A stretch of DNA of 64,000 nt, from the NCBI RefSeq assembly GCF_003014575.1, contig NZ_PYGF01000005.1:1-64000 (forward strand). Reading direction: 5' to 3'. Made by a program: the position numbers and the translations under genes. Shown piece after piece: positions 1-64,000 of this stretch. Every line of letters begins with the position of its first letter. The first letter of the stretch is position 1. The notes below the pieces were generated by a model. The model was given only the letters and a program-made list of their open reading frames with translations, made no database searches and was not told the DNA's origin. The DNA is from Cecembia rubra (GTDB lineage Bacteria; Bacteroidota; Bacteroidia; Cytophagales; Cyclobacteriaceae).

Positions 1-14
1 CTTTTTTCATTTTT

Positions 15-175
15 GCAATCTGTGTGTTAAAGGTAAGAAATTGTCTGCACACAGATCGGGTATTCGCCTACCGCGGGTTCCTCAAATTCCCCGTGCGATT
101 TCTTCTAAATCACACAGAGAATTTCGAGGTATAACTTTAACTTCGTAAGTAGTGAAACCAACTTACACAGTTTTT
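15..175 (-). ncRNA. ssrS: 6S-like structured RNA candidate
   Basis: Read on the minus strand, bases 129-107 and 101-80 form a long terminal helix of about 22 pairs with one bulged G and a five-base loop. Below it are an open region, a small hairpin (GGUA/UACC, about 71-58) on the 3' side, and CUGU/ACAG plus GUAAG/CUUAC pairings that can close the rod. A closing stem, a central bubble carrying a small 3'-side hairpin and a long terminal stem is the known layout of 6S RNA, the RNA polymerase regulator. The strand choice rests on four positions that are G.U pairs on minus but C.A clashes on plus. A competing 9-bp hairpin (56-48 with 26-18) could be the rearranged form. No terminator is visible and the ends are approximate. 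Another structured RNA is possible. Confidence 0.42.
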
Positions 176-208
176 GTCATAGTCCCTTTTCTGATTTTAT
201 CTAAAAGC

Positions 209-703
209 TTATCTCCCAAAATCATCTTGTAACCTTACAATATCTTCCTCGTCTGATGGGTGGTTGTCGTCTGTGTGCTGCCAGATTTCAGCTATCATTC
301 CCCAGTCTTCCAGTCCTATCAAGCGGTGCCTTTCGCCCTGTTGCAGCTTGATTTTTTCTCCTGCACATAAGATATGTTTTTCCTGTTCCACATCTGTGAG
401 ACTAGTGGCCACGGCTACTTTTCCATTGATGCATCTCCATATTTCCGCTCTTCTGAAATGATATTGCCAACTCAGTCTTTTGCCAGGGGCGACCAGAAGG
501 ATTTTTGGGCTAAGTTTTTCGGAGAGCTTCAGTTTTTGGAAATCTTCCTCAGGGAAAAATTCTATTGCAAAATATTGTGCCTGAGATTCATCTATTACCA
601 AAAAACCACCCCATGGCCTTTCCCTATCTTCTTTGATGATGGTAAACCCTTTCTCCTTCATTAGGCGTTCTGCCGCTTCAAAAATTTCATTCTTAGATTT
701 CAT
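209..703 (-). CDS. Cupin protein, type II phosphomannose isomerase-like
   Basis: A 164-residue single-domain cupin. The central stretch has the pattern PG..LSWQYH.RR.E.W, followed by a second motif around GERHRL, matching the metal-binding cupin that forms the isomerase part of two-domain mannose-1-phosphate guanylyltransferase/phosphomannose isomerases. Members of this group act on sugar phosphates in the cytoplasm or are uncharacterised; the substrate cannot be read from sequence. The N-terminal third (AAERLMKEKGF, then RPWGGF) is the extension typical of the small Bacteroidota versions. The frame is open to a TTG at 730, but the ATG at 703 gives the natural N-terminus MKSKNEIF. The gene stands alone, upstream in its own direction of the 6S-like RNA. 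Confidence 0.75.
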   Translation of the reverse strand: MKSKNEIFEAAERLMKEKGFTIIKEDRERPWGGFLVIDESQAQYFAIEFFPEEDFQKLKLSEKLSPKILLVAPGKRLSWQYHFRRAEIWRCINGKVAVATSLTDVEQEKHILCAGEKIKLQQGERHRLIGLEDWGMIAEIWQHTDDNHPSDEEDIVRLQDDFGR

Positions 704-854
704 GATGACCTGAATTGTACACAAAAACAATTCAAATATGCAAATTGTGCTTGGAAATCGGAAATACCGATTAAACCTTTTGGTCTTAAAAACTGTCTAT
801 ATGTATGATTATTTTATCCATCCATTTATCTTTCATAACCCAAAACCTTAAAAA

Positions 855-1448
855 ATGAAAACCATTGTAATTATTCTCTTAGGAGTCCTTTTGGCAGTCC
901 CTTTTTTACCAATTTCAGAAGTGTATGAAGTCAAGGTTGACAAAAATGTCAGTACAGTGACCTGGCGCGCGAGCAAAGTGACAGGCACGCACTTTGGCAA
1001 AGTCAAAATTTCACAGGCGGACCTGGATTACAAAAACAATAGGATTCAGGGTGGTTTTTTTGAAATCGATATGACCTCAATTACTGTAGAAGACATTACA
1101 GACCCTGGTTCCAACAAAAGACTTACAGACCATCTGAAGTCAGATGACTTCTTTTCTGTAGATAAATTCAAAACTTCCAGTTTAAAAATTACAGAGGCCA
1201 AAACTGCAAATGGAAAGGATTACCAAATTAATGGGAATTTAATGATCAAGGGGATTTCCAATCCTGTGAGCTTTCCTGCAACAGTGGAAGTTAAGGGAGG
1301 AGAGATCACAGCTACGGGTAAAATTACCTTTGACCGTACCAAATATGACATCAAGTACCGTTCGGGAAGTTTCTTTGATGGACTGGCAGACCGAATGATA
1401 TATGATGAAGTGCAGCTGGAAATTGCATTAGTGGCCAAAGCAAATTAA
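855..1448 (+). CDS. YceI-family periplasmic lipid-binding protein
   Basis: 197 residues with a hydrophobic N-terminal signal (MKTIVIILLGVLLAVPFLP). The rest has the YceI lipocalin-like pattern: STVTWRASKVTGTHFGKV near the start, G.F.IDMTSI, then DHLKSDDFFSVDKF and a C-terminal ITFDRTKYDIKYRSG strand. YceI proteins form an extended beta-barrel that binds polyisoprenoid or amide lipids in the periplasm. The length is normal for the family. The physiological ligand is unknown. The gene is monocistronic, closed by a strong terminator just after the stop. Confidence 0.9.
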   Translation: MKTIVIILLGVLLAVPFLPISEVYEVKVDKNVSTVTWRASKVTGTHFGKVKISQADLDYKNNRIQGGFFEIDMTSITVEDITDPGSNKRLTDHLKSDDFFSVDKFKTSSLKITEAKTANGKDYQINGNLMIKGISNPVSFPATVEVKGGEITATGKITFDRTKYDIKYRSGSFFDGLADRMIYDEVQLEIALVAKAN

Positions 1449-1470
1449 GTAGAATAAGAGCTTAGATTTA

Positions 1471-1506
1471 AAATCCCGGTTAAAGATTAGGCCGGGATTT
1501 ATTTTT
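1471..1506 (+). terminator. Rho-independent terminator after the YceI gene
   Basis: An AAATCCCGG/CCGGGATTT stem (1471-1479 with 1492-1500) is followed by ATTTTTC, 22 bases after the YceI stop. Confidence 0.8.
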
Positions 1507-1591
1507 CATTTCTATCCGTGTTTTGGAACCTTCCAAAAATAAAAGGGATTGATCTATCCAAAATAGCCGCTTACTTTAGTAATTTAGCCCT

Positions 1592-3316
1592 ATGGAGTAT
1601 AAATGGATGATTAGGGAAAAGGCCGACCCTAAAATTGTAGATTCCCTAAGTAAAGAAATTAATGTTAATCCCACTTTGGCCAATATGTTGGTCAATAGGG
1701 GCATAGATTCTTTCCAAAAAGCCAAAGATTTTTTTAGACCTGATCTTGATAAGCTACATGATCCCATGTTGATGAAGGACATGGATAAAGCCCTGTCCCG
1801 GCTGGCATACGCCATTGACCAAGGGGAAAAGATTTTGGTTTATGGGGATTATGATGTAGATGGGACAACTTCTGTGGCCATGATGTATGGTTACCTCAGC
1901 CGATTTTATCCTAATGTGGATTTTTACATTCCGGATAGATACAAAGAAGGATATGGAATTTCTGAAAGAGGCGTACGGTTTGCGGCAGATAATGGCTTTA
2001 AGCTTATTATTTCTTTGGACTGTGGCATAAAGGCCATTTCCAAAGTTGCTATGGCCAAGGAATTGGGAGTTGATTTTATCATTTGTGACCACCATACTCC
2101 GGGTGAGGAGTTGCCCCCTGCTATTGCTATTTTGGATCCAAAGAGGCAAGATTGTACATATCCCTATAAAGAATTGAGCGGTTGTGGGGTTGGTTTTAAA
2201 CTGATTCAGGCTTTTTCAACTTTCAGAGGAGAAGACCCCGGGAAGGTCATGTCTTTTTTGGATCTTTTGGCGGTAAGCATTGCGGCTGACATTGTTCCGA
2301 TTACAGGTGAAAACAGAATTTTGACCTATTATGGTATTGAGCGGATCAATAATAATCCAAGGCCTGGGATCAAAGCATTGATCCTTCGGAGTAAAATTGA
2401 AAAGGAAATCGAAATTTCCGATATCGTATTCAAAATAGGCCCTAGGATCAATGCCTCAGGAAGGTTGGAGCATGCCAAAGCTTCGGTAGAGTTATTGATT
2501 TCTAAGGACCTGGAGGATGCTTTGGCTAGAGCAGAACTAGTTGATACAGTCAACGCGGCCCGTAAGAATTTTGACGAAAATATTACCAAAGAGGCACTTT
2601 CTATGATTGAAAGTCTTGATGAGGTAAGGCAAATGAAAACTACTGTGCTTTTCAAGGAAGATTGGCACAAAGGTGTTATCGGAATTGTGGCTTCGAGGTG
2701 TATTGAGAGGTTTTATAGACCCACAATAATCCTGACAGAATCCAACAACAAAGCTACAGGAAGCGCAAGGTCTGTCTATGATTTTGATATATATGAGGCC
2801 ATTTCTGAATGCAGTGATCTTCTTGAGCAGTTTGGAGGCCATAAATATGCTGCCGGCTTGACTTTATCTGTGGATAATGTGCCGGCATTTCAGGCAAAAT
2901 TTGAGGAAGTGGTTAGTTCCAGGCTTGATGAAATCCACATGAAGCCTGTGCTTGAAATAGATGATGAAATATTGCTTGATCAGATCAATTATAAATTTTA
3001 TAATATCCTGAGGCAAATGGCACCATTCGGTCCGGGAAATCCTGAGCCGATCTTTACCGTTAAGCAAGTATATGCTGAAAATGTCCGTATCTTAAAGGAC
3101 AAGCATTTGCGCTTCAATGTGGTACAAGACGGACAAGAAACCAAGCCTGTATGTATTGCTTTTGGATTAGCTGACAAAGATATTTATCCAGATGAAATCA
3201 TTTATAAAATGTTAATGCGCAAAATGCGATTTGATTTGGCATTTGAGATAAGAGAGAATACTTTTAGGAATAATAGCAGTCTTCAACTTTACGTGAAAGA
3301 CATCAAATTTGACTGA
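1592..3316 (+). CDS. recJ: Single-stranded-DNA-specific 5'-3' exonuclease RecJ
   Basis: 574 residues, the usual length for RecJ. The DHH phosphoesterase core is clear: GDYDVDG at residues 85-91, DCGI near 143, and the name-giving DHH at 166-168, all Mn/Mg ligands. A DHHA1 segment follows (WHKGVIGIVASR, GSARS, FGGHKYAAG), then the C-terminal OB-type RecJ domain with APFGPGNPEP. RecJ degrades single-stranded DNA 5' to 3' in RecF-pathway recombination, mismatch repair and base-excision repair. It is followed closely by lptB and the GH3-type gene on the same strand, so the three may be cotranscribed. Confidence 0.95.
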   Translation: MEYKWMIREKADPKIVDSLSKEINVNPTLANMLVNRGIDSFQKAKDFFRPDLDKLHDPMLMKDMDKALSRLAYAIDQGEKILVYGDYDVDGTTSVAMMYGYLSRFYPNVDFYIPDRYKEGYGISERGVRFAADNGFKLIISLDCGIKAISKVAMAKELGVDFIICDHHTPGEELPPAIAILDPKRQDCTYPYKELSGCGVGFKLIQAFSTFRGEDPGKVMSFLDLLAVSIAADIVPITGENRILTYYGIERINNNPRPGIKALILRSKIEKEIEISDIVFKIGPRINASGRLEHAKASVELLISKDLEDALARAELVDTVNAARKNFDENITKEALSMIESLDEVRQMKTTVLFKEDWHKGVIGIVASRCIERFYRPTIILTESNNKATGSARSVYDFDIYEAISECSDLLEQFGGHKYAAGLTLSVDNVPAFQAKFEEVVSSRLDEIHMKPVLEIDDEILLDQINYKFYNILRQMAPFGPGNPEPIFTVKQVYAENVRILKDKHLRFNVVQDGQETKPVCIAFGLADKDIYPDEIIYKMLMRKMRFDLAFEIRENTFRNNSSLQLYVKDIKFD

Positions 3317-3409
3317 TATGAAATTGATCATGACCAAAAGGTTTCCTAACCGGGATGATTATCAAACGGGTGTGACTCCATAGGACCTTTGGAAAACTAT
3401 TATAAGCAT

Positions 3410-4147
3410 ATGAAATTAAGGGCTGAGCATTTGGTAAAAATTTATAAAGGCCGCAAAGTAGTGAATAACATCTCTGTAGAGGTGGAGCAGGGGGAGATTG
3501 TGGGATTATTGGGACCTAATGGGGCCGGGAAGACGACTTCATTCTATATGATTGTTGGACTGATTCAGCCCAATGAAGGAAAAATTTTCCTGGAAGATCA
3601 AAATATTACCGAATTGCCTATGTATAAGAGGGCCAAACTTGGAATTGGATATTTAGCCCAGGAAGCTTCAGTTTTTAGGAAGCTCTCGGTAGAAGAAAAC
3701 ATCATGGCTGTATTGGAAATGACCAATAAGACCAAAGCTGAAATGAAAGAAAAAGTGGAAAGTCTGCTAGAAGAATTCAGTCTTACCCATGTGAGGAAAA
3801 ACCTTGGTATGGTACTTTCAGGAGGGGAGAGAAGAAGGACAGAAATAGCAAGGGCGCTGGCAGTAGATCCTAAGTTTGTACTCTTGGATGAACCATTTGC
3901 AGGGGTAGATCCCATTGCAGTAGAGGAAATCCAGACCATTGTGGCCAAGCTAAAAAATAAGAATATAGGTATACTGATTACAGACCATAATGTAAATGAA
4001 ACCCTTTCCATTACTGATCGCGCCTATTTGATGTTTGAGGGAAGGTTGTTGAAAGCCGGTACAGCTGAGGAATTGGCCGCTGATGAACAGGTGAGAAGGG
4101 TATACTTAGGACAGCACTTTGAATTGAAGAGAAAAGTTTTTAACTAA
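3410..4147 (+). CDS. lptB: Lipopolysaccharide export ATPase LptB
   Basis: 245 residues from the ATG at 3410. The frame extends to a TTG at 3389, but [10 protein letters not shown] is the standard LptB N-terminus. All ABC ATPase motifs are present: Walker [10 protein letters not shown] (35-43), signature LSGGE (136-140), Walker B FVLLDE (156-161) followed by PFAGVDP, and the switch histidine in ITDHNV. LptB powers LptFGC in extracting LPS from the inner membrane and passing it to the LptA bridge; the lptFG and lptC genes are not in this window. The stop codon overlaps the ATG of the next gene by one base (TAATG), implying translational coupling. Confidence 0.93.
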
Positions 4148-5664
4148 TGGAAGTTGTCAATACATTTCTGACCTGGATTTTTAAAAGCCGGATTGGTCAG
4201 ATTGAAAATTTTATGCACAATCCCATCGAGGTTCAAGAACAAATCCTCGAAGAATTGATTTCCAATGCCAAGAGAACCACTTTTGGCAAGACTTTTAGAT
4301 TTCAGGAGATTAATACCTACAACGATTTTGCCACTAGGGTTCCTGTGCACACTTATGAGGAGCTAAGTCCCTATTTTGAGCGGATTATGAAAGGGGAGCA
4401 GAATGTACTTTGGCCCTCCGAGATTCTCTGGTTTTCCAAATCCTCCGGAACTACTTCCAGCCGGAGTAAATATATACCTGTCTCCCAAGAAGCTTTGGAA
4501 GATTGTCATTTCAAAGGTGGCAAGGATATGCTTTCTCTATATGTGAACAATTATCCCGAGAGCAAACTTTTTGCAGGGAAAAGCTTAAGTATTGGGGGGA
4601 GTTTGGGCAAGAATCCCTTAGATCCCATCAGTGAGATCCAAGTGGGAGACATCTCTGCTGTTATCATGCAGAATTTGCCACTTTGGGTCCAATTTGCAAG
4701 AACCCCCAGTCTTGAAATCGCTCTTATGAGTGAGTGGGAAAGCAAGATAGAAAAGATGGCCAAAGAGGTCATGCACGAGAATGTCATCAGTATTTCGGGG
4801 GTGCCCACCTGGACTATAGTTCTGCTTCAGCGGATCATGGAACTCAAACAGGCCAAAAATATTCTTGATGTATGGCCAAATCTAGAAGTATTTTTCCATG
4901 GAGCGGTAGCATTTGGACCATATAGAAACCTGTTTCAGGAAATGATTCCCTCATCTAAAATGAGGTACATGGAAACCTACAATGCCTCGGAAGGATTTTT
5001 TGGGATACAGGACCAAAAAGATTCAGATGAACTGCTGTTGATGCTGGATTATGGCATATTTTATGAATTTATTCCCATGGAGGATTTGGAAAAGGAGTTT
5101 CCAAAAGTAATTCCTTTATCAGAAGTAGAATTAGGTAAGAATTATGCCATCCTGATAACAACCAATGCAGGTCTGTGGCGCTATAAAATCGGGGACACAG
5201 TAAGGTTTACCAATACAAGTCCCTATAGATTCAAAATTTCCGGCCGGACGAAGCATTTCATCAATGCTTTTGGAGAAGAAGTGATCGTGGAAAATGCAGA
5301 GAAAGCAATTGAAGCAGCAGCTGTGGCCACAGGAGCCTCAATTACAAATTTCACAGCAGCACCGTTATATTTTGGCGATTCCAAAAGCAAAGGTGCGCAT
5401 GAATGGGTAATTGAGTTCAAAAAGTTACCTGATAATAATGAAAAATTCATCATGGTTTTGGATGAGATCCTCCGTGAGATCAATTCTGATTATGATGCCA
5501 AGCGGTACAAAGACCTTGCCTTATCAGCTCCCAAAGTGCATTTTGTTCAGGAGGGGATATTTTCAAAATGGCTCAAGAATAAGGGGAAGCTTGGTGGTCA
5601 GAACAAAGTGCCCAGGCTATCCAATACAAGGGAGTATTTGGATGAAGTTCTATCTCTACTTTGA
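4147..5664 (+). CDS. GH3 auxin-responsive promoter-family protein (acyl-adenylate-forming)
   Basis: 505 residues with the architecture of bacterial GH3-family proteins: an ATP-binding SSGTTSSRSKYIPVS loop near residue 100, FHGAVAFGPY and YNASEGFFG in the middle, and GLWRYKIGDTVRF with the hinge KISGRTKHFINAFGEEV. The plant homologues conjugate amino acids to jasmonate or auxin through an acyl-adenylate. The bacterial substrate is not known, and no reaction should be assigned beyond carboxylate adenylation. It is coupled to lptB by a one-base overlap, so a link to envelope or lipid metabolism is possible but is inference. It converges on mtgA with a six-base gap. Confidence 0.88.
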   Translation: MEVVNTFLTWIFKSRIGQIENFMHNPIEVQEQILEELISNAKRTTFGKTFRFQEINTYNDFATRVPVHTYEELSPYFERIMKGEQNVLWPSEILWFSKSSGTTSSRSKYIPVSQEALEDCHFKGGKDMLSLYVNNYPESKLFAGKSLSIGGSLGKNPLDPISEIQVGDISAVIMQNLPLWVQFARTPSLEIALMSEWESKIEKMAKEVMHENVISISGVPTWTIVLLQRIMELKQAKNILDVWPNLEVFFHGAVAFGPYRNLFQEMIPSSKMRYMETYNASEGFFGIQDQKDSDELLLMLDYGIFYEFIPMEDLEKEFPKVIPLSEVELGKNYAILITTNAGLWRYKIGDTVRFTNTSPYRFKISGRTKHFINAFGEEVIVENAEKAIEAAAVATGASITNFTAAPLYFGDSKSKGAHEWVIEFKKLPDNNEKFIMVLDEILREINSDYDAKRYKDLALSAPKVHFVQEGIFSKWLKNKGKLGGQNKVPRLSNTREYLDEVLSLL

Positions 5665-5670
5665 CAAGAA

Positions 5671-6366
5671 TCAAATCCCCATTCCTACAGGCTTAAGGTT
5701 GTTCATTTGGCCCAGTATCCAAACTTGTCTTCCCTGAATGTAAGGGGTAGGTCTGGCAGGAGACCACCTTCTGGGATTGGGCAATACCGCTGCAATGAGA
5801 GCTGCTTCTTGACGGTTTAATTTTTCTGCAGATTTCCTGAAATTAGACTGAGATGCGGCCTCAATACCATAAACCCCTTCACCCATTTCAATGACATTGA
5901 GGTATACTTCCATGATTCTTTCTTTTGGCCAAAAAGTTTCTATCAAAAAGGTGAAATAAGCTTCAAGACCCTTTCTGACCAATGTCCTTGAAGGCCATAG
6001 GAATACGTTTTTTGCGGTCTGCTGGGAAATGGTGCTGGCTCCCTTAATTCTTTTTCCTTTTTTGTTCTGTTCCCAGGCTTTCTCCATCGCTTTCCAATCA
6101 AAACCCCTATGGTCCATAAAGTTTTGATCTTCAGCTGCCACCACTGCTTGGGGAACATGTTTGGATATTTTTTTGATGGAAACCCAGTCTTTATATAAGC
6201 GAAGTTCCTTCTTTTCATCTATGGCCTGCTCATAGAGCCTTATCACCATCAATGGGGTGATCGGAACAGGAACAAACCTATAAATTAGAGTAAAACCAAT
6301 GCTTAGGATAAAAAACCATAAAATGATTTTGAAAAGTATGCCAAATATTATTTTGATGATTTTCAT
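5671..6366 (-). CDS. mtgA: Monofunctional peptidoglycan transglycosylase MtgA
   Basis: 231 residues: one N-terminal membrane anchor (residues about 5-30), then a family-51 glycosyltransferase domain and no penicillin-binding transpeptidase domain. Diagnostic motifs are AAEDQNFMDHRGFD, which carries the catalytic glutamate, GASTISQQTAKNVFLW, and KERIMEVYLNVIEMGEGVYG with the second acidic site. It polymerises lipid II into glycan strands at the inner membrane. The length is normal. It lies four bases downstream of the methyltransferase gene on the same strand, suggesting an operon. Confidence 0.95.
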   Translation of the reverse strand: MKIIKIIFGILFKIILWFFILSIGFTLIYRFVPVPITPLMVIRLYEQAIDEKKELRLYKDWVSIKKISKHVPQAVVAAEDQNFMDHRGFDWKAMEKAWEQNKKGKRIKGASTISQQTAKNVFLWPSRTLVRKGLEAYFTFLIETFWPKERIMEVYLNVIEMGEGVYGIEAASQSNFRKSAEKLNRQEAALIAAVLPNPRRWSPARPTPYIQGRQVWILGQMNNLKPVGMGI

Positions 6367-6370
6367 ACCC

Positions 6371-7192
6371 TTAAGCGTAAGCAGTGGCTTGAATGAACCT
6401 ATAATAGAATACTGAATCCTTCATCGCTCTGAGGCTGTCCATGCCCTTTTGCATAGCTTTAAACTGAGAATCAGTTATGAGTCCATCTTGAATAAGTGAA
6501 GAAGCCCCAGAGCCCATAAGATTTTTCCAATAGGTAAAAACGGTATTTTTTTCCTGATTTGTCCTGCTGTCAAGATGAAAACCACCACTCCTCAGGTCTA
6601 TGTTTCTATATCCTGCTTCATGCAAAAGATTTCCCAATTTGGCACCCACATGGGGATCTCCTCCGATAGAAATTTGATAATTGTTATAAATATCCCAATA
6701 ATCCATAACTTCTGGTAAGCAAGGGTAAGTATAGAAACTGCTGTTTAAAACTTCGGTGATGGATACCATTGCCCCTGATTTCAGAAAGGGCTTCATACTT
6801 TTAAGGACACGTACCGGATCCGCGATATGTTCCAAAACCCAGCAAATAAAAGCCCCATCAAAAGTTTTATCCAGATTGAGGGCTGTTGCATCTTGTTGTA
6901 TAAAGCGTACTTTTTCAGTTCCAAAGCCCAATGCCTCCATATTCTCTTGGGCCTTTTTAATTTGACGGGCTTCATATTCTACGCCAGTAATCTGGAGGTG
7001 TGGAAATCTTCTCAGGAGGATTTCAGTCTGTGCACCTACTCCACTACCAATTTCAAGTAAATTGGTAACATTTGAAAAGTCGATGAAGTCATAAATAGGC
7101 CTTTCAATGACCAGAGCCTGTTCCCGTAGTCTTTCCTGTTCGGTGGCTGTATAGCCATGGATATACTTTTTCTCAGATGGATCTTGATTCAT
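6371..7192 (-). CDS. Class I SAM-dependent methyltransferase
   Basis: 273 residues from the ATG at 7192; the frame runs on to a TTG at 7213, which I judge unlikely. The SAM-binding motif I is LLEIGSGVGAQTEILLRRFP, followed by an acidic ribose-binding position in TGVEYE and motif IV FDGAFICWVLEHI. This is the Methyltransf_11/25 type fold. The C-terminal half is not distinctive, so the substrate is unknown; small molecules, lipids and quinones are all possible. It is cotranscribed with mtgA, four bases apart. Confidence 0.85.
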   Translation of the reverse strand: MNQDPSEKKYIHGYTATEQERLREQALVIERPIYDFIDFSNVTNLLEIGSGVGAQTEILLRRFPHLQITGVEYEARQIKKAQENMEALGFGTEKVRFIQQDATALNLDKTFDGAFICWVLEHIADPVRVLKSMKPFLKSGAMVSITEVLNSSFYTYPCLPEVMDYWDIYNNYQISIGGDPHVGAKLGNLLHEAGYRNIDLRSGGFHLDSRTNQEKNTVFTYWKNLMGSGASSLIQDGLITDSQFKAMQKGMDSLRAMKDSVFYYRFIQATAYA

Positions 7193-7262
7193 CGCTATTT
7201 TGCTGAACAGCAAAATAAGGGCTTTTTTTGCTGATAATAAAGGGTACTTTTCTCTGGATTTT

Positions 7263-7831
7263 TCAAGGATTCGATTTTTGCTTGAGTATCACCGGTTCTT
7301 TCAATTTTCCAGTGACCAATTCCATAAAATATTTTAGCTCAGGATAAATTAAAGGGGAAACTATTGGGTATTTCAATACTACATTTGCTGAAATTTTTAC
7401 GGAATTGTCTAAAGCTGTAATTTGATAAGTAAATGTGGCATCTCCACTTGGAAATGCCATACCTGTATTTTCAAGGTAATCAATTGGTCAAGCTGTTCAA
7501 TGAATGTTGTGCTAACCAATTTTTTCTACAATTTCCCTTGGCGCTTATGAGAAGTGGATTTGATTACATTATGCCTAAACATGCTATCAGTATAGGGGTT
7601 AATTCTGAATTGAGCCATTTTGGGAAGCCAGGAAAGATTTTTTTTTGGATAGTAACCAGACTGACTTGAATAAATGTAGTTCTCCAATACATTGGTATAA
7701 ACTTCCCTTTCTTTTGAAGTTTCAGAACTGCCCAATACATTCAAATTCCACAACACCATTTTATTAGACGAATTTGATTTCATGAAAGGAGCCAAATCCT
7801 CCAAGTCTGACATAAATTTTGTGAAGTTCTT
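7263..7831 (-). pseudogene. Remnant of the C-terminal part of a DUF3857/transglutaminase-like protein
   Basis: Two leftward reading segments (7813-7526 and 7483-7263) appear to belong to one broken gene. The first ends at an internal TAG after RQGKL; the same frame then continues as KKLVSTTFIEQLDQ, after which a shift of one base near 7485 restores DYLENTGMAFPSGD and a run to the stop at 7263. The final segment (KYPIVSPLIYPELKYFM then LKEPVILKQK) resembles the C-terminal end of exported DUF3857 transglutaminase-like proteins of Bacteroidota. There is no N-terminal signal or catalytic transglutaminase domain upstream. One stop and one frameshift make a functional product unlikely. The family call is tentative. 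Confidence 0.5.
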
Positions 7832-8033
7832 CTAGGTTGTGAATTATTCCTGAAACCAAGATCTGCCTCCATATTCACTTGTTTTTAAATATGCAAATCA
7901 CCCTTATTGACAATATTTTTTCTAGGCAATCCTGATTTTTGCACATAATAGCTATTTCTTTGATTAATGGAAGATACCCATACGAAAACCCATATTTTTT
8001 TTACCTTTACTGTCCATAATAGCAATAATAAGC

Positions 8034-8501
8034 ATGAACCCGATTACTATTGGAAGTTTTGAAGATTTCGCCAAATTCATAGGACAGGACCTAGGAGTTT
8101 CTGATTATCACCAAATTACCCAAGAACAGATCAATAAATTTGCCGATGCTACCTTAGATCATCAGTGGATTCATACAGAGCCCGATCGAGCCAAACGAGA
8201 AGGTGCTTTTGGAGATACCATAGCCCATGGCTACTTGACACTTTCTCTAGTGCCTTTTTTATGGGAGCAGGTTGTAAGTGTACAAAACCTAAAAATGATG
8301 GTCAATTATGGTATTGAAAACCTGCGATTTGCACAAGCGGTATTAGTTAATAATGAAGTGAGGCTCAATGCCCACCTTAAAAATGTTGTTAATTTGAGAG
8401 GCACAATTAAGGCAGAAGTGGATGTTACACTAGAAATCAAAGACCAAAAAAAACCTGCCTTTACCGGTACTTTGGTTTTTCTTTATCATTTCCACTCCTA
8501 A
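8034..8501 (+). CDS. MaoC-family (R)-specific enoyl-CoA hydratase-like protein
   Basis: 155 residues with a single hot-dog domain. The catalytic hydratase-2 motif is visible as FADATLDHQWIHTEPDRA (D and H), followed by TIAHGYLTLSL. This subgroup hydrates trans-2-enoyl-CoA to (R)-3-hydroxyacyl-CoA in beta-oxidation or lipid metabolism; a non-catalytic role is also possible. The length is typical of single-domain bacterial MaoC proteins. It has no operon partners: a pseudogene lies upstream and a bidirectional terminator immediately downstream. Confidence 0.88.
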   Translation: MNPITIGSFEDFAKFIGQDLGVSDYHQITQEQINKFADATLDHQWIHTEPDRAKREGAFGDTIAHGYLTLSLVPFLWEQVVSVQNLKMMVNYGIENLRFAQAVLVNNEVRLNAHLKNVVNLRGTIKAEVDVTLEIKDQKKPAFTGTLVFLYHFHS

Positions 8502-8508
8502 TAATATA

Positions 8509-8545
8509 TTCAAACGATGGTTATATACCATCGTTTGAAGTTTTA
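8509..8545. terminator. Bidirectional terminator between maoC-like and tcdA
   Basis: A perfect 13-bp stem (8509-8521 with 8527-8539) and a five-base loop lie between two convergent genes. TTTT follows on the plus side, and an A-rich left flank can give U-rich RNA on the minus side. Confidence 0.8.
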
Positions 8546-8546
8546 A

Positions 8547-9278
8547 TCAATTACCCGCTAGAAGATCATTCACCACTGCTGATGCACAACTGCACCCGAA
8601 TGCCGCAGGTAAAAAGGACATGGTCCCATAAGCTGATTTTTTATAGTTACGGCCATCGGTATGCATCAAGCTCTCTTTGATATAAAGTTCTGTAGAAAAT
8701 ACAGCCTTAAAACCTTTATTGATATCATGTTTTTTTAATCTCTTTCGGAGCATCCGTGCCAATTTGCAGTTGTAGGTTTCTGAAATATCTGAGATTTTGA
8801 TTTTGGTAGGATCAATTTTTCCCCCAGCACCCATTGAACTGACCAATGGAAATCCCCGTCGGTAAGCTCCTTCAATCAGGTGTAATTTTGGAGTTAAGCT
8901 ATCAATGCAATCCACTACATAATCGAATTCATTTTCAGCTAAAAGCTGGGAAATGGGTTCCGGGCCCAAGAATTCTTTTATCACATGAATTTTTAGGTTG
9001 GGGTTGATGCTTAACAGACGTTCTTCCATCCACTCTGCTTTAGATTGGCCTACATTTTTTTGAGTTGCAGGCAGCTGTCTGTTACAATTGCTGATATCCA
9101 CGACATCTCCATCAATAATGGTCATTTCACCGATACCACTTCTACAGATAAATTCAGCTGCAAAAGAACCTACTCCACCCAATCCTACAATCAGCACATG
9201 CTTTTTTGCTAACTTCTCCAATCCCTCACGTCCTACGATCAATTCTGTCCGTGAAAGCCAGGCAAAATCATTCATCAA
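8547..9278 (-). CDS. tcdA: tRNA threonylcarbamoyladenosine dehydratase TcdA (ThiF/E1-like)
   Basis: 243 residues of the ThiF/MoeB/HesA superfamily. The ATP-binding loop is VLIVGLGGVGSFAAE, then DGDVVDISNCNRQ, which carries the acidic and NR..P-type E1 residues, and DSLTPKLHLI. The absence of a rhodanese or ubiquitin-like partner domain and the N-terminal phrase WLSRTELIVG fit the TcdA (formerly YgdL/CsdL) group, which cyclises t6A at position 37 of ANN-decoding tRNAs. The start overlaps the end of the TatD-like gene by 11 bases, so the two are translationally coupled. A MoeB-type adenylyltransferase is less likely. Confidence 0.87.
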   Translation of the reverse strand: MMNDFAWLSRTELIVGREGLEKLAKKHVLIVGLGGVGSFAAEFICRSGIGEMTIIDGDVVDISNCNRQLPATQKNVGQSKAEWMEERLLSINPNLKIHVIKEFLGPEPISQLLAENEFDYVVDCIDSLTPKLHLIEGAYRRGFPLVSSMGAGGKIDPTKIKISDISETYNCKLARMLRKRLKKHDINKGFKAVFSTELYIKESLMHTDGRNYKKSAYGTMSFLPAAFGCSCASAVVNDLLAGN

Positions 9279-9912
9279 TTCCTCTTTTTGATATTTTCTT
9301 CCAGTTTTCTTTAAGCTGTCTGTCCAGGGTTTGGACAGGAAGGCGCAAAATTAAGGAAGCCTGTTCATATATGGAGGAAATATTTTTTTCAGAAGTATCG
9401 GTTTCTAAAAAAATCCGGTCTATGGGGCAGTTTTTCAGCCAGTTTTGGGCATTCGAGTCCTCTTTAAAGATGGCCTCCCCAAAGGAAAAGTAAATTGGGT
9501 ATTGCAATAGGCTTTGGGCTATGCTTTCTTTTTGGTTGAAACCATGCCAGATTATTGCCGGAGGGTTTTTTTCATTTTTCAAGAATTGCTGGAGAAGATG
9601 GACCCCTTTTACACAATGGAGGATTAGTGGTAAGCTATGTTTATAGGCAAGTTGAGCCTGAGCTGTAAAAGCTGCTAACTGTGTTTTTCCTTCTGGGCCT
9701 CTGGCTAAGTCAAACCCGCACTCTCCAATAGCCCAAAGGTTGGGATCATGAATGTTGTTTTCAATTTCAGATAACAGACTTTTCCAATCTTCATTCAGAG
9801 ACCAAGGATGAATTCCATACGAATACGGTGATTTGGGGGCATTCTTACCCACCAAATTAAATATCCGGTTGCATTGGGGGTCTTGGTGTGTATGGAAATC
9901 TATGTAGTCCAA
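9268..9912 (-). CDS. TatD-family metal-dependent hydrolase
   Basis: 214 residues, shorter than classical TatD (about 260). The amidohydrolase metal motif FHTHQD is at residues 5-10, GIHPWSL follows near 35, a metal-ligand glutamate sits in AIGECGFDLARG, and histidines lie in ILHCVKG and IWHGFN, with a final FLETDTSE carrying the catalytic aspartate. TatD-type enzymes act on DNA 3' ends or D-amino-acyl-tRNA; the exact substrate here is open. The gene is second in a leftward series after the BamA-like barrel (8-base gap) and overlaps tcdA. Confidence 0.85.
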   Translation of the reverse strand: MDYIDFHTHQDPQCNRIFNLVGKNAPKSPYSYGIHPWSLNEDWKSLLSEIENNIHDPNLWAIGECGFDLARGPEGKTQLAAFTAQAQLAYKHSLPLILHCVKGVHLLQQFLKNEKNPPAIIWHGFNQKESIAQSLLQYPIYFSFGEAIFKEDSNAQNWLKNCPIDRIFLETDTSEKNISSIYEQASLILRLPVQTLDRQLKENWKKISKRGIDE

Positions 9913-9920
9913 AGTATTCT

Positions 9921-11051
9921 CTATATGACCTCGTTCAAGCCAAAATAAAAGGCGCGCTGATCGCCGATTGCAAAGTCCAGTCGGATATTCAGTCCGTCGT
10001 CTGTGATTTTATATCTAAAACCAAATCCTCCCCCATATTTGAACCTTTTCCAGTCAAATTGCTGCAAGCTCCCGGCTACTTGACCAGAATGTGCGAAAAC
10101 CACCATGCCCAAGTTTCTATGTACCCTAAATCTGTATTCAGCCTGATGTACCATAGCGTGCCTATCTCTGTATTTTCCTTCAAAATATCCTCGCATCCTG
10201 TCACTTCCTCCTATCAAGGAAATTTGTTGAAATGGGGCATTGGCAGAGGTAAAACTCCACCAGCTTTGCAATGCCAAGGAATTATTTCTGACCTTTAGGT
10301 ATTTCCTTAGATCAAAAGTCAATTGTGAAAACTCAAATCTGCTTCCCAGAAAGCTGCTGTAATCCATGTATCCGATGCGATTAAACCATCCCCTATGCGG
10401 TTGAAAAATATTGTCCCGTGTATCATAGTTTAAAACCAGCCCCAATCCGGAAATCCTTTGGCCATCATAGCCTAAAGGGCGGTCAGTTTCCAGCAATCCA
10501 CCTTCTACTCTTTGTGAAATATCATCTGTCCTGAATTCGTATTTAGGGCCCAGATAAAGGCCTTTGAAAAGCATCCTTTCATAATTGATGAAAAATGATG
10601 CAAATCGGGTGGTATAAGCCTCTCCAGTAATTGTTGAAGCAATATCACCAATACCATAATATTTGAATGGAAAATTGGAAAGCTCAAGCCTTGCATTCAG
10701 CAAAGATCTGTTTTCATCTGCCCACCATTCCAGTTCTGTAGTAAAAATGCTTTGGTTATTGAGTGTGTACAAAAATGTAATGGGCAATGTGGAAGGCCTT
10801 AGATTTTGGTTTTTTTCCCCCTGAGGCCTAAAAATCCTTAAGGCCCTGGCTCCAAGACCTAAATTGGTTTCAGGACTATAAACCAGAGCGGGTATAATTG
10901 TCCACTTATCTCCAGAGATGATATCGATTACCCTATCCCCAAAATCAAATAGTTTGTCAAGGCCTCTATTGGTTTCTTTCAGTTCAAGCTCTTGGGCCTG
11001 AAGAAAAAAACTGAATAAAAATAGCCCCAATGAAAAGTAGATTTTCCTCAT
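9921..11051 (-). CDS. BamA/TamA-type outer-membrane beta-barrel protein
   Basis: 376 residues from the ATG at 11051 (the frame extends to a non-ATG start at 11069). A signal peptide (MRKIYFSLGLFLFSFFLQAQ) is followed directly by a bacterial surface antigen barrel with no POTRA repeats visible. Alternating strands end in the aromatic-rich C-terminus typical of outer-membrane proteins; RGWFNRIGY and GGSDRMRGYFEGKYRDR match the barrel motif, the latter corresponding to the conserved RGY/F substrate-loop region of BamA. Barrel-only members are common in Bacteroidota and their role is unknown. It is followed closely by the TatD-like gene. Confidence 0.83.
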   Translation of the reverse strand: MRKIYFSLGLFLFSFFLQAQELELKETNRGLDKLFDFGDRVIDIISGDKWTIIPALVYSPETNLGLGARALRIFRPQGEKNQNLRPSTLPITFLYTLNNQSIFTTELEWWADENRSLLNARLELSNFPFKYYGIGDIASTITGEAYTTRFASFFINYERMLFKGLYLGPKYEFRTDDISQRVEGGLLETDRPLGYDGQRISGLGLVLNYDTRDNIFQPHRGWFNRIGYMDYSSFLGSRFEFSQLTFDLRKYLKVRNNSLALQSWWSFTSANAPFQQISLIGGSDRMRGYFEGKYRDRHAMVHQAEYRFRVHRNLGMVVFAHSGQVAGSLQQFDWKRFKYGGGFGFRYKITDDGLNIRLDFAIGDQRAFYFGLNEVI

Positions 11052-11134
11052 TGGGGCAAAGGTAAGCAAATACCGAATTATTTGATCTTCTCAAGAGAAG
11101 TTAGTCATTGGTTTTGCCAATAAATTCCGGGATG

Positions 11135-13540
11135 TTAGAATTCTACAATCAGTCCAATTGTAGGCAACAATGTTCCTGCAGGATTATCAATAAGCCGCAT
11201 TTCATACCTGCTTGGATCATTTGGATTAACTTTAATGCTACCATCGGGATTCCTTACAGGAATAAGCAAAGGAGGTTGCTCAGCTTGGAAATTGTAAGCA
11301 TTCTGGATATCTAAGAACCAATTTAGGTTCCATTTTTTGAAGAAATATTTTTTATCAATTCTAAGATCCAGCTGGTGGAAAGCCTGAAGCCTAATGGCAT
11401 TGATCAGGTTGTAATCCAATAGTGGTTGCCCACGTAGGTTCCAAACTTCAATCAAAGAGGATGTTTCAATATCGATCGGGGTATAAGGGGTACCTCCAAG
11501 ATATCTCCATCTTGCCCCAAATTCCCAGTTTTTTACAAATCTTTTTCCAGCTGTCAAACTTACAATGATGCGGTTATCCCATGCAGAAGGAATAAATCCT
11601 TGAGTATTTGGATTGGTAAACTCACTTCTTACCAACGTGAGTGAGCCAATACCATAAAAATTGTTGAAGAAGCGCTGTTGGGCCAAGAACTCCAATCCAT
11701 AAGCCCTTCCCTGTGCATCAGACCTTAATTCTTCATTTCCGATAACTCCAAAATCAGCTCCCAAATTGGCCAAAGCAATTCCGTTCAGGACAGAGGAGGG
11801 ATAGTTATTGTAGTGTTTATAGAATGCTTCTACCGAAAATCTCCTACTTTTTTGTGGAAGCACTTTTTCTATTCCTGTAATGAATTGACTTGACCTGATA
11901 AAGCGAATATCATTCAATTGGTTGACCAATTCCCCTTCATTATTTCTGAATCCTAATGCTGTATAAGGTGGCCTTTGGTAATAGATACCGGCGCTTGAAG
12001 TCCAGAAAAGGTTTGGTTTGAACTGGTAGGATATTGAAAGCCTTGGACTAATCTGATTGAGAGGGTTTTGAGCGGTCTGTCCGAAATCACTGCCATCCAT
12101 CCTTACTCCACCACTTAGCAACAATCTTTCATTGAAGTAGTTTTTGCTTGCAGATACAAATGCTCCATAACTGTTAAAAAATGATCTGGCATTTACATTG
12201 ATCACTTGCCCTATCGGTGCCAATGTTAAACGGTCAAAATTACTGATAGTAAATCGAGAATATTCGTAGTTAAAGCCATATTTGAAGGTCACCGGTCCTT
12301 TAAAAATAGAATTCTCAGCACGGAATTTGTTTTCACTTTCCTGTGAAAGATAGTCAAACAGGATATTTTCCTTTGTAGATTCGTCATTTCCGGCATACTT
12401 AAAGGAGCGGTTATTGAGCATATTTCTGCTCAGGATAAAAGTCCAGAAGCCATTTTCCCTGTATCTTTTTAGCCTAAGACCAGTAGTATAATTCCATTGG
12501 GTTGAGATGGGAAGGTTATCCAAAAGATATAACCTGGATTCTCTTTCCTCAATGGTTTCATTCCTTGGTTCATCAAAGTTTAGAGAAAAGAGGTCTATGG
12601 CGCCGACCCCTAAGAATGTCAACTCTGTTTTGTCATTAATTTTGGTTACAGTTTTCACCTGGAAGTCATAAAAATCAGGTAGGAAAGGAAGTCCTAATGC
12701 CCTAAATAACAGTTGAAGGTATGATCTCCTGGCCGAAATGAGGTAGGTTGTTTTTTCTCCCAGAGGCCCTTCATTAGAAAAGGTGAATTCACTCGCCCCT
12801 ATGGTCATTTGGGTAAACATCTTGTCACTTCTTCCTTCTTTAAATTCAAAATTAAAGAAGGAGCTAAGTGAATTCATCCTGTCCGCCGGGAACCCTCCTG
12901 TAATGACATCCACATTTTTGATCAAATTGACATTTAGGATACCTACAGGACCACCGGAAGAGCCTTGTGTGGCAAAGTGATTGATCACAGGAACCTCAAT
13001 GTCATCAATAAAAAACTTGTTTTCATTGGGAGCGCCACCTCTGATAATGATGTCATTTCTAAAGCTGGCAGTACTCGCAACTCCTGGAAGTGATTGGATT
13101 ACCCTACTTATATCCCTGTTTCCGCCCGGATATCTTTCAATCTCATTGGTATTCAGTTTTCTTACTGAAATTGGGGTTTCATCAGATCTAGTAAATTCTG
13201 CATTGACTGTAACCTCAGAAAGATCGGCGGCTTCTTCTCTGAGTTCAAAATTGAGTTGAACTGATCTTGCTCTTGTTACTTGTATTTCAAACTGAGTTTG
13301 AGAGCGGTAGCCTATAAAACTTGCTCTGACATTATAGAGGCCAGGTTCTATATTGGATAATACATAATTGCCATCAAGATCAGTAACAGTACCATAGTCA
13401 GTACCTAAAATGACTATGTTGGCAAAAGAAATGCCTTCATTATTGACAGGATTGGATACCCTCCCACGGATTTCGCCCATTTGGGCCATTGTTTGAATAA
13501 ATGAAAACAAAAGGATTATGAGAAGAAATGAAAGTCGCAT
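11135..13540 (-). CDS. TonB-dependent outer-membrane receptor with carboxypeptidase-like N-domain
   Basis: 801 residues. A signal peptide ends near residue 20 (MAQ). Residues about 23-105 form a carboxypeptidase-regulatory-like beta-sandwich (IRGRVSN, GTVTDLDGNYVL). The TonB plug follows (about 115-230) with SLPGVASTASFRNDIIIRGGAPNENKFFIDDIEV, and then a 22-strand barrel ends in GLIVEF with a C-terminal phenylalanine. It lacks the length and the paired SusD gene of SusC-type transporters, so it more likely imports a siderophore, metal complex or small ligand. The cargo is not readable. It heads a leftward group with the BamA-like gene. Confidence 0.9.
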   Translation of the reverse strand: MRLSFLLIILLFSFIQTMAQMGEIRGRVSNPVNNEGISFANIVILGTDYGTVTDLDGNYVLSNIEPGLYNVRASFIGYRSQTQFEIQVTRARSVQLNFELREEAADLSEVTVNAEFTRSDETPISVRKLNTNEIERYPGGNRDISRVIQSLPGVASTASFRNDIIIRGGAPNENKFFIDDIEVPVINHFATQGSSGGPVGILNVNLIKNVDVITGGFPADRMNSLSSFFNFEFKEGRSDKMFTQMTIGASEFTFSNEGPLGEKTTYLISARRSYLQLLFRALGLPFLPDFYDFQVKTVTKINDKTELTFLGVGAIDLFSLNFDEPRNETIEERESRLYLLDNLPISTQWNYTTGLRLKRYRENGFWTFILSRNMLNNRSFKYAGNDESTKENILFDYLSQESENKFRAENSIFKGPVTFKYGFNYEYSRFTISNFDRLTLAPIGQVINVNARSFFNSYGAFVSASKNYFNERLLLSGGVRMDGSDFGQTAQNPLNQISPRLSISYQFKPNLFWTSSAGIYYQRPPYTALGFRNNEGELVNQLNDIRFIRSSQFITGIEKVLPQKSRRFSVEAFYKHYNNYPSSVLNGIALANLGADFGVIGNEELRSDAQGRAYGLEFLAQQRFFNNFYGIGSLTLVRSEFTNPNTQGFIPSAWDNRIIVSLTAGKRFVKNWEFGARWRYLGGTPYTPIDIETSSLIEVWNLRGQPLLDYNLINAIRLQAFHQLDLRIDKKYFFKKWNLNWFLDIQNAYNFQAEQPPLLIPVRNPDGSIKVNPNDPSRYEMRLIDNPAGTLLPTIGLIVEF

Positions 13541-13621
13541 AATTGTACATGTATAACCTGTATGTAAGCTAGAATCACAAGATTTTGTTTGGAAAAAATG
13601 GGAATATTTTAGTAAAAAAAT

Positions 13622-14335
13622 TTATCTTTTTCCGTAAGCTTCTTTCACTTGCCAAAGCCTCCACCAAGGTGTACCGGGTGAATCGTGATGTTCATAATGA
13701 TACCCGAAAAAATAGCAGGAAATGAAAGCCCATAAATGGTTTTCATTTTGACTGTGCGAGTGATGTTTGTTGTCGATTTGCCCTTTGTGGGGTAAATATG
13801 TCCCGAAATAAAACAGTTGTAAGGTGGAAAGTATAGCAGGCAACATCCAGAATACAATCAAATTCTCAGTCGATAGAAATAGTTTGAGGATATTGAAGCT
13901 GATCGCCATCAATAGAAACTGCCATATGTTCAGGTATTGCTTGATGAAACTGAGGTACCAGATAAAGAAATTACCTGAGGCGTGGTAGTCTGGGTCTTTG
14001 TCTGTGGCGACATAGCGATGGTGTTCATGGTGTTTTGGAAAAAGCTTCCAATAAAAGTTGAATGAAAACAGGATTGCTGCGATCCATCCAATGGTATGAT
14101 TGATTTCCTTATTGGTTGAAACAACCCCGTGCATGGCATCATGGGCTGTAATGAATAAGCCCGTGTAGAGATGCATTTGAAATAGGATGGCAAGGTAGGT
14201 AAGAGGATTTGTCCAGTTGAAATCCCATTGTAATAGGAAGCATAAGGAAACTGCCCAAATTGATATTATGCTTATCGCAATTAGGATTCCTTTTGCACCA
14301 AGGGAACTAGAAATTGGGTATTCTCTCATTGTCAT
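13622..14335 (-). CDS. crtW: Beta-carotene ketolase CrtW
   Basis: 237 residues from the ATG at 14335; the frame extends to a TTG at 14350. It is a membrane di-iron desaturase-like protein with all histidine clusters of CrtW: HDAMHG (65-70), HHEHHR, DPDYH, FGTYLPHKG, HHSHSQNE and the terminal YHYEHHDSPGTPWWRLW. CrtW adds a 4-keto group to beta-ionone rings. With CrtZ and CruF nearby this points to a 3-hydroxy-4-keto monocyclic carotenoid. It is the last gene of the leftward crt unit, about 24 bases after ispH. Confidence 0.92.
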   Translation of the reverse strand: MTMREYPISSSLGAKGILIAISIISIWAVSLCFLLQWDFNWTNPLTYLAILFQMHLYTGLFITAHDAMHGVVSTNKEINHTIGWIAAILFSFNFYWKLFPKHHEHHRYVATDKDPDYHASGNFFIWYLSFIKQYLNIWQFLLMAISFNILKLFLSTENLIVFWMLPAILSTLQLFYFGTYLPHKGQIDNKHHSHSQNENHLWAFISCYFFGYHYEHHDSPGTPWWRLWQVKEAYGKR

Positions 14336-14359
14336 TTTATTATGAACCAAGAGGAGCTC

Positions 14360-15205
14360 TTAAAACTTCTCAATCCTTTCTTTTACCTGTTCCATCAGCC
14401 ACATTGGTGTGGAGGTAGCTCCACATATTCCGACAGATTCATTAGCTGAAAACCAGTCGAGGTTTACTTGTTCTGGATTTGAAACAAAGTAAGTGTTTGG
14501 ATTTTTGTCCTTGCAAACATTATATAAAACTTTGCCATTGGAGGATTTAGTTCCACTGACAAATATTATTTTGTCAAACTTGTCAGCAAATTCCCGGAGC
14601 TCTTTGTCTCTGTTAGAAACCTGCCTGCAAATGGTATCGTTGGTATTGACTGTGATGCCATTTTCTTTTAGTATATCATTGATTTCATAAAATTTATCTG
14701 TGCTTTTTGTAGTCTGACTGTACAAAGTCAGGTTCTTGGGCAAGGAACCCAAGTCCAATTCGGATATGTCCTGAAATACAACAGCTTTGTTATTGGTCTG
14801 ACCTAAAAGACCTACGACTTCAGCATGGCCGTGCTTACCATATATATATATGGTCTCGTCTTTGTCAAAAGAATTTTTAATTCTGTTTTGGAGTTTGAGA
14901 ACAACAGGACAGCTTGCATCGATTAAAGTAAGGTTATTTTTTATAGCCAATTGATAAGTTGATGGGGGCTCCCCATGTGCTCTTATCAGTACCTTTTCGT
15001 CTTGGAGATTATTCAATTGATTGTGATCAATGATCCTAAGGCCTTTTTGTGTGAGGCGGTTTACCTCCTCATCATTGTGAACAATGTCTCCCAAGCAATA
15101 CAAATAACCTTGTTCATCAAGAATTTCTTCTGCCATTTCTATGGCATAGACAACACCAAAACAAAAGCCGGAGTGTTGGTCAATATGTACTTGCAAGTTC
15201 AACAT
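14360..15205 (-). CDS. ispH: 4-hydroxy-3-methylbut-2-enyl diphosphate reductase IspH
   Basis: 281 residues. IspH makes IPP and DMAPP in the last step of the MEP pathway with a 4Fe-4S cluster. The three cluster cysteines are visible in SGFCFGV, DASCPVV and GICGATSTP, with the substrate-binding histidines in DIVHN and RAHGEP. The length is normal. Its position between crtB and crtW puts isoprenoid precursor supply under the same likely control as pigment synthesis. A gap of about 100 bases separates it from crtB, so an extra internal promoter is possible. Confidence 0.95.
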   Translation of the reverse strand: MLNLQVHIDQHSGFCFGVVYAIEMAEEILDEQGYLYCLGDIVHNDEEVNRLTQKGLRIIDHNQLNNLQDEKVLIRAHGEPPSTYQLAIKNNLTLIDASCPVVLKLQNRIKNSFDKDETIYIYGKHGHAEVVGLLGQTNNKAVVFQDISELDLGSLPKNLTLYSQTTKSTDKFYEINDILKENGITVNTNDTICRQVSNRDKELREFADKFDKIIFVSGTKSSNGKVLYNVCKDKNPNTYFVSNPEQVNLDWFSANESVGICGATSTPMWLMEQVKERIEKF

Positions 15206-15306
15206 AAGCTATTAACTTTTGACTTTTTGAATTGTTTTGGTTTATGATATTTTCAATTGATCCTAAATATTCACCGAATTGTCTGATTTTGAAACTTCAA
15301 ATTCTA

Positions 15307-16155
15307 TCAACCTAAACCCAGTTTCATTCCAAAGTAGGTCCCAAGCAATAGGGACAGCTTTCTTGAATTCGGAATTCTAATCCGTTTTTGAGTAATTGTT
15401 TCCGCAGGTAAGTCTTTGATTTTATCAAATAGTTTTTGATAGTAGAGATAAGCTACCTTTACACCCAATTTAGCACCTTCGGGCAGTTTTTTGATTCCCT
15501 CCAAGGCTTCATCAAAATCTCTTTGTATATCTTCCTCAATCAATTCCTTGGCAGATTTATCAAAGGTATTGAAATCCACACCTGGAAAATATACCCTACC
15601 TCTTTCTTCAAAGTCACTTTTTATATCTCGGAGGAAATTGACTTTTTGGAAAGCAGCACCAAGCTTGCAGGCAGGTGATTTCAATCTCTCATATTGCTGT
15701 TGATCACCTTCCACAAATACCTTAAGACACATCAGCCCTACTACTTCTGCTGAACCATAAATGTACTCATGATACCTGGAGTCGTTATAGCTTTTGAAAT
15801 CCAGATCCATTTCCATGCTTTTCAGAAAGGCCTCTATCAAATCCAGATCTATTTGGTATTGGTTTACAATCAACTGAAAGGCATGTAACACAGGGTTCAA
15901 ACTGATTTTATTTTCAATAGCTTCATAGGTATCCAATTTAAATTGATCCAATAAGGTCTTTTTATCTTTGTCGTGGAATGTGTCCACAATTTCATCCGCA
16001 TACCGGACAAATCCATATATAGCATAAATTGGCAAATGGAATTTTTTATCCAGGGTTTTGATGCCCAGGGTAAAGCTTGTGCTGTACCTTTGAGTAATCA
16101 GCTTACTGCATTCAAAGGTGGTTTGATCATAGAGCATTTTTGCATCCATACCCAT
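15307..16155 (-). CDS. crtB: Phytoene synthase CrtB
   Basis: 282 residues of the squalene/phytoene synthase family. The two aspartate-rich motifs are YADEIVDTF near residue 52 and NFLRDIKSDFEERGRVYFP near 170, which bind the Mg-diphosphates of two geranylgeranyl diphosphates. SAEVVGLMCLK lies between them. It produces phytoene, the first C40 intermediate. It follows crtI by 15 bases in the same operon. No crtE (GGPP synthase) gene is in the window. Confidence 0.95.
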   Translation of the reverse strand: MGMDAKMLYDQTTFECSKLITQRYSTSFTLGIKTLDKKFHLPIYAIYGFVRYADEIVDTFHDKDKKTLLDQFKLDTYEAIENKISLNPVLHAFQLIVNQYQIDLDLIEAFLKSMEMDLDFKSYNDSRYHEYIYGSAEVVGLMCLKVFVEGDQQQYERLKSPACKLGAAFQKVNFLRDIKSDFEERGRVYFPGVDFNTFDKSAKELIEEDIQRDFDEALEGIKKLPEGAKLGVKVAYLYYQKLFDKIKDLPAETITQKRIRIPNSRKLSLLLGTYFGMKLGLG

Positions 16156-16170
16156 AATATACCAATTTAT

Positions 16171-17652
16171 CTACAAATTGTTTTCTTTTATTATTTCTCT
16201 TGATACCACATGACCCGAAATTATGGTTGGTGGCACCCCAGGTCCAGGAACTGTCAATTGCCCTGTATAGTATAGATTATTGACTTTTTTGTTTTTCAAT
16301 GAAGGCTTGAGAATTGCAGTTTGCAACAGGGTATTGGCCAATCCATAGGCATTTCCTTTGAAGGCATTGTAATCCGCTTTGAAATCACTGTGTGCGTAGG
16401 ATCTTTTGAAAACAACATGGCTTCTGATTTCCTGCCCAGTCAATTTTTCCAAGCGGTCCATGACCATATGGTAATATTTTTCACGGATTTCTTCCCCGTC
16501 TTCGAGATCAGGAGCCAATGGGATCAATATGACTAAGTTTTCTTTTCCTTCTGGTGCTACGCTTGGGTCTGTTTTGGATGCTGCGGATAAATAAAACAGT
16601 GGCCTTTCGGGCCATCTTGGATTTTTATATATGGCATCTGCATGTGGACCCATCTGTTCATCGAAGAAAAGGCAGTGATGAGTTAGATTTTCTAATTTTT
16701 TGTCAATTCCGAGGTAAAACAAGAGAGAGGATGGTGCCATTACCCTCTTATTCCAATAATTTTCACTATAATTTCTATACTCAGGTGACAAGAGTTGACT
16801 GTCTACATGGTGGTAATCAGCTGCTGCCACTACCACATCTGCCTCATATTTTTTCCCGTTTTTTAATACAACACCCTTGGCTTTGCCATTTTGTACTTCT
16901 ATTTGGGATACGTCTGCACCTAGTTGGATGTTGACACCTTTTTCCTCTGCCAATTTCACCATACCTTTAACTATCTCGTGCATGCCTCCCATTGGGTACC
17001 ATGTTCCCAAAACAATATCCGCATAATTCATCAAACTGTACAGGGCAGGAATATTATCAGCTGTTTCACCAAGGAAAATTACTGGGAATTCCATTAAACG
17101 GATTATTTTTTCATCATTGAAGAACTTTCTGACATGTTTGGCCATAGATTGAAATACATCCATTCGGATGATATCTGCCAATAACCTTGGATTTGTAAAT
17201 TCAAAAATTGACCTGCTTGGCCTATATACCAGGTCGTTTATTCCTACCTTGTATTTGTATGCAGCTTGTTCCAGAAAAGCATCTAGTTTTGGGCCTACTC
17301 CTGGCTCCATGCTTTCCAATAAAGCCTTAAAGTCTTTCAAATCTGCAGGGATATTTACGAATTGTTTTTCGCCAAAAACTACTGTATATGAAGGGTCAAG
17401 TCTGACCAGATTGTAATAGTCAGATGGCTTTTTTCCAAAGTTGGCAAAGTATTTTTCGAAAACATCCGGCATCCAGTACCAAGAGGGCCCCATATCAAAA
17501 ACAAAACCCTCGGCTTCGAACTTTCGGGCTCTTCCGCCGGGGGTAGTGTTTTTTTCTAAAATGGTAACTTTGTATCCTGCGTGTGCCAAATGGGTAGCCG
17601 TGGACAAACCAGCAAATCCTGATCCAATGACTACCACCTGTTTTTGTGGCAT
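16171..17652 (-). CDS. crtI: Phytoene desaturase CrtI
   Basis: 493 residues. The N-terminal FAD-binding motif is VVVIGSGFAGLSTATHLA, followed by LEKNTTPGGRARKF, and the C-terminal carotenoid-oxidase signature is NNLYYTGQLTVPGPGVPPTIISG. This is the typical bacterial CrtI that carries out the successive desaturations of phytoene to lycopene (or neurosporene). A CrtD-type 3,4-desaturase is a possible alternative, but its place directly before crtB favours CrtI. It is six bases downstream of the ECF sigma gene. Confidence 0.93.
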   Translation of the reverse strand: MPQKQVVVIGSGFAGLSTATHLAHAGYKVTILEKNTTPGGRARKFEAEGFVFDMGPSWYWMPDVFEKYFANFGKKPSDYYNLVRLDPSYTVVFGEKQFVNIPADLKDFKALLESMEPGVGPKLDAFLEQAAYKYKVGINDLVYRPSRSIFEFTNPRLLADIIRMDVFQSMAKHVRKFFNDEKIIRLMEFPVIFLGETADNIPALYSLMNYADIVLGTWYPMGGMHEIVKGMVKLAEEKGVNIQLGADVSQIEVQNGKAKGVVLKNGKKYEADVVVAAADYHHVDSQLLSPEYRNYSENYWNKRVMAPSSLLFYLGIDKKLENLTHHCLFFDEQMGPHADAIYKNPRWPERPLFYLSAASKTDPSVAPEGKENLVILIPLAPDLEDGEEIREKYYHMVMDRLEKLTGQEIRSHVVFKRSYAHSDFKADYNAFKGNAYGLANTLLQTAILKPSLKNKKVNNLYYTGQLTVPGPGVPPTIISGHVVSREIIKENNL

Positions 17653-17658
17653 AATTGA

Positions 17659-18171
17659 TTAATTTTTATGTTGGTATACGTGTAAGTCTTCTTTTAAAAG
17701 TTTCCTGGCAATATGAATTCTATTTTTTACAGTTCCAATAGGTATATTTAGTTTATCAGCAATTTCGTGGTATTTAAAACCTCTGTAGTGCATCATGAAT
17801 GGGATTTTGTAAACTTCTTCCAGTTTTTCAATGGCTGAATGTATATCATCCATGGTGAAATCTCCATAAGCACCATTTTCAACCAGAATGTCACCTGAAT
17901 TGATGTAGTGGAGATTTTCTGTGGTATCTACAAATGTACCTCTTCTCACCATTCTTTGATAATTGGTGATAAAAGTGTTCTTCATGATGGTATAAAGCCA
18001 AGCCTTTAGATTCGTTCCCTCTGTGAATTTATCCTTGTTTGTAAATGCCTTTACCATGGTGTCCTGTAATAGGTCATTGGCATCATCCATATCTCTTGTT
18101 AATTTCAGGGCGAATGGCTTCAAAGAACTGGATAGCTTGTTGAGCGAGTAACTGAATTCTAGAGTTGTCAT
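17659..18171 (-). CDS. ECF RNA polymerase sigma factor heading the carotenoid operon
   Basis: 170 residues from the ATG at 18171 (the frame runs to a TTG at 18195). Region 2 is clear in DMDDANDLLQDTMVKAFTNKDKF and TNLKAWLYTIMKNTFI; region 4 in IPFMMHYRGFKYHEIADKLN and GTVKNRIHIARKLL. No anti-sigma gene follows, so control is probably transcriptional. It is the first gene of the sigma-crtI-crtB-ispH-crtW unit, and paired TTGTTTAA half-sites lie just upstream. Whether it drives the crt genes themselves or a wider light or oxidative-stress regulon is inference. Confidence 0.9.
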   Translation of the reverse strand: MTTLEFSYSLNKLSSSLKPFALKLTRDMDDANDLLQDTMVKAFTNKDKFTEGTNLKAWLYTIMKNTFITNYQRMVRRGTFVDTTENLHYINSGDILVENGAYGDFTMDDIHSAIEKLEEVYKIPFMMHYRGFKYHEIADKLNIPIGTVKNRIHIARKLLKEDLHVYQHKN

Positions 18172-18182
18172 GGCTTTCTGTT

Positions 18183-18259
18183 TTTGTTTAATCAAAATTA
18201 TTAAAACTTAAACAAAGTGCAAACATTTTGTCTAATTTATTTTTGAAAATATTAAACAA
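18183..18259 (-). promoter_or_regulatory. Candidate operator: TTGTTTAA repeats upstream of the crt sigma gene
   Basis: The octamer TTGTTTAA occurs at 18184-18191 and inverted at 18208-18215 and 18252-18259; the first two form an inverted repeat of nine-base arms (18183-18191, 18208-18216) separated by 16 bases. A fourth copy at 18359-18366 overlaps the terminator flank of the regulator gene. The same octamer is at 20487-20494 before the second crt unit. The region is A+T-rich, so chance contributes. The MerR/B12 regulator is the natural candidate binder (inference). Confidence 0.4.
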
Positions 18260-18329
18260 AATTAAGATGTTGTTCATTCCAAATCTCTGAAATTTGGTGA
18301 ATAACGGTTAATTGTAACTTTAAGTGCAT

Positions 18330-18360
18330 AAAAAAAGGTGAAATTCGGAAATTTCACCTT
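18330..18360 (-). terminator. Terminator after the MerR/B12 regulator gene
   Basis: On the minus strand AAGGTGAAAT and ATTTCACCTT (18360-18351 with 18344-18335) form a 10-bp stem followed by a run of T, between the regulator and the divergently controlled sigma unit. Confidence 0.8.
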
Positions 18361-18387
18361 GTTTAATTATTTATCAAAATTGTCAAT

Positions 18388-19284
18388 TTATTTCTCCTGA
18401 GGGGCGAGTTCAATTTCCCTAAGATAATCTTTAAGCTGTCTGATATAATGCATGGCAAAAACATTATTTGGTAATTTAAGATCTTGGCCTACAATCTGAT
18501 ATCCTGACACTATGATTTTCGTATCTGAAAATCTCTCGGAAAGGGCCTCTATGTATTCCTGTACATATTCAGCACTAGGAGATGTAGTAATTACAGTTAC
18601 AATATATTCTGGGCGGTGAAGTTTGTAGACAGCCAATAAATCATCAGAAGGTGTATTTTGCCCCAGATAAATCACCTTATGCCCTTGATTTTTAATAAGG
18701 AATGCAGCAAAGAGGATAGAAATTTCATGGAGTTCACCTTCAGGTAAAAAAAGTATAAATTTTTTACCATTGCTTTTGGAGACTTGTCCATCGATGGCAA
18801 CAATTAGTTTTTGCCTTACAAGGTTACTGATAAAATGCTCCTGCGCAGGATTTATTGCACCTGTCTGCCAAAGAACCCCAATTTTGGACATGAACGGATA
18901 AATGATATTCATCATTGTCTGATCAAATCCTATTTTTAGGATATTGGTTGACAAAACTTTGTCAAAACGCTCCTCATCCATTTCTATCATGCAGATGGTA
19001 AGGGCATGTATTTGGTCATCGTGGGTTAAACTTCTTTCTGTCAGTTTGACAACTTCCTCCCTCATTTCATCCATGGCCATTTTAGCAATCTTACTTATTT
19101 TATAGCCATTGTCATTTAATAAGGCGACGTTGAGGATCAGTTTGAGGTCATTATCGTCATAATACCGGATATTAGTTTCTGTTCTTTTTGGGGAAAGCAG
19201 ATTATACCGCTGTTCCCAAATGCGCAGCGTGTGTGCCTTTATACCGGACAACTGTTCAAGATCCTTGATGGAATAAGTACTCAC
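18388..19284 (-). CDS. MerR-family regulator with cobalamin-binding domain (CarH/LitR-like)
   Basis: 298 residues from a GTG start. Residues 1-70 are a MerR winged helix (SIKDLEQLSGIKAHTLRIWEQRY is the recognition region). Residues about 95-165 are the B12-binding helical bundle and 170-290 the Rossmann B12 domain. W139 followed nine residues later by E149-H150 reproduces the W-x9-EH signature of AdoCbl photoreceptors, and H186 in GELHE is the expected lower cobalt ligand. The residue after W139 is Q140, where Thermus CarH has the histidine that captures cobalt after illumination. Known family members repress carotenoid genes in the dark. It follows crtZ by five bases. Confidence 0.88.
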   Translation of the reverse strand: MSTYSIKDLEQLSGIKAHTLRIWEQRYNLLSPKRTETNIRYYDDNDLKLILNVALLNDNGYKISKIAKMAMDEMREEVVKLTERSLTHDDQIHALTICMIEMDEERFDKVLSTNILKIGFDQTMMNIIYPFMSKIGVLWQTGAINPAQEHFISNLVRQKLIVAIDGQVSKSNGKKFILFLPEGELHEISILFAAFLIKNQGHKVIYLGQNTPSDDLLAVYKLHRPEYIVTVITTSPSAEYVQEYIEALSERFSDTKIIVSGYQIVGQDLKLPNNVFAMHYIRQLKDYLREIELAPQEK

Positions 19285-19289
19285 GAAAA

Positions 19290-19727
19290 TTATCTTTTAA
19301 AATACTTCTTTGGTACAACAAATAATCCGAATGATACAGCATCATTCTTTTTATTGGTGGCATGATGGTCCTGATGGGCTTTGAATATACCTAACAAGTA
19401 CTTATTCTGAGGCCTATTGAACCATTTCAGCCTTCGATGTACAAGTACATCATGAATAATGAAATATAACATACCATAAATACTGATGCCTACTCCCATC
19501 CAAAACCTATAATCTAGGTTTTCCGCTCCTGTCAGTATCAAACCAATAGCTATACTACCAAACAGTAATGAAAATAAATCATTCAGTTCAAAGAATGATT
19601 TAGAAGGTTGATGATGGGTTTTATGAATGGACCAAAGTGGACCATGCATGATGTATTTATGGATAAACCATCCGGAAAGCTCCATGATGGCAAAGCCTAT
19701 TAAAGTAAATACAACAGCATACATCAT
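19290..19727 (-). CDS. crtZ: Beta-carotene hydroxylase CrtZ
   Basis: 145 residues, a small membrane di-iron hydroxylase. Histidine clusters are HKYIMHG, HKTHH, HDVLVHRR and AHQDHHAT, as in bacterial CrtZ, with hydrophobic segments between them. It hydroxylates C3 of beta-ionone rings, before or after CrtW ketolation. The length fits the short Bacteroidota CrtZ type. It lies in the middle of the cruF-crtZ-merR unit. Confidence 0.92.
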   Translation of the reverse strand: MMYAVVFTLIGFAIMELSGWFIHKYIMHGPLWSIHKTHHQPSKSFFELNDLFSLLFGSIAIGLILTGAENLDYRFWMGVGISIYGMLYFIIHDVLVHRRLKWFNRPQNKYLLGIFKAHQDHHATNKKNDAVSFGLFVVPKKYFKR

Positions 19728-19765
19728 TTCAATAACTTATTTAAGGACAGAATGTTTTTTTGATT

Positions 19766-20455
19766 TTATAGAATAAAGTTTAAAATCACAAAGAATGCGA
19801 CAAGATTGACCAATAAATATGCAGATATTTTGTTTTCCTTGGAAAACTCAGCCTTTCTAAAGATCAATTGTATAATAAATGCCACCCCAAACCATCCCAG
19901 GTAATTGGATAAGGGAATAATATCATTCTCCCAAGTCCAGAAATCAAGGACAATTGCTACGGGCTCAATGGCATAATCAATCATTACCATAGCAAAGGCT
20001 CCAAGCAGAGAGGCAAAGATGTCATTTTGGATCCATTTGTACAGTAAAGTGCCTGTAAGGTATATCAATATCAGCCAATTGACACCGATCAAGATTGGGA
20101 CTTCAAATAATTGAGGTCCCAATACCGGTCCATATTGATAATTGCCAAAAGGGAAACCGGTATGAACTCCAGATACTTCAGAACCATATCCGATAAGGAA
20201 TGCAGCTGCCAAAAATCTGATAAATGAATCATTCCAGTCCCTGTGCTTAGATAGCATGATTCCCAGTGTGATAAGCAATTGGTAAGGTGTAAGAGACTGA
20301 AAGTATGGCCTTACTTCAGGAATGGACATGCCAATTATACCTACCAGATATAGGACTGTAATAACTGCTTCTAAAACAGGAAACTTTTTCTTGTCGGGTT
20401 TATCGAGATCCAAAGAGGGGACATTACTTATTTTTTGATCAATCGGATAAGACAT
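19766..20455 (-). CDS. cruF: Carotenoid 1,2-hydratase CruF-like membrane protein
   Basis: 229 residues with about seven hydrophobic segments. The DUF422 (Caroten_synth) motifs are present: GYGSEVSGVHTGFPFGNYQYG, VPILIGVNWLILIY, and DYAIEPVAIVLDFWTWEND followed by IPLSNYLGWF. CruF proteins hydrate the psi end of gamma-carotene-type carotenoids to a 1'-hydroxyl. This, with CrtW and CrtZ, is the set expected for flexixanthin-like pigments. I considered a CrtYcd lycopene cyclase and rejected it on these motifs. First gene of the second leftward crt unit. Confidence 0.85.
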   Translation of the reverse strand: MSYPIDQKISNVPSLDLDKPDKKKFPVLEAVITVLYLVGIIGMSIPEVRPYFQSLTPYQLLITLGIMLSKHRDWNDSFIRFLAAAFLIGYGSEVSGVHTGFPFGNYQYGPVLGPQLFEVPILIGVNWLILIYLTGTLLYKWIQNDIFASLLGAFAMVMIDYAIEPVAIVLDFWTWENDIIPLSNYLGWFGVAFIIQLIFRKAEFSKENKISAYLLVNLVAFFVILNFIL

Positions 20456-20477
20456 GGCTTTAAATGGAATTCACAAT

Positions 20478-20504
20478 TGCTGAGAATTGTTTAACTGCTG
20501 AGAA
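20478..20504 (-). promoter_or_regulatory. 9+9+9 direct-repeat element upstream of cruF
   Basis: TGCTGAGAA occurs twice (20478-20486 and 20496-20504), separated exactly by TTGTTTAAC. The element is 23-49 bases upstream of the cruF ATG and contains the same TTGTTTAA octamer found before the sigma gene. It may also influence the divergent DUF4286 gene at 20559. Operator function is inference. Confidence 0.45.
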
Positions 20505-20558
20505 GTATATTTGTTGGAAATTAATCGAGGCAAAGGTAAAAAATAAAAAGCAAGTAAT

Positions 20559-20864
20559 ATGTTATTATACAATGTGACCGTCAATATTGAAAAAGATGCT
20601 GAAAAGGATTGGGTGATCTGGATGAAAGAAACACATATTCCAGATGTGCTGGCTACCGGAATGTTTTTTGAAAACAGGTTTTATAAAATCCTGCATGACT
20701 CTGAAGATGGTAGTGTTAATTATTCTGTACAGTATTTTTCAGACTCCATGGATAAAATCCTTGAATATCAAAAGGTTTATGCTCCTAAACTTCAACAGGA
20801 TACCAAAGATAAATTTGGAGAAAAGTTTGTCGTTTTTAGAACACTTCTTGAATCAGTCAAATAA
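20559..20864 (+). CDS. DUF4286-family protein
   Basis: 101 residues. The sequence YNVTVNIEKDAEKDWVIWMKE, HIPDVLATGMF and NYSVQYFSDSMDKILEYQ matches the small ferredoxin-like-fold DUF4286 family of Bacteroidota. No catalytic residues or function are known. The gene ends two bases before tag, so the two form an operon; a role tied to DNA repair is only a guess from this position. Confidence 0.8.
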   Translation: MLLYNVTVNIEKDAEKDWVIWMKETHIPDVLATGMFFENRFYKILHDSEDGSVNYSVQYFSDSMDKILEYQKVYAPKLQQDTKDKFGEKFVVFRTLLESVK

Positions 20865-20866
20865 TC

Positions 20867-21454
20867 ATGGAAAAAGAACTGAAATGCCGCTGTGGATGGT
20901 GTCTGGGTTTTGAGGATTACATAAGGTACCATGATGAAGAATGGGGAGTGCCTGTACGGGATGACAGCAAACAGTTTGAGTTTCTGGTTCTGGAAAGTGC
21001 CCAGGCCGGCTTGAGCTGGTCAACTATCCTTAAGAAAAGGCAAGGATATAAAAAGGCATTTGCAGATTTTGATTACATGCAAGTGGCAGAATTTCCTGAG
21101 GCTTATTTAAAGGAATTGTTGACAGATAAAGGAATTATCAGAAATGAACTCAAAATAAGATCTGCCGTTAACAATGCCCGTCGTTTCTTGGAAGTTCAGG
21201 ATGAGTTTGGAACTTTTTCAGAATACATTTGGAGCTTTGTAAATGGAAAAAGCATTCAGAATGAATGGAAATCCCTTTCAGAAGTTCCTGCTACCTCGTC
21301 TGTTTCGGATCGTTTGGCCAAAGACATGAAGAAGCGTGGCTTTAAATTTTTGGGAAGTACCATACTTTATGCCCATATGCAGGCTACCGGTCTGGTCAAT
21401 GACCATTTAGTGGACTGTTGGAGATATGAGGAGGTAAAAAAATTATCTGTGTAA
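20867..21454 (+). CDS. tag: DNA-3-methyladenine glycosylase I
   Basis: 195 residues. Diagnostic features of Tag are the N-terminal zinc-ligand region CRCGWCLG, YHDEEWGVP, the catalytic region ESAQAGLSWSTILKKR, and C-terminal MQATGLVNDHLVDCWR carrying the other zinc ligands. It removes N3-methyladenine from DNA to start base-excision repair. The length is normal and a strong terminator follows. Confidence 0.95.
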   Translation: MEKELKCRCGWCLGFEDYIRYHDEEWGVPVRDDSKQFEFLVLESAQAGLSWSTILKKRQGYKKAFADFDYMQVAEFPEAYLKELLTDKGIIRNELKIRSAVNNARRFLEVQDEFGTFSEYIWSFVNGKSIQNEWKSLSEVPATSSVSDRLAKDMKKRGFKFLGSTILYAHMQATGLVNDHLVDCWRYEEVKKLSV

Positions 21455-21456
21455 TA

Positions 21457-21490
21457 CAAAAGGGGCTGCTTTTATGCAGCCACTTTTGTT
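21457..21490 (+). terminator. Terminator after tag
   Basis: CAAAAG.GGCTGC pairs with GCAGCC.CTTTTG around a six-base loop, with a T-rich tail; the A/T-rich arms also allow termination of the convergent gene at 21498. Confidence 0.75.
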
Positions 21491-21497
21491 TGGATCT

Positions 21498-22241
21498 TTA
21501 TTTATTGGGTTTATAGGCGTCCTTATATTTGCTCCAGACTTCATATATAGGATTGCCTGTAGAACTCATCCCACTATGATGCCATTCCCCGTTGATTACT
21601 TCAAAGTCAAAACTTAGACTCGCACCGACTCTCGAATCATCCCGTGAAAAAAAGGTTATGTTTTCAGTGTATTTTCCATTTTCAGCAGTATAAGTACCTC
21701 CGCCTGTTCCCATAAATTCCTTGGTCTCAGAATTGAATGCAATCCATTGAAATCTTCCGCCACTCAGAACTTTTACAGTTCTTCTGGCCCCAGGTGTACT
21801 TCTTCTTATTTCTCCTTCAGCTTTTCTTCCAGTAAATACCCAGTTGGCAGTTAAGTCATCCTTTCTATCGCCAATTTTTTCCCAGATTTCAACCAGGGTT
21901 TTACCATCCACTTGGGCAGATATGATTACCCTATTGTCTTTTTTATCCAGGCTGTAGTTAGTTGTGGTGCCGACTTTCTCAGAATTCATTGTGAAAAAAT
22001 CAAGAGTTTCTCTATAATTATTACCATCAGTCGAAAACTCACCACCTCCAGCACCAAGGAATTTATTGCTTCCGATTTCTTTGGCCCCAAATGCAAAATA
22101 GCCATCCTGATAGATTTTGATGTATTCTTTATCAGTGATTTCTTTACCGTCCTTATGGGTCATTTTCCATGCTCCCTCTAAAGTTTGTGCGTAAATCATT
22201 CCTGCCAGAAACAACAAGGGCAATGTCAATATTTTTTTCAT
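21498..22241 (-). CDS. Secreted protein with two internal repeats, function unknown
   Basis: 247 residues with a signal peptide (MKKILTLPLLFLAGMIYAQ). The mature part is two repeats of about 110 residues. Each begins with a tryptophan (GAWKMTH; ANWVFTG), carries FLGAGGGEFS or FMGTGGGTYT followed by ENITFF-type strands, and ends with EIWEKIG or EVWSKY. This resembles small beta-barrel proteins of the lipocalin-like/DUF4488 type in Bacteroidota, but I do not recognise a ligand site. The repeat structure suggests internal duplication of a single-domain ancestor. It is monocistronic. Confidence 0.7.
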   Translation of the reverse strand: MKKILTLPLLFLAGMIYAQTLEGAWKMTHKDGKEITDKEYIKIYQDGYFAFGAKEIGSNKFLGAGGGEFSTDGNNYRETLDFFTMNSEKVGTTTNYSLDKKDNRVIISAQVDGKTLVEIWEKIGDRKDDLTANWVFTGRKAEGEIRRSTPGARRTVKVLSGGRFQWIAFNSETKEFMGTGGGTYTAENGKYTENITFFSRDDSRVGASLSFDFEVINGEWHHSGMSSTGNPIYEVWSKYKDAYKPNK

Positions 22242-22293
22242 GATAGGATTATGTTTAGGTTTATGGTTTCAATATATGACTTAATGCTTGAGT

Positions 22294-22614
22294 ATGAAAA
22301 CCTTTATACTTGGACGGACGAAAGAAGAGGTGCTAGGGTTACTCCGCGAAAAGGAAATTAAGACTGTAGCATTGGGAGAAAGAAAAATTTGCCTTACCAG
22401 GATAGGGGAAGAATATTTTGCTTTTGAGCAAAACTGCCCGCATAGAAAGGCCAATTTGGGTCAGGGATATATCAATAATTTTCAGGAAATAATTTGCCCA
22501 TTGCATGCTTATCGTTTTGATTTAAAGTCTGGAAAGGTGAGTAATGCCAACTGTCCAGATCTCCAGGTTTTCAAAACTCAAATATCTGATAATGGATTAA
22601 AGATTTTTATTTGA
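22294..22614 (+). CDS. Rieske 2Fe-2S protein
   Basis: 106 residues from the ATG at 22294; a TTG two codons upstream is an alternative. The two Rieske cluster motifs are CPHRKANLGQG (C-x-H) and CPLHAYRFDLKSG (C-x2-H). It is the size of soluble ferredoxin components of dioxygenase and NirD-like systems and has no membrane anchor. No oxygenase or reductase gene is adjacent, so the electron partner is unknown. It converges on the csaA-like gene with a two-base gap. Confidence 0.88.
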   Translation: MKTFILGRTKEEVLGLLREKEIKTVALGERKICLTRIGEEYFAFEQNCPHRKANLGQGYINNFQEIICPLHAYRFDLKSGKVSNANCPDLQVFKTQISDNGLKIFI

Positions 22615-22616
22615 CC

Positions 22617-22952
22617 TCAGTGAAGCCTAGAGCCATTTGGGACTTTATGGTCAGGAGTGGCCAATACAATGCCGCCATTACCATCATCAAAGCCCGTCAC
22701 CAAAATTTCTGATATAAAGTTAGCAATTTGTTTTGGCTTAAAATTGCAGACACAAATTACCTGCTTTCCTATCAGATCCTCGGGGATGTACCGGGCAGTA
22801 ATCTGAGCTGAGGATTGCTTGACCCCCAATTCTCCCAAATCCACCCAAATTTTGTAGGCTGGTTTTTGTGCTCTTTCAAAATTTTCTGCTTTGATAATTG
22901 TACCCACTCTTATCTCGATTCTTTGAAAATCACAAAAGTCAATCGTTTGCAT
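22617..22952 (-). CDS. csaA: CsaA-like tRNA-binding domain protein
   Basis: 111 residues, a single OB-fold tRNA-binding domain: [29 protein letters not shown], then [25 protein letters not shown] and [28 protein letters not shown], the CsaA signature. Proteins of this family bind tRNA and have been described as secretion-related chaperones in Bacillus; the role in Bacteroidota is not established. Confidence 0.88.
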
Positions 22953-23025
22953 TGAGAAATTATTTTATTATTTTTGGAACATTACTGCTGAAAAGCAGTT
23001 AAATCTACTCAAACCTCCATCATAA

Positions 23026-23400
23026 ATGAACTCATTTGACAATAATTCTTCCTTCATGCCAAAGGTTTTCCTAATCGGTCTGGGATTGTGTTTGTTTTTA
23101 AGTTCTTATTCATTTGCCCAAAGCGAAAGAGAAAAAAGTACTCAGGACCTGCCAAAAAACTCAGATGGAATAGGACAATTTGAAAGTCATGAATCTGGTT
23201 CTTTGGAATTAAGGAATGAATTATTGAACCGTTCTAATCTAAACCAGAACAAAGATAACTCATTGAATGCCACAAATTCCAATAGAAGGGAAAACCCAAT
23301 CTACAAGCAAGGGGGGGAAAAAGATGTCAAAAAAGAAGGAATGTCTACCTTGTCTTTCAACCTGTTCCTTTATATAGTGGACAAATTCAAAGAAGATTAA
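23026..23400 (+). CDS. Small exported protein of unknown function
   Basis: 124 residues. A hydrophobic segment (PKVFLIGLGLCLFLSSYSFAQ) looks like a signal peptide, with possible starts at 23026 or at the internal ATG 23056, which would give a more usual n-region. The mature part is hydrophilic, Asn/Ser/Glu/Lys-rich and of low complexity, ending in a short hydrophobic patch LSFNLFLYIVDKF. I recognise no domain. It is flanked by a terminator and converges on a trmH-like gene. Confidence 0.5.
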   Translation: MNSFDNNSSFMPKVFLIGLGLCLFLSSYSFAQSEREKSTQDLPKNSDGIGQFESHESGSLELRNELLNRSNLNQNKDNSLNATNSNRRENPIYKQGGEKDVKKEGMSTLSFNLFLYIVDKFKED

Positions 23401-23428
23401 ATGCAAATACCAATAAATCCAAAATAAA

Positions 23429-23458
23429 AAAGAGATCGCGTGATCTCTTTTTTTTTAC
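23429..23458. terminator. Bidirectional terminator
   Basis: An AAAGAGATC/GATCTCTTT stem (23429-23437, 23442-23450) with a four-base loop, T-run to the right and A-run to the left, between convergent genes. Confidence 0.85.
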
Positions 23459-24000
23459 CCCTCATTTTGAAACAAGTTCAACTTGACCACAAAATCCCAG
23501 ATTGCTATACCCATAGAGACTGAAATATTCAATGAGTGTTTGGTGCCGAGTTGAGGGATTTCTAGGACATGATCACTTTTCAGTATTACTTCCTGTTCAA
23601 CTCCAAATACTTCATTTCCAAATACCAGTGCATATTTTTTACCTTTATCGGGTTGAAATTCATTCAAAGGAACTGACTGATCAACCTGTTCTAATGCACA
23701 AATGTTGAATCCCGCCTCCCTTAACTCTTCAATGGCTTTACTGGTATTTTCAAAATATTCCCATTCTACTGATTCCGTTGCTCCCAATGCAGTTTTTTGA
23801 ATTTCACGATGAGGAGGAGTTCCCGTGATCCCACAAAGGCATATTTTTTCTATTAAAAAGGCGTCAGAAGTCCGGAATGCTGAACCCACATTATTCAGAC
23901 TTCTCACATTGTCCAACACTATGACCAAAGGTGCTTTATCCCTTTTTTTGAATTCCTCAACCGATAAGCGGTTGAGTTCTTCCATGCTTAATTTCTTCAT
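23455..24000 (-). CDS. TrmH/SpoU-family RNA 2'-O-methyltransferase
   Basis: 181 residues. SpoU motifs are VLDNVRSLNNVGSAFRTSDAF (motif 1), YALVFGNEVFGVEQEV (motif 2) and LEIPQLGTKHSLNISVSMGIAIWDF (motif 3), forming the trefoil-knot SAM site. It lacks an N-terminal L30-like substrate-binding domain, so it is a short TrmH/TrmL-like enzyme that probably methylates a tRNA ribose. The exact target is not determinable. It is transcribed divergently from mutS. Confidence 0.87.
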   Translation of the reverse strand: MKKLSMEELNRLSVEEFKKRDKAPLVIVLDNVRSLNNVGSAFRTSDAFLIEKICLCGITGTPPHREIQKTALGATESVEWEYFENTSKAIEELREAGFNICALEQVDQSVPLNEFQPDKGKKYALVFGNEVFGVEQEVILKSDHVLEIPQLGTKHSLNISVSMGIAIWDFVVKLNLFQNEG

Positions 24001-24086
24001 GAGGTTTTGTTTACCCTTTGATATCTCTTAATTTCAGGTTTTGAATTTATTCCAAAATTAGCACAAAGATTTAATTCAGGGACGAT

Positions 24087-26699
24087 ATGGCCAAAGAGAA
24101 GGAAAAGGAAGTCAAGGAAACCCCATTAATGAAACAATATAATGCTATTAAAGCAAAACATCCTGGGGCCTTGCTTTTGTTTAGAGTGGGGGATTTTTAT
24201 GAGACTTTTGGAGAAGATGCCATTGTAGCCAGTAAAGTCCTCGATATTGTTCTTACCAAAAGGGCTAATGGGGCAGCATCCCATATTGAATTAGCGGGAT
24301 TTCCCCATCATTCTTTGGACAGTTATCTTCCAAAATTAGTACGTGCCGGTAACAGGGTAGCTATCTGTGATCAATTGGAAGATCCCAAAGAGGTAAAAGG
24401 TATTGTCAAAAGGGGTGTAACTGAATTGGTGACTCCGGGTCTTTCATTCAATGATAATGTACTTGATAAGCGGAAGAACAATTACCTTGCCTCCATTCAC
24501 TTTGGGAAAGAAAACCTTGGAATTGCATTTTTGGATCTATCGACCGGAGAATTTATGAGTGCGGAAGGCAGTCAACAGTACATTGAAAAGTTATTACAAA
24601 GCTTTAGCCCCTCCGAAGTCATTTATTCCAAAGCATACAGACAGAGAGCCCAGGAAATGCTCAAAGAGCAGTTTTCCACTTTTCATTGTGAAGATTGGGT
24701 GTATCAATTTGATTACGCCTATGAAAAGTTGACCGGGCACTTTGCCACTGCCAACCTGAAAGGTTTTGGTATAGACAATCTGGAATTGGGCATCGTGGCA
24801 GCAGGTGCAGTCTTGTTTTATTTGGAAGAAACGGAACATAAAGAAGTTAAGCATATAGCTTCCATTTCTAGGATTGCCGAGGAAAAATTTGTCTGGCTGG
24901 ACAAATTCACTATCAGAAACCTGGAGCTTGTCTATCCCCAGCAAGATGGGGGAGTTCCTTTGATCAATATTCTGGATCAGACCGTTACCCCAATGGGATC
25001 CAGAATGATGAAGAAATGGATGGTGCTTCCCCTTAAAGAGAAGGAATTAATTGAGGAAAGACTGAAGGTTGTCGAGTTTTTCTTTGAAAACAACCCATTG
25101 GGAGAAGAAATCCTTTCTCATCTTAGACATATTGGTGATTTGGAAAGGCTGATTTCAAAGGTGGCAGTAGGGAGAATCAATCCAAGGGAAATGAATCAAC
25201 TGAAAAAAGCGTTGAAAAATACCCTACCTATCAGGGACCTGTTGCGCGCATCCGAAAGCGAATCACTCAGAAAACTAGCAGATCAGATCAATTCATGTGA
25301 ATTCCTTTTGGAGAAAATCGAAAAAGAACTTCAGGAGGATGCTCCTATGCTGGTGCATCAGGGAGGTATAATCAAAGATGGGGTGGATTCGGAACTGGAT
25401 GAATACAGGGGCCTGGCCAATACCGGAAAAGATTACCTATTGGCTTTACAGCAGAGAGAATTGCAAAGGACAGGTATCAGTTCGCTCAAAGTAGCCTTTA
25501 ACAAAGTCTTTGGCTATTATCTGGAAGTGACCAATGCCCATAAGGACAAGGTGCCTGAGGAATGGATCAGGAAACAGACATTGGTCAATGCAGAGAGGTA
25601 CATTACCCCTGAGCTCAAAGAATATGAAGAAAAGATCCTGAATGCTGAGGAGCGTATGATTGCCATTGAGCAACGTTACTTTCAGGCATTGGTACAAGAT
25701 GCTTCAGACTATGTAATTCAAATCCAGCAAAATGCCCGGATCTTGGCCACCTTGGATTGTCTGTTGTCTTTTGCCAATGTAGCAAAAACCAACAAATACA
25801 GTAAACCAAAAATTTCTGATACAGATGCTCTGGAAATCAAGGATGGAAGGCATCCGGTCATTGAGAAGCAACTACCCGTAGGGGAGGCTTATGTGCCGAA
25901 TGACATCTATCTGGACAATGAAAGTCAGCAGATTATAATCATTACAGGCCCCAATATGGCTGGTAAATCTGCACTTTTAAGGCAGACTGCCCTGATCGTG
26001 CTCATGGCTCAAATGGGAAGTTTTGTACCTGCATCCTATGCACGTATTGGTATTATAGATAAGGTGTTTACAAGAGTCGGCGCGTCTGATAATTTATCAA
26101 AAGGTGAATCTACTTTTATGGTTGAAATGACAGAGACGGCCAGCATCCTGAATAATCTTTCTGATAGAAGTTTGGTTCTGATGGACGAAATCGGTCGGGG
26201 AACATCCACCTATGATGGAATAAGCATAGCTTGGTCAATTGTGGAATTCCTGCACAACCACCCGAAGACCCGGGCAAAAACATTGTTTGCTACCCATTAC
26301 CATGAACTCAACCAGTTGGCAGAAGATTTTCCGAAAATCAAAAATTTCAACGTTTCTGTAAAAGAGGTTGGTAATAAGGTGATTTTTATGCGAAAACTGA
26401 AGGAAGGAGGAAGTGAACACAGTTTTGGTATCCATGTTGCCCAAATGGCAGGCATGCCCAATCCTGTTGTACTAAGGGCGGCAGAGATTATGGTACATTT
26501 GGAAAAAGACAAAGCCATGAAAGCTTCAAAAAATTCTTTGAAGGAAATGCCTAAAAACAACTATCAGTTGAGCCTTTTCGATATAGACCCGAAATACAAA
26601 GAAGTACAGGATATGATTGCACAAATTGACATCAATGCCATATCACCGATTGAAGCATTGATCAAATTAAATGAGATAAAAAAGAAACTTGACTTTTGA
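24087..26699 (+). CDS. mutS: DNA mismatch repair protein MutS
   Basis: 870 residues, full length. Domain I carries the mismatch-reading motif [13 protein letters not shown] (Phe-x-Glu) near residue 40. The connector, lever and clamp domains follow, then the ATPase with Walker [23 protein letters not shown], Walker [17 protein letters not shown] and ATHYHEL. The C-terminal SLFD motif ([13 protein letters not shown]) is of the type that can bind the beta clamp. It starts methyl-directed mismatch repair; no mutL gene is in the window. Confidence 0.97.
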
Positions 26700-26755
26700 A
26701 ATCAACGTTGATTTAGACCGAAAAGTACAGCCCAAATAAAACTTAAACAAAACTT

Positions 26756-27553
26756 ATGGAAATCAGTCTGTTAGAGGAGCTTAAAAAACAAAATAAGCTA
26801 TCTGATTTTTTTTCTTATTGGAAAAAAAAGTCTCCAACTTACTATCCTGAGGAAAGGGATATTTTAGAAGACCTGAGAAGATTTAGCCAGAATTTGGCTT
26901 TAAAGGAAGGCATTGTAATGGGATGTTTTGATTACAGGGATTTGAGCCTTGCCTTTTTCACAGAAAACATCGAGCAAATAAGCGGTTATTCAGTTGAGTT
27001 TTTAAAGAAAAACGGAATTGCAGGAGTCATCTCAGCACTCCATCCAGAAGATGCCCAAGAGCATGTCGCTTTTAATAATAAGGTTTTGGAAACTTTCAAT
27101 CAGGCCAGTCTTTCTGAAAAAAAGACATTTGAGCTATCTTATACTGTAAGATGGCTACATAAAGATGATGGGCATGAGATTTGGTTTTTTACCAAAGCCA
27201 AGCCTTATCTGGTGGACCAGGAAGGAAATTTTGTTTATGACCTGCATATAGCCTTCCAAATCAATAACCATGAGCATTTGACAGGTTATGATTGGAGTTT
27301 TTCTTACACGAAGGATAACGGAGAAAAGGTCCTTTTCAAAAAGAATGATGTCAAACAGGATATTCCTTTGACTAAAAAAGAAATTGAAATTGGTTCTTAC
27401 CTGGTCAAAGGTATGGATTCTCAAGAGATAGCTGAGAAATTATTTATTTCCAGAAATACGGTATTCACCCATAGAAAAAGTATTATGAAAAAGCTCAATG
27501 CCAAAAATGTGGCTGAAGTGATTAAAACCCTTATTTCTTATGGGATAAATTAA
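26756..27553 (+). CDS. LuxR-type transcriptional regulator with PAS-like sensor domain
   Basis: 265 residues. Residues about 45-165 read as a PAS-like fold (CFDYRDLSLAFFTENIEQISGYS, then ALHPEDAQEHVAF). The C-terminal 65 residues are a LuxR/GerE helix-turn-helix: LTKKEIEIGSYLVKGMDSQEIAEKLFISRNTVFTHRKSIMKKL. There is no phosphoacceptor receiver domain, so it is a one-component sensor. The signal and targets are unknown. It stands alone 56 bases after mutS. Confidence 0.85.
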   Translation: MEISLLEELKKQNKLSDFFSYWKKKSPTYYPEERDILEDLRRFSQNLALKEGIVMGCFDYRDLSLAFFTENIEQISGYSVEFLKKNGIAGVISALHPEDAQEHVAFNNKVLETFNQASLSEKKTFELSYTVRWLHKDDGHEIWFFTKAKPYLVDQEGNFVYDLHIAFQINNHEHLTGYDWSFSYTKDNGEKVLFKKNDVKQDIPLTKKEIEIGSYLVKGMDSQEIAEKLFISRNTVFTHRKSIMKKLNAKNVAEVIKTLISYGIN

Positions 27554-27617
27554 GTGGCTGATTCTCATAATTGAGCAGAATTCATGCTTTAAAAAAGCCA
27601 AAAAAAATTCTATAGCC

Positions 27618-27649
27618 TTTTGCAAATTTAGAAAACTGATTTACCTTTG
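27618..27649 (+). promoter_or_regulatory. Bacteroidota-type promoter upstream of tRNA-Gly
   Basis: TTTTG at 27618-27622 and TACCTTTG at 27642-27649 are separated by 19 bases, an exact fit to the -33 TTTG / -7 TAnnTTTG consensus of this phylum. Transcription would start near 27655, about 45 bases before the tRNA. Confidence 0.7.
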
Positions 27650-27698
27650 CACACACAAAACACGGAGATATAAGGTCAAAGTGATTTTACTGCAATAA

Positions 27699-27771
27699 GC
27701 GAGAGTAGCTCAGTTGGTAGAGCACAACCTTGCCAAGGTTGGGGTCGCGAGTTCGAATCTCGTCTCTCGCT
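27699..27771 (+). tRNA. tRNA-Gly (anticodon GCC)
   Basis: A 73-base cloverleaf. Acceptor GCGAGAG pairs with CTCTCGC, the D-arm is AGCTCAGTTGGTAGAGC, the anticodon loop TTGCCAA sits in a CAACC/GGTTG stem, and the T-arm has GTTCGAATC. CCA is not encoded. Confidence 0.97.
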
Positions 27772-27779
27772 CAAAAAAG

Positions 27780-27806
27780 GCCCTTTCAAAAAAGGGCTTT
27801 CTTGTT
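27780..27806 (+). terminator. Hairpin after tRNA-Gly
   Basis: A GCCCTTT/AAAGGGC stem (27780-27786, 27791-27797) with a four-base loop and a T-rich tail. It may terminate partly or separate the two tRNAs during processing. Confidence 0.65.
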
Positions 27807-27839
27807 TTTGTTAATATTTAAGCTCTAGCGATAGAGTAA

Positions 27840-27924
27840 GCCGGGATGGTGGAACTGGTAGACACGCAAGACTTAAAATCTTGTGGCCGCTTAGGCCGTG
27901 CGGGTTCGATTCCCGCTCCTGGTA
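27840..27924 (+). tRNA. tRNA-Leu (anticodon TAA)
   Basis: An 85-base class II tRNA with a long variable arm. Acceptor GCCGGGA pairs with TCCTGGT (two G.U pairs), anticodon loop CTTAAAA sits in a CAAGA/TCTTG stem, the variable arm is TGGCCGCTTAGGCCGT, and the T-arm is GCGGGTTCGATTCCCGC. Confidence 0.96.
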
Positions 27925-27927
27925 CTT

Positions 27928-27962
27928 AAAGCCTCGTATGACAGCGGGGCTTTATTGTTTTA
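27928..27962 (+). terminator. Terminator after tRNA-Leu
   Basis: AAAGCCTCG (27928-27936) pairs with CGGGGCTTT (27945-27953, one G.U) and is followed by ATTGTTTT. Confidence 0.7.
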
Positions 27963-28101
27963 AGCCAGTTAATTTTTTCGAAATTCCAGACAAAATTTAA
28001 TTTTCAACACTGAATTACATGCGGATTTCCTGTATGAAATCAACGTTCTACAGGAAGATGATTTGTCGCAATTTCCAATCTTGGTATAAACTTTTCTGTA
28101 A

Positions 28102-28608
28102 TTAAGCTCTTTTCAATAATTTGAGCTCACCTTTTCTCTTTACAATTTTGAGGTCAAAGTAATTGTTAAGAAATGCTTTGCACTGATTTTCTGACCACTC
28201 AGCTCGGCTTTCGTTATCAAAAAGTATACTTAATCGCAGCATGTTTTTAACATAAATCTCTTGCTTGCCCAATTCTCTCAGCCATCTTGTCAATTGGGAG
28301 TGCCAATCCTCTTTGAATTTTTCAAAATGGCTTCTTCCATCAAAAAGCAGTTCAAGCTGATTATCTCCATTTTGGTACCGGTATACTCCACAGAGTTGCC
28401 TGTAAATAACCCTTAAATTTTCTTTAGGATATTCAAAAGTGTCCAATATCCTAGAAAAGGTGGTATCCATCAACATCAAAGGATTGTAGAGCTGGGTGTA
28501 GGATTTTTTCAATTCAAAAACCATCAAATCCAGCATATCCTCTTCCATGACAGTTTGCGCCTGTCTAAGGATATAGTTTTTGTCAAGTGGGAATAATTTT
28601 TGAATCAT
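28102..28608 (-). CDS. Conserved-looking hypothetical protein
   Basis: 168 residues, no signal peptide or membrane segment, mostly helical and charged. Notable phrases are VMEEDMLDLMVFELKKSY near residue 20, YRQLCGVYRYQNGD near 70 and NNYFDLKIVKRKGELKLLKRA at the end. I do not recognise the family. It lies 53 bases downstream of recX on the same strand, so cotranscription with recX is possible. Normal codon use and a clear ATG support it as a real gene. Confidence 0.6.
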   Translation of the reverse strand: MIQKLFPLDKNYILRQAQTVMEEDMLDLMVFELKKSYTQLYNPLMLMDTTFSRILDTFEYPKENLRVIYRQLCGVYRYQNGDNQLELLFDGRSHFEKFKEDWHSQLTRWLRELGKQEIYVKNMLRLSILFDNESRAEWSENQCKAFLNNYFDLKIVKRKGELKLLKRA

Positions 28609-28661
28609 TAGGATACGAAAACTTTTGCAAATTAGTCGTTTCGGTTCATTTTTTAAAGATT

Positions 28662-29168
28662 TTAAGCCAAAATGATCTCTTCAATTGCCATTTGGATCAA
28701 ATCAGGTTCAAACCCCCTTCCCATTAGATATTGATGGGTTTTGAATTTCTTTTTCATTCCATCAGTTTCTTTTAGAGATTGCCATTTTTTTTCAGCGACA
28801 TGAATTAGGATGCCCCAATATTCTTCTCCGTCAATTTCCTTTAATCCTGATTTGATGCAGTTGGGGCTGATTTTTCTTGATTTCAGTTCATTGATGATTT
28901 TATTTCGCCCCCATTTTTTCAAACGATATTTGCCTCTCACAAAGGCCTGTGCATACCTTTCTTCATTAATGAAGCCTTCTGAAATCATTGTAGCGATCAA
29001 ATCTTCAGCCTCTGTTCCGAAGATCCCCCTTTCAGCCAATTTTGTCCTTACTTCTTCCTGACAACGCTCCTGATAAGCACAATAGGCTGCAACTTTCACT
29101 TTGGCTTCTTGTAGAGACCATTGCTTTTTGGGTCCTTGGTTGCCATATTCTTTTCGTGGGTAGGACAT
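28662..29168 (-). CDS. recX: RecA regulator RecX
   Basis: 168 residues from the ATG at 29168; the frame extends further but MSYPRKEYG is the more natural start. It carries the tandem three-helix RecX repeats: CAYQERCQEEVRTKLAERG, then LIATMISEGFINEERYAQAFVRGKYRLKKWGRNKIINELK and the C-terminal KFKTHQYLMGRGFEPDLI. RecX blocks RecA filament extension. recA is not adjacent. It is divergent from tpiA. Confidence 0.88.
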   Translation of the reverse strand: MSYPRKEYGNQGPKKQWSLQEAKVKVAAYCAYQERCQEEVRTKLAERGIFGTEAEDLIATMISEGFINEERYAQAFVRGKYRLKKWGRNKIINELKSRKISPNCIKSGLKEIDGEEYWGILIHVAEKKWQSLKETDGMKKKFKTHQYLMGRGFEPDLIQMAIEEIILA

Positions 29169-29242
29169 TTTGTGTATTTTTGACCCCAAAGTAATCCTTC
29201 GGGTTATTTTTTTCAAATTCAATCTTCAAACCATTAAACATC

Positions 29243-30004
29243 ATGCGTAGTAAAATTGTAGCTGGTAACTGGAAAATGAACCTAAATTTCGATGAAGGCC
29301 AAAAGCTTACTTCTGAAATTGTTAATATGCTCAAGGATGAGCATGTAAAGGATGTGACTGTAGTACTTAATCCTCCTTTTGTGCATCTCTATCCTGTGAA
29401 AAAACTGATAGGGGATGCCCCCAATCTTTTCCTCGGATCACAAAATTGTTCCGATAAGGCATCAGGCGCTTATACAGGGGAAGTTTCTGCCGGAATGCTG
29501 GCTTCCTTTGGTGCCAAGTTTGTCATTTTGGGACATAGCGAGAGAAGGGAATATTTCAAAGAATCCAACGAACTGCTAACTGCCAAAACCAGACAAGCGC
29601 TTGATAATGGTCTGACCCCAATCTTTTGTTGTGGTGAACCCTTGGAAATTAGGGAATCTGGCACGCATGAAACATACGTGAAGGAACAGCTGACAGAAAG
29701 TCTTTTTGGATTTTCTTCCGATGAAATTTCCAAAATTGTTATTGCATATGAGCCCATTTGGGCCATTGGTACAGGAAGAACTGCAAGCTCTGATCAAGCT
29801 CAGGATATGCATGCTGCTTTAAGAAATCACCTTGCTTCAAAATATGGAAGCAATATTGCAGAAGGAATTTCAATCCTCTACGGAGGTAGCTGTAATCCGT
29901 CCAATGCTAAAGAAATATTCTCCAAACCTGATGTGGACGGGGGATTGATCGGAGGAGCTTCCTTGAAATCAAGGGACTTTGTGGAGATCGTTAAATCCTT
30001 TTAA
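29243..30004 (+). CDS. tpiA: Triosephosphate isomerase
   Basis: 253 residues, full length. Active-site residues are N and K in VAGNWKMN (5-12), the catalytic His in GHSERR, the catalytic Glu in VIAYEPIWAIGTG and the phosphate-binding loop in ILYGGSCN and GGLIGGASL. It interconverts dihydroxyacetone phosphate and glyceraldehyde-3-phosphate in glycolysis. It ends at a very strong terminator. Confidence 0.98.
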   Translation: MRSKIVAGNWKMNLNFDEGQKLTSEIVNMLKDEHVKDVTVVLNPPFVHLYPVKKLIGDAPNLFLGSQNCSDKASGAYTGEVSAGMLASFGAKFVILGHSERREYFKESNELLTAKTRQALDNGLTPIFCCGEPLEIRESGTHETYVKEQLTESLFGFSSDEISKIVIAYEPIWAIGTGRTASSDQAQDMHAALRNHLASKYGSNIAEGISILYGGSCNPSNAKEIFSKPDVDGGLIGGASLKSRDFVEIVKSF

Positions 30005-30007
30005 AAA

Positions 30008-30045
30008 AATCAACCGGAAGCATTATGCTTCCGGTTGATTTTTTG
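30008..30045 (+). terminator. Terminator after tpiA
   Basis: A 16-base perfect inverted repeat (30008-30023 with 30025-30040; the innermost pairs form the loop) is followed by TTTT. Confidence 0.9.
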
Positions 30046-30092
30046 CGCTTGTTTATGCCATGGCCACTTCTCAAATGCTACCCCTCAATTAG

Positions 30093-30923
30093 ATGCAATA
30101 CCTTGAATTTAAGATTACCTGTACCGAAGCCTACAGAGAAATATTGATAGCAGAGCTGTCTGAAATTGGATTTGATTCCTTTTTGGAAACGGATGAAGGT
30201 TTGGATGCTTACATCCAGGAAGATGTTTTCCAGAGGGAGGCATTTATGGAAATTATCGATAAATATAAGGAAGCAGCCAAAATTTCAGTTCAAGAGGGGG
30301 TAATGCCCAAGGTCAATTGGAATGAGGAGTGGGAGAAAAACTATGATCCCATCACTGTAGGGGATCAGGTATATGTCAGAGCATCATTTCACCCCACCAA
30401 ACCAGAGTTTCCATTTGAAATTGTCATCAACCCTAAAATGTCTTTTGGCACTGGCCATCATGCAACTACCTATTTGATGATTTCTCATCAGTTGAACCTT
30501 GACCACCAAGGTAAGCGGGTTTTGGATATTGGAGCAGGAACAGGTATTTTAGCAATAATGGCACATCAATTAGGTGCTGCTTTAGTAGAGGCATTTGATA
30601 TTGACGAGTGGTGTGTCCAAAACGGAAATGAAAACTTTGACCTGAACGGAATGGCCGCTGTCCGAATGGGAAGAGGAACTGTGCGGGAAGTAAATCCACA
30701 GGGCAAATTTGATATTGTCCTTGCCAATATCAACAAGAACGTTTTACTGGATGAAATGGAGGTGTACAGCGGATTGATTAAGGAACAGGGCTACCTTTTG
30801 TTGAGCGGGTTTTATGAACATGATATTCCCGATATTGAAAAAGAAGCCAATAGCCATGGATTGGTTTTAATTGGGAAAAAAGTAAAAGATAATTGGGCTG
30901 CATTAGCCATGCAAAAAATATGA
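30093..30923 (+). CDS. prmA: Ribosomal protein L11 methyltransferase
   Basis: 276 residues. The N-terminal substrate domain ends in VNWNEEWEKNYDPI, followed by the PrmA hallmark PKMSFGTGHHATTYLM, SAM motif LDIGAGTGILAIMA, and DIVLANINKNVLL (motif IV, N-I-N). It trimethylates L11 on lysines and the N-terminus. Its TGA overlaps the ATG of the small downstream gene (ATGA). Confidence 0.95.
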   Translation: MQYLEFKITCTEAYREILIAELSEIGFDSFLETDEGLDAYIQEDVFQREAFMEIIDKYKEAAKISVQEGVMPKVNWNEEWEKNYDPITVGDQVYVRASFHPTKPEFPFEIVINPKMSFGTGHHATTYLMISHQLNLDHQGKRVLDIGAGTGILAIMAHQLGAALVEAFDIDEWCVQNGNENFDLNGMAAVRMGRGTVREVNPQGKFDIVLANINKNVLLDEMEVYSGLIKEQGYLLLSGFYEHDIPDIEKEANSHGLVLIGKKVKDNWAALAMQKI

Positions 30924-31105
30924 CTGAGTTGATCATTTATGCCATTGTTTTCCTTCTTTTGATCGCCCATACCCTGATGGCGGGAAAAATGTACAAAGCA
31001 GTACATGGCAATCCAAATCTGAGTTTGAAGGAAAAAAATGACTGGAAATTAAAAGCACTGATCTTTCCGGGATACTTTTGGGGCAAGTATAAGCGGACTT
31101 TGTAA
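30920..31105 (+). CDS. Small membrane protein, function unknown
   Basis: 61 residues from the ATG at 30920, which overlaps the prmA stop by three bases; I prefer this start over an upstream in-frame GTG- or ATG-like codon inside prmA because it gives a clean N-terminal transmembrane helix (LIIYAIVFLLLIAHTLMAG). The rest is a short basic cytoplasmic tail with WKLKALIFPGYFWGKYKR. No known family. Translational coupling to prmA supports expression. It is the last gene before the accessory island. Confidence 0.6.
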   Translation: MTELIIYAIVFLLLIAHTLMAGKMYKAVHGNPNLSLKEKNDWKLKALIFPGYFWGKYKRTL

Positions 31106-31565
31106 TGAAATAGAAATTTCAAGTGATTTTTGGATTGAATTCACTCCTAATCTTTTTTTAAGCTTTAACTTAAATTTTATTCCTTCATGTTTGTGTAAAT
31201 CATAAAGAAATGTTTAAGAAAGGGCTTAATATTTTACAAAGTTCAATCTAACACTCCTTCTTGTTTTAGTTATTATAAGATGTAAAACAATTTATTTAGT
31301 TGTTTTGCTGTTTTTTTTCTAAGTCAATTTAGAAAGCAGATTTATCGAATCAATTGAATTTAAACTTTTAATATTAAATATTATGATTATCTGCAATCAT
31401 AGCACTAACTGAATTACATAGAACATTCAGGGAACCTAGAATCAATATCCATAATAACTCCACCGCAGAGGTGAATCCAATATCAGGTTTGCATGTTTAA
31501 AAAAAGCTAAGAGAGAAATGTAAATTATAAGTATCAAACAAAATTTAATAAATCTCTCATTGCTA

Positions 31566-31780
31566 ATGAAACTACACAAAATACAAAAAAAAGATTTCGG
31601 CGGTCAAGAAATTTATGTGGGAATCGAAGTTCACAAAAAGTATTTGACGATAGCAGTAAAGTCAGAATTTCTAGAGCACAAAACCTTTGTTTAGAAATCC
31701 GATAGCTAGGTTCTGGGAGATTAGATTACCTTAAGAGAAATTTTCCAGGTGCAATTTTCAAAAATGTTTACCCGGTTGGA
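31566..31780 (+). pseudogene. Degenerate IS110-family transposase, N-terminal fragment
   Basis: The frame from the ATG at 31566 reads MKLHKIQKKDFGGQ, IYVGIEVHKKYLTIAVKSE and LEHKTFV, then meets a TAG at 31692 and two more stops. This is the DEDD-type N-terminus of IS110 transposases (usually VGIDVHK, then HKTF). After a one-base shift the text resumes as DYLKRNFPGAIFKNVY, the next conserved block (normally followed by EAGF.GF), then homology ends. Only about 70 of roughly 330 codons remain. No DNA ends could be defined, as expected for a family without typical terminal repeats. Confidence 0.75.
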
Positions 31781-32015
31781 TCCCGCTCCCCGATCATTCC
31801 AGTTTGACAGACTATTCCTAACAGGTTGCTCTACAGCAGAGCCTGGTTCCCCTTTGCCTGACAAAAATTAAAAAAAGTAAATAAGAGAGAAAAAAACATT
31901 TCTTGATAGAAATTTAACATAGAATAATTATCGGTATGGTTATAAACCGCAATTAAAAAGATTACTGGTATCATTGCGGATATACATATTAAATATTAAG
32001 TAACTTATACATTTT

Positions 32016-32035
32016 TTAAAATATAATGGGGTCAT
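32016..32035 (+). promoter_or_regulatory. Island-specific conserved element, copy 1
   Basis: TTAaAATATAATGGGGTCAT, which matches 43656-43675 in 19 of 20 bases. It lies 150 bases upstream of the first glycosidase-like gene. It contains TATAAT and GGGGTCAT. It may be a promoter or operator common to both transcription units of the island (inference). Confidence 0.6.
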
Positions 32036-32184
32036 CTGAGTGTTTTTTATGCTCTTATAGATAAGTAATGTAAAAATTCAAAATTCTATATCTTAAGAAT
32101 ACTTAAGTGATGTCTTATTGAATTGCCATTTCACTACTTCTTGACAATGGATTTTGTAGTCTCAATTATTCTATTCTATAGTTT

Positions 32185-34383
32185 ATGAAAAAATTTTATT
32201 TGGTCATATTTCTGCTCTTGGGAAATATTAGTACAGGAATTGGAAGGGAGCTCATTTCTGTTGCCTTCAATACCCAAAATGAGCAGATTTCCTTTGCTGC
32301 AGGAGAACTTAAAAAAGAACTTTATTACGACGGTATTCAACTTAGGTTATCCGACCTTAGTCAGGTAATGGAAATTCCCAATATCACCGTAGTAGTCAAA
32401 GGGGATTATTCTTTATTTTTTGATGACATTATTGAGGATACAGATTTTGAAAACATTGGTCCTGAAGGTTTCAAAATTAAAAAAATAAAAGGGGGCAGAT
32501 CAATATTTGTTCTGTCAATCGACCAGAATGGGGCAGTTTATGGTCTGCTCGATATCGGTGAACATCTTCTCTCCAAAAGAGATATTAATGAATATGAGGC
32601 TAGACTTGTCAACCCTGCATTTGAATATAGGATTGTAAAATTCAATCTGCCCTGGTCGCCTTACAGATCGAGTGCGGCTACAGAAGTACACACTCATATC
32701 AGCCGGGATATTTCATTTTGGGAAAGATTCCTTGATATGATGGTTGAAAACAGGCTCAATGTCCTTTCCCTGTGGAATAACCATCCATTTCCTTATATGA
32801 TCAGCTCTGAAAACTTTCCCCAGGCAAGTCCTTTTAATGATGTGGAAATGGAAGAATGGAAAAACTTTTGGAAAACCCTATTTAGGATGGCAAAAATCAG
32901 GGGCATACAGACTTTTATTGTCAACTGGAACATTGTTGTTTCCCCGGAGTTTGCCGAAGCATATGGAGTAAGGGAATACAATGATTTGTCAGAGACCGTA
33001 AAAAAATATACTAAAGAGTCTGTAACCCAGCTTATCAATGAATATGATGACCTTACCGGAATCGGCGTTACCCTTGCCGATTGGATGGGGAATTTCGGGG
33101 AAATGGAAATGACTCCCCAAAAACGTGAAGAATGGATTGAGGAAACTTTTGTTGCCGGAATGAAAGCCGCAAAAAGACCCGTGAAATTTATCCACAGATC
33201 AGTGCTTGCAGGTGACCCTGTGGCCATGAGGAACCTAATTGACAGGGCCGACCTGAAAGATCCTGCCCTGGTGGAGATCAAATTCAACTGGTCACACGGA
33301 CATTCCACACCAAAGTTGGCTATCACACATGACTATCATTCCGGTGAACTCGACGAGAGATTCTGGAATCCTATACCCCACAATTACCGGATACAATGGA
33401 TGGTCAGGAATGAGGATTTTTTTATCCTCCGTTGGGGACAGCCGGATTTTATAAGGGAACATATTTCTGAAAACACCAAAGAATATGTAAACGGTTATTT
33501 TATAGGTTCAGAAGGTTTTATTCCGGCGATGGATTATTCCCATAAACTTTCCCCGGTAAAAACTTGGCAGTATGCTTTTGAAAAACAATGGATGTTTTAC
33601 AAAACCTGGGGAAGATTACTCTACAGGCCTGATACACCTGACAGCTACTTTATTGACCAAATTGAAAGGAGATTCGGGAAAGGAAAGGGAGAGCCGCTTT
33701 TTGAAGCATATAAACTTTCAGGGAACATGCCTTTAAGACTTGCATCATTTTATAGGTCAACCTGGGATTATACCCTTTATTCGGAAGGATTTATTGAAGC
33801 AGAACCATCTTCAAGGACCAAGTGGTTTGACAGGTCATCCCCCTTCATTTCCGTGGACCAGCTGATCAACCATGAAACATTGGATCCAGACATGGTTTCC
33901 ATAGCTGACTATTCCAAGATGGTTGGAATGGGTGAAAAGCTCGGACCACAAAAGATTTCACCATTAAAACTGGCAGAACTCTCCGAATCGGACAGTAGGA
34001 AATCCCTTGAACTCATCGGAACGCTTTATAATAAGACTTCATCCTTTAGCGGAGCTCTGGTTTCAGAACTCGATGATATAGCCACTTGGAGCTACCTCGG
34101 GCTTTATTTTGCTGATAAACTCAGGGCTGGAGTTGCCCTTCAGGATTTCCGAAATACTGGGGATGAATCCAAAAAGGAAAAAGCAGTTGAGCTCCTTGAG
34201 AAATGCCTAGACCACTGGGACATGGTAATCAGATACACCAGTGGAAGGTATTACCCCACGCCCCATGTTAGCACCCAGCGTTACGGTGAAGAATTCAAAG
34301 AATTTTCCTGGGAACAACTCAGGCCACAGGTAGTAAGAGATATTCAGATAGCCAAAGATTCAATTATAAATTCCGATAAATGA
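32185..34383 (+). CDS. Secreted alpha-glucuronidase-like (GH67/GH20b-type) protein, paralogue A
   Basis: 732 residues with a signal peptide (MKKFYLVIFLLLGNISTGIG). Residues about 20-135 resemble the N-terminal domain of GH67/GH20-type glycosidases: EGFKIKKIKGGRSIFVLSID then GAVYGLLDIGEHLL. A putative TIM-barrel follows with FLDMMVENRLNVLSLWNNHPF, FKFNWSHGHSTP-like text (VEIKFNWSHGHSTP), MVRNEDFFILRWG and GSEGFIP. Family-wide alignment with the two paralogues at 50.6 and 52.8 kb is clear, but their GEGM motif is ADWM here (Asp codon at 33079), so activity may differ. Substrate is unknown; a uronic-acid-bearing glycan is a guess. The stop overlaps the next ATG. Confidence 0.7.
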   Translation: MKKFYLVIFLLLGNISTGIGRELISVAFNTQNEQISFAAGELKKELYYDGIQLRLSDLSQVMEIPNITVVVKGDYSLFFDDIIEDTDFENIGPEGFKIKKIKGGRSIFVLSIDQNGAVYGLLDIGEHLLSKRDINEYEARLVNPAFEYRIVKFNLPWSPYRSSAATEVHTHISRDISFWERFLDMMVENRLNVLSLWNNHPFPYMISSENFPQASPFNDVEMEEWKNFWKTLFRMAKIRGIQTFIVNWNIVVSPEFAEAYGVREYNDLSETVKKYTKESVTQLINEYDDLTGIGVTLADWMGNFGEMEMTPQKREEWIEETFVAGMKAAKRPVKFIHRSVLAGDPVAMRNLIDRADLKDPALVEIKFNWSHGHSTPKLAITHDYHSGELDERFWNPIPHNYRIQWMVRNEDFFILRWGQPDFIREHISENTKEYVNGYFIGSEGFIPAMDYSHKLSPVKTWQYAFEKQWMFYKTWGRLLYRPDTPDSYFIDQIERRFGKGKGEPLFEAYKLSGNMPLRLASFYRSTWDYTLYSEGFIEAEPSSRTKWFDRSSPFISVDQLINHETLDPDMVSIADYSKMVGMGEKLGPQKISPLKLAELSESDSRKSLELIGTLYNKTSSFSGALVSELDDIATWSYLGLYFADKLRAGVALQDFRNTGDESKKEKAVELLEKCLDHWDMVIRYTSGRYYPTPHVSTQRYGEEFKEFSWEQLRPQVVRDIQIAKDSIINSDK

Positions 34384-36665
34384 AAAATAAAATAATCCCC
34401 GATTTAGGAAACGGAACTAAAGCTAACGGAATCATGATCTCAAGAAGAAACTTTTTGCAGACAGGCAGTTTGGTCACAGGAGGTTTTTTGCTTACTCCGG
34501 CGTTTGCCTCTGCAAACATTATTGACCAAAAGCAAAATCCACTTTTGCCCCTTCACTGGTACCAGAAACCTGTTAGGATCATGCATACCGTGCTCAGGGA
34601 AATTGATGCAAGGAACTATGATGCTTCCAAGGTGGTGGACTACCTAAAAAATGGTGGTTATAATACACTCTGCGTCAATGCAGGAGGAATAGTGGATTTT
34701 TTTCAGAACCCTTTGCCTGGTGGAAACATCAATAAAGAAATGGGAGAAAGAGATGTGTTGCGGGAAATTACAGAGGCCTGCCAAAAGGAAAACATAAGGG
34801 TTATCGCCAGAATTGACTTCAGGGGAGTAGAAGAGCATGTTTACAATAAATTTCCGAATTGGTTTATGAAAGATCCCGATGGGAAGCCTGTCAAGCTCAC
34901 ATATACCAAGCCTGAACTTTATTCTTCATGTTACCTAGGAGAGCACCGGAACCAATACGCAAATGAATTCGTGGCTTATGTCCTGAAGAATTACAGGGTG
35001 GATGGAATTTGGCATAATTCTCCAGGGTTTAACGGTATCTGTTACTGTAATGCTTGCAGGGAGTCCTTTCTTGATTTTGCTGGTAAAGCTCTTCCTGAGA
35101 GAAGAACTGTTTCAACTGAGGAAATAGAAGAATACATGGTCTGGAAAAGAAGAGAGGCAGACAGGTGTATGGAAAACATTAAAAAGACAGTAAAATCGTT
35201 TGGCGAAGACAAGGTATACACCGCTGAGATTTTTAGTATTTATGATGTGGGGCAGCAACTGGACTGGGGCCTGGGGTTCGATAATGCCAGACGTCATTTT
35301 GATATTTTAGTCAGCGTAGCATTTTTGACAGGTCATGGTTCGGATAAATATTATTTTGACCTGAATTATGGGACTACTATCATAAAATTCCTAAAATCAA
35401 TGCATCCTGAAAAGGAAGCGGTGGTCATGTATGGTAGCAACGGAACTTCCCACCGGCTGGTTTCCGATCCCTCAATCGACTTGAAGATTTGGCTTTGGCA
35501 GATGCTTTCGGTAGGCGGCAGATTCTGGAACTGTTATTTTACAAATGTCCCTACACTCACACATGATAACAGAAATGCATTCAATGAAAAAGATACCTAT
35601 ATGTTTGTCAGGGAACATGAAAAAATCCTTGAACAGCAAATCCCTTTCTGTAATGTAGGCATTTATTATTCTAATTCCACAAGGGAATCTTACAGGAGAA
35701 AATCTGAAGATGAAGCGCTGTTTGGAAATGAAATAAGGGGTACTGAAACTGTCCTTGTAGAAGAGCATATCCCGCATGATTTTATCATAGATGATTATCT
35801 GGATGCAGCAAAACTTCAAAAATACAGACTTATAATTTTACCAAATGTTAAATGCCTTTCCCTTAAAGAATCTGAAATACTTAAAAATTATGTAAATAAC
35901 GGTGGAAATTTGGTAGCTACATATGCAACCGGCCTATATGATGAAAAAGGCAATCCTTTGGGCAACTACCGACTTCATGAACTTTTCGGTGTAGGTTATT
36001 CGGGAATAAGAGAAAATACAAAAAGTGATAATTATCAATATATACTTGATAAATCACATCCATTGGTGGCAGAGGACAGCCGTGAAACTGAACTACTTTT
36101 TAATGCCGCCTATACGGCACTCTGTAAACCTTACCCCAGTACAAAAGTAATATGTACCTGGGTGCCTACCATACAGAACCAGCCTCCTGACAAATCATGG
36201 GTAAATTCATTTTCCACTGAATATCCCACAATTGTGGAAAATACCTTTGGTAAAGGGAAGGTTATCTATTTTGCAAACCAACCTGATCTGCTAAGCCATG
36301 AAATAGGACATGCCGATCCAAGAAACTTATTGGCAAGGGCATTTAGATACCTTCTTGAAGATCATGTCCCAGTAGAGACAAATGCCCCGCCAAGTGTCAA
36401 TCTCGGACTGACCGCTTCCCTCATCGAAAAGGGACAATATGTTCTTTCTCTAGTCAACACTACTTCTGGGCCGGTCCGCCCTATCCGGAAACTAATTCCA
36501 GTTAATAATATCTTGGTAAGCGCCAAAATTCCTGGTGAAAGCCCCAAAAGTTTTAAGATTTTAAAAAGCCAGGGTAACTGCAGTGTCAAATTTTTGGGGG
36601 ACAGTATTCATGTGGAATTGGATAAGTTGGAAGATTATTTTTCAATCCATTTTTCTACCGTGTAA
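34380..36665 (+). CDS. Exported GHL6-type hypothetical glycosyl hydrolase with beta-galactosidase trimerisation-like domain
   Basis: 761 residues. ISRRNFLQTGSLVTGGFLL looks like a Tat signal, and the ATG at 34434 would place the twin arginine near the N-terminus. Residues about 65-330 match the GHL6-type TIM-barrel: YLKNGGYNTLCVNAGG, EACQKENIRVIARIDF, WFMKDPDGKP, YRVDGIWHNSPGFNGICYCNAC. Residues about 440-660 look like the flavodoxin-like trimerisation domain of GH42 (LIILPNVKCLSL, LKNYVNNGGNLVATYATGLYDE). GHL6 proteins are predicted hydrolases without established substrates. Translation is coupled to the preceding gene by an ATGA overlap. Confidence 0.7.
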   Translation: MKNKIIPDLGNGTKANGIMISRRNFLQTGSLVTGGFLLTPAFASANIIDQKQNPLLPLHWYQKPVRIMHTVLREIDARNYDASKVVDYLKNGGYNTLCVNAGGIVDFFQNPLPGGNINKEMGERDVLREITEACQKENIRVIARIDFRGVEEHVYNKFPNWFMKDPDGKPVKLTYTKPELYSSCYLGEHRNQYANEFVAYVLKNYRVDGIWHNSPGFNGICYCNACRESFLDFAGKALPERRTVSTEEIEEYMVWKRREADRCMENIKKTVKSFGEDKVYTAEIFSIYDVGQQLDWGLGFDNARRHFDILVSVAFLTGHGSDKYYFDLNYGTTIIKFLKSMHPEKEAVVMYGSNGTSHRLVSDPSIDLKIWLWQMLSVGGRFWNCYFTNVPTLTHDNRNAFNEKDTYMFVREHEKILEQQIPFCNVGIYYSNSTRESYRRKSEDEALFGNEIRGTETVLVEEHIPHDFIIDDYLDAAKLQKYRLIILPNVKCLSLKESEILKNYVNNGGNLVATYATGLYDEKGNPLGNYRLHELFGVGYSGIRENTKSDNYQYILDKSHPLVAEDSRETELLFNAAYTALCKPYPSTKVICTWVPTIQNQPPDKSWVNSFSTEYPTIVENTFGKGKVIYFANQPDLLSHEIGHADPRNLLARAFRYLLEDHVPVETNAPPSVNLGLTASLIEKGQYVLSLVNTTSGPVRPIRKLIPVNNILVSAKIPGESPKSFKILKSQGNCSVKFLGDSIHVELDKLEDYFSIHFSTV

Positions 36666-36701
36666 TTCAAAAAAATCAATTCAATCAAAACAAGAAAAAT
36701 T

Positions 36702-37991
36702 ATGGCCATTTGGTTAAAAAAAGGCAAACCTGAAGCACAGGTTATGGAAGAGAATTTTGGTGTCACCAAAGTAGTGGCCCAGATTATTAAAGATGTTGAG
36801 GAAAATGGAGATAGGGCAGTAAGGTCCTATTCTGAAAAATTTGATAGTTGGAGCCCCAAGAGCTTCAGACTGACCGAACAGGAATTGAAACAGATATTCA
36901 ACCAGACAGATCCAGGAGTAATCAGGGACATAAAGTTTGCCCAAGAACAAATCCGAAATTTTGCACAATTGCAAAAGGATTCCATTAAAGATATCGAAGT
37001 GGAAACCTTGCCAGGAGTAATTCTAGGACATAAGAACATTCCGGTGAACAGTGTGGGATGTTACATTCCAGGAGGTAGATACCCGATGGTGGCTTCAGCA
37101 CATATGAGTATACTTACTGCCAAAGTAGCCGGCGTAAAAAGGGTCATTGGTTTTACCCCACCCATAAAAGGTGAAATCCCAAAAGCAACCATTGTTGCCA
37201 TGGCATTGGCAGGAGCTGATGAAATTTATATTCTTGGTGGGGTACAAGCAATTGCTGCAATGTCAATAGGTACTGAATCCATTGAGCCGGTTGACATGAT
37301 TGTTGGACCCGGGAATGCATATGTGGCAGAGGCTAAAAGGCAGCTTTTCGGAAAAGTTGGCATTGATCTTTTTGCAGGACCTACTGAAGTTCTGGTAATC
37401 GCCGATGAAACAGCAGATGCGGAAATGGTCGCCTGCGATATCCTAGGACAAGCCGAACATGGTCCCACTTCCCCTGGTGCGCTTATCACCACTTCCAAGG
37501 AACTTGCACTAGAAACTGAAATTGAAATAAAAAAACAGCTTCAGAAACTTCCCACAGCGGATATTGCAGGTCCGGCTTGGGAGAATAATGGCCAGATAAT
37601 CCTTGTAAAAGATGAAAAAGAAGCAGTTTACCAAGCAGACAGACTTGCATATGAACACGTTGAAGTCCTGACGAAAAACCCGGATTACTTTCTGGAAAAT
37701 ATGACCAATTACGGAGCTCTGTTCTTGGGAAAGGAAACAAACGTGGCTTATGGTGATAAGGTTATCGGCACCAATCACACCCTTCCGACCAACAAGGCCG
37801 CTAAATATACTGGTGGGCTATGGGTTGGGAAATTTCTCAAAAACTGCACCTACCAGAAATGCACCCCCGAAGCAAGTCTCCTCATCGGAGAATATGCCAT
37901 GAGATTGTGTGAAATAGAAGGCTTTATGGCCCATAAGGAACAGGCTGCCCTAAGGGTCAAGAGATATAGTATCCAAGGGGAAACTGCCTGA
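36702..37991 (+). CDS. Histidinol dehydrogenase-family enzyme, HpsN-like polyol/hydroxy-acid dehydrogenase
   Basis: 429 residues. The family zinc ligands are all present (Q250, H253, D352, H411) and the catalytic pair E319-H320 is intact. GCYIPGGRYPMVASAHMSI, LGGVQAIAAMSIGT and IDLFAGPTEVLVIADE read closely like HpsN, the NAD-dependent (R)-dihydroxypropanesulfonate dehydrogenase, rather than histidine-biosynthetic HisD. There are no his genes nearby and it sits among glycosidases and acid permeases. It probably performs a two-step, four-electron oxidation of a terminal CH2OH to a carboxylate in the cytoplasm. No sulfo-lyase genes are in the window, so a sulfonate is not required. Substrate unknown. 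Confidence 0.82.
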   Translation: MAIWLKKGKPEAQVMEENFGVTKVVAQIIKDVEENGDRAVRSYSEKFDSWSPKSFRLTEQELKQIFNQTDPGVIRDIKFAQEQIRNFAQLQKDSIKDIEVETLPGVILGHKNIPVNSVGCYIPGGRYPMVASAHMSILTAKVAGVKRVIGFTPPIKGEIPKATIVAMALAGADEIYILGGVQAIAAMSIGTESIEPVDMIVGPGNAYVAEAKRQLFGKVGIDLFAGPTEVLVIADETADAEMVACDILGQAEHGPTSPGALITTSKELALETEIEIKKQLQKLPTADIAGPAWENNGQIILVKDEKEAVYQADRLAYEHVEVLTKNPDYFLENMTNYGALFLGKETNVAYGDKVIGTNHTLPTNKAAKYTGGLWVGKFLKNCTYQKCTPEASLLIGEYAMRLCEIEGFMAHKEQAALRVKRYSIQGETA

Positions 37992-38078
37992 AATGGAAAG
38001 TATTTATTGGAATTCTCGGATAACATCATTATACCGAAAAGCGCCTGGCCCACACTAACTTCATAATAAAATCTTGCA

Positions 38079-39473
38079 ATGGATATAGCTGTAATTTTAT
38101 TTTCTCTCGTCTTTCTGATCTATGTGGCATACAAGGGGTACAGTGTGATAATTTTTGCTCCGGTTGCAGCATTAATGGCGGTTTTCCTGAATTCGCCAGA
38201 CCTTGTTATGCCTTTCTTTTCAGGAGTGTTTATGGAAAGGATGGTGGACTTTATAAAACTGTACTTTGCGGTTTTTCTGCTGGGAGCAATATTCGGGAAA
38301 GTCATCGCCATGTCCGGGTTTGCAAAATCCATTACCTCCTTTACCTTAAAAGTTTTCGGTAAACACAATGCCATTTTGGCCATTGTTACTGTATGTGCCG
38401 TTTTGACCTATGGTGGTGTTTCTCTGTTTGTAGTTGCATTTGCTGTTTACCCCTTTGGTGCAGAACTTTTTAAAGCCGCAGATATCCCAAAAAGGATACT
38501 TCCCGCAACCATTGCTCTAGGAGCTTTTACTTTTACCATGGATGCATTCCCAGGATCACCTCAGATACAGAATATTATTCCAACAGCATTTTTTCAGACC
38601 GATTCTTGGGCGGCGCCATGGCTGGGACTGTCAGGCGGGCTGTTCATTTTTTTGTTGGGCATGATCTATCTGGGATGGAGAAAAAATTCTGCAACTGTAA
38701 ATGGTGAGGGGTATGGGGAGGGACATTTCAATGAACCAGATGAGGAAATCAGAGAGTCTCTTCCTAAACCAATAGTGGCCATTCTCCCATTGGTGGTAGT
38801 AGCAGTGCTAAACAAGGCTTTTACAGAAATGGTCCCTAAATATTATGGAACTATTTATAGGTTTTCAGATATGGGATTCAATGGTTTGCCTGAAATAGAA
38901 ATTTCAAAGGTAACCGCTATTTGGGCTGTTCAGATCAGCTTGGTTTTTGGAATCCTTACCGTTGTTGCATTTGCCTTTAGCCATGTTAGAAAAAACTTTG
39001 CTACTGAATTGAACCTTGGGGTCAGTGGTGCAATGCTGGCGACTTTGAACACTGCCTCTGAATATGGTTTCGGGGCCGTAATTGCTGCTCTTCCGGGTTT
39101 TCATGCTGTCACTGACCTAATTTCTGATACTTTTAATAATTTATTGGTAAATGAAGCTGTAACTGTTTCTGTCCTTTCTGGTATTACAGGCTCCGCCTCA
39201 GGAGGAATGAGCATAGCACTTGCCACAATGAATGAATCTTACCTTCAACAGGCATCAGATCTGTGCATTCCGGCGGAAGTACTTCACCGGGTTGCCTCAA
39301 TGGCCAGTGGGGGGATGGACACTCTTCCACACAATGGGGCTATTATCACACTTCTGGTTGTTACCGGACTAACTCACAAACAGTCCTATGGGGATATTTT
39401 AGTCATGACAGTCATAAAAACCTCAGCTGTCTTTTTTATCATTTTCCTTTACAATGTTTTTGGTATGGTATGA
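38079..39473 (+). CDS. GntP-family H+:gluconate-type permease
   Basis: 464 residues with about 12 hydrophobic segments. Motifs typical of GntP carriers are FGKVIAMSGFAKSI, YGGVSLFVVAFAVYPFG, ALGAFTFTMDAFPGSPQIQN and the late GSASGGMSIAL and RVASMASGGMDTLPHNGA. GntP members import gluconate, fructuronate, glycerate or related small sugar acids with protons. It follows the HpsN-like gene by 87 bases and precedes the enolase-superfamily gene, which supports import of a small hydroxy acid. The precise substrate is unknown. Confidence 0.88.
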   Translation: MDIAVILFSLVFLIYVAYKGYSVIIFAPVAALMAVFLNSPDLVMPFFSGVFMERMVDFIKLYFAVFLLGAIFGKVIAMSGFAKSITSFTLKVFGKHNAILAIVTVCAVLTYGGVSLFVVAFAVYPFGAELFKAADIPKRILPATIALGAFTFTMDAFPGSPQIQNIIPTAFFQTDSWAAPWLGLSGGLFIFLLGMIYLGWRKNSATVNGEGYGEGHFNEPDEEIRESLPKPIVAILPLVVVAVLNKAFTEMVPKYYGTIYRFSDMGFNGLPEIEISKVTAIWAVQISLVFGILTVVAFAFSHVRKNFATELNLGVSGAMLATLNTASEYGFGAVIAALPGFHAVTDLISDTFNNLLVNEAVTVSVLSGITGSASGGMSIALATMNESYLQQASDLCIPAEVLHRVASMASGGMDTLPHNGAIITLLVVTGLTHKQSYGDILVMTVIKTSAVFFIIFLYNVFGMV

Positions 39474-39526
39474 TCAGAAACTATCCAGACATGAAAGAAG
39501 GCAGCAAGAAATAGAACAGATATCAG

Positions 39527-40816
39527 ATGAAAAACAACAGAAGGGAATTTATATCAAAAGTAGTGCTTGGAACTATTGCTACAGGCTCATCCTCTATGCT
39601 TTCCTGTAGGGATTTTTCAAATGGGATATTGGATGGGGAGAAATCCATGAATTATAAAATACTTGATGAAGAACTACAAAAGCCTGTTTTTAAAAGGGAA
39701 CTTTTTTCAGAACCTGTGCACATTGAAAGCATTTCTTTATTAAACTATGGAGACAGCTTCCTTTGTAAAGTGCGTTCTTCGGAAGGAGCAGAAGGGATTT
39801 CCGTAGGCCATTCGGAACTCAAAAACCTTTATCCTCTTTTTTTAAGAAAAGTACAACCTTTTTTTATAGGAAAAGACGCTAGGGATCTTGATGATATTAT
39901 AGAAAGGGTCTATATCTACAGCCTAAATTTTAGATATAATGGGATTTCAATAGGGATACCTGTTGCAACCATTGAATTTGCAGTTCTTGACATGATGGGT
40001 AAGATTGCTGGCAAATCCTTGGGAAACCTAATTGGGGAAATCCATAACCCTGAAGTGGGAGTTTACATAGCCACCGAGTTCAGGGAAAAGCCATTGGAAG
40101 AACATCTTGAACTAATACAAAATACAGTTTCTCAATATGATGTCAATGCACTTAAGATTAAGGTCGGATATCAACATGCCTGGACAAAGGAACTGTATTA
40201 TAAGGGGCCAATCGGAAAAACTGAAAAACTCATACCCAAGGTAAGGGAGATCTATGGGGACAAGATGGCCCTTTATGCCGATGCTAACGGATATTATTCT
40301 ACTAAAGAAGCAATCCAGGTTGGGAAAATGCTTCAAGAGAATAATTACAAATACTTTGAGGAACCGGTAATGTTTGACCATTTTGAGGATATCAAAGCGG
40401 TGGCCGACAGTTTGGATATTCCTATAGCCAACGGTGAACAGGATTACAGTTTTTACAATTTCCGCTGGCTATTGGCAAATGATGGAATTGAAATTGTCCA
40501 GCCTGATAATTTTTATTTTGGGGGCTTTATCAGGTCTATGAAAGTTGCCAAAATGGCACATGCAATGGGGAAAAGCTGCGTGCCCCATATGTCAGCCGGA
40601 GGACTTGGTTATCTGTATGATATCCATTTTGTCTCAGCAATTCCAAATGCAGGGGAGCACCATGAGACACATGGAGCCAAGAGTAATATTCCATTCGAAT
40701 GTCCTAGTTCACCCTTAAAAATCACAGGGGGGAAAATCAAAGTTCCCACTGGTCCGGGTCTGGGCATTGACATTGATCCATCTTTTATTTTGAAACATAT
40801 AGAGGTAACGGTTTGA
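39527..40816 (+). CDS. Exported enolase-superfamily (mandelate racemase-like) enzyme
   Basis: 429 residues. The N-terminus NNRREFISKVVLGTIATG, followed by LSC at 25-27, looks like a Tat signal with a possible lipobox. The capping domain is residues about 45-165 and the barrel carries the mandelate racemase-type residues: K210 and K212 in LKIKVG, D252 in DANG, E278/E279 in FEEP, E304 in NGEQ, D327, and H354 in PHMSAGG. Such enzymes dehydrate or epimerise acid sugars by abstracting the alpha-proton. Cytoplasmic location is usual for the family, so the export signal is the striking point. Upstream in-operon partner is the GntP permease. Confidence 0.8.
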   Translation: MKNNRREFISKVVLGTIATGSSSMLSCRDFSNGILDGEKSMNYKILDEELQKPVFKRELFSEPVHIESISLLNYGDSFLCKVRSSEGAEGISVGHSELKNLYPLFLRKVQPFFIGKDARDLDDIIERVYIYSLNFRYNGISIGIPVATIEFAVLDMMGKIAGKSLGNLIGEIHNPEVGVYIATEFREKPLEEHLELIQNTVSQYDVNALKIKVGYQHAWTKELYYKGPIGKTEKLIPKVREIYGDKMALYADANGYYSTKEAIQVGKMLQENNYKYFEEPVMFDHFEDIKAVADSLDIPIANGEQDYSFYNFRWLLANDGIEIVQPDNFYFGGFIRSMKVAKMAHAMGKSCVPHMSAGGLGYLYDIHFVSAIPNAGEHHETHGAKSNIPFECPSSPLKITGGKIKVPTGPGLGIDIDPSFILKHIEVTV

Positions 40817-40869
40817 ACAATCTTATACCTAAGTCAGGTAAATAATTAACAAAATTCAAGAACAAACTA

Positions 40870-42360
40870 ATGATAGTAGAAAAACAAGAAATTCCAAAAG
40901 TACCCATGATCATGGGTGAGAAAAGAATATATAAGGAAAATTCCGTCAATTATCCAGTATTTAATCCATCAACAGGCGAAATCATCGGGCTTACACCGGA
41001 AGGAACAGCTGGGGATGTGGATCATGCAGTTGGAATCGCAAAGAAAGCTTTTGCTGATTGGTCAAGAATGCCGCCGACAAAAAGGGCAGAAATTCTTTTT
41101 AAATATAGAGCATTGATAGAACTGCATATGGAGTCTATTGCTGAAATGATCACTCTTGAAAACGGGAAGACCATCGATGAGGCCAGGGGGGACATTAGAA
41201 GAGGTTATGAAGTTGTGGAGTTTGCCTGTGGGATTGCACACCTGCTCAAAGGTGAAAGTCTTTCTAATATAGCTCCCGAAATAGATGGTATCACCATCAG
41301 GGAACCTCTTGGAGTCTGTGCGGGGATTTCACCTTTTAATTTTCCGGCTATGGTGCCTATGTGGATGTTTCCTATTGCCATTGCCTGTGGTAATGCTTTT
41401 ATTCTCAAACCCAGTGAAAAAGTTCCCTTTACGGCAATCAGGCTTACAGAGCTTTTCTTAGAGGCAGGTCTTCCGCCTGGGGTATTGAATATCGTACATG
41501 GTGGAAAAGAAGTGGTAGATGCACTGTGCTCCCATCCAGGAATAGCCTCAATAAGCTTTGTGGGTTCTTCGGCCATTGCAAAGCATGTTTATAGACTTGC
41601 TTCAGCTTTAGGTAAGAGAGTCCAGGCAGGGGGAGGAGCAAAAAATGTACAGTTGGTCATGCCGGACGCAGACCCCGAATCCACCATTCGCGCAATTTCA
41701 GGTGCAGCTTTTGGTTGTGCTGGGCAGCGGTGTATGGCTGGATCCTTGCTAGTTGGAATAGGAGGAATTGCCGGATCTCTTAAATCCAAATTGGTTGAAG
41801 TCATGGATAGCCTTGTAATCGGAGATACCGGTTCGGGAAGGAAGGTGGATATGGGGCCAGTAATTGATGCGAGAAGTAAAGAAAGAATTACCGATACAAT
41901 CACTGCCTCAGAAAAAAAGGGAGTCGAAATTCTAAGAGATGGGAGGATAGGTATACCGGAAAAGGGTTTTTTTGTCGGGCCTACATTACTGGATCAGGTT
42001 AGTCCTGAAATAGATTTATTTGAGGAAGAGATCTTTGGTCCAGTTCTTTCGGTCCTGTCACCAAAAAATCTGGATGAGGCTATTTCATGGTTAAACCAAC
42101 TTCCATTTGGTAATGGGGCAACAATCTACACTTCCAACGGAAGATATGCCAGAGAATTTGCCTCTAAAATCAACTGTGGAATGGTAGGTATTAACGTGGG
42201 GGTACCAGCTCCAATGGCATTGTTCCCTTTTGCAGGTTGGAATGATTCGTTCTATGGGGACCTCCACATGCAGGGTACCGAAGGAGTGATGTTCTACACC
42301 AAACAAAGAGTTGTGCTGTCCAGATGGGATAATAATTATCAAAGAATTAACGGCTGGTAA
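40870..42360 (+). CDS. mmsA: CoA-acylating (methyl)malonate-semialdehyde dehydrogenase
   Basis: 496 residues of the aldehyde dehydrogenase superfamily. The nucleophile is C288 in FGCAGQRCMA. The position of the general-base glutamate of ordinary ALDHs is replaced (QAGGGAKN instead of LELGGKN), as in MmsA/IolA. The C-terminal MmsA hallmark GINVGVPAPMALFPFAGW then DSFYGDLHMQGTEGVMFYT is complete. Such enzymes turn malonate semialdehyde into acetyl-CoA, or methylmalonate semialdehyde into propionyl-CoA, with release of CO2. In this locus acetyl-CoA could feed the malate synthase homologue. It is one base from the downstream alcohol dehydrogenase gene. Confidence 0.88.
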   Translation: MIVEKQEIPKVPMIMGEKRIYKENSVNYPVFNPSTGEIIGLTPEGTAGDVDHAVGIAKKAFADWSRMPPTKRAEILFKYRALIELHMESIAEMITLENGKTIDEARGDIRRGYEVVEFACGIAHLLKGESLSNIAPEIDGITIREPLGVCAGISPFNFPAMVPMWMFPIAIACGNAFILKPSEKVPFTAIRLTELFLEAGLPPGVLNIVHGGKEVVDALCSHPGIASISFVGSSAIAKHVYRLASALGKRVQAGGGAKNVQLVMPDADPESTIRAISGAAFGCAGQRCMAGSLLVGIGGIAGSLKSKLVEVMDSLVIGDTGSGRKVDMGPVIDARSKERITDTITASEKKGVEILRDGRIGIPEKGFFVGPTLLDQVSPEIDLFEEEIFGPVLSVLSPKNLDEAISWLNQLPFGNGATIYTSNGRYAREFASKINCGMVGINVGVPAPMALFPFAGWNDSFYGDLHMQGTEGVMFYTKQRVVLSRWDNNYQRINGW

Positions 42361-42361
42361 T

Positions 42362-43528
42362 ATGGATAAAGGATTTGTGTTCAATTCTCCCAAAGCCTCA
42401 ATTTTTGGAAAAAACACGCTTAGTGACCTTCCGAAATTGGTAAGAGATTTCGGAACTGAAAAGGTGATGATTGTCACTGATAGGTTTTTTATTCAAAACG
42501 GACTGATTGACCTTATAAGGGAAAACTTAGAAAACTCAGGTTTAAGTGTAGTCATTTTTTCCAATGTTAGACCTGATCCGACCCTTGAAAATGTTTATGA
42601 GGGATTGGAGCTTCTAAATGAATCTGGAGCCGGTCTTCTTATCGGTGTAGGTGGGGGGAGCCCAATCGACGCAGCAAAAGCAATATCGATACTTGCAACC
42701 AATCCCAAACCCTTGGAACGTTATATGGGCTACCATAAGGTTCAAAAGGCAGGTTTACCTCTGATTGCTATTCCAACAACAGCAGGTACAGGCAGTGAGG
42801 CAACCAAAGTCGCGGTTATAACCGATTCAGTGAATGATGTCAAAATGATGATCCTCGATAAAAGCCTGATGCCTTCTGCTAGTATCATTGATTATTCCCT
42901 TACAATGACAATGCCCCCAGATCTAACAGCTTATGTAGGGGTGGACACCCTTACTCATGGCATCGAAGCATTCGTATCCCTTAAATCTAATCCGATTTCT
43001 GATTCATTGGCATTATCCTGTATTGGACTTGTCAGCAAACATCTTAAAAAGGCTTGGGAATTTCCCGAAGATGAACAGGCAAGACAAGGGATGTCTTTGG
43101 CAGCTTTTCTGGGGGGGCTTTCATTTACCAACAGCAGCGTGGGTCTTGTCCATGGGATGAGCAGACCCCTTGGAGCTATTTTTCATCTAGCCCATGGTCT
43201 TTCAAATGCCATATTGCTCCCAACAGTAGTGAGATATTCCCTAAAAGGTTCACCAGCTAAATATGCCGAAATTTCTTCAGTTATGGGGTTTGCTAAGAAG
43301 GGTGAGACAGAAGAATCTACAGGGATGAATTTGGTAAAGGGACTAATTGAACTGAACAGTTTCTTAAACATTCCTAGACTTAGTGAATGTGGAAAAATAA
43401 AAAGCAAGGATTTTTTTGGATCTCTTGAAAAGATGGCTTCGGATGCCCTCGCTTCAGGTTCTCCCCAAAACAATCCGATTATTCCGACCATGGAAGAAAT
43501 TGTTACTCTTTACAAGGAAGCTTGGTAA
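42362..43528 (+). CDS. Iron-containing (group III) alcohol dehydrogenase
   Basis: 388 residues from the ATG at 42362; a longer frame overlaps the previous gene and is less likely. Nucleotide-binding GGGSPID is at 97-103, and metal ligands are D195 and H199 in GVDTLTHG, H264 in LVHG and H278 in FHLAHG. The family oxidises or reduces small alcohols and hydroxy acids (lactaldehyde, glycerol, 3-hydroxypropionate, 4-hydroxybutyrate). With the semialdehyde dehydrogenase just upstream it may supply a semialdehyde from a hydroxy acid (inference). Confidence 0.88.
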   Translation: MDKGFVFNSPKASIFGKNTLSDLPKLVRDFGTEKVMIVTDRFFIQNGLIDLIRENLENSGLSVVIFSNVRPDPTLENVYEGLELLNESGAGLLIGVGGGSPIDAAKAISILATNPKPLERYMGYHKVQKAGLPLIAIPTTAGTGSEATKVAVITDSVNDVKMMILDKSLMPSASIIDYSLTMTMPPDLTAYVGVDTLTHGIEAFVSLKSNPISDSLALSCIGLVSKHLKKAWEFPEDEQARQGMSLAAFLGGLSFTNSSVGLVHGMSRPLGAIFHLAHGLSNAILLPTVVRYSLKGSPAKYAEISSVMGFAKKGETEESTGMNLVKGLIELNSFLNIPRLSECGKIKSKDFFGSLEKMASDALASGSPQNNPIIPTMEEIVTLYKEAW

Positions 43529-43655
43529 TGGACTGAAAGTTTTCCAATTTGAACTTGAATTACCCGCTTAATCAACTGAAAAAAACGCTTAACTCGGAAT
43601 AAATTGCCGCTAGTTTTTATCTTGATAAATTAATCACCCAAAAAAATGAAAAAAA

Positions 43656-43675
43656 TTAGAATATAATGGGGTCAT
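43656..43675 (+). promoter_or_regulatory. Island-specific conserved element, copy 2
   Basis: TTAgAATATAATGGGGTCAT, differing from 32016-32035 only at the fourth base. It lies 54 bases upstream of the ECF sigma gene, in a 201-base gap after the alcohol dehydrogenase gene. This placement fits control of the sigma/SusCD unit, possibly autoregulation. Confidence 0.6.
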
Positions 43676-43729
43676 TATATTCTATTACCTCCTCTTATTA
43701 TATGAAAGCTGAGTAAACTCAAAGTTCAA

Positions 43730-44380
43730 ATGATCAATAACCCAAAACCACCAAGACCTGAGAATAATGTGATCAGCCTGTTAAGTCATTCTGAATCCAT
43801 CAAAATATTTGAAAACAAATCAGATGAAGAAATTTGGAAGGCTTTCGACAAAGGAGATGAATTTGCGTTCAACTATATTTATAGGATATACGTAGTCAAA
43901 ATGTTCCAATATGGATGCCAGTTTGCCAAAGATCATTCACTAATTCAGGACTGTATACAGAACATTTTCATCGACCTGAGAAGAAAGAGGGGAGGACTAA
44001 GCACTGTGGTAAGCATAAAAGCCTATCTATTCAAAATATTATATAGGGAAATAATCCGAAAACAGAACAAGAACAAGATAGTTGGTCAGCAATCCTTTGA
44101 AATTTCCGAGGAAGGTTTCTCAATTGAATATTCTCATGAAACCAAACTCATCAATGATGAAAGCATGGAAAGGAAAAGGGAATTAGTTATGATGGCGCTG
44201 GAAAAATTGAGCCAGAGGCAGAGACAGGCTATTCTGTTGATGTACGAGGAGGGTATGAGCTATAAAGAGATTTCCGTAGCTATGGAATTCAGTGAGGTTA
44301 AATCAGCCCGGAAAGTAATATACAGAGCACTAGCATCACTCAAAGATCTGTTACATGAAAAAGCACCGTATTTAAAATAA
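43730..44380 (+). CDS. ECF sigma factor of the SusCD locus
   Basis: 216 residues. Region 2 runs from DEFAFNYIYRIYVVKMFQYG to DHSLIQDCIQNIFIDLRRKR and LFKILYREIIRKQ; region 4 contains LSQRQRQAILLMYEEGMSYKEISVAM. An unusual N-terminal extension of about 35 residues precedes region 2. It is followed by fecR and an STN-containing susC, the standard trans-envelope arrangement in which ligand binding by SusC frees sigma through FecR. It should drive susC and downstream genes. Confidence 0.9.
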   Translation: MINNPKPPRPENNVISLLSHSESIKIFENKSDEEIWKAFDKGDEFAFNYIYRIYVVKMFQYGCQFAKDHSLIQDCIQNIFIDLRRKRGGLSTVVSIKAYLFKILYREIIRKQNKNKIVGQQSFEISEEGFSIEYSHETKLINDESMERKRELVMMALEKLSQRQRQAILLMYEEGMSYKEISVAMEFSEVKSARKVIYRALASLKDLLHEKAPYLK

Positions 44381-44407
44381 AGTTTTAAAAAATAATCATA
44401 AACTTTT

Positions 44408-45445
44408 ATGAAATATAGGGATTACGATATTGAGCATTTTATTACCGATGAGTTTTTTATACAATGGGTGGTTAACCCCAATGAAAACAATACTCATTTT
44501 TGGGAGAAATGGCTTGAACAGCACCCCGAAAAAAGGTTGGTCGTCAATGATGCGGCCAATTTTATTAGGTCGATAAACTATAGCATCAGACCTGAACTTC
44601 CAGACAAAATATATGTGGACATTTATGAAAATATTTTAAAGTCCGAACAAAGAAATATTATAAGGCAAACGGAGAATGTTTCCCGTGGTTTTTTTTATTT
44701 ATTCCCTATTCGGAGTATAGCTGCCACTCTTTTGTTGATTTTCTGCCTTTGGATCCAGTTTGAATCAATCAATTATCAAAGGCCGGTACAGCAGGAAATG
44801 CCATTGATAACTATGGTTAAAAAATCTAATCCCATTGGTAGGAAATCAGTTATTGAACTTCCAGATGGATCAAAGATTCACCTAAATTCAGAGAGTGAGC
44901 TAGAATTCCCTTCAGTTTTCTCCGATACCTTGAGATGGGTTAGTCTAAAAGGAGAGGCTTTTTTTGAGGTTAAGAAAGAAGCCAGACCTTTTTATGTGGC
45001 ATCTGAGTCAAATGGCATACATGTCCTTGGTACTACCTTTAATGTTAACCAATCAGATAACGGGTCTTTGTATGTTGCATTAGTAACCGGGAAAGTTAGA
45101 GTAGAATCGGAACTGGGAAAACAGGTTGAACTTGAGCCAAAGGAAATGTTGGTCCTGCAAAAGAACGGTTCCTTTTACAAAACGGGATTTGATCCTATGG
45201 ATATTTTGGCATGGAAAGATAAAATCTTGGTATTTAAAAGTTCGGACCTAGTAGAAGTGAAGTCAAAACTGGAAAAGTGGTACGGGATCAAGGTCGAATA
45301 TTCCGGAAATTTTGATAAAAACTGGACTTATTCTGGTACTTATGAGGATGAAATACTAGAAAACGTTCTTAAAGGTATTTGCCTTACCTCAGGAATGGAA
45401 TTTACAATAGAAGAAGATAAAGTAACCATCAACAACCCAAAATGA
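44408..45445 (+). CDS. FecR-type anti-sigma factor
   Basis: 345 residues. A cytoplasmic N-terminal part (about 1-95, DUF4880-like, HFWEKWLEQHPEKRLVVNDA) is followed by one membrane helix (IAATLLLIFCLWIQF, about 100-115) and a periplasmic FecR domain: RKSVIELPDGSKIHLNSESELEFP, VSLKGEAFFEVKKEARPFYVAS and VLGTTFNVN. The C-terminal DUF4974-like segment is LVEVKSKLEKWYGIKVEY. It receives the signal from the STN domain of the SusC protein and controls the sigma factor encoded 27 bases upstream. Confidence 0.92.
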   Translation: MKYRDYDIEHFITDEFFIQWVVNPNENNTHFWEKWLEQHPEKRLVVNDAANFIRSINYSIRPELPDKIYVDIYENILKSEQRNIIRQTENVSRGFFYLFPIRSIAATLLLIFCLWIQFESINYQRPVQQEMPLITMVKKSNPIGRKSVIELPDGSKIHLNSESELEFPSVFSDTLRWVSLKGEAFFEVKKEARPFYVASESNGIHVLGTTFNVNQSDNGSLYVALVTGKVRVESELGKQVELEPKEMLVLQKNGSFYKTGFDPMDILAWKDKILVFKSSDLVEVKSKLEKWYGIKVEYSGNFDKNWTYSGTYEDEILENVLKGICLTSGMEFTIEEDKVTINNPK

Positions 45446-45478
45446 CATGAAAAATAAGATCCCAGATTCCTGTTAAAA

Positions 45479-45511
45479 AAAGGCAGATCCTGTCAGACAG
45501 GAACTGCCTTT
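45479..45511 (+). terminator. Hairpin after fecR
   Basis: AGGCAGaTCCTGTC pairs with GACAGGAaCTGCCT (45481-45494, 45496-45509) with one mismatch and a minimal loop, A-run before and TTTAA after. It can act as a terminator or attenuator between fecR and susC. Confidence 0.65.
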
Positions 45512-45512
45512 A

Positions 45513-45547
45513 ACTGCCGTCAACATTTTCGCGGATGGTCCGGCAGT
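45513..45547 (+). other. Second stem-loop in the susC leader
   Basis: ACTGCCG (45513-45519) pairs with CGGCAGT (45541-45547) around a 21-base G+C-containing loop. It begins two bases after the preceding hairpin and lies 37 bases upstream of the susC ATG. No known riboswitch match. Confidence 0.45.
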
Positions 45548-45583
45548 AGTTCAAGCATCATTTACTTAAACACATTTAAAATT

Positions 45584-48500
45584 ATGAAAAATAATGTACT
45601 GAGACAACTGGTTATGGTGTCAAAAAGAATATTCTATGCATTCATTGTCCAACTGTTTTTTTGCACTGTTATTTTGGCCAACAATAGTAATGCTCAACGC
45701 AAAAATATTGAAGAGGTCAAATTATCCATCAATATCAAAGAAAAACCGCTTTCACATTTTTTTAAGCAGGTAGAATCCAAAACAGATTACAAATTTACTT
45801 ATACCGACAACCTTGTCAATTTAAATCAAGAGATATCGGTCTCAGGTTTCAATAAGTCACTTTATGAGATACTGACCGTGGTAAGTATGCAGACAAAACT
45901 GAATTTTGTCCAGATCAATGAAAACATTCATGTAAAGGTCAAAGGAAGTTTTCCTCCAGAGAGTGTTGTAAAGATCACACCGCCCGCTGATATCTTTGTA
46001 AGGGGCATTGTCAATGATGAAAAAGGGATGCCTATCCCTGGAGTTTCTGTACTTGTAAGAGGGACAACCAAGGGAACAACTACTGACCTGGACGGCGCTT
46101 TTTCTTTGCAGGTTCCTGAAGGGGCCACCCTGATTTTTTCTTTTATTGGATTTATAACTCAGGAAGTAAACATTGGGAACAGGTCCCAAATCAATGTTAC
46201 ATTGGTGGAGGATATCTCTGCCCTTGGTGAAGTGGTTGTAGTCGGATATGGTACCGTGGACAGAAAAGACCTGACGGGATCCATTGGATCGGTAACTGCC
46301 AGCCAACTTACAGAAATGAATGGGAGTGCAATCCGGGTTGATGCTGCACTTCAAGGAAAAGTAGCTGGTGTTGACGTAAGGTTGAGAGACGGAGAACCCG
46401 GCAGTGCTCCCCAAGTTACCATCAGGGGACTTGGCAGTATCGGTGCAGGTTCAAATCCTCTTTATGTTGTGGATGGATTTCCAGTTGAAGATATTGGGAC
46501 CTTAAACATGAATGATATAGAAAGCATTGATATTCTTAAAGATGCAGCATCAACATCCATTTATGGTTCAAGAGGTGCAAATGGTGTTGTTATGATAACA
46601 ACAAAAAGAGGTAGAGAAGGTAAAACCAACATCACCCTTGATGTATATAGAGGTATACAATCTCCAATGCTTCAAAGAGATATGATGAATGCAATGCAAA
46701 GTGCCCAGTATTTTTTTGATGGGATGAGGAATAGAAATATTGATGAAGGGCGTGATGTAAGTGGGGATCCTAGAACGTGGTTTAGGCCAGTAGGGCAAGA
46801 AGTAATGGATGTTTTAGAAGGTAGGAATACATATGATGTCAATCCTTTGGATTATGTATTGAGGAAAAATTCACCACAATCACAATATTCTTTATCAACG
46901 AATGGTGGTACTGAGAAAGTCCAGTTTGCTATAAGTGGTGAATACCTTAGTCAAGGTGGTTTAATCATTGAAAATGATATGGAAAGGATTTCATTTAGGT
47001 CAAATATTGATGCAAAACTCACAAAAAAGATTAAAATCAATTTTAACTTAAACCCATCATTTATCCATAGAAATAGAGTCCAATCTTCAGGGCATGCTTC
47101 CGAGCCTGACCACCTAAGTATTATAGGTGTGGCAACAACAATGCACAACTATTTCCCTCTTTTCGACGCAAATGGAGAATATGCTAAATTTGAAGGGTAT
47201 AGTTCACTTGCAAATCTTGCAAATCCAGTAGCTATTGCAAAAGAAATTAAACAGGTCGAGAAACAGGGAAGAATACTTGGTAATCTAAATTTAATTTATG
47301 ACATCAATAAGGACTTAAAATTTAATGTCTTATTGGGAGGAAATCTTAGGAATCAAAGAGATACTTATTTCAGGCCTAAGATCCCAGTATTTTTTGGTAC
47401 CTCAATATTTGGAAGTGATGGGACCACATGGGCCGAAACATGGGTATCGGAATTCATTCTAAGTCATGATAAGAAAATTAATAAACATTCATTTTCAACA
47501 GTTGGTGGTTTTACAGCCCAAAAAGACAGGATAGAAGTGAATCATCTGGAAAGCACATTCTTTCCAAATAATTTGGTGAAAACTTTGAATGCTGCAAGCC
47601 AAATAACTAATGGTTACTCCCAAATCAACGAATGGGCACTCCTTTCTTACTTAGCTCGGGTAAATTATAATTTTAACAGTAGATATTATGTATCTGCCTC
47701 GATTCGGACCGACGGATCTTCAAGATTTGGTTCTAACAATAAATGGGGATTTTTCCCTTCTGTTGGAGCAACTTGGAGAATTTCTGATGAAGCTATCATG
47801 AAGGATATTGATTTTTTAACTGATTTAAAGTTTAGAGTTAGCTATGGGGAAACTGGAAATAATAATATTGGAAATTATGCTCACTTGCCTACTGTTGGAT
47901 TTCAGAATTATCCTACAGGTCCTGGTTTTGCGGCATCTGCCTTACCAAACCCAAATCTGAGATGGGAAAAACAACGTCAATCTAATGTTGCTTTAGATGC
48001 TCTCCTATTTAATGGAAGGCTTGGTCTTACTGCTGAGTATATGAGATCTGTTAGTTCTGACCTACTTTTATTTGTACCTGTTCCCCAGATTACTGGTTTC
48101 AATACAATGCTTCAAAACATTGGTGAAGTCGAAAATAAAGGTTGGGAATTTGTCCTTAATACAGTCAACACTAAAGGAAAATTTAATTGGACAACTGATT
48201 TTAATATTTCAAGTTACAAAAATAAAGTTTTGCAGCTTGGACCAGAAAATGCTCCAATAATAAGTGGAGCTCATATTACAAAAGTTGGACAGCCAATTGG
48301 TATGTTTTTCGGCTATTTATTTGATGGGATTTTTATGAATCAATCAGAAATAGAACGAGGCCCTTTATGGAATCCAGGTGGAAATGCTGAATCTAGGCCA
48401 GGTGATATAAGATGGAAAGATGTTAGTGGTCCAGAAGGAGTTCCAGATGGAAGAATTGATACGAACGATAAAACAATAATGGGTAGTCCCTATGCAAAAT

Positions 48501-49006
48501 TCTTTTACGGAATGCAAAACAGGCTTAGTTTTAAGAATTTTTCATTGGTTGTCAGTTTGACTGGATCATATGGTAACCAGATTTTGGCTGAAGCATATAG
48601 ATCAAATGCAAATACCCGTGGCCGAATGAAACAAGTTACCAGAATGTTAAATTATTGGCAGTCAGAACAAAATCCTGGTGATGGTAAAACTCCAAGACCA
48701 AATGATGGACCAAAAGGTGGAAATAGAGAACAGTGGAGTCAATTTCACTTAATGGATGGATCATATTTGAGGATCAACAACATAAATTTCGCCTATCAAA
48801 TACCTAAACATTTATCCGATAGGTTGGGTATGGGAAATGCTAAGTTGTATTACACATCTTTCAATCCTTTTATTTTTACAAGCAAAGATTATAATGGATT
48901 CAATCCTGATGTAAACAATAGTGGAGCAGCTTTGACGCCTGGTGTTGACCTAAACAATTATCCTGTGCCTAAAAGCCATATTTTAGGAATTAACATTTCC
49001 TTTTAA
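45584..49006 (+). CDS. susC: SusC-type TonB-linked outer-membrane transporter with STN signalling domain
   Basis: 1140 residues. A signal peptide (to about residue 37, NAQ) is followed by an STN domain (about 46-118, INIKEKPLSHFFKQVESK), a carboxypeptidase-like domain (140-215, GTTKGTTTDLDGAFSL), then the plug (EVVVVGYGTVDRKDLTGSI, TIRGLGSIGAGSNPLYVVDGFP, DILKDAASTSIYGSRGANGVV) and the barrel ending in GINISF. The STN domain links it to the upstream FecR/sigma pair. It forms a pair with the SusD gene 29 bases downstream and should import an oligosaccharide or similar. Base composition drops sharply after about 46.56 kb. Confidence 0.95.
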   Translation: MKNNVLRQLVMVSKRIFYAFIVQLFFCTVILANNSNAQRKNIEEVKLSINIKEKPLSHFFKQVESKTDYKFTYTDNLVNLNQEISVSGFNKSLYEILTVVSMQTKLNFVQINENIHVKVKGSFPPESVVKITPPADIFVRGIVNDEKGMPIPGVSVLVRGTTKGTTTDLDGAFSLQVPEGATLIFSFIGFITQEVNIGNRSQINVTLVEDISALGEVVVVGYGTVDRKDLTGSIGSVTASQLTEMNGSAIRVDAALQGKVAGVDVRLRDGEPGSAPQVTIRGLGSIGAGSNPLYVVDGFPVEDIGTLNMNDIESIDILKDAASTSIYGSRGANGVVMITTKRGREGKTNITLDVYRGIQSPMLQRDMMNAMQSAQYFFDGMRNRNIDEGRDVSGDPRTWFRPVGQEVMDVLEGRNTYDVNPLDYVLRKNSPQSQYSLSTNGGTEKVQFAISGEYLSQGGLIIENDMERISFRSNIDAKLTKKIKINFNLNPSFIHRNRVQSSGHASEPDHLSIIGVATTMHNYFPLFDANGEYAKFEGYSSLANLANPVAIAKEIKQVEKQGRILGNLNLIYDINKDLKFNVLLGGNLRNQRDTYFRPKIPVFFGTSIFGSDGTTWAETWVSEFILSHDKKINKHSFSTVGGFTAQKDRIEVNHLESTFFPNNLVKTLNAASQITNGYSQINEWALLSYLARVNYNFNSRYYVSASIRTDGSSRFGSNNKWGFFPSVGATWRISDEAIMKDIDFLTDLKFRVSYGETGNNNIGNYAHLPTVGFQNYPTGPGFAASALPNPNLRWEKQRQSNVALDALLFNGRLGLTAEYMRSVSSDLLLFVPVPQITGFNTMLQNIGEVENKGWEFVLNTVNTKGKFNWTTDFNISSYKNKVLQLGPENAPIISGAHITKVGQPIGMFFGYLFDGIFMNQSEIERGPLWNPGGNAESRPGDIRWKDVSGPEGVPDGRIDTNDKTIMGSPYAKFFYGMQNRLSFKNFSLVVSLTGSYGNQILAEAYRSNANTRGRMKQVTRMLNYWQSEQNPGDGKTPRPNDGPKGGNREQWSQFHLMDGSYLRINNINFAYQIPKHLSDRLGMGNAKLYYTSFNPFIFTSKDYNGFNPDVNNSGAALTPGVDLNNYPVPKSHILGINISF

Positions 49007-49035
49007 CTATTCTATGGACTATTAATAATCAGAAA

Positions 49036-50472
49036 ATGAAAAATTCAATATTGAATAAAAAAGCAATTTTATCTTACATGATTTGGACTATTTTGATATT
49101 GCCTTCATGTAGCGATGATTTCATAGAATTATTACCCCCTTCAACAGTTACTGTAGATGTTCTTTACAAAACTGAAGGGGATTTTAAACAAGCTGTAGTT
49201 GGTGTTTACACCGGACTTCTCGGCCAATATAATGGGTTTTGGGAAATTGGTGACTTAAGGGCAGATGATGTTTGGCAAGAGGCTACAAATCAGACAAGTA
49301 GGGTATTAATCGATAATTTTCAAGGTCATACAGCTGCAAATGGTGTTTGGTCCAATGGCTATATCATGATCAATAGAGCAAATTTATTGCTTGAAAAAAT
49401 CGATAAGGTTGATATACCTAATAAAGCTGTATATATAGCAGAAACAAAATTTTTAAGAGCTTTGGGCTATTTTAACTTAGTCCGGATCTTTGGACCCGTA
49501 CCCCTTGTAAGATCAACCCTAACTCCTGAAGAAGCATATAGAACAGGCAGAACTGCAGTTGACATTATTTATAATGAACTGATTATTCCTGATCTCATTG
49601 AAGTCTCTAATATTCTTCCTGTAAAATACTCTGGCCAAGATGTGGGCCGAGCTACTAGCGGAGCAGCTAAAGCTCTTCTAGGGAAAGTTTACCTTACTAG
49701 AGGAAACTTCATTGAAGCGGAAAAAATTCTCAAAGAAGTTACCACAATGGGTTATGCCTTATTGGATAATTACGATGCGGTTTTCGATTCAAAAAATAAG
49801 CACCACAAAGAATATATTTTTGACATTGAATATACATCTGCCCCAAATGCTGCAGGGAATAATATGACAAGTATATGCTCAGCCAATTGGGCTGTGGTCA
49901 GATCCTTATATGGAATGGTGGGTACCCTTCATGATAGTTGCACCCCAAGGATTTCCTTCAGGAATTTATTTGAGGCGGGTGATAGAAGAAGAGAAATTTC
50001 GGCAGCTTTGGGTATAACCTCTGCAAATGGAACTTTTACACCACTTCCACCACGGTGGTCTGCAATTACTAAAAAATATCTTTCCGAAGTTCCAAGTGCA
50101 GACAATGGAAATGCCAATTTTCCAGTCATAAGATATGCAGATGTACTTTTAATGCTTGCAGAAGCCTTGAACGAGAACAACAAAACATCAGAAGCGCTGG
50201 AATATTTGAACCTTGTGAGGTCAAGGGCTCGTGTTTCGACATATTTTGGCAAAACCCAAAAAGAAACAAGAGATCTTATCGAATTGGAAAGAAGACTAGA
50301 GTTTAACATGGAAGGCCATAGATGGTTTGATTTGATTCGGTGGGGTAAAGCGCTTGAAGTGTTGGCACCTTTTGGAATGGAACCTCATATGGTCCTTTGG
50401 CCACTACCTGAAAGTCAAGTTCTCTTAATAAACGACAGGTCAATCTTTCCGCAGAATCCAGGTTATGATTGA
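49036..50472 (+). CDS. susD: SusD/RagB-type surface glycan-binding lipoprotein
   Basis: 478 residues. The lipoprotein signal ends at LPSC with acidic residues after it (SDD), the usual surface-export pattern in Bacteroidota. The SusD helical fold shows as FKQAVVGVYTGLLGQYNGFWEIGDLRADDV, AETKFLRALGYFNLVRIFGPVPLV and C-terminal ELERRLEFNMEGHRWFDLIRWGKA. It caps the SusC barrel and binds ligand at the cell surface. Codon use is as A+T-rich as the 3' part of susC. Confidence 0.95.
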   Translation: MKNSILNKKAILSYMIWTILILPSCSDDFIELLPPSTVTVDVLYKTEGDFKQAVVGVYTGLLGQYNGFWEIGDLRADDVWQEATNQTSRVLIDNFQGHTAANGVWSNGYIMINRANLLLEKIDKVDIPNKAVYIAETKFLRALGYFNLVRIFGPVPLVRSTLTPEEAYRTGRTAVDIIYNELIIPDLIEVSNILPVKYSGQDVGRATSGAAKALLGKVYLTRGNFIEAEKILKEVTTMGYALLDNYDAVFDSKNKHHKEYIFDIEYTSAPNAAGNNMTSICSANWAVVRSLYGMVGTLHDSCTPRISFRNLFEAGDRRREISAALGITSANGTFTPLPPRWSAITKKYLSEVPSADNGNANFPVIRYADVLLMLAEALNENNKTSEALEYLNLVRSRARVSTYFGKTQKETRDLIELERRLEFNMEGHRWFDLIRWGKALEVLAPFGMEPHMVLWPLPESQVLLINDRSIFPQNPGYD

Positions 50473-50614
50473 TATAATTGCCTGATATTTTCTGGCTATG
50501 ACTCATAAGAATAAATTATTCAAAGGAGACATAGCCAGATTTTTAACTAATGTCCAGTTTAATTCCTCAATTATCCGGTTTTTTCCGACCAACCGGTGTT
50601 ACAGCTATAGCTTT

Positions 50615-52750
50615 ATGAAAAAAACAATGTTAGGACTGGTTACCTATTTGATATTGGGGCTTGCCTCTGGATATTCCCAGTCAGTTTATATCCTATTTGA
50701 TCCAAATGTAGATCAGGCAAGGTATGCAAACAAAATCCTTACAGAAGCCTTAAAGGGAAAAGGGTATCATATATCCCCCGACAGAGGTGCATATGATTTT
50801 TTATTAAACCTTGATATCAATTCGGTAAAGCTTGAAAAAGAGGCATATATGATTATTCCCGATAGGAAAGTCATAACTGTCAACGGAGGAGATGCAAACG
50901 GATTACTTTATGGATCCCTGTCTTTGAAGGAAAAAGTTCTTAACGGAATACCCATTTCAGAAATAGGCTTTGAGCAAGAAAAACCGGAGTTGGAGTTCAG
51001 AGGAATTAAACATAATCTTCCTTGGGATGCCTATAGAGCCAATCCGGCACTGGACCAGCATTACTTAACTGCAAGAGATATCAATTATTGGGAAGCGTTT
51101 CTTGATATGATGGCTGAAAATAGATTCAATGTACTTTCCCTTTGGAACTTGCATCCCTTTACGTATATGATTCGGCCCAAAAATTTTCCTGAGGCCAGTC
51201 CATTCACCGATGCTGAATTTATGCAATGGCAGGAATTATACAGGGGAATTTTCAGAATGGCTAGGGAAAGGGGTATTGAAACCTACATAGTTAATTGGAG
51301 CATCTTCGTCAGTGAGGAATTCTCCAAAGCTCACAAGGTGGCAAAGGATAATTTCTATCCACATTTTTATGTAGATGGGGACACTTCTGAAATTGTCAAA
51401 AGATATACTCGAGAAAGTGTGACACAGGTCTTAGAGGAATATCCCGACCTGACAGGTTTTGGGATTTCACATGGGGAAGGAATGGGAGGAATGACACCTC
51501 AACAGAGACAGGACTGGATGAATGAAACTATGATTGAAGGGATGAGACTTGCTAATAGAAAAACAAAATTCATCCATAGGGTACCCTTTTCAGCTAACCT
51601 AGGGTCAGGTGGATCCACTAGCAGGGATACTGAAAGATTAACGAGGGAAGCCATGGAAAAAATCGACTATTTTGATGGGCCAATATGGGTGGAAATGAAA
51701 TTCAACTGGTCACATGCCCATTCTACCCCTGATCTTGTCAAGGTCCATGGAGGGGAACTTGGAGATACCTATTTTGTGCCAGAACCCAAAAATTATAAAA
51801 TAACTTGGATGGCAAGGAACGAAGATTTTTTTACCCTCAGGTGGGGCGTTCCGGATTTTATCCGTTTACACATTGCAAAGAACAACCATTCTTATGTGGG
51901 AGGATATTTTATCGGATCAGAAGGTTACATTCCTGTAAAGGATTATTTCACAGCGATCAACAAACCCGTAGACTGGAAATACGCCTTTCAAAGACAGTGG
52001 CTTTTCTACAAATTGTGGGGTAGACTTCTTTACAATCCTCAAACGCCTGATGAGGTATTTAAAGCTGAATTCAATAGGAGATATGGAAAAAACACTGAGG
52101 ATCTTTTGGAAGCATTTTCTCTTTCTTCATCCACGCAACTTAGGCTGGCCTCTGTGTTTGACTCCACTTGGGATCTTACCCTATATGGAGAAGGGTTTAT
52201 GTCTCTGGACAAGGGTACCATGAAATATATCTCTGTGGATAAACTGATCAACCAGAAAACAATGGATCCCAATTATATTTCAGTAAAGGACTTTGTGGGA
52301 CAAGGAACCTCAGCTGGTACCGGTTATGAAATAAAAATCACACCTCTGGAATTGGCCAATAGATTGGAAAGAGACTGTAAAAGGGCTCTAGAGCTAGTTG
52401 AAAACATAGAGTTGAAAGATAATGCTTCTCTGCTTTATGAGGTCAGTGATGTCCAGGCTTGGTCCAATCTGGGTCTTCACTTAGCCGAAAAATTACGGGG
52501 GGCAGTCCATTTGCAAACCTTCAGGGTCTCTGCTAGTGAAATCCACAGAGAGCTTGCTATTGCCCACCTTGAAAATGCCCTTTCTTATTGGGATAAGGTT
52601 ATAGCAGTTACCAGACCCATTTATAAGGATATGCCCTTGACCCCTTATCTTCACAACAACAATGCCCTTTTTCATTGGGAACATCTTAGACCTGAAGTGG
52701 AAGATGACATTTCAATTGCCAAAGGGCAGAAAATAAATTCTTTAGATTAA
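50615..52750 (+). CDS. Secreted alpha-glucuronidase-like protein, paralogue B
   Basis: 711 residues from the ATG at 50615. The frame is open back to 50498, but only this start gives a clean signal peptide (MKKTMLGLVTYLILGLASGYSQS). N-terminal GH67N/GH20b-like domain (VNGGDANGLLYGSLSLKEKV), then FLDMMAENRFNVLSLWNLHPF, the acidic motif GEGMGGM (Glu codon 51476-51478), WVEMKFNWSHAHSTP, MARNEDFFTLRWG and GSEGYIP. C-terminal helical region includes ALELVENIE and LGLHLAEKLRGA, shared with paralogues A and C. Likely acts outside the cytoplasm on the imported glycan or glycoside. Exact activity is unknown. Confidence 0.72.
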   Translation: MKKTMLGLVTYLILGLASGYSQSVYILFDPNVDQARYANKILTEALKGKGYHISPDRGAYDFLLNLDINSVKLEKEAYMIIPDRKVITVNGGDANGLLYGSLSLKEKVLNGIPISEIGFEQEKPELEFRGIKHNLPWDAYRANPALDQHYLTARDINYWEAFLDMMAENRFNVLSLWNLHPFTYMIRPKNFPEASPFTDAEFMQWQELYRGIFRMARERGIETYIVNWSIFVSEEFSKAHKVAKDNFYPHFYVDGDTSEIVKRYTRESVTQVLEEYPDLTGFGISHGEGMGGMTPQQRQDWMNETMIEGMRLANRKTKFIHRVPFSANLGSGGSTSRDTERLTREAMEKIDYFDGPIWVEMKFNWSHAHSTPDLVKVHGGELGDTYFVPEPKNYKITWMARNEDFFTLRWGVPDFIRLHIAKNNHSYVGGYFIGSEGYIPVKDYFTAINKPVDWKYAFQRQWLFYKLWGRLLYNPQTPDEVFKAEFNRRYGKNTEDLLEAFSLSSSTQLRLASVFDSTWDLTLYGEGFMSLDKGTMKYISVDKLINQKTMDPNYISVKDFVGQGTSAGTGYEIKITPLELANRLERDCKRALELVENIELKDNASLLYEVSDVQAWSNLGLHLAEKLRGAVHLQTFRVSASEIHRELAIAHLENALSYWDKVIAVTRPIYKDMPLTPYLHNNNALFHWEHLRPEVEDDISIAKGQKINSLD

Positions 52751-52764
52751 TAAATCATGTCTAT

Positions 52765-54918
52765 ATGAAACGTTTCCCTGTAATCTTATTGCTTTTATTG
52801 CTTTTTGTGTCAGAATCCTTTGGCCAGACAGTATATATTCTCTCGGATAAATCTTCCCAACAGGCTGAATATGCCCTTGGAAAACTCAGTCCAGTACTGG
52901 TTTCCAAAGGTTACCAACCGGTCCGAAATTCGATAAAGTATCATTTTCTCATCAACCTAGCTGTAGACCCATCTAAGGCCGGTCCGGAATCCTATATCAT
53001 AAAAAGGGAAAATAATATGATATCAGTAATTGGAGGGGATGATAGAGGTCTAATTTACGGCACACATTCACTGGCCGAATCTCTTAGAAACGGAGCAAAC
53101 CTTGAGGATATTGATTACAGTAGTGAAAAACCTCATTTTCCACTCAGGGCAATCAAGCATAATACCTCCTGGTATTCCTACAGACCAAGTTCTGCTCTTG
53201 ATCTGCACTATGAAATCCTTAGGGATATCAGCTATTGGGAGGCATTTTTGGATATGATGGTCGAGAACAGGTTCAATTCACTTTCCATATGGAACCTGCA
53301 CCCATTTGTTTTCATGATTCAGGCAAAAAACTTTCCCGAAGCAAGTCCTTTCTCCCAAAAAGAAATGGAAGAGTGGAAAAATCTTCACAAGGCCATCTTT
53401 AAAATGGCCAGCCAAAGGGCAATTGAAACTTATATAATACCATTCAACATCTTTGTAAGTCATGAATTTGCAAAAGCACATGATGTGGCCCATAATAATG
53501 TTTATCCACATTACTTTGTACCAGGAGATACATCTGAAATAGTCAAAAGATATACTAGGGAAAGTGTTGCCCAGGTTTTGCAGGAATATCCAGAGCTTAC
53601 TGGATTTGGTCTCACTTTGGGAGAAGGAATGGCAGGAATGACTCCCCAACAGCGCGAAGACTGGATGTTTGAAACCTACATTGAAGGTATGAGGCTTGCC
53701 GGTAGGCCTTCAAAACTTGTCCATAGGATACCTTTTTCCAGCACAACGGAATCCTTAGGCGCGACAAGTGTGGAATTGGAAAGACTGACAAGAAGGGCAA
53801 TTGAAAGAGAAGCAAAACTGAATTTTATACAAGGACCTATCTGGGCTGACCTGAAATATAACTGGTCACATGCACACTCCACCCCAAAATTGGTAAAAGT
53901 ACATGGAGGGGAAATGTTCGATACATTTTATAATCCTTTGCCTGAAGGGTACAAAGTTACGTACACTGCAAGAAATGAAGATTTTTTTGCCTTGAGGTGG
54001 GGAGTGCCACAGTTTATCCGAGACCATATTGCAATGAATAGCCAGTCCTATGTAGGAGGCTATTTTGTAGGATCGGAAAGTTATATTCCCGCAAAAGACT
54101 ATTTTACTGCTGCCAAAGGGCAAGTCAACTGGAAATTTGCATTTCAGAGACAATGGCTTTTTTATAAGTTATGGGGGAGGCTTCTGTACAATCCCCAGAC
54201 TCCAGATAAAATTTTCTCTGCCACATATACGGAAAAATATGGAGAAAAGGGAGTTAACCTACTGGAAGCCATTTCGCTAGCTTCATCTACCCAACTCAAA
54301 TTGGCCTCGCTTTATGATTCAAAATGGGATTTTACTCTCTATGGTGAGGGGATGATGGCACTGATCGGTAGATATACCAATTATATCACCGCTGACAGGT
54401 TAATCAATCAGCCTACCCTTGATCCGGATTATGTTTCGGTTAAAGATTATGTCGATGTATTAAAGGAAGGAAACCATTTCCCTTTAGGCAAAATTACCCC
54501 TCCTATTCTAATAGATATGCTAGAGAAGGATTGCAAAAGAGCACTTGAGCTTATCAATGGTACAGATCCAGGGCAGGATCTTTCCCTAGTGTATGAACTC
54601 GCAGACATCAAGATATGGGCAAATCTAGGCCTTCACCTTGCTGAAAAGTTAAAGGGGAGTATTTCACTTCAGATGTACAGACAGGGCTTTGGAAATGACC
54701 TGAAAGCAAAAGCAATTGCGTCATTTACCGATGCCCTCGGATATTGGGACCAGATAATTGAAATTTCCAGGCCCATTTACAAAGATATGCCATTGGCACA
54801 TTATAACGGAAGCAGCCATGACAGAAATGACAACAATCTTTTCCACTGGGCGCTGATCAGGGATGAAGTGGCTAATGATATTGAAATTGCCAGGAATGCA
54901 ACTGTCTCCAATCCCTAA
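52765..54918 (+). CDS. Secreted alpha-glucuronidase-like protein, paralogue C
   Basis: 717 residues with a signal peptide (MKRFPVILLLLLLFVSESFGQ). It is a tandem neighbour of paralogue B (14-base gap) and clearly the closer relative of it: same GGDDRGLIYG N-domain motif, FLDMMVENRFNSLSIWNLHPF, GEGMAGM (Glu codon 53623-53625), YNWSHAHSTP, ARNEDFFALRWG and GSESYIP. The repeated NHE or NED acidic positions in all copies are candidate catalytic residues (inference from conservation among three sequences). One extra loop of about eight residues follows TRRAIEREAK. Function as for paralogue B. Confidence 0.72.
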   Translation: MKRFPVILLLLLLFVSESFGQTVYILSDKSSQQAEYALGKLSPVLVSKGYQPVRNSIKYHFLINLAVDPSKAGPESYIIKRENNMISVIGGDDRGLIYGTHSLAESLRNGANLEDIDYSSEKPHFPLRAIKHNTSWYSYRPSSALDLHYEILRDISYWEAFLDMMVENRFNSLSIWNLHPFVFMIQAKNFPEASPFSQKEMEEWKNLHKAIFKMASQRAIETYIIPFNIFVSHEFAKAHDVAHNNVYPHYFVPGDTSEIVKRYTRESVAQVLQEYPELTGFGLTLGEGMAGMTPQQREDWMFETYIEGMRLAGRPSKLVHRIPFSSTTESLGATSVELERLTRRAIEREAKLNFIQGPIWADLKYNWSHAHSTPKLVKVHGGEMFDTFYNPLPEGYKVTYTARNEDFFALRWGVPQFIRDHIAMNSQSYVGGYFVGSESYIPAKDYFTAAKGQVNWKFAFQRQWLFYKLWGRLLYNPQTPDKIFSATYTEKYGEKGVNLLEAISLASSTQLKLASLYDSKWDFTLYGEGMMALIGRYTNYITADRLINQPTLDPDYVSVKDYVDVLKEGNHFPLGKITPPILIDMLEKDCKRALELINGTDPGQDLSLVYELADIKIWANLGLHLAEKLKGSISLQMYRQGFGNDLKAKAIASFTDALGYWDQIIEISRPIYKDMPLAHYNGSSHDRNDNNLFHWALIRDEVANDIEIARNATVSNP

Positions 54919-54956
54919 AAAACAACATTCCCATACCACTAAACTTTAAATGGAAA

Positions 54957-56837
54957 ATGAGTAATCCAAAAATCCACATAAGGGAAAATCTCGAAAAGTC
55001 TTATTCAGATATCTTTACAAACGAAACTTTGGCCGCACTTTCAAAGCTTTCTTCTTTTAATCCTATCATAAAGGAATTAATGGATGTTAGGATTCAAAGA
55101 AGGAATAACAGGATAAAAAATAAACAGAGGATTAAGTTCCTCGATCCGGATTCACTAATTGAAGGTACAACTATCCTCGTAAATGATGCAAGATCTGGGA
55201 ATTTTGAAGGAAAACCTGTGCCGGATGACCTCCTTAGGCAATGGGTGCAAGGAACGGGGCCGGCAGCCAAACCTAATGCTCCTTTAAAAAACAGTATCAG
55301 AAATGTTGCCTACGCCCTTCTATCAGGAGCTGACGGATGGATGTTTGATGGAGAAGATGCACTGGGTCAGATAAACAGTATGTCACTGGATAATCAGAGA
55401 AATCTAAAACTGGCCATTCAGAGGTCACCTGTTTTTTTGGAAGTTGCTCATACTGTTGCACAGGAAATGAACAAGTGGTCAATAGGATTTTTGGGCCGTA
55501 CTATAATAGAAGACTGGGAGAAACAACTTGATTTTACAACAATAATTTTTAGGGCAAGGGGACTTCACCTAGATGACAGGCACATAAAAGATGAAATGGG
55601 AAGTGCTATGGCTGCATCCATTGTGGATCTTGTACTTTATGTGGTTAATAATTATGAGAACCTTCAAAAGAAAGGATCATCGATAGTCCTTTACCTTCCC
55701 AAAATACAGACAGCCTCTGAAGCTGGGCTGTGGAACAGGATGATATCGGCTCTGGAAGATCATTTGGGTCTTGAAGACGGAACGGTGAGGGTATATGTGC
55801 TGGTAGAACAACTTGAGGCTACTTTTCAATTAATGGAAATCCGAGCAGCCTTAGGTAAACATTTTGTAGGATTTAATACTGGGAGGTGGGATTATATAAA
55901 CAGTGTTTCGGATGCAATGTGCTGGGACAGAAATTTTGTAAACCCCAATATTGAATCTATAACCATGACCTATGGCTATATGAGAAATTATGAAGACAGG
56001 GTTAGAAGAGCGGTAAATACTCCAGACAGATCGGGGAATTTTGCATTGTGGCAGGGGGGAATGGAACCCAATATCCCTGTAGGTTCTGAACATGGCGTTG
56101 CCATTAGTATGGATAAGGCATTGAAGGGAGGGGAAAGGGAACAGTTGGAAGGTGCTAGTGGAAAGTGGGTAGCACACTGGAAAATGGTCCATATCATCAG
56201 GCCTATATGGGAGAAGAAAGGTTTCCAAAACCAATTGGGAAGAAAATTCCCAGCTCTCGGTTATTCATTAGAAGATGCGGATGGATTGCTTGAACTTGAA
56301 GAAGCCCCAAGAACAGTTGACGGAGCAAGAAATTTAATTAGTGTGGCTCTCCAATACGGAAATGCTTTCGGGCAGGGTATGCAGGCCGCAGCACTCAAAC
56401 CTGCAGACTTTTTCAACAATGATAACGTGCTTTATCTGATGGAAGATATGGCCACTGGTGAAATTAGAGTCAGCATTCTTTGGGAATGGATACATAAAAA
56501 AGCAGTTATTACCTGTGATGACCAAGGGTCAGGAGTCCGTAAAGGAGATACTTTTTCTCCTGACCTTTTTGAAAAATTACTCGAAGAGGAGTATGAAAAA
56601 CTTCTCATTGCCTCAGACAGAGATGTGCATGATGGTTCTAAGGATACCACCCTTCCGATTTCAAAGGAGATTGTAAAGACCTTCGTTCTCAATAAAGAGA
56701 AGCTTCCTTGGTTTATTGATCTTCTCAATATCAATCTCAATAATGTGGAAATTGATGAAGCAAGAAAAAGGATTGCAAAATACATATTGGAATTCATCGG
56801 ATCGGGTAAGAGAATTACCGAGAACCTTGATTTTTGA
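54957..56837 (+). CDS. Malate synthase A-like protein
   Basis: 626 residues, longer than malate synthase A (about 530). Family motifs are ARGLHLDDRHI (compare the RG.H..E.H motif), LPKIQTASEAGLWN, VYVLVEQLEATFQLMEIRAALG, GFNTGRWDYINSVSD, and MEDMATGEIRVSILWEWI, whose aspartate is the expected catalytic base. The enzyme family condenses glyoxylate and acetyl-CoA to malate. The sequence drifts from typical AceB (for example NARSGNFEG and FDGEDALGQINSMSL near residues 60-140), so a different 2-oxo acid is possible. There is no isocitrate lyase next to it, which argues for glyoxylate from another source such as glycolate. Confidence 0.78.
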   Translation: MSNPKIHIRENLEKSYSDIFTNETLAALSKLSSFNPIIKELMDVRIQRRNNRIKNKQRIKFLDPDSLIEGTTILVNDARSGNFEGKPVPDDLLRQWVQGTGPAAKPNAPLKNSIRNVAYALLSGADGWMFDGEDALGQINSMSLDNQRNLKLAIQRSPVFLEVAHTVAQEMNKWSIGFLGRTIIEDWEKQLDFTTIIFRARGLHLDDRHIKDEMGSAMAASIVDLVLYVVNNYENLQKKGSSIVLYLPKIQTASEAGLWNRMISALEDHLGLEDGTVRVYVLVEQLEATFQLMEIRAALGKHFVGFNTGRWDYINSVSDAMCWDRNFVNPNIESITMTYGYMRNYEDRVRRAVNTPDRSGNFALWQGGMEPNIPVGSEHGVAISMDKALKGGEREQLEGASGKWVAHWKMVHIIRPIWEKKGFQNQLGRKFPALGYSLEDADGLLELEEAPRTVDGARNLISVALQYGNAFGQGMQAAALKPADFFNNDNVLYLMEDMATGEIRVSILWEWIHKKAVITCDDQGSGVRKGDTFSPDLFEKLLEEEYEKLLIASDRDVHDGSKDTTLPISKEIVKTFVLNKEKLPWFIDLLNINLNNVEIDEARKRIAKYILEFIGSGKRITENLDF

Positions 56838-56943
56838 TATATCTTCTATCCCTGATCCTTTACAGTTCCGGTAGAATTCAGTCTTAGGAAAATAATTACC
56901 AAAAGAAAGACCCTGAAAACAAAAGACAAGAAACCCAAAAATT

Positions 56944-59847
56944 ATGGCCATTGACTCTGCACTTATAGCTGAACTGGAAAAGGTAATCCAGGGAGAAGTC
57001 CTTTCCGATGTATATTCACTTGGAATGTACGCAACCGACGCAAGTATATATCAGATTGTTCCAAAAATAGTCATCCTCCCCAAAAATGATCAGGATGTTC
57101 AAAATGCCATTGGCTTTGCAAATAAACATAAACTGAAAATTTTGCCACGAGGGGCAGGTACGAGCCTTGCCGGACAGACAGTAGCTGATGGAATGGTACT
57201 TGATTTTTCCAAATATATGGACAGTATCCTGGAAGTGAACCTTGAGCAAAGATGGGCAAGGGTTCAGCCCGGACTTGTCAGGGATGTGCTTAATGAACAT
57301 CTTGCTCCCATGGGACTTCATTTTGCGCCGGATCCGGCGACAAGCAGTAGGGCAAATGTAGGGGGTATGGTCGGTAATAATTCCTCAGGTACCAAAAGTA
57401 TCTTATATGGGAAAACAGTAGATCATGTCTTGGAAGCAAAAGTGATATTGGCAGACGGTACCATTCTTCATTTAAAAGAATATTCCCCCGAGGAATACGG
57501 GCAGCTATGTGAGATAAGGAACAGAGAAGGACAGATTTATCAGGGCTTCAGACAAATAGTAAAGGAAAATGAAGAAGAAATAAAAAGAAGATTTCCAAAA
57601 GTGATGCGAAGGGTTGGAGGCTATAACTTTGATGAGTTTGTATATACCGACAGATGGAATCTTTCAAAAATTATCACTGGAAGTGAAGGAACTCTGGCAA
57701 CAACTCTGGAACTGAAACTGAACCTTGTTCCTCTTCCAAAATTTAAATCTGTGGTAGTGGTGCATTTCTCAGAACTTCTGGAAGCAATTTCAGCCGTTAC
57801 ACCTATGTTGGAATACAACCCTTCTGCCATTGAAATCCTTGATAGAACCGTTCTGAATCTTTCAAAAGAAAACCTTACTACCAAACAGCACTGTCATTTC
57901 ATTGATGGGAATCCAGAGGCTATCCTAATTGTGGAATTTTATTCCGATACATTTGAAGATGTGATGGAAAGGCCGGAACAAATGATTAAAAAATTATCGG
58001 AAATGGGTATTGGTTATGCCTACCCCCTTTTCCCTGAAGGTAAATCTTATGAGGATGTTTGGATAGTTAGGAAAAAAGGACTTGGCTTAATGCTAGGAAT
58101 CAAAGGGGATAAAAAACCACTTCCATTTATAGAAGATGCAGCAATTCCCATAGAGGTATTGCCTGAATATATCGATCGGGTATTAAAGATATGTGAACAT
58201 CACAATACCGGAGTTTCCATGTATGCACATGCAAGTGTCGGAGTAATCCATGTAAGACCAATTCTGGATCTCAGAAATGGCAAAGATATTGAGAACCTAA
58301 AAAAAATTGCCGATGAAACCTTTGAACTTGTTCTGGAATATGGTGGAAGTTGGAGCGGTGAACATGGTGACGGACTAGTAAGGAGTGCATACAATAAACG
58401 TTTTTTCGGAAGCAAGCTCTACGCTGCTTTTATAGAGTTAAAAAGACTTTTTGACCCAGGAAACCTTATGAATCCAGGAAAAATAGTTGAAGCCCAATCC
58501 ATTGAAAAAAACCTGAGGTATGGTACGGAATATAAAGATGAAACAGTACAAACTCAGTTTAAATATCGGGCAGAAAACAGTTTCAGGGAGTCGGTTCATA
58601 TGTGTACAGGGGTAGGGGAGTGCCGCAAAATAATTGGCGGAACAATGTGTCCTAGCTTCAAAGCTACAAGGGATGAAGAACATTCCACCAGAGGAAGGGC
58701 CAATGCACTTAGATTAGCAATGTCAGGACAACTGGATACAGATGGCCTCAGCAGTGAAAGACTCCGTCAGACAATGGATCTTTGCCTATCTTGTAAGGCA
58801 TGCAAATCAGAGTGTCCGAGCAATGTGGATATGGCAAAAATGAAAAGTGATGCCAGCCAGTTGTATTTCGATAAGCATGGCCCCTCCCTTAGGGACAAAT
58901 TGATAAGAGATTCTTCAAAGATGGCATCCGTGTTTTCAGGACCTTTCGCAAAGGTTATGAATTTAATACAGAAATCATTGTTATTCAGAGTTTTACTTGA
59001 AAAGATAGTGGGATTTGACAAAAGAAGGAAACTCCCGGATTATTCTGTCCAGCCATTTTATAAATGGTTTGAAAAAAGTGTAAAATCACAACCAGAGCAT
59101 AGTAAGAAAGTGGTGCTTTTTGCTGATACATTTCTGAATTACCATGAACCCCAAATCGGAAAATCAGCGGTTGAATTATTGAATTCCTGTGGATATGAAG
59201 TGATATTGGCCAATGTGGGATGTTGCCAAAGGCCTAAAATTTCTCATGGATTCCTCAAGGATGCAAAAAAAGAGGGTACTGAAACCGCTAAAAATCTCAA
59301 AACTTATTTTGATCAAGGATTGAAAGTATTAGTCTGTGAACCCAGTTGTGCCTCTGCGCTCAATGACGACCTACCAGACCTGATAGATGACCTTGAACTT
59401 GCCCAGAATCTCAGGACCAATGTAATGATGATTGATTTTTTTCTTGAACAGGAACTCAGATCTGGAAACCTAGAGGTTGAGTTCAGTGCTGTTGCAGATG
59501 ATCTGTTTATACACGGCCACTGCCATCAGAAAGCCCTATATGGTACATCTTCGGCCAAAAATATTTTTGCAAGGACCAATGCAGTTGCTAGGGAAATACC
59601 TTCCGGATGTTGTGGAATGGCCGGTTCATTCGGCTATGAAAAAGAACACTATGACATCTCTAGGAAAATAGGAGGGGAAATTCTCTTTCCTGCTCTTGAA
59701 AATATTTCGGAAACAGGGACTGTGGTTGCCAACGGATTCAGCTGTAGGCACCAGATAATGCATTTTACTGAATTAAAACCCAAACATTGGGTGGAAACAG
59801 TCCGGGCAATTCCTTCAAATAATAAAAATAATCCCAACCTGCCTTAA
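56944..59847 (+). CDS. FAD- and Fe-S-containing 2-hydroxy-acid dehydrogenase (GlcD/GlcF-type fusion, YdiJ-like)
   Basis: 967 residues. Residues about 35-210 form the FAD-binding (PCMH) domain with [23 protein letters not shown] and [22 protein letters not shown]; about 270-520 the FAD-oxidase C-domain with [11 protein letters not shown] and [11 protein letters not shown]. Cysteine clusters CTGVGECRK and [12 protein letters not shown] suggest 4Fe-4S centres, and the C-terminal CCG part has NVGCCQRP and [13 protein letters not shown]. Members oxidise glycolate, D-lactate or D-2-hydroxyglutarate and pass electrons to the quinone pool. The two-base gap to the LldP permease points to glycolate or lactate (inference). 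Confidence 0.88.
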
Positions 59848-59849
59848 CT

Positions 59850-61526
59850 ATGACTGTTTCTTTACTACCTTTTCTTGCCCTTTTTCCAATTTTATTGGTA
59901 GCTGTTCTGCTCATTGGGTTTAGGCTTCCGGCAAAGTACAGTATGCCAATTGGTCTGGTAAGTACCGCATTGATTGCCAAGTTGGGATGGGGACTTTCTG
60001 TAATTGATATTGCTGCTTCTTCTATTCAGGGGCTATTCATTACCTTCGATATTCTTTACATAGTATTTGGAGCTATATTACTTCTTACATTGCTTAATTT
60101 TTCTGGGGCCATCAAAGTTATCAGAGATGGATTTTCAGGAATAAGTGAAGACAGAAGGGTGCAGATTGTCATTATTGTATGGCTTTTCGGATCTTTCATC
60201 GAAGGGGCAGCAGGGTTCGGTACTCCGGCAGCTATTGTGGCTCCTTTGTTGCTTGGAATGGGATTTCCTGCCATGGCAGCTGTGATGTTAGGATTGATGG
60301 TGCAGAGTACACCTGTAACTTTTGGAGCAGTAGGCACTCCCATCCTGGTAGGAGTCCGTGCAGGTTTGGAAAGTCCTGAACTTGATATTTTGCTTGCTCA
60401 GACCGGAATGGATTATGGGAATTACATTCAGTTGGTCACGACTCAATCCGCTGCCCTTCATGCAATTGTAGGAACCTTAATGCCTTTTTTTATGATCTGC
60501 ATGATGACCAAGTTTTTCGGAGGAAAAAAGAGTTGGAAAGAAGGGCTAGTCATGTTGCCCTATTCTATTTTTGGGGGGCTTGTTTTCACGGTTCCCTATC
60601 TTCTGACAGGCATATTCCTGGGCCCTGAATTTCCATCCTTATTGGGCTCTCTGGTTGGTTTGTTGATCCTCATCCCCTTAACTAAGAAAGGGTTTTTGGT
60701 ACCAAAGAATAAATGGGATTTTCCTGAAAGAAGTACCTGGCCAAATTTATGGTTCGGAAACCTCAAAGTCAATATTGAAAGTCGGATCATTAGACCAGAA
60801 TTATCACTGCTCCGATCTTGGTTACCTTATATTCTTCTGGCCTTGGTACTGGTATTTACCAGGATGCCCCAGTTTCCACTTAAGAATTTCCTTTTATCAT
60901 TTGAACTAGCTTACCAAAATATTCTAGGATCAGAGATATCAGCTTCCAGTACCCCTTTGTATTTGCCCGGAACCATACTTCTATTGGTTTCTTTGCTGAC
61001 TGTATTTCTTCACAGAATGGATTGGGGCAATGTTGGACTTGCTCTTTCACAAAGTGCTAAGATGATCATTGGAGCAGGATTTGTTCTGGTTTTTACCATC
61101 CCAATGGTCAGGATTTATATCAATTCAGGAATCAGTACAGAAGGATTACAGGGTATGCCTATAGTAATGGCTGAATGGGTTGCTACAAAAGTCGGCACAA
61201 TTTATCCCCTTTTCGCACCTTCCATTGGGGCTTTGGGAGCATTTATTGCCGGTAGCAATACAGTTAGTAACCTTATGTTCGGACTTTTTCAGTTTGGTGT
61301 AGCCGAGAGACTTAGTATGCCCACAAGCATAATGGTGGCATTACAGGCGGTAGGTGCCGCAGCTGGTAATATGATTGCCATCCATAATGTAGTGGCTGCT
61401 TCTGCAACTGTTGGATATCTGGGAAAAGAAGGTATGATTCTAAGGAAAACAATCCTTCCAACGATATACTACATTGTCTTAGTTGGCCTTTTGGGACTAT
61501 TGATGGTCAATTCCTTTATTATTTAA
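59850..61526 (+). CDS. LldP/GlcA-family lactate/glycolate permease
   Basis: 558 residues with about 13 membrane segments. LctP family motifs are [43 protein letters not shown], and the late [26 protein letters not shown] and [16 protein letters not shown]. Family members import L- or D-lactate and glycolate with protons. It follows the flavoprotein gene by two bases, so the pair probably handles the same acid. Confidence 0.93.
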
Positions 61527-61574
61527 ATTCTTTTTGTGCATTTAATATTAATACTAATCGTTTAAGACCCTATT

Positions 61575-62189
61575 ATGAACTATAGAAAAATTTCATTCAT
61601 CCTAGTTATATCCTTAATGTTCAATACTTCATGTAATAAACAAAATTCTCCTGATAAATGGTCGGAAGAAGAAATTTCTAATTGGTTTGAAAGTAAGGAA
61701 TGGCTTGGTAATACTGTTTTAAGACCCCATGAGTCAATTGACAGAAAACAGTTTGCGGCCCATTACCATTTGAACAAACCATTATGGGATAAAGCGTTTG
61801 ATTACCTTATAAATACCGATTTAAAAAATATTGAAATCGGAATTCACGAAATCCAGGGCAGGGAGCTGTATGTTATGGTGACAGAGTACTCAACAAAAGA
61901 TCCAACGGAAATTTTCTTCGAAAACCATCAGGAATATACAGATATTCAATACGTGGTATACGGTAGGGAATTTATTGGACTCACCGAACCTCGTCATTCA
62001 AGTATCAGAACTCCTTATCAAAAAGACAGAGATATCACCTTTTACAATGTAACCAATAGTAAGAACCTTTTGGCAGACCCCAGAAGTTTTTTCATCTTTT
62101 TCGAAGAAAATATCCATTGTCCGGCCATTCGAGTAAATGGATCTGAACCTGTAAAAAAAGTGGTTATAAAAATAAAAAATAGAAACTAA
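61575..62189 (+). CDS. Lipoprotein-type YhcH/YjgK/YiaL-domain protein
   Basis: 204 residues. The N-terminal signal ends at NTSC, suggesting a lipoprotein, followed by a YhcH domain from about residue 35: FENHQEYTDIQYVVYGREFIG carries the conserved H.EY.DIQ motif, and the end FFIFFEENIHCPAIRV then VKKVVIKI is typical. YhcH-like proteins are cupin-fold proteins found with sialic-acid and sugar-acid catabolic genes, thought to help anomerise or stabilise sugars. They are usually cytoplasmic, so this exported form is notable. It is the last gene of the island. Confidence 0.82.
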   Translation: MNYRKISFILVISLMFNTSCNKQNSPDKWSEEEISNWFESKEWLGNTVLRPHESIDRKQFAAHYHLNKPLWDKAFDYLINTDLKNIEIGIHEIQGRELYVMVTEYSTKDPTEIFFENHQEYTDIQYVVYGREFIGLTEPRHSSIRTPYQKDRDITFYNVTNSKNLLADPRSFFIFFEENIHCPAIRVNGSEPVKKVVIKIKNRN

Positions 62190-62221
62190 AAAATTCAGTA
62201 GATAGATTGGGCTATCAATCG

Positions 62222-62253
62222 AAAATCAGCTTGGTTTCCAGGTTGATTTTTTT
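62222..62253 (+). terminator. Terminator closing the accessory island
   Basis: AAAATCAGCTTGG (62222-62234) pairs with CCAGGTTGATTTT (62238-62250; two G.U pairs), followed by a T-run. Confidence 0.8.
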
Positions 62254-62518
62254 AATTAAATAATTTAAAAAAATTGATTACAATAAAAGGGGGATATAAG
62301 CCTTTTTACAGAAAGTCAACGCTCCCAATTAGTTGAAGGTTCATTCACCAGATTTGAGAACCTATTTTCCTTCAGAGCCTCCCGCAAGGTGTTTCAGCGT
62401 CATCGTAGACAAGATCAATTCCAAGTTGATTATTTAGGTATTACAGTTGTAATGGATCAAGCAGGGACCATACCAAGTTACTTTGTAAGAGTCTTCTTTT
62501 TGGATATTTCAAAAACAT
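62254..62518. other. Intergenic region between the island and the symporter gene
   Basis: It holds a rightward open frame of about 80 codons ending near 62541 that has no plausible start or known similarity. I see no other structure. Confidence 0.5.
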
Positions 62519-63853
62519 TTACTCTTCATTATTCGGAGTAAATGGATTGGATTCTCTTATCAAGCCTGAAGGAAGTTCGCCTTCTGTAGAAGCCACCGCT
62601 ACGCAAACCGCAGCATCTCCGGTAATATTGACAACTGTTCTGAACATATCAAGGATCCTATCAGGGGCAATAATCAGAGCCACTCCAGCTCCTGGGACGC
62701 CAATTGCTTCTAATACTATAATCAACATGATCAAGCCAGCCCCTGGTACTCCTGCTGAACCTATTGCAGCCAATGTAGCAGTCAGGACAATGGTAAGTTG
62801 TTGTGAAATGGTCAGATCCATACCCAATGCCTGCGCAATAAATACGGCTGCTACTGCCTGATACAAGCTGGTCCCATTCATATTGATAGTAGCACCCAAA
62901 GGAAGCACAAAACTACTGACTTCCTCAGAAACTCCGATTTCTTCTTCAACCAACTTCATAGTAACAGGCAATGTTGCTGAACTGGAGGAGGTTGAGAAGC
63001 CAAGAAGCATGGCAGGTCGTATAGATTTGATAAAATCCAAAAATGATATTTTGGTAAAAGATTTTAAAATGACGGAATAAACACCTACAATGATAAGTAT
63101 GAGTCCTGATAGAACGACGAGGGTATATTTTAGAAGGGCTAACAAGAGTTCAACTGCAGAATCAGGATTTTCTCCCGCAATTTCTACAATTAAGGAGGCC
63201 ATCAACGCAAATACCCCGTAAGGTGCGATCATCATGATGTATTCTACGATCTTGATGATGACGTCATTTAGTGAATCAAAGAAGCCTATAAAAGTCTGAG
63301 CTTTTCCTTTATCAATCTGTAGAAGGGCAATTCCTGCAATGATGGCAAAAAACACCACCTGTAGCATACTACCATTGTTAGAGGCGGCCGCAAAGAGGTT
63401 TTCCGGAACAATATCCACTAAAGGCTGCAATGGTCCCTGGTCTTTGATGGCTGCAGCTGAACTCGCTTTAGAGCCGGCCTGATCATCAAATTGTGCCATT
63501 AATTTATCCCTTGTTTCCTGAGGCAACTGTTCACCCGGTTCAAAGAAGTTGACCAAAAGGAGACCAATTGTTATAGCGATTACAGTAGTGACCAAATAGG
63601 CCAGGATAGTCTTTCCTCCAATTCTGGAAAGTTTGGAAATATCTCCTAGATTGGCCACCCCGACTATAAGACTCGCAAGTACCAATGGTACCGCAATCAT
63701 TTTAAGGGCATTTATAAAAACAGTACCTATGGGTTTGATATAGTCTACGGTAAAGTTTGGGGAAATGCCAAATTGAATGATTACCAGACCAAAAATCAAA
63801 CCTAAGACCAAACCAAGGATGATTTGGGTGTGTAAAGGTATCTTTTTAAACAT
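62519..63853 (-). CDS. Dicarboxylate/amino acid:cation symporter (DAACS family)
   Basis: 444 residues with the GltP/DctA topology. The diagnostic serine-rich loop is GFSTSSSSATLPVTMKLVEE, followed by FVLPLGATINMNGTSLYQAVAAVFIAQ and the late VPGAGLIMLIIVLEAIGVPG and RILDMFRTVVNITGDAAVCVAVA. These carriers import glutamate, aspartate or C4-dicarboxylates with Na+ or H+. A periplasmic insertion (about 115-150) is typical of Bacteroidota members. It is adjacent to aroC on the same strand, outside the rightward island. Confidence 0.92.
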   Translation of the reverse strand: MFKKIPLHTQIILGLVLGLIFGLVIIQFGISPNFTVDYIKPIGTVFINALKMIAVPLVLASLIVGVANLGDISKLSRIGGKTILAYLVTTVIAITIGLLLVNFFEPGEQLPQETRDKLMAQFDDQAGSKASSAAAIKDQGPLQPLVDIVPENLFAAASNNGSMLQVVFFAIIAGIALLQIDKGKAQTFIGFFDSLNDVIIKIVEYIMMIAPYGVFALMASLIVEIAGENPDSAVELLLALLKYTLVVLSGLILIIVGVYSVILKSFTKISFLDFIKSIRPAMLLGFSTSSSSATLPVTMKLVEEEIGVSEEVSSFVLPLGATINMNGTSLYQAVAAVFIAQALGMDLTISQQLTIVLTATLAAIGSAGVPGAGLIMLIIVLEAIGVPGAGVALIIAPDRILDMFRTVVNITGDAAVCVAVASTEGELPSGLIRESNPFTPNNEE

Positions 63854-63867
63854 TTTATTTTGGGTTT

Positions 63868-64000
63868 TTAAACGTGTAATTTATTTGTTCTGCTGATAAG
63901 TAAATGATCAGCCAGTACCAAGGCAGCCATTGCTTCCACAATAGGAACTGCCCTGGGGACAACGCAAGGGTCATGCCTTCCTTTTCCAGAAACCGTTACC
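63868..64000 (-). CDS. aroC: Chorismate synthase AroC, C-terminal end (cut by window)
   Basis: The last 43 codons are inside the window: [30 protein letters not shown], the conserved C-terminal signature of chorismate synthase that carries FMN/substrate-binding residues (RHD and R). The enzyme makes chorismate from EPSP in the shikimate pathway. The rest lies beyond 64000. The gene runs leftward toward the symporter gene with 14 bases between its stop and that start. Confidence 0.93.

Follow-up and report, generated by a model that had tools for sequence, protein, structure and literature searches.

A gene called hisD in Cecembia rubra belongs to a separate, widespread bacterial group that most likely oxidises a small sugar-derived acid in carbon-source breakdown

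The window analyzed herein is a stretch of 64,000 nucleotides of Cecembia rubra (contig NZ_PYGF01000005.1, positions 1 to 64,000), in which a gene of the histidinol dehydrogenase (HisD) superfamily lies within a long run of genes on the forward strand. The features of this locus are as follows.

32185..34383, + strand: secreted GH-like protein, with a remote alpha-D-galacturonidase match (123 bits against a cut-off of 1300); start of a putative operon
34380..36665, + strand: GHL6 / beta-galactosidase-trimerisation-domain protein; 4 bp overlap with the upstream gene, 36 bp ahead of the dehydrogenase gene
36702..37991, + strand: HisD-superfamily dehydrogenase ORF, 429 aa, ATG start, 0 internal stops
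37056..37088, + strand: GCYIPGGRYPM loop of the dehydrogenase, residues 119-129 (coordinates computed from the residue numbers)
38079..39473, + strand: permease, with 35-80% identity to the GntP-like permeases adjacent to the dehydrogenase in relatives
39527..40816, + strand: enolase-superfamily acid-sugar-dehydratase-like protein; top NCBIfam match arabinonate dehydratase, 135 bits against 650
40870..42360, + strand: CoA-acylating methylmalonate-semialdehyde dehydrogenase subfamily (MmsA-type), 569.5 bits against a cut-off of 448.5
42362..43528, + strand: iron-containing alcohol dehydrogenase (Fe-ADH), ErcA/lactaldehyde-reductase-like, below cut-offs; end of the putative seven-gene operon
43730..45445, + strand: RNA polymerase sigma factor and FecR-like anti-sigma pair, named from ORF reading
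45584..50472, + strand: SusC/SusD outer-membrane glycan uptake pair, named from ORF reading
50498..54918, + strand: two more GH-like proteins, the first a remote alpha-D-galacturonidase match (132.6 bits against 1300)
54957..61526, + strand: malate-synthase-like protein, FAD/Fe-S 2-hydroxy-acid dehydrogenase-like protein, and LctP lactate/glycolate permease
61575..62189, + strand: YhcH/YjgK/YiaL-family protein; end of the conserved locus

The seven genes from 32185 to 43528 are tightly packed, with successive gaps of -4, 36, 87, 53, 53, and 1 bp, and 201 bp then separate them from the sigma factor gene; promoter-like sites were no more numerous than in shuffles, and terminator-like sites were fewer. 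All of the locus genes (17/17) had counterparts in identical order on one Cognataquiflexum rubidum contig, with 57-82% identity across the aligned regions; the contig was covered by three pieces that overlap or adjoin one another (L032, L189, and L191). In a third genome (L076), the SusC/SusD pair, the dehydrogenase, and the permease were present, along with a match to the enolase-like protein that covers 357/429 residues at 52% and a YhcH match that was weak (30%). The carbohydrate connection drawn in an earlier, sequence-only reading of this DNA is borne out by the catabolic setting, with its many carbohydrate genes. The same reading saw neither histidine genes nor sulfo-lyase genes in the window, which stands for the ORF translations inspected (ORFs of at least 100 aa), with profile scans extending to part of the ORFs. 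Further, no SDR or MDR gene, as would be expected of hpsO or hpsP, was recognized in the window cluster by ORF reading or by Pfam and NCBIfam scans.

The permease gave no Pfam or NCBIfam match at E 0.001. The N-terminus of the enolase-like protein (39527-40816) has, by eye, the look of a Tat signal and lipobox, so the site of action of this candidate sugar-acid dehydratase may be extracytoplasmic. The malate-synthase-like protein (54957-56837) scores 239 bits against a malate synthase A cut-off of 594.5 and may condense a different oxo acid. Three GH-like paralogues occur in the window (32185-34383, 50498-52750, and 52765-54918), the last of which shares 41% identity with the C. rubidum protein that corresponds to the 32185 gene, and they possibly represent an uncharacterised glycosidase family.

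The PF00815 match of the dehydrogenase itself is near full-length (residues 20-418, E 5e-143), and the protein scores 474.7 bits against the NCBIfam hisD model TIGR00069, for which the cut-off is 243.8, which makes hisD the name that automatic annotation will tend to give it. The zinc ligands Q250, H253, D352, and H411, which the sequence-only reading had called intact, are all in place and align with Gln248, His251, Asp352, and His411 of HpsN from Cupriavidus pinatubonensis (CpHpsN). The catalytic pair is likewise intact, albeit at E318-H319 in the alignment rather than at E319-H320 as first numbered. The two motifs that had been likened to HpsN, GCYIPGGRYPM and AEAKRQLFG (residues 209-217), are also present, except that the diagnostic histidine of GRY[A/S]H is replaced: Met129 occupies the position of HpsN His126, while Lys353 is kept. 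This loop region sets apart HpsN (GRY[AS]H), most HisD sequences (G[ST]APL), and the clade with GRYPM to which the window protein belongs. A fold search with the AlphaFold model (mean pLDDT 80.5, with loops 218-226, 354-363, and 365-382 close to the active site falling below 50) returned HpsN at the top (9cp7, TM 0.87), followed by HisD.

Phylogeny and gene context separate this protein from the histidine pathway. In a careful tree of 41 rows, support was 100/99 for the GRYPM clade, 100/100 for HpsN, 100/100 for HisD, and 99/97 for HpsN plus the clade, and a quick tree of 85 rows gave the same grouping; the window dehydrogenase falls outside HisD, within the clade that is sister to HpsN. Residue 353 divides the tree set in the same manner, being Lys in 59/59 clade rows and 5/5 HpsN rows, and Tyr (as GDY) in 18/18 HisD rows. 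The genome has two matches at E <= 0.001, the other of which (C1:919174-920412) is 36% identical to the window dehydrogenase and is flanked by ORFs that read as hisG-like and hisC-like. The genomes of seven relatives each carried, besides the clade copy, one or more others at 33-40% identity (7/7), presumed to be HisD, and one of the seven (G579) had an additional copy at 46%. An ordinary HisD identity was rejected on the tree, the operon context, residue 353, and the second copy in a his operon, in line with the expectation of the sequence-only reading that the protein is not a true HisD.

Membership of HpsN, which was weighed first as the best structural match, was also rejected, since His126 is missing. 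In PMC11382572, HpsN is described as using the HisD fold on the small diol acid DHPS, with the motif GRY[A/S]H where HisD has GSAPL, and with a His126 that is conserved across HpsN homologues and binds the sulfonate together with Lys353. Among the relatives of the window dehydrogenase, the His126 position was Met, Leu, or Ile in 158 of the 158 loci where it could be read (Met in 132, Leu in 24, and Ile in 2) and His in none; in an earlier count, the 140 proteins that could be read had Met in 125 cases, Leu in 13, and Ile in 2. Lys353, by contrast, was kept in 159/159 loci, a set that includes two repeats. The five HpsN rows, all with His at this position (5/5), comprise CpHpsN and four assigned by gene context that also carry GRY[A/S]H: L129 adjoins comDE, L192 adjoins an SDR and an alcohol dehydrogenase, and L193 and L195 adjoin D-cysteine-desulfhydrase genes together with genes for taurine transport or sulfate/sulfite export. 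The promiscuity of HpsN is a point on which the two HpsN papers disagree, as activity of CpHpsN on L-histidinol was not detected in the one (PMC11382572), whereas R. pomeroyi HpsN takes L-histidinol with an efficiency 691-fold below that for DHPS in the other (PMC11131964).

Within the GRYPM clade, the catalytic machinery was retained throughout. Zinc-binding and catalytic residues were kept in 59/59 clade rows of the tree, window included, and at every read position across the 159 loci. Further residues, among them Q81, H110, H134, I355, W374, and G376, occur in at least 95% of clade rows and are absent from the HpsN and HisD groups, although W374 and G376 are also present in another group of the HisD superfamily, marked by RYPL and SDK motifs (L194:5962-7257 and L197:5968-7266). 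The edge of the family is not sharp and grades into its neighbors. Specifically, six copies from the class of a Rhodospirillaceae MAG (L201-L206, 48-53% identity) carry KYPL, Lys353, and all zinc and catalytic residues, lack His134, and have G[VI]G instead of VIG, and they form a possible further subgroup; a Deinococcus copy (L121, 59%) likewise lacks His134. The clean identity gap that had appeared around the family among the 60 of 270 plasmid records listed was undone by those six copies.

The distribution of the group is wide and uneven. At E <= 1e-130, copies were found in 44 of 289 sampled genomes from the class of the Rhodospirillaceae MAG (G575), 38 of them at >= 57% identity and the remainder being the six just described, and in 14/250 genomes from the class of a Paenibacillus genome (G576). 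At 1e-120, 3/296 genomes of the window's phylum had a copy, and at E <= 4e-162, so did 14/291 genomes of its order, the window's own included; this patchy spread in the Bacteroidota is consistent with horizontal transfer. Among the 40 of 202 matching plasmid records that were listed, 38 were annotated, all as "histidinol dehydrogenase", and one of these bore the gene name hpsN.

The neighborhoods of relatives are varied. Within 6.5 kb of the dehydrogenase in 140 loci, which are phylogenetically non-independent and include many Bacillales, we counted SDR genes in 82, LacI regulators in 77, GntP-like permeases in 44, 3HCDH genes in 41 (38 with SDR), Fe-ADH in 24, and MmsA in 18; a sigma-54 regulator (15), FAH (10), and MR_MLE (8) were rarer, and 26 of the 140 had none of the six common families. 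A second gene caller, applied to 153 loci with five genes per side, gave SDR 83, LacI 43, 3HCDH 34, permease 31, MmsA 26, and Fe-ADH 25. The first (Python) caller erred in high-GC loci, missing an annotated gene at L129, for example, and the counts are approximate, given that the two callers differ (LacI 77/140 versus 43/153). Neighbors in the Firmicute set were taken from annotations, and the names in other clusters come from sequence reading. In Bacillales loci such as L052:14083-20127, the dehydrogenase cluster is accompanied by a sigma-54 regulator, Fe-ADH, a GntP-like permease, and MmsA, a set that could be a 3-hydroxypropionate-type module. Two marine Roseobacter loci (L123 and L125) hold several "ester cyclase"/NTF2-type genes, a cupin, and a methionine-synthase-II-like gene. 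The cluster around one Cytophagales/K84 subgroup is of another kind and contains FAH, VOC-dioxygenase-like, and cyclase genes; across L173-L180, L182, L112, and L116 (many of them Cytophagales, and two on plasmids), the adjacent FAH, VOC-dioxygenase-like, and alpha/beta-hydrolase or cyclase genes have the look of an aromatic pathway.

The known substrates of the fold are HOCH2-CH(NH2)-CH2-imidazole and HOCH2-CH(OH)-CH2-SO3-, and both products are L-configured. By our own chemical analogy, swapping the sulfonate of R-DHPS for a carboxylate gives (S)-3,4-dihydroxybutyrate, which would be oxidized to L-malate. At the level of the class of reaction, we put a probability of about 65% on the dehydrogenase being a catabolic Zn/NAD four-electron enzyme that takes a HOCH2-CH(OH)-type carboxylic acid to a dicarboxylate. 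The machinery of HpsN and HisD is fully conserved in it, which makes a four-electron alcohol-to-acid oxidation the default expectation. For HpsN and HisD, PMC11382572 has the substrate coordinate zinc with its hydroxyl or amine at C2 and with a distal group, and proposes the histidine as base and the glutamate as activator of water, with two hydrides passing to NAD+. On that analogy, the CH2OH of HOCH2-CH(OH)-(...)-COO- would become a carboxylate through two hydride transfers to NAD+, with a bound aldehyde hydrate between them; zinc would be chelated by the secondary hydroxyl and a distal carboxylate or keto-acid group, Lys353 would pair with the substrate anion, His319 would act as base, and Glu318 would activate water. 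In relatives with an SDR and a 3HCDH, the C3 hydroxyl might be inverted via a 3-keto acid, similar to the action of HpsO/HpsP on DHPS.

That the anion site is kept while the sulfonate histidine is missing points to a carboxylic acid as the probable substrate. The Met or Leu at position 129 resembles the Leu of HisD, and in that respect the substrate may be neutral. A simple polyol appears less likely than an acid, given that Lys353 is kept in 159/159 relatives read and GntP-like permeases stand in 44/140 loci; of the polyol or hydroxy-acid oxidation offered by the sequence-only reading, it is the hydroxy acid that we favor. At two loci (L047 and L065), the six common families are represented within 6.5 kb by LacI and the permease alone, which favors a product that enters central metabolism directly, and the 3,4-dihydroxybutyrate route, needing no other pathway enzyme, fits loci of this type. 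It is our leading guess at a specific substrate, although a tentative one that we would expect to fail more often than not. Against it, the window has no SDR and 3HCDH pair, and the route leaves the enolase-like, MmsA, Fe-ADH, and malate-synthase-like genes of the window unexplained. Equally tentative is the broader proposal that the HisD fold includes a third functional class, in which (S)-3,4-dihydroxybutyrate would be converted to L-malate in one four-electron step, with the SDR/3HCDH pair epimerising the other enantiomer, in Bacteroidota, Bacillota, Pseudomonadota, Chloroflexota, and Deinococcota, under the annotation hisD.

Several other readings need to be weighed, and the confidence given to them overlaps that of the general reaction class, since several are special cases of it. 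The heterogeneous contexts of the relatives argue against any single reaction, and it is possible, if on balance improbable, that one clade serves several substrates, the same core active site acting on different hydroxy acids in sugar-acid, aromatic-type, and SnoaL-type clusters; the core positions, on the other hand, are invariant over 159 loci. We regard as rather unlikely, though it comes close behind 3,4-dihydroxybutyrate as a specific guess and accounts for the window genes better, the oxidation of a 2-keto-3-deoxypentonate (HOCH2-CHOH-CH2-CO-COO-) to 4-hydroxy-2-oxoglutarate, which an aldolase would cleave to pyruvate and glyoxylate. In that scheme, the keto-deoxy acid would come from the enolase-like dehydratase and malate synthase would take the glyoxylate, and genes resembling both are found in the conserved locus. 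In shape (HOCH2-CH(OH)-CH2-Y) the substrate is like DHPS and histidinol, SDR dehydrogenation of such acids at C4 (Route III) is known from PMC6336799, and aldolase-type genes are annotated beside L120 and L121 (the cluster holding those two accounts for 10/153 loci). No aldolase was noticed in the window, however, and 28/140 loci have SDR, 3HCDH, and LacI but lack the HpcH, RraA, MR_MLE, and FAH clusters. Ranking after this, and unlikely in our estimate, is oxidation of the terminal CH2OH of a tetronate or larger aldonate to an aldarate (threonate or erythronate to tartrate; gulonate or galactonate to the aldarate). Lactonase/gluconolactonase genes adjoin L117 and L120, sugar ABC transporters adjoin L117, LacI regulators are common, and the enolase-like dehydratase could take an aldarate; yet no tartrate or aldarate enzymes were seen in the Firmicute core set, and the extra hydroxyls would require a pocket larger than that of HpsN.

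The two known activities of the fold fare worse. That the enzyme is a DHPS 3-dehydrogenase that has merely lost the diagnostic histidine is very improbable, even though HpsN is its nearest relative of known activity, Lys353 is kept, and enzymes of this fold can be promiscuous, E. coli HisD accepting R-DHPS with low affinity and an efficiency below that for histidinol (PMC11131964). His126 is absent from every readable relative, and neither Xsc nor ComE rose above its curated cut-off in any of eight genomes (0/8 each), where the control genomes likewise had no Xsc above cut-off and the ComE-like match of G579 stayed below it (130.6 versus 221.5 bits); the PF04295 profile used in the search for SuyB is not diagnostic of SuyB. 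Least credible of all is a second histidinol dehydrogenase. It is favored by the score above the NCBIfam hisD cut-off and opposed by the tree, by Lys rather than Tyr at 353, and by the other copy in the his operon. Further, no hisG or hisC homologue was found at E 1e-20 among 1564 neighbor genes of 140 relatives' loci, where three weak aminotransferase-type matches lay at around 1e-7.

Oxidation of a non-sulfonated hydroxy acid to a dicarboxylate, our preferred reading, would extend the chemistry of the family in a direction for which no precedent was seen in the search listings of the open PMC literature, outside which most subscription journals lie. The sequence-only reading had anticipated a new use of this fold, which is partly so, as HpsN already puts the fold to work on DHPS (PMC11382572) and is itself evidence that it is not confined to histidine. 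Sampled groups on either side of HpsN lack the sulfonate-binding histidine, so the tree suggests that this residue arose in the HpsN line; if the (S)-3,4-dihydroxybutyrate reading is true, HpsN would be related to carboxylate enzymes and would have acquired it. The gene called hisD here belongs to a separate, widespread bacterial group that most likely, judging from sequence, oxidises a small sugar-derived acid in the course of carbon-source breakdown. If that is right, the histidine-biosynthesis label would hide a carbon-source pathway in many genomes, predictions of histidine auxotrophy could be wrong, and the one-enzyme conversion of an alcohol to an acid would gain a new class of substrate.

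Relative to known systems, the window dehydrogenase has in common with HisD (E. coli 1kae, Medicago 5vld, and Brucella suis 4g07) the fold, the zinc ligands, and the catalytic Glu-His pair. HisD nevertheless forms its own clade, with roughly 35-41% identity between HisD-type copies and the dehydrogenase, and has Tyr at 353 where the dehydrogenase has Lys; the latter, moreover, sits outside any his operon. The RYPL group (L194 Microvirga and L197 Rhizobium) is homologous and, as in the window protein, has Lys353 and no His126, but it branches outside HpsN plus the GRYPM clade and is found in the context of a cupin and an ABC transporter. The closest comparison is with the sister clade HpsN, the R-DHPS 3-dehydrogenase of Cupriavidus pinatubonensis (8v35/9cp7) and Ruegeria pomeroyi (8wwe). 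The window dehydrogenase differs from it in lacking His126, in having no SDR, MDR, or sulfolyase noticed adjacent to it in the window, and in the residues from Q81 to G376 named above, which are conserved in its clade and missing from the five HpsN rows. The two are alike in fold, zinc ligands, Glu318/His319, and Lys353, and the HpsN loci L129 and L192 have an SDR and a LacI regulator adjacent, as do many relatives in the GRYPM clade.
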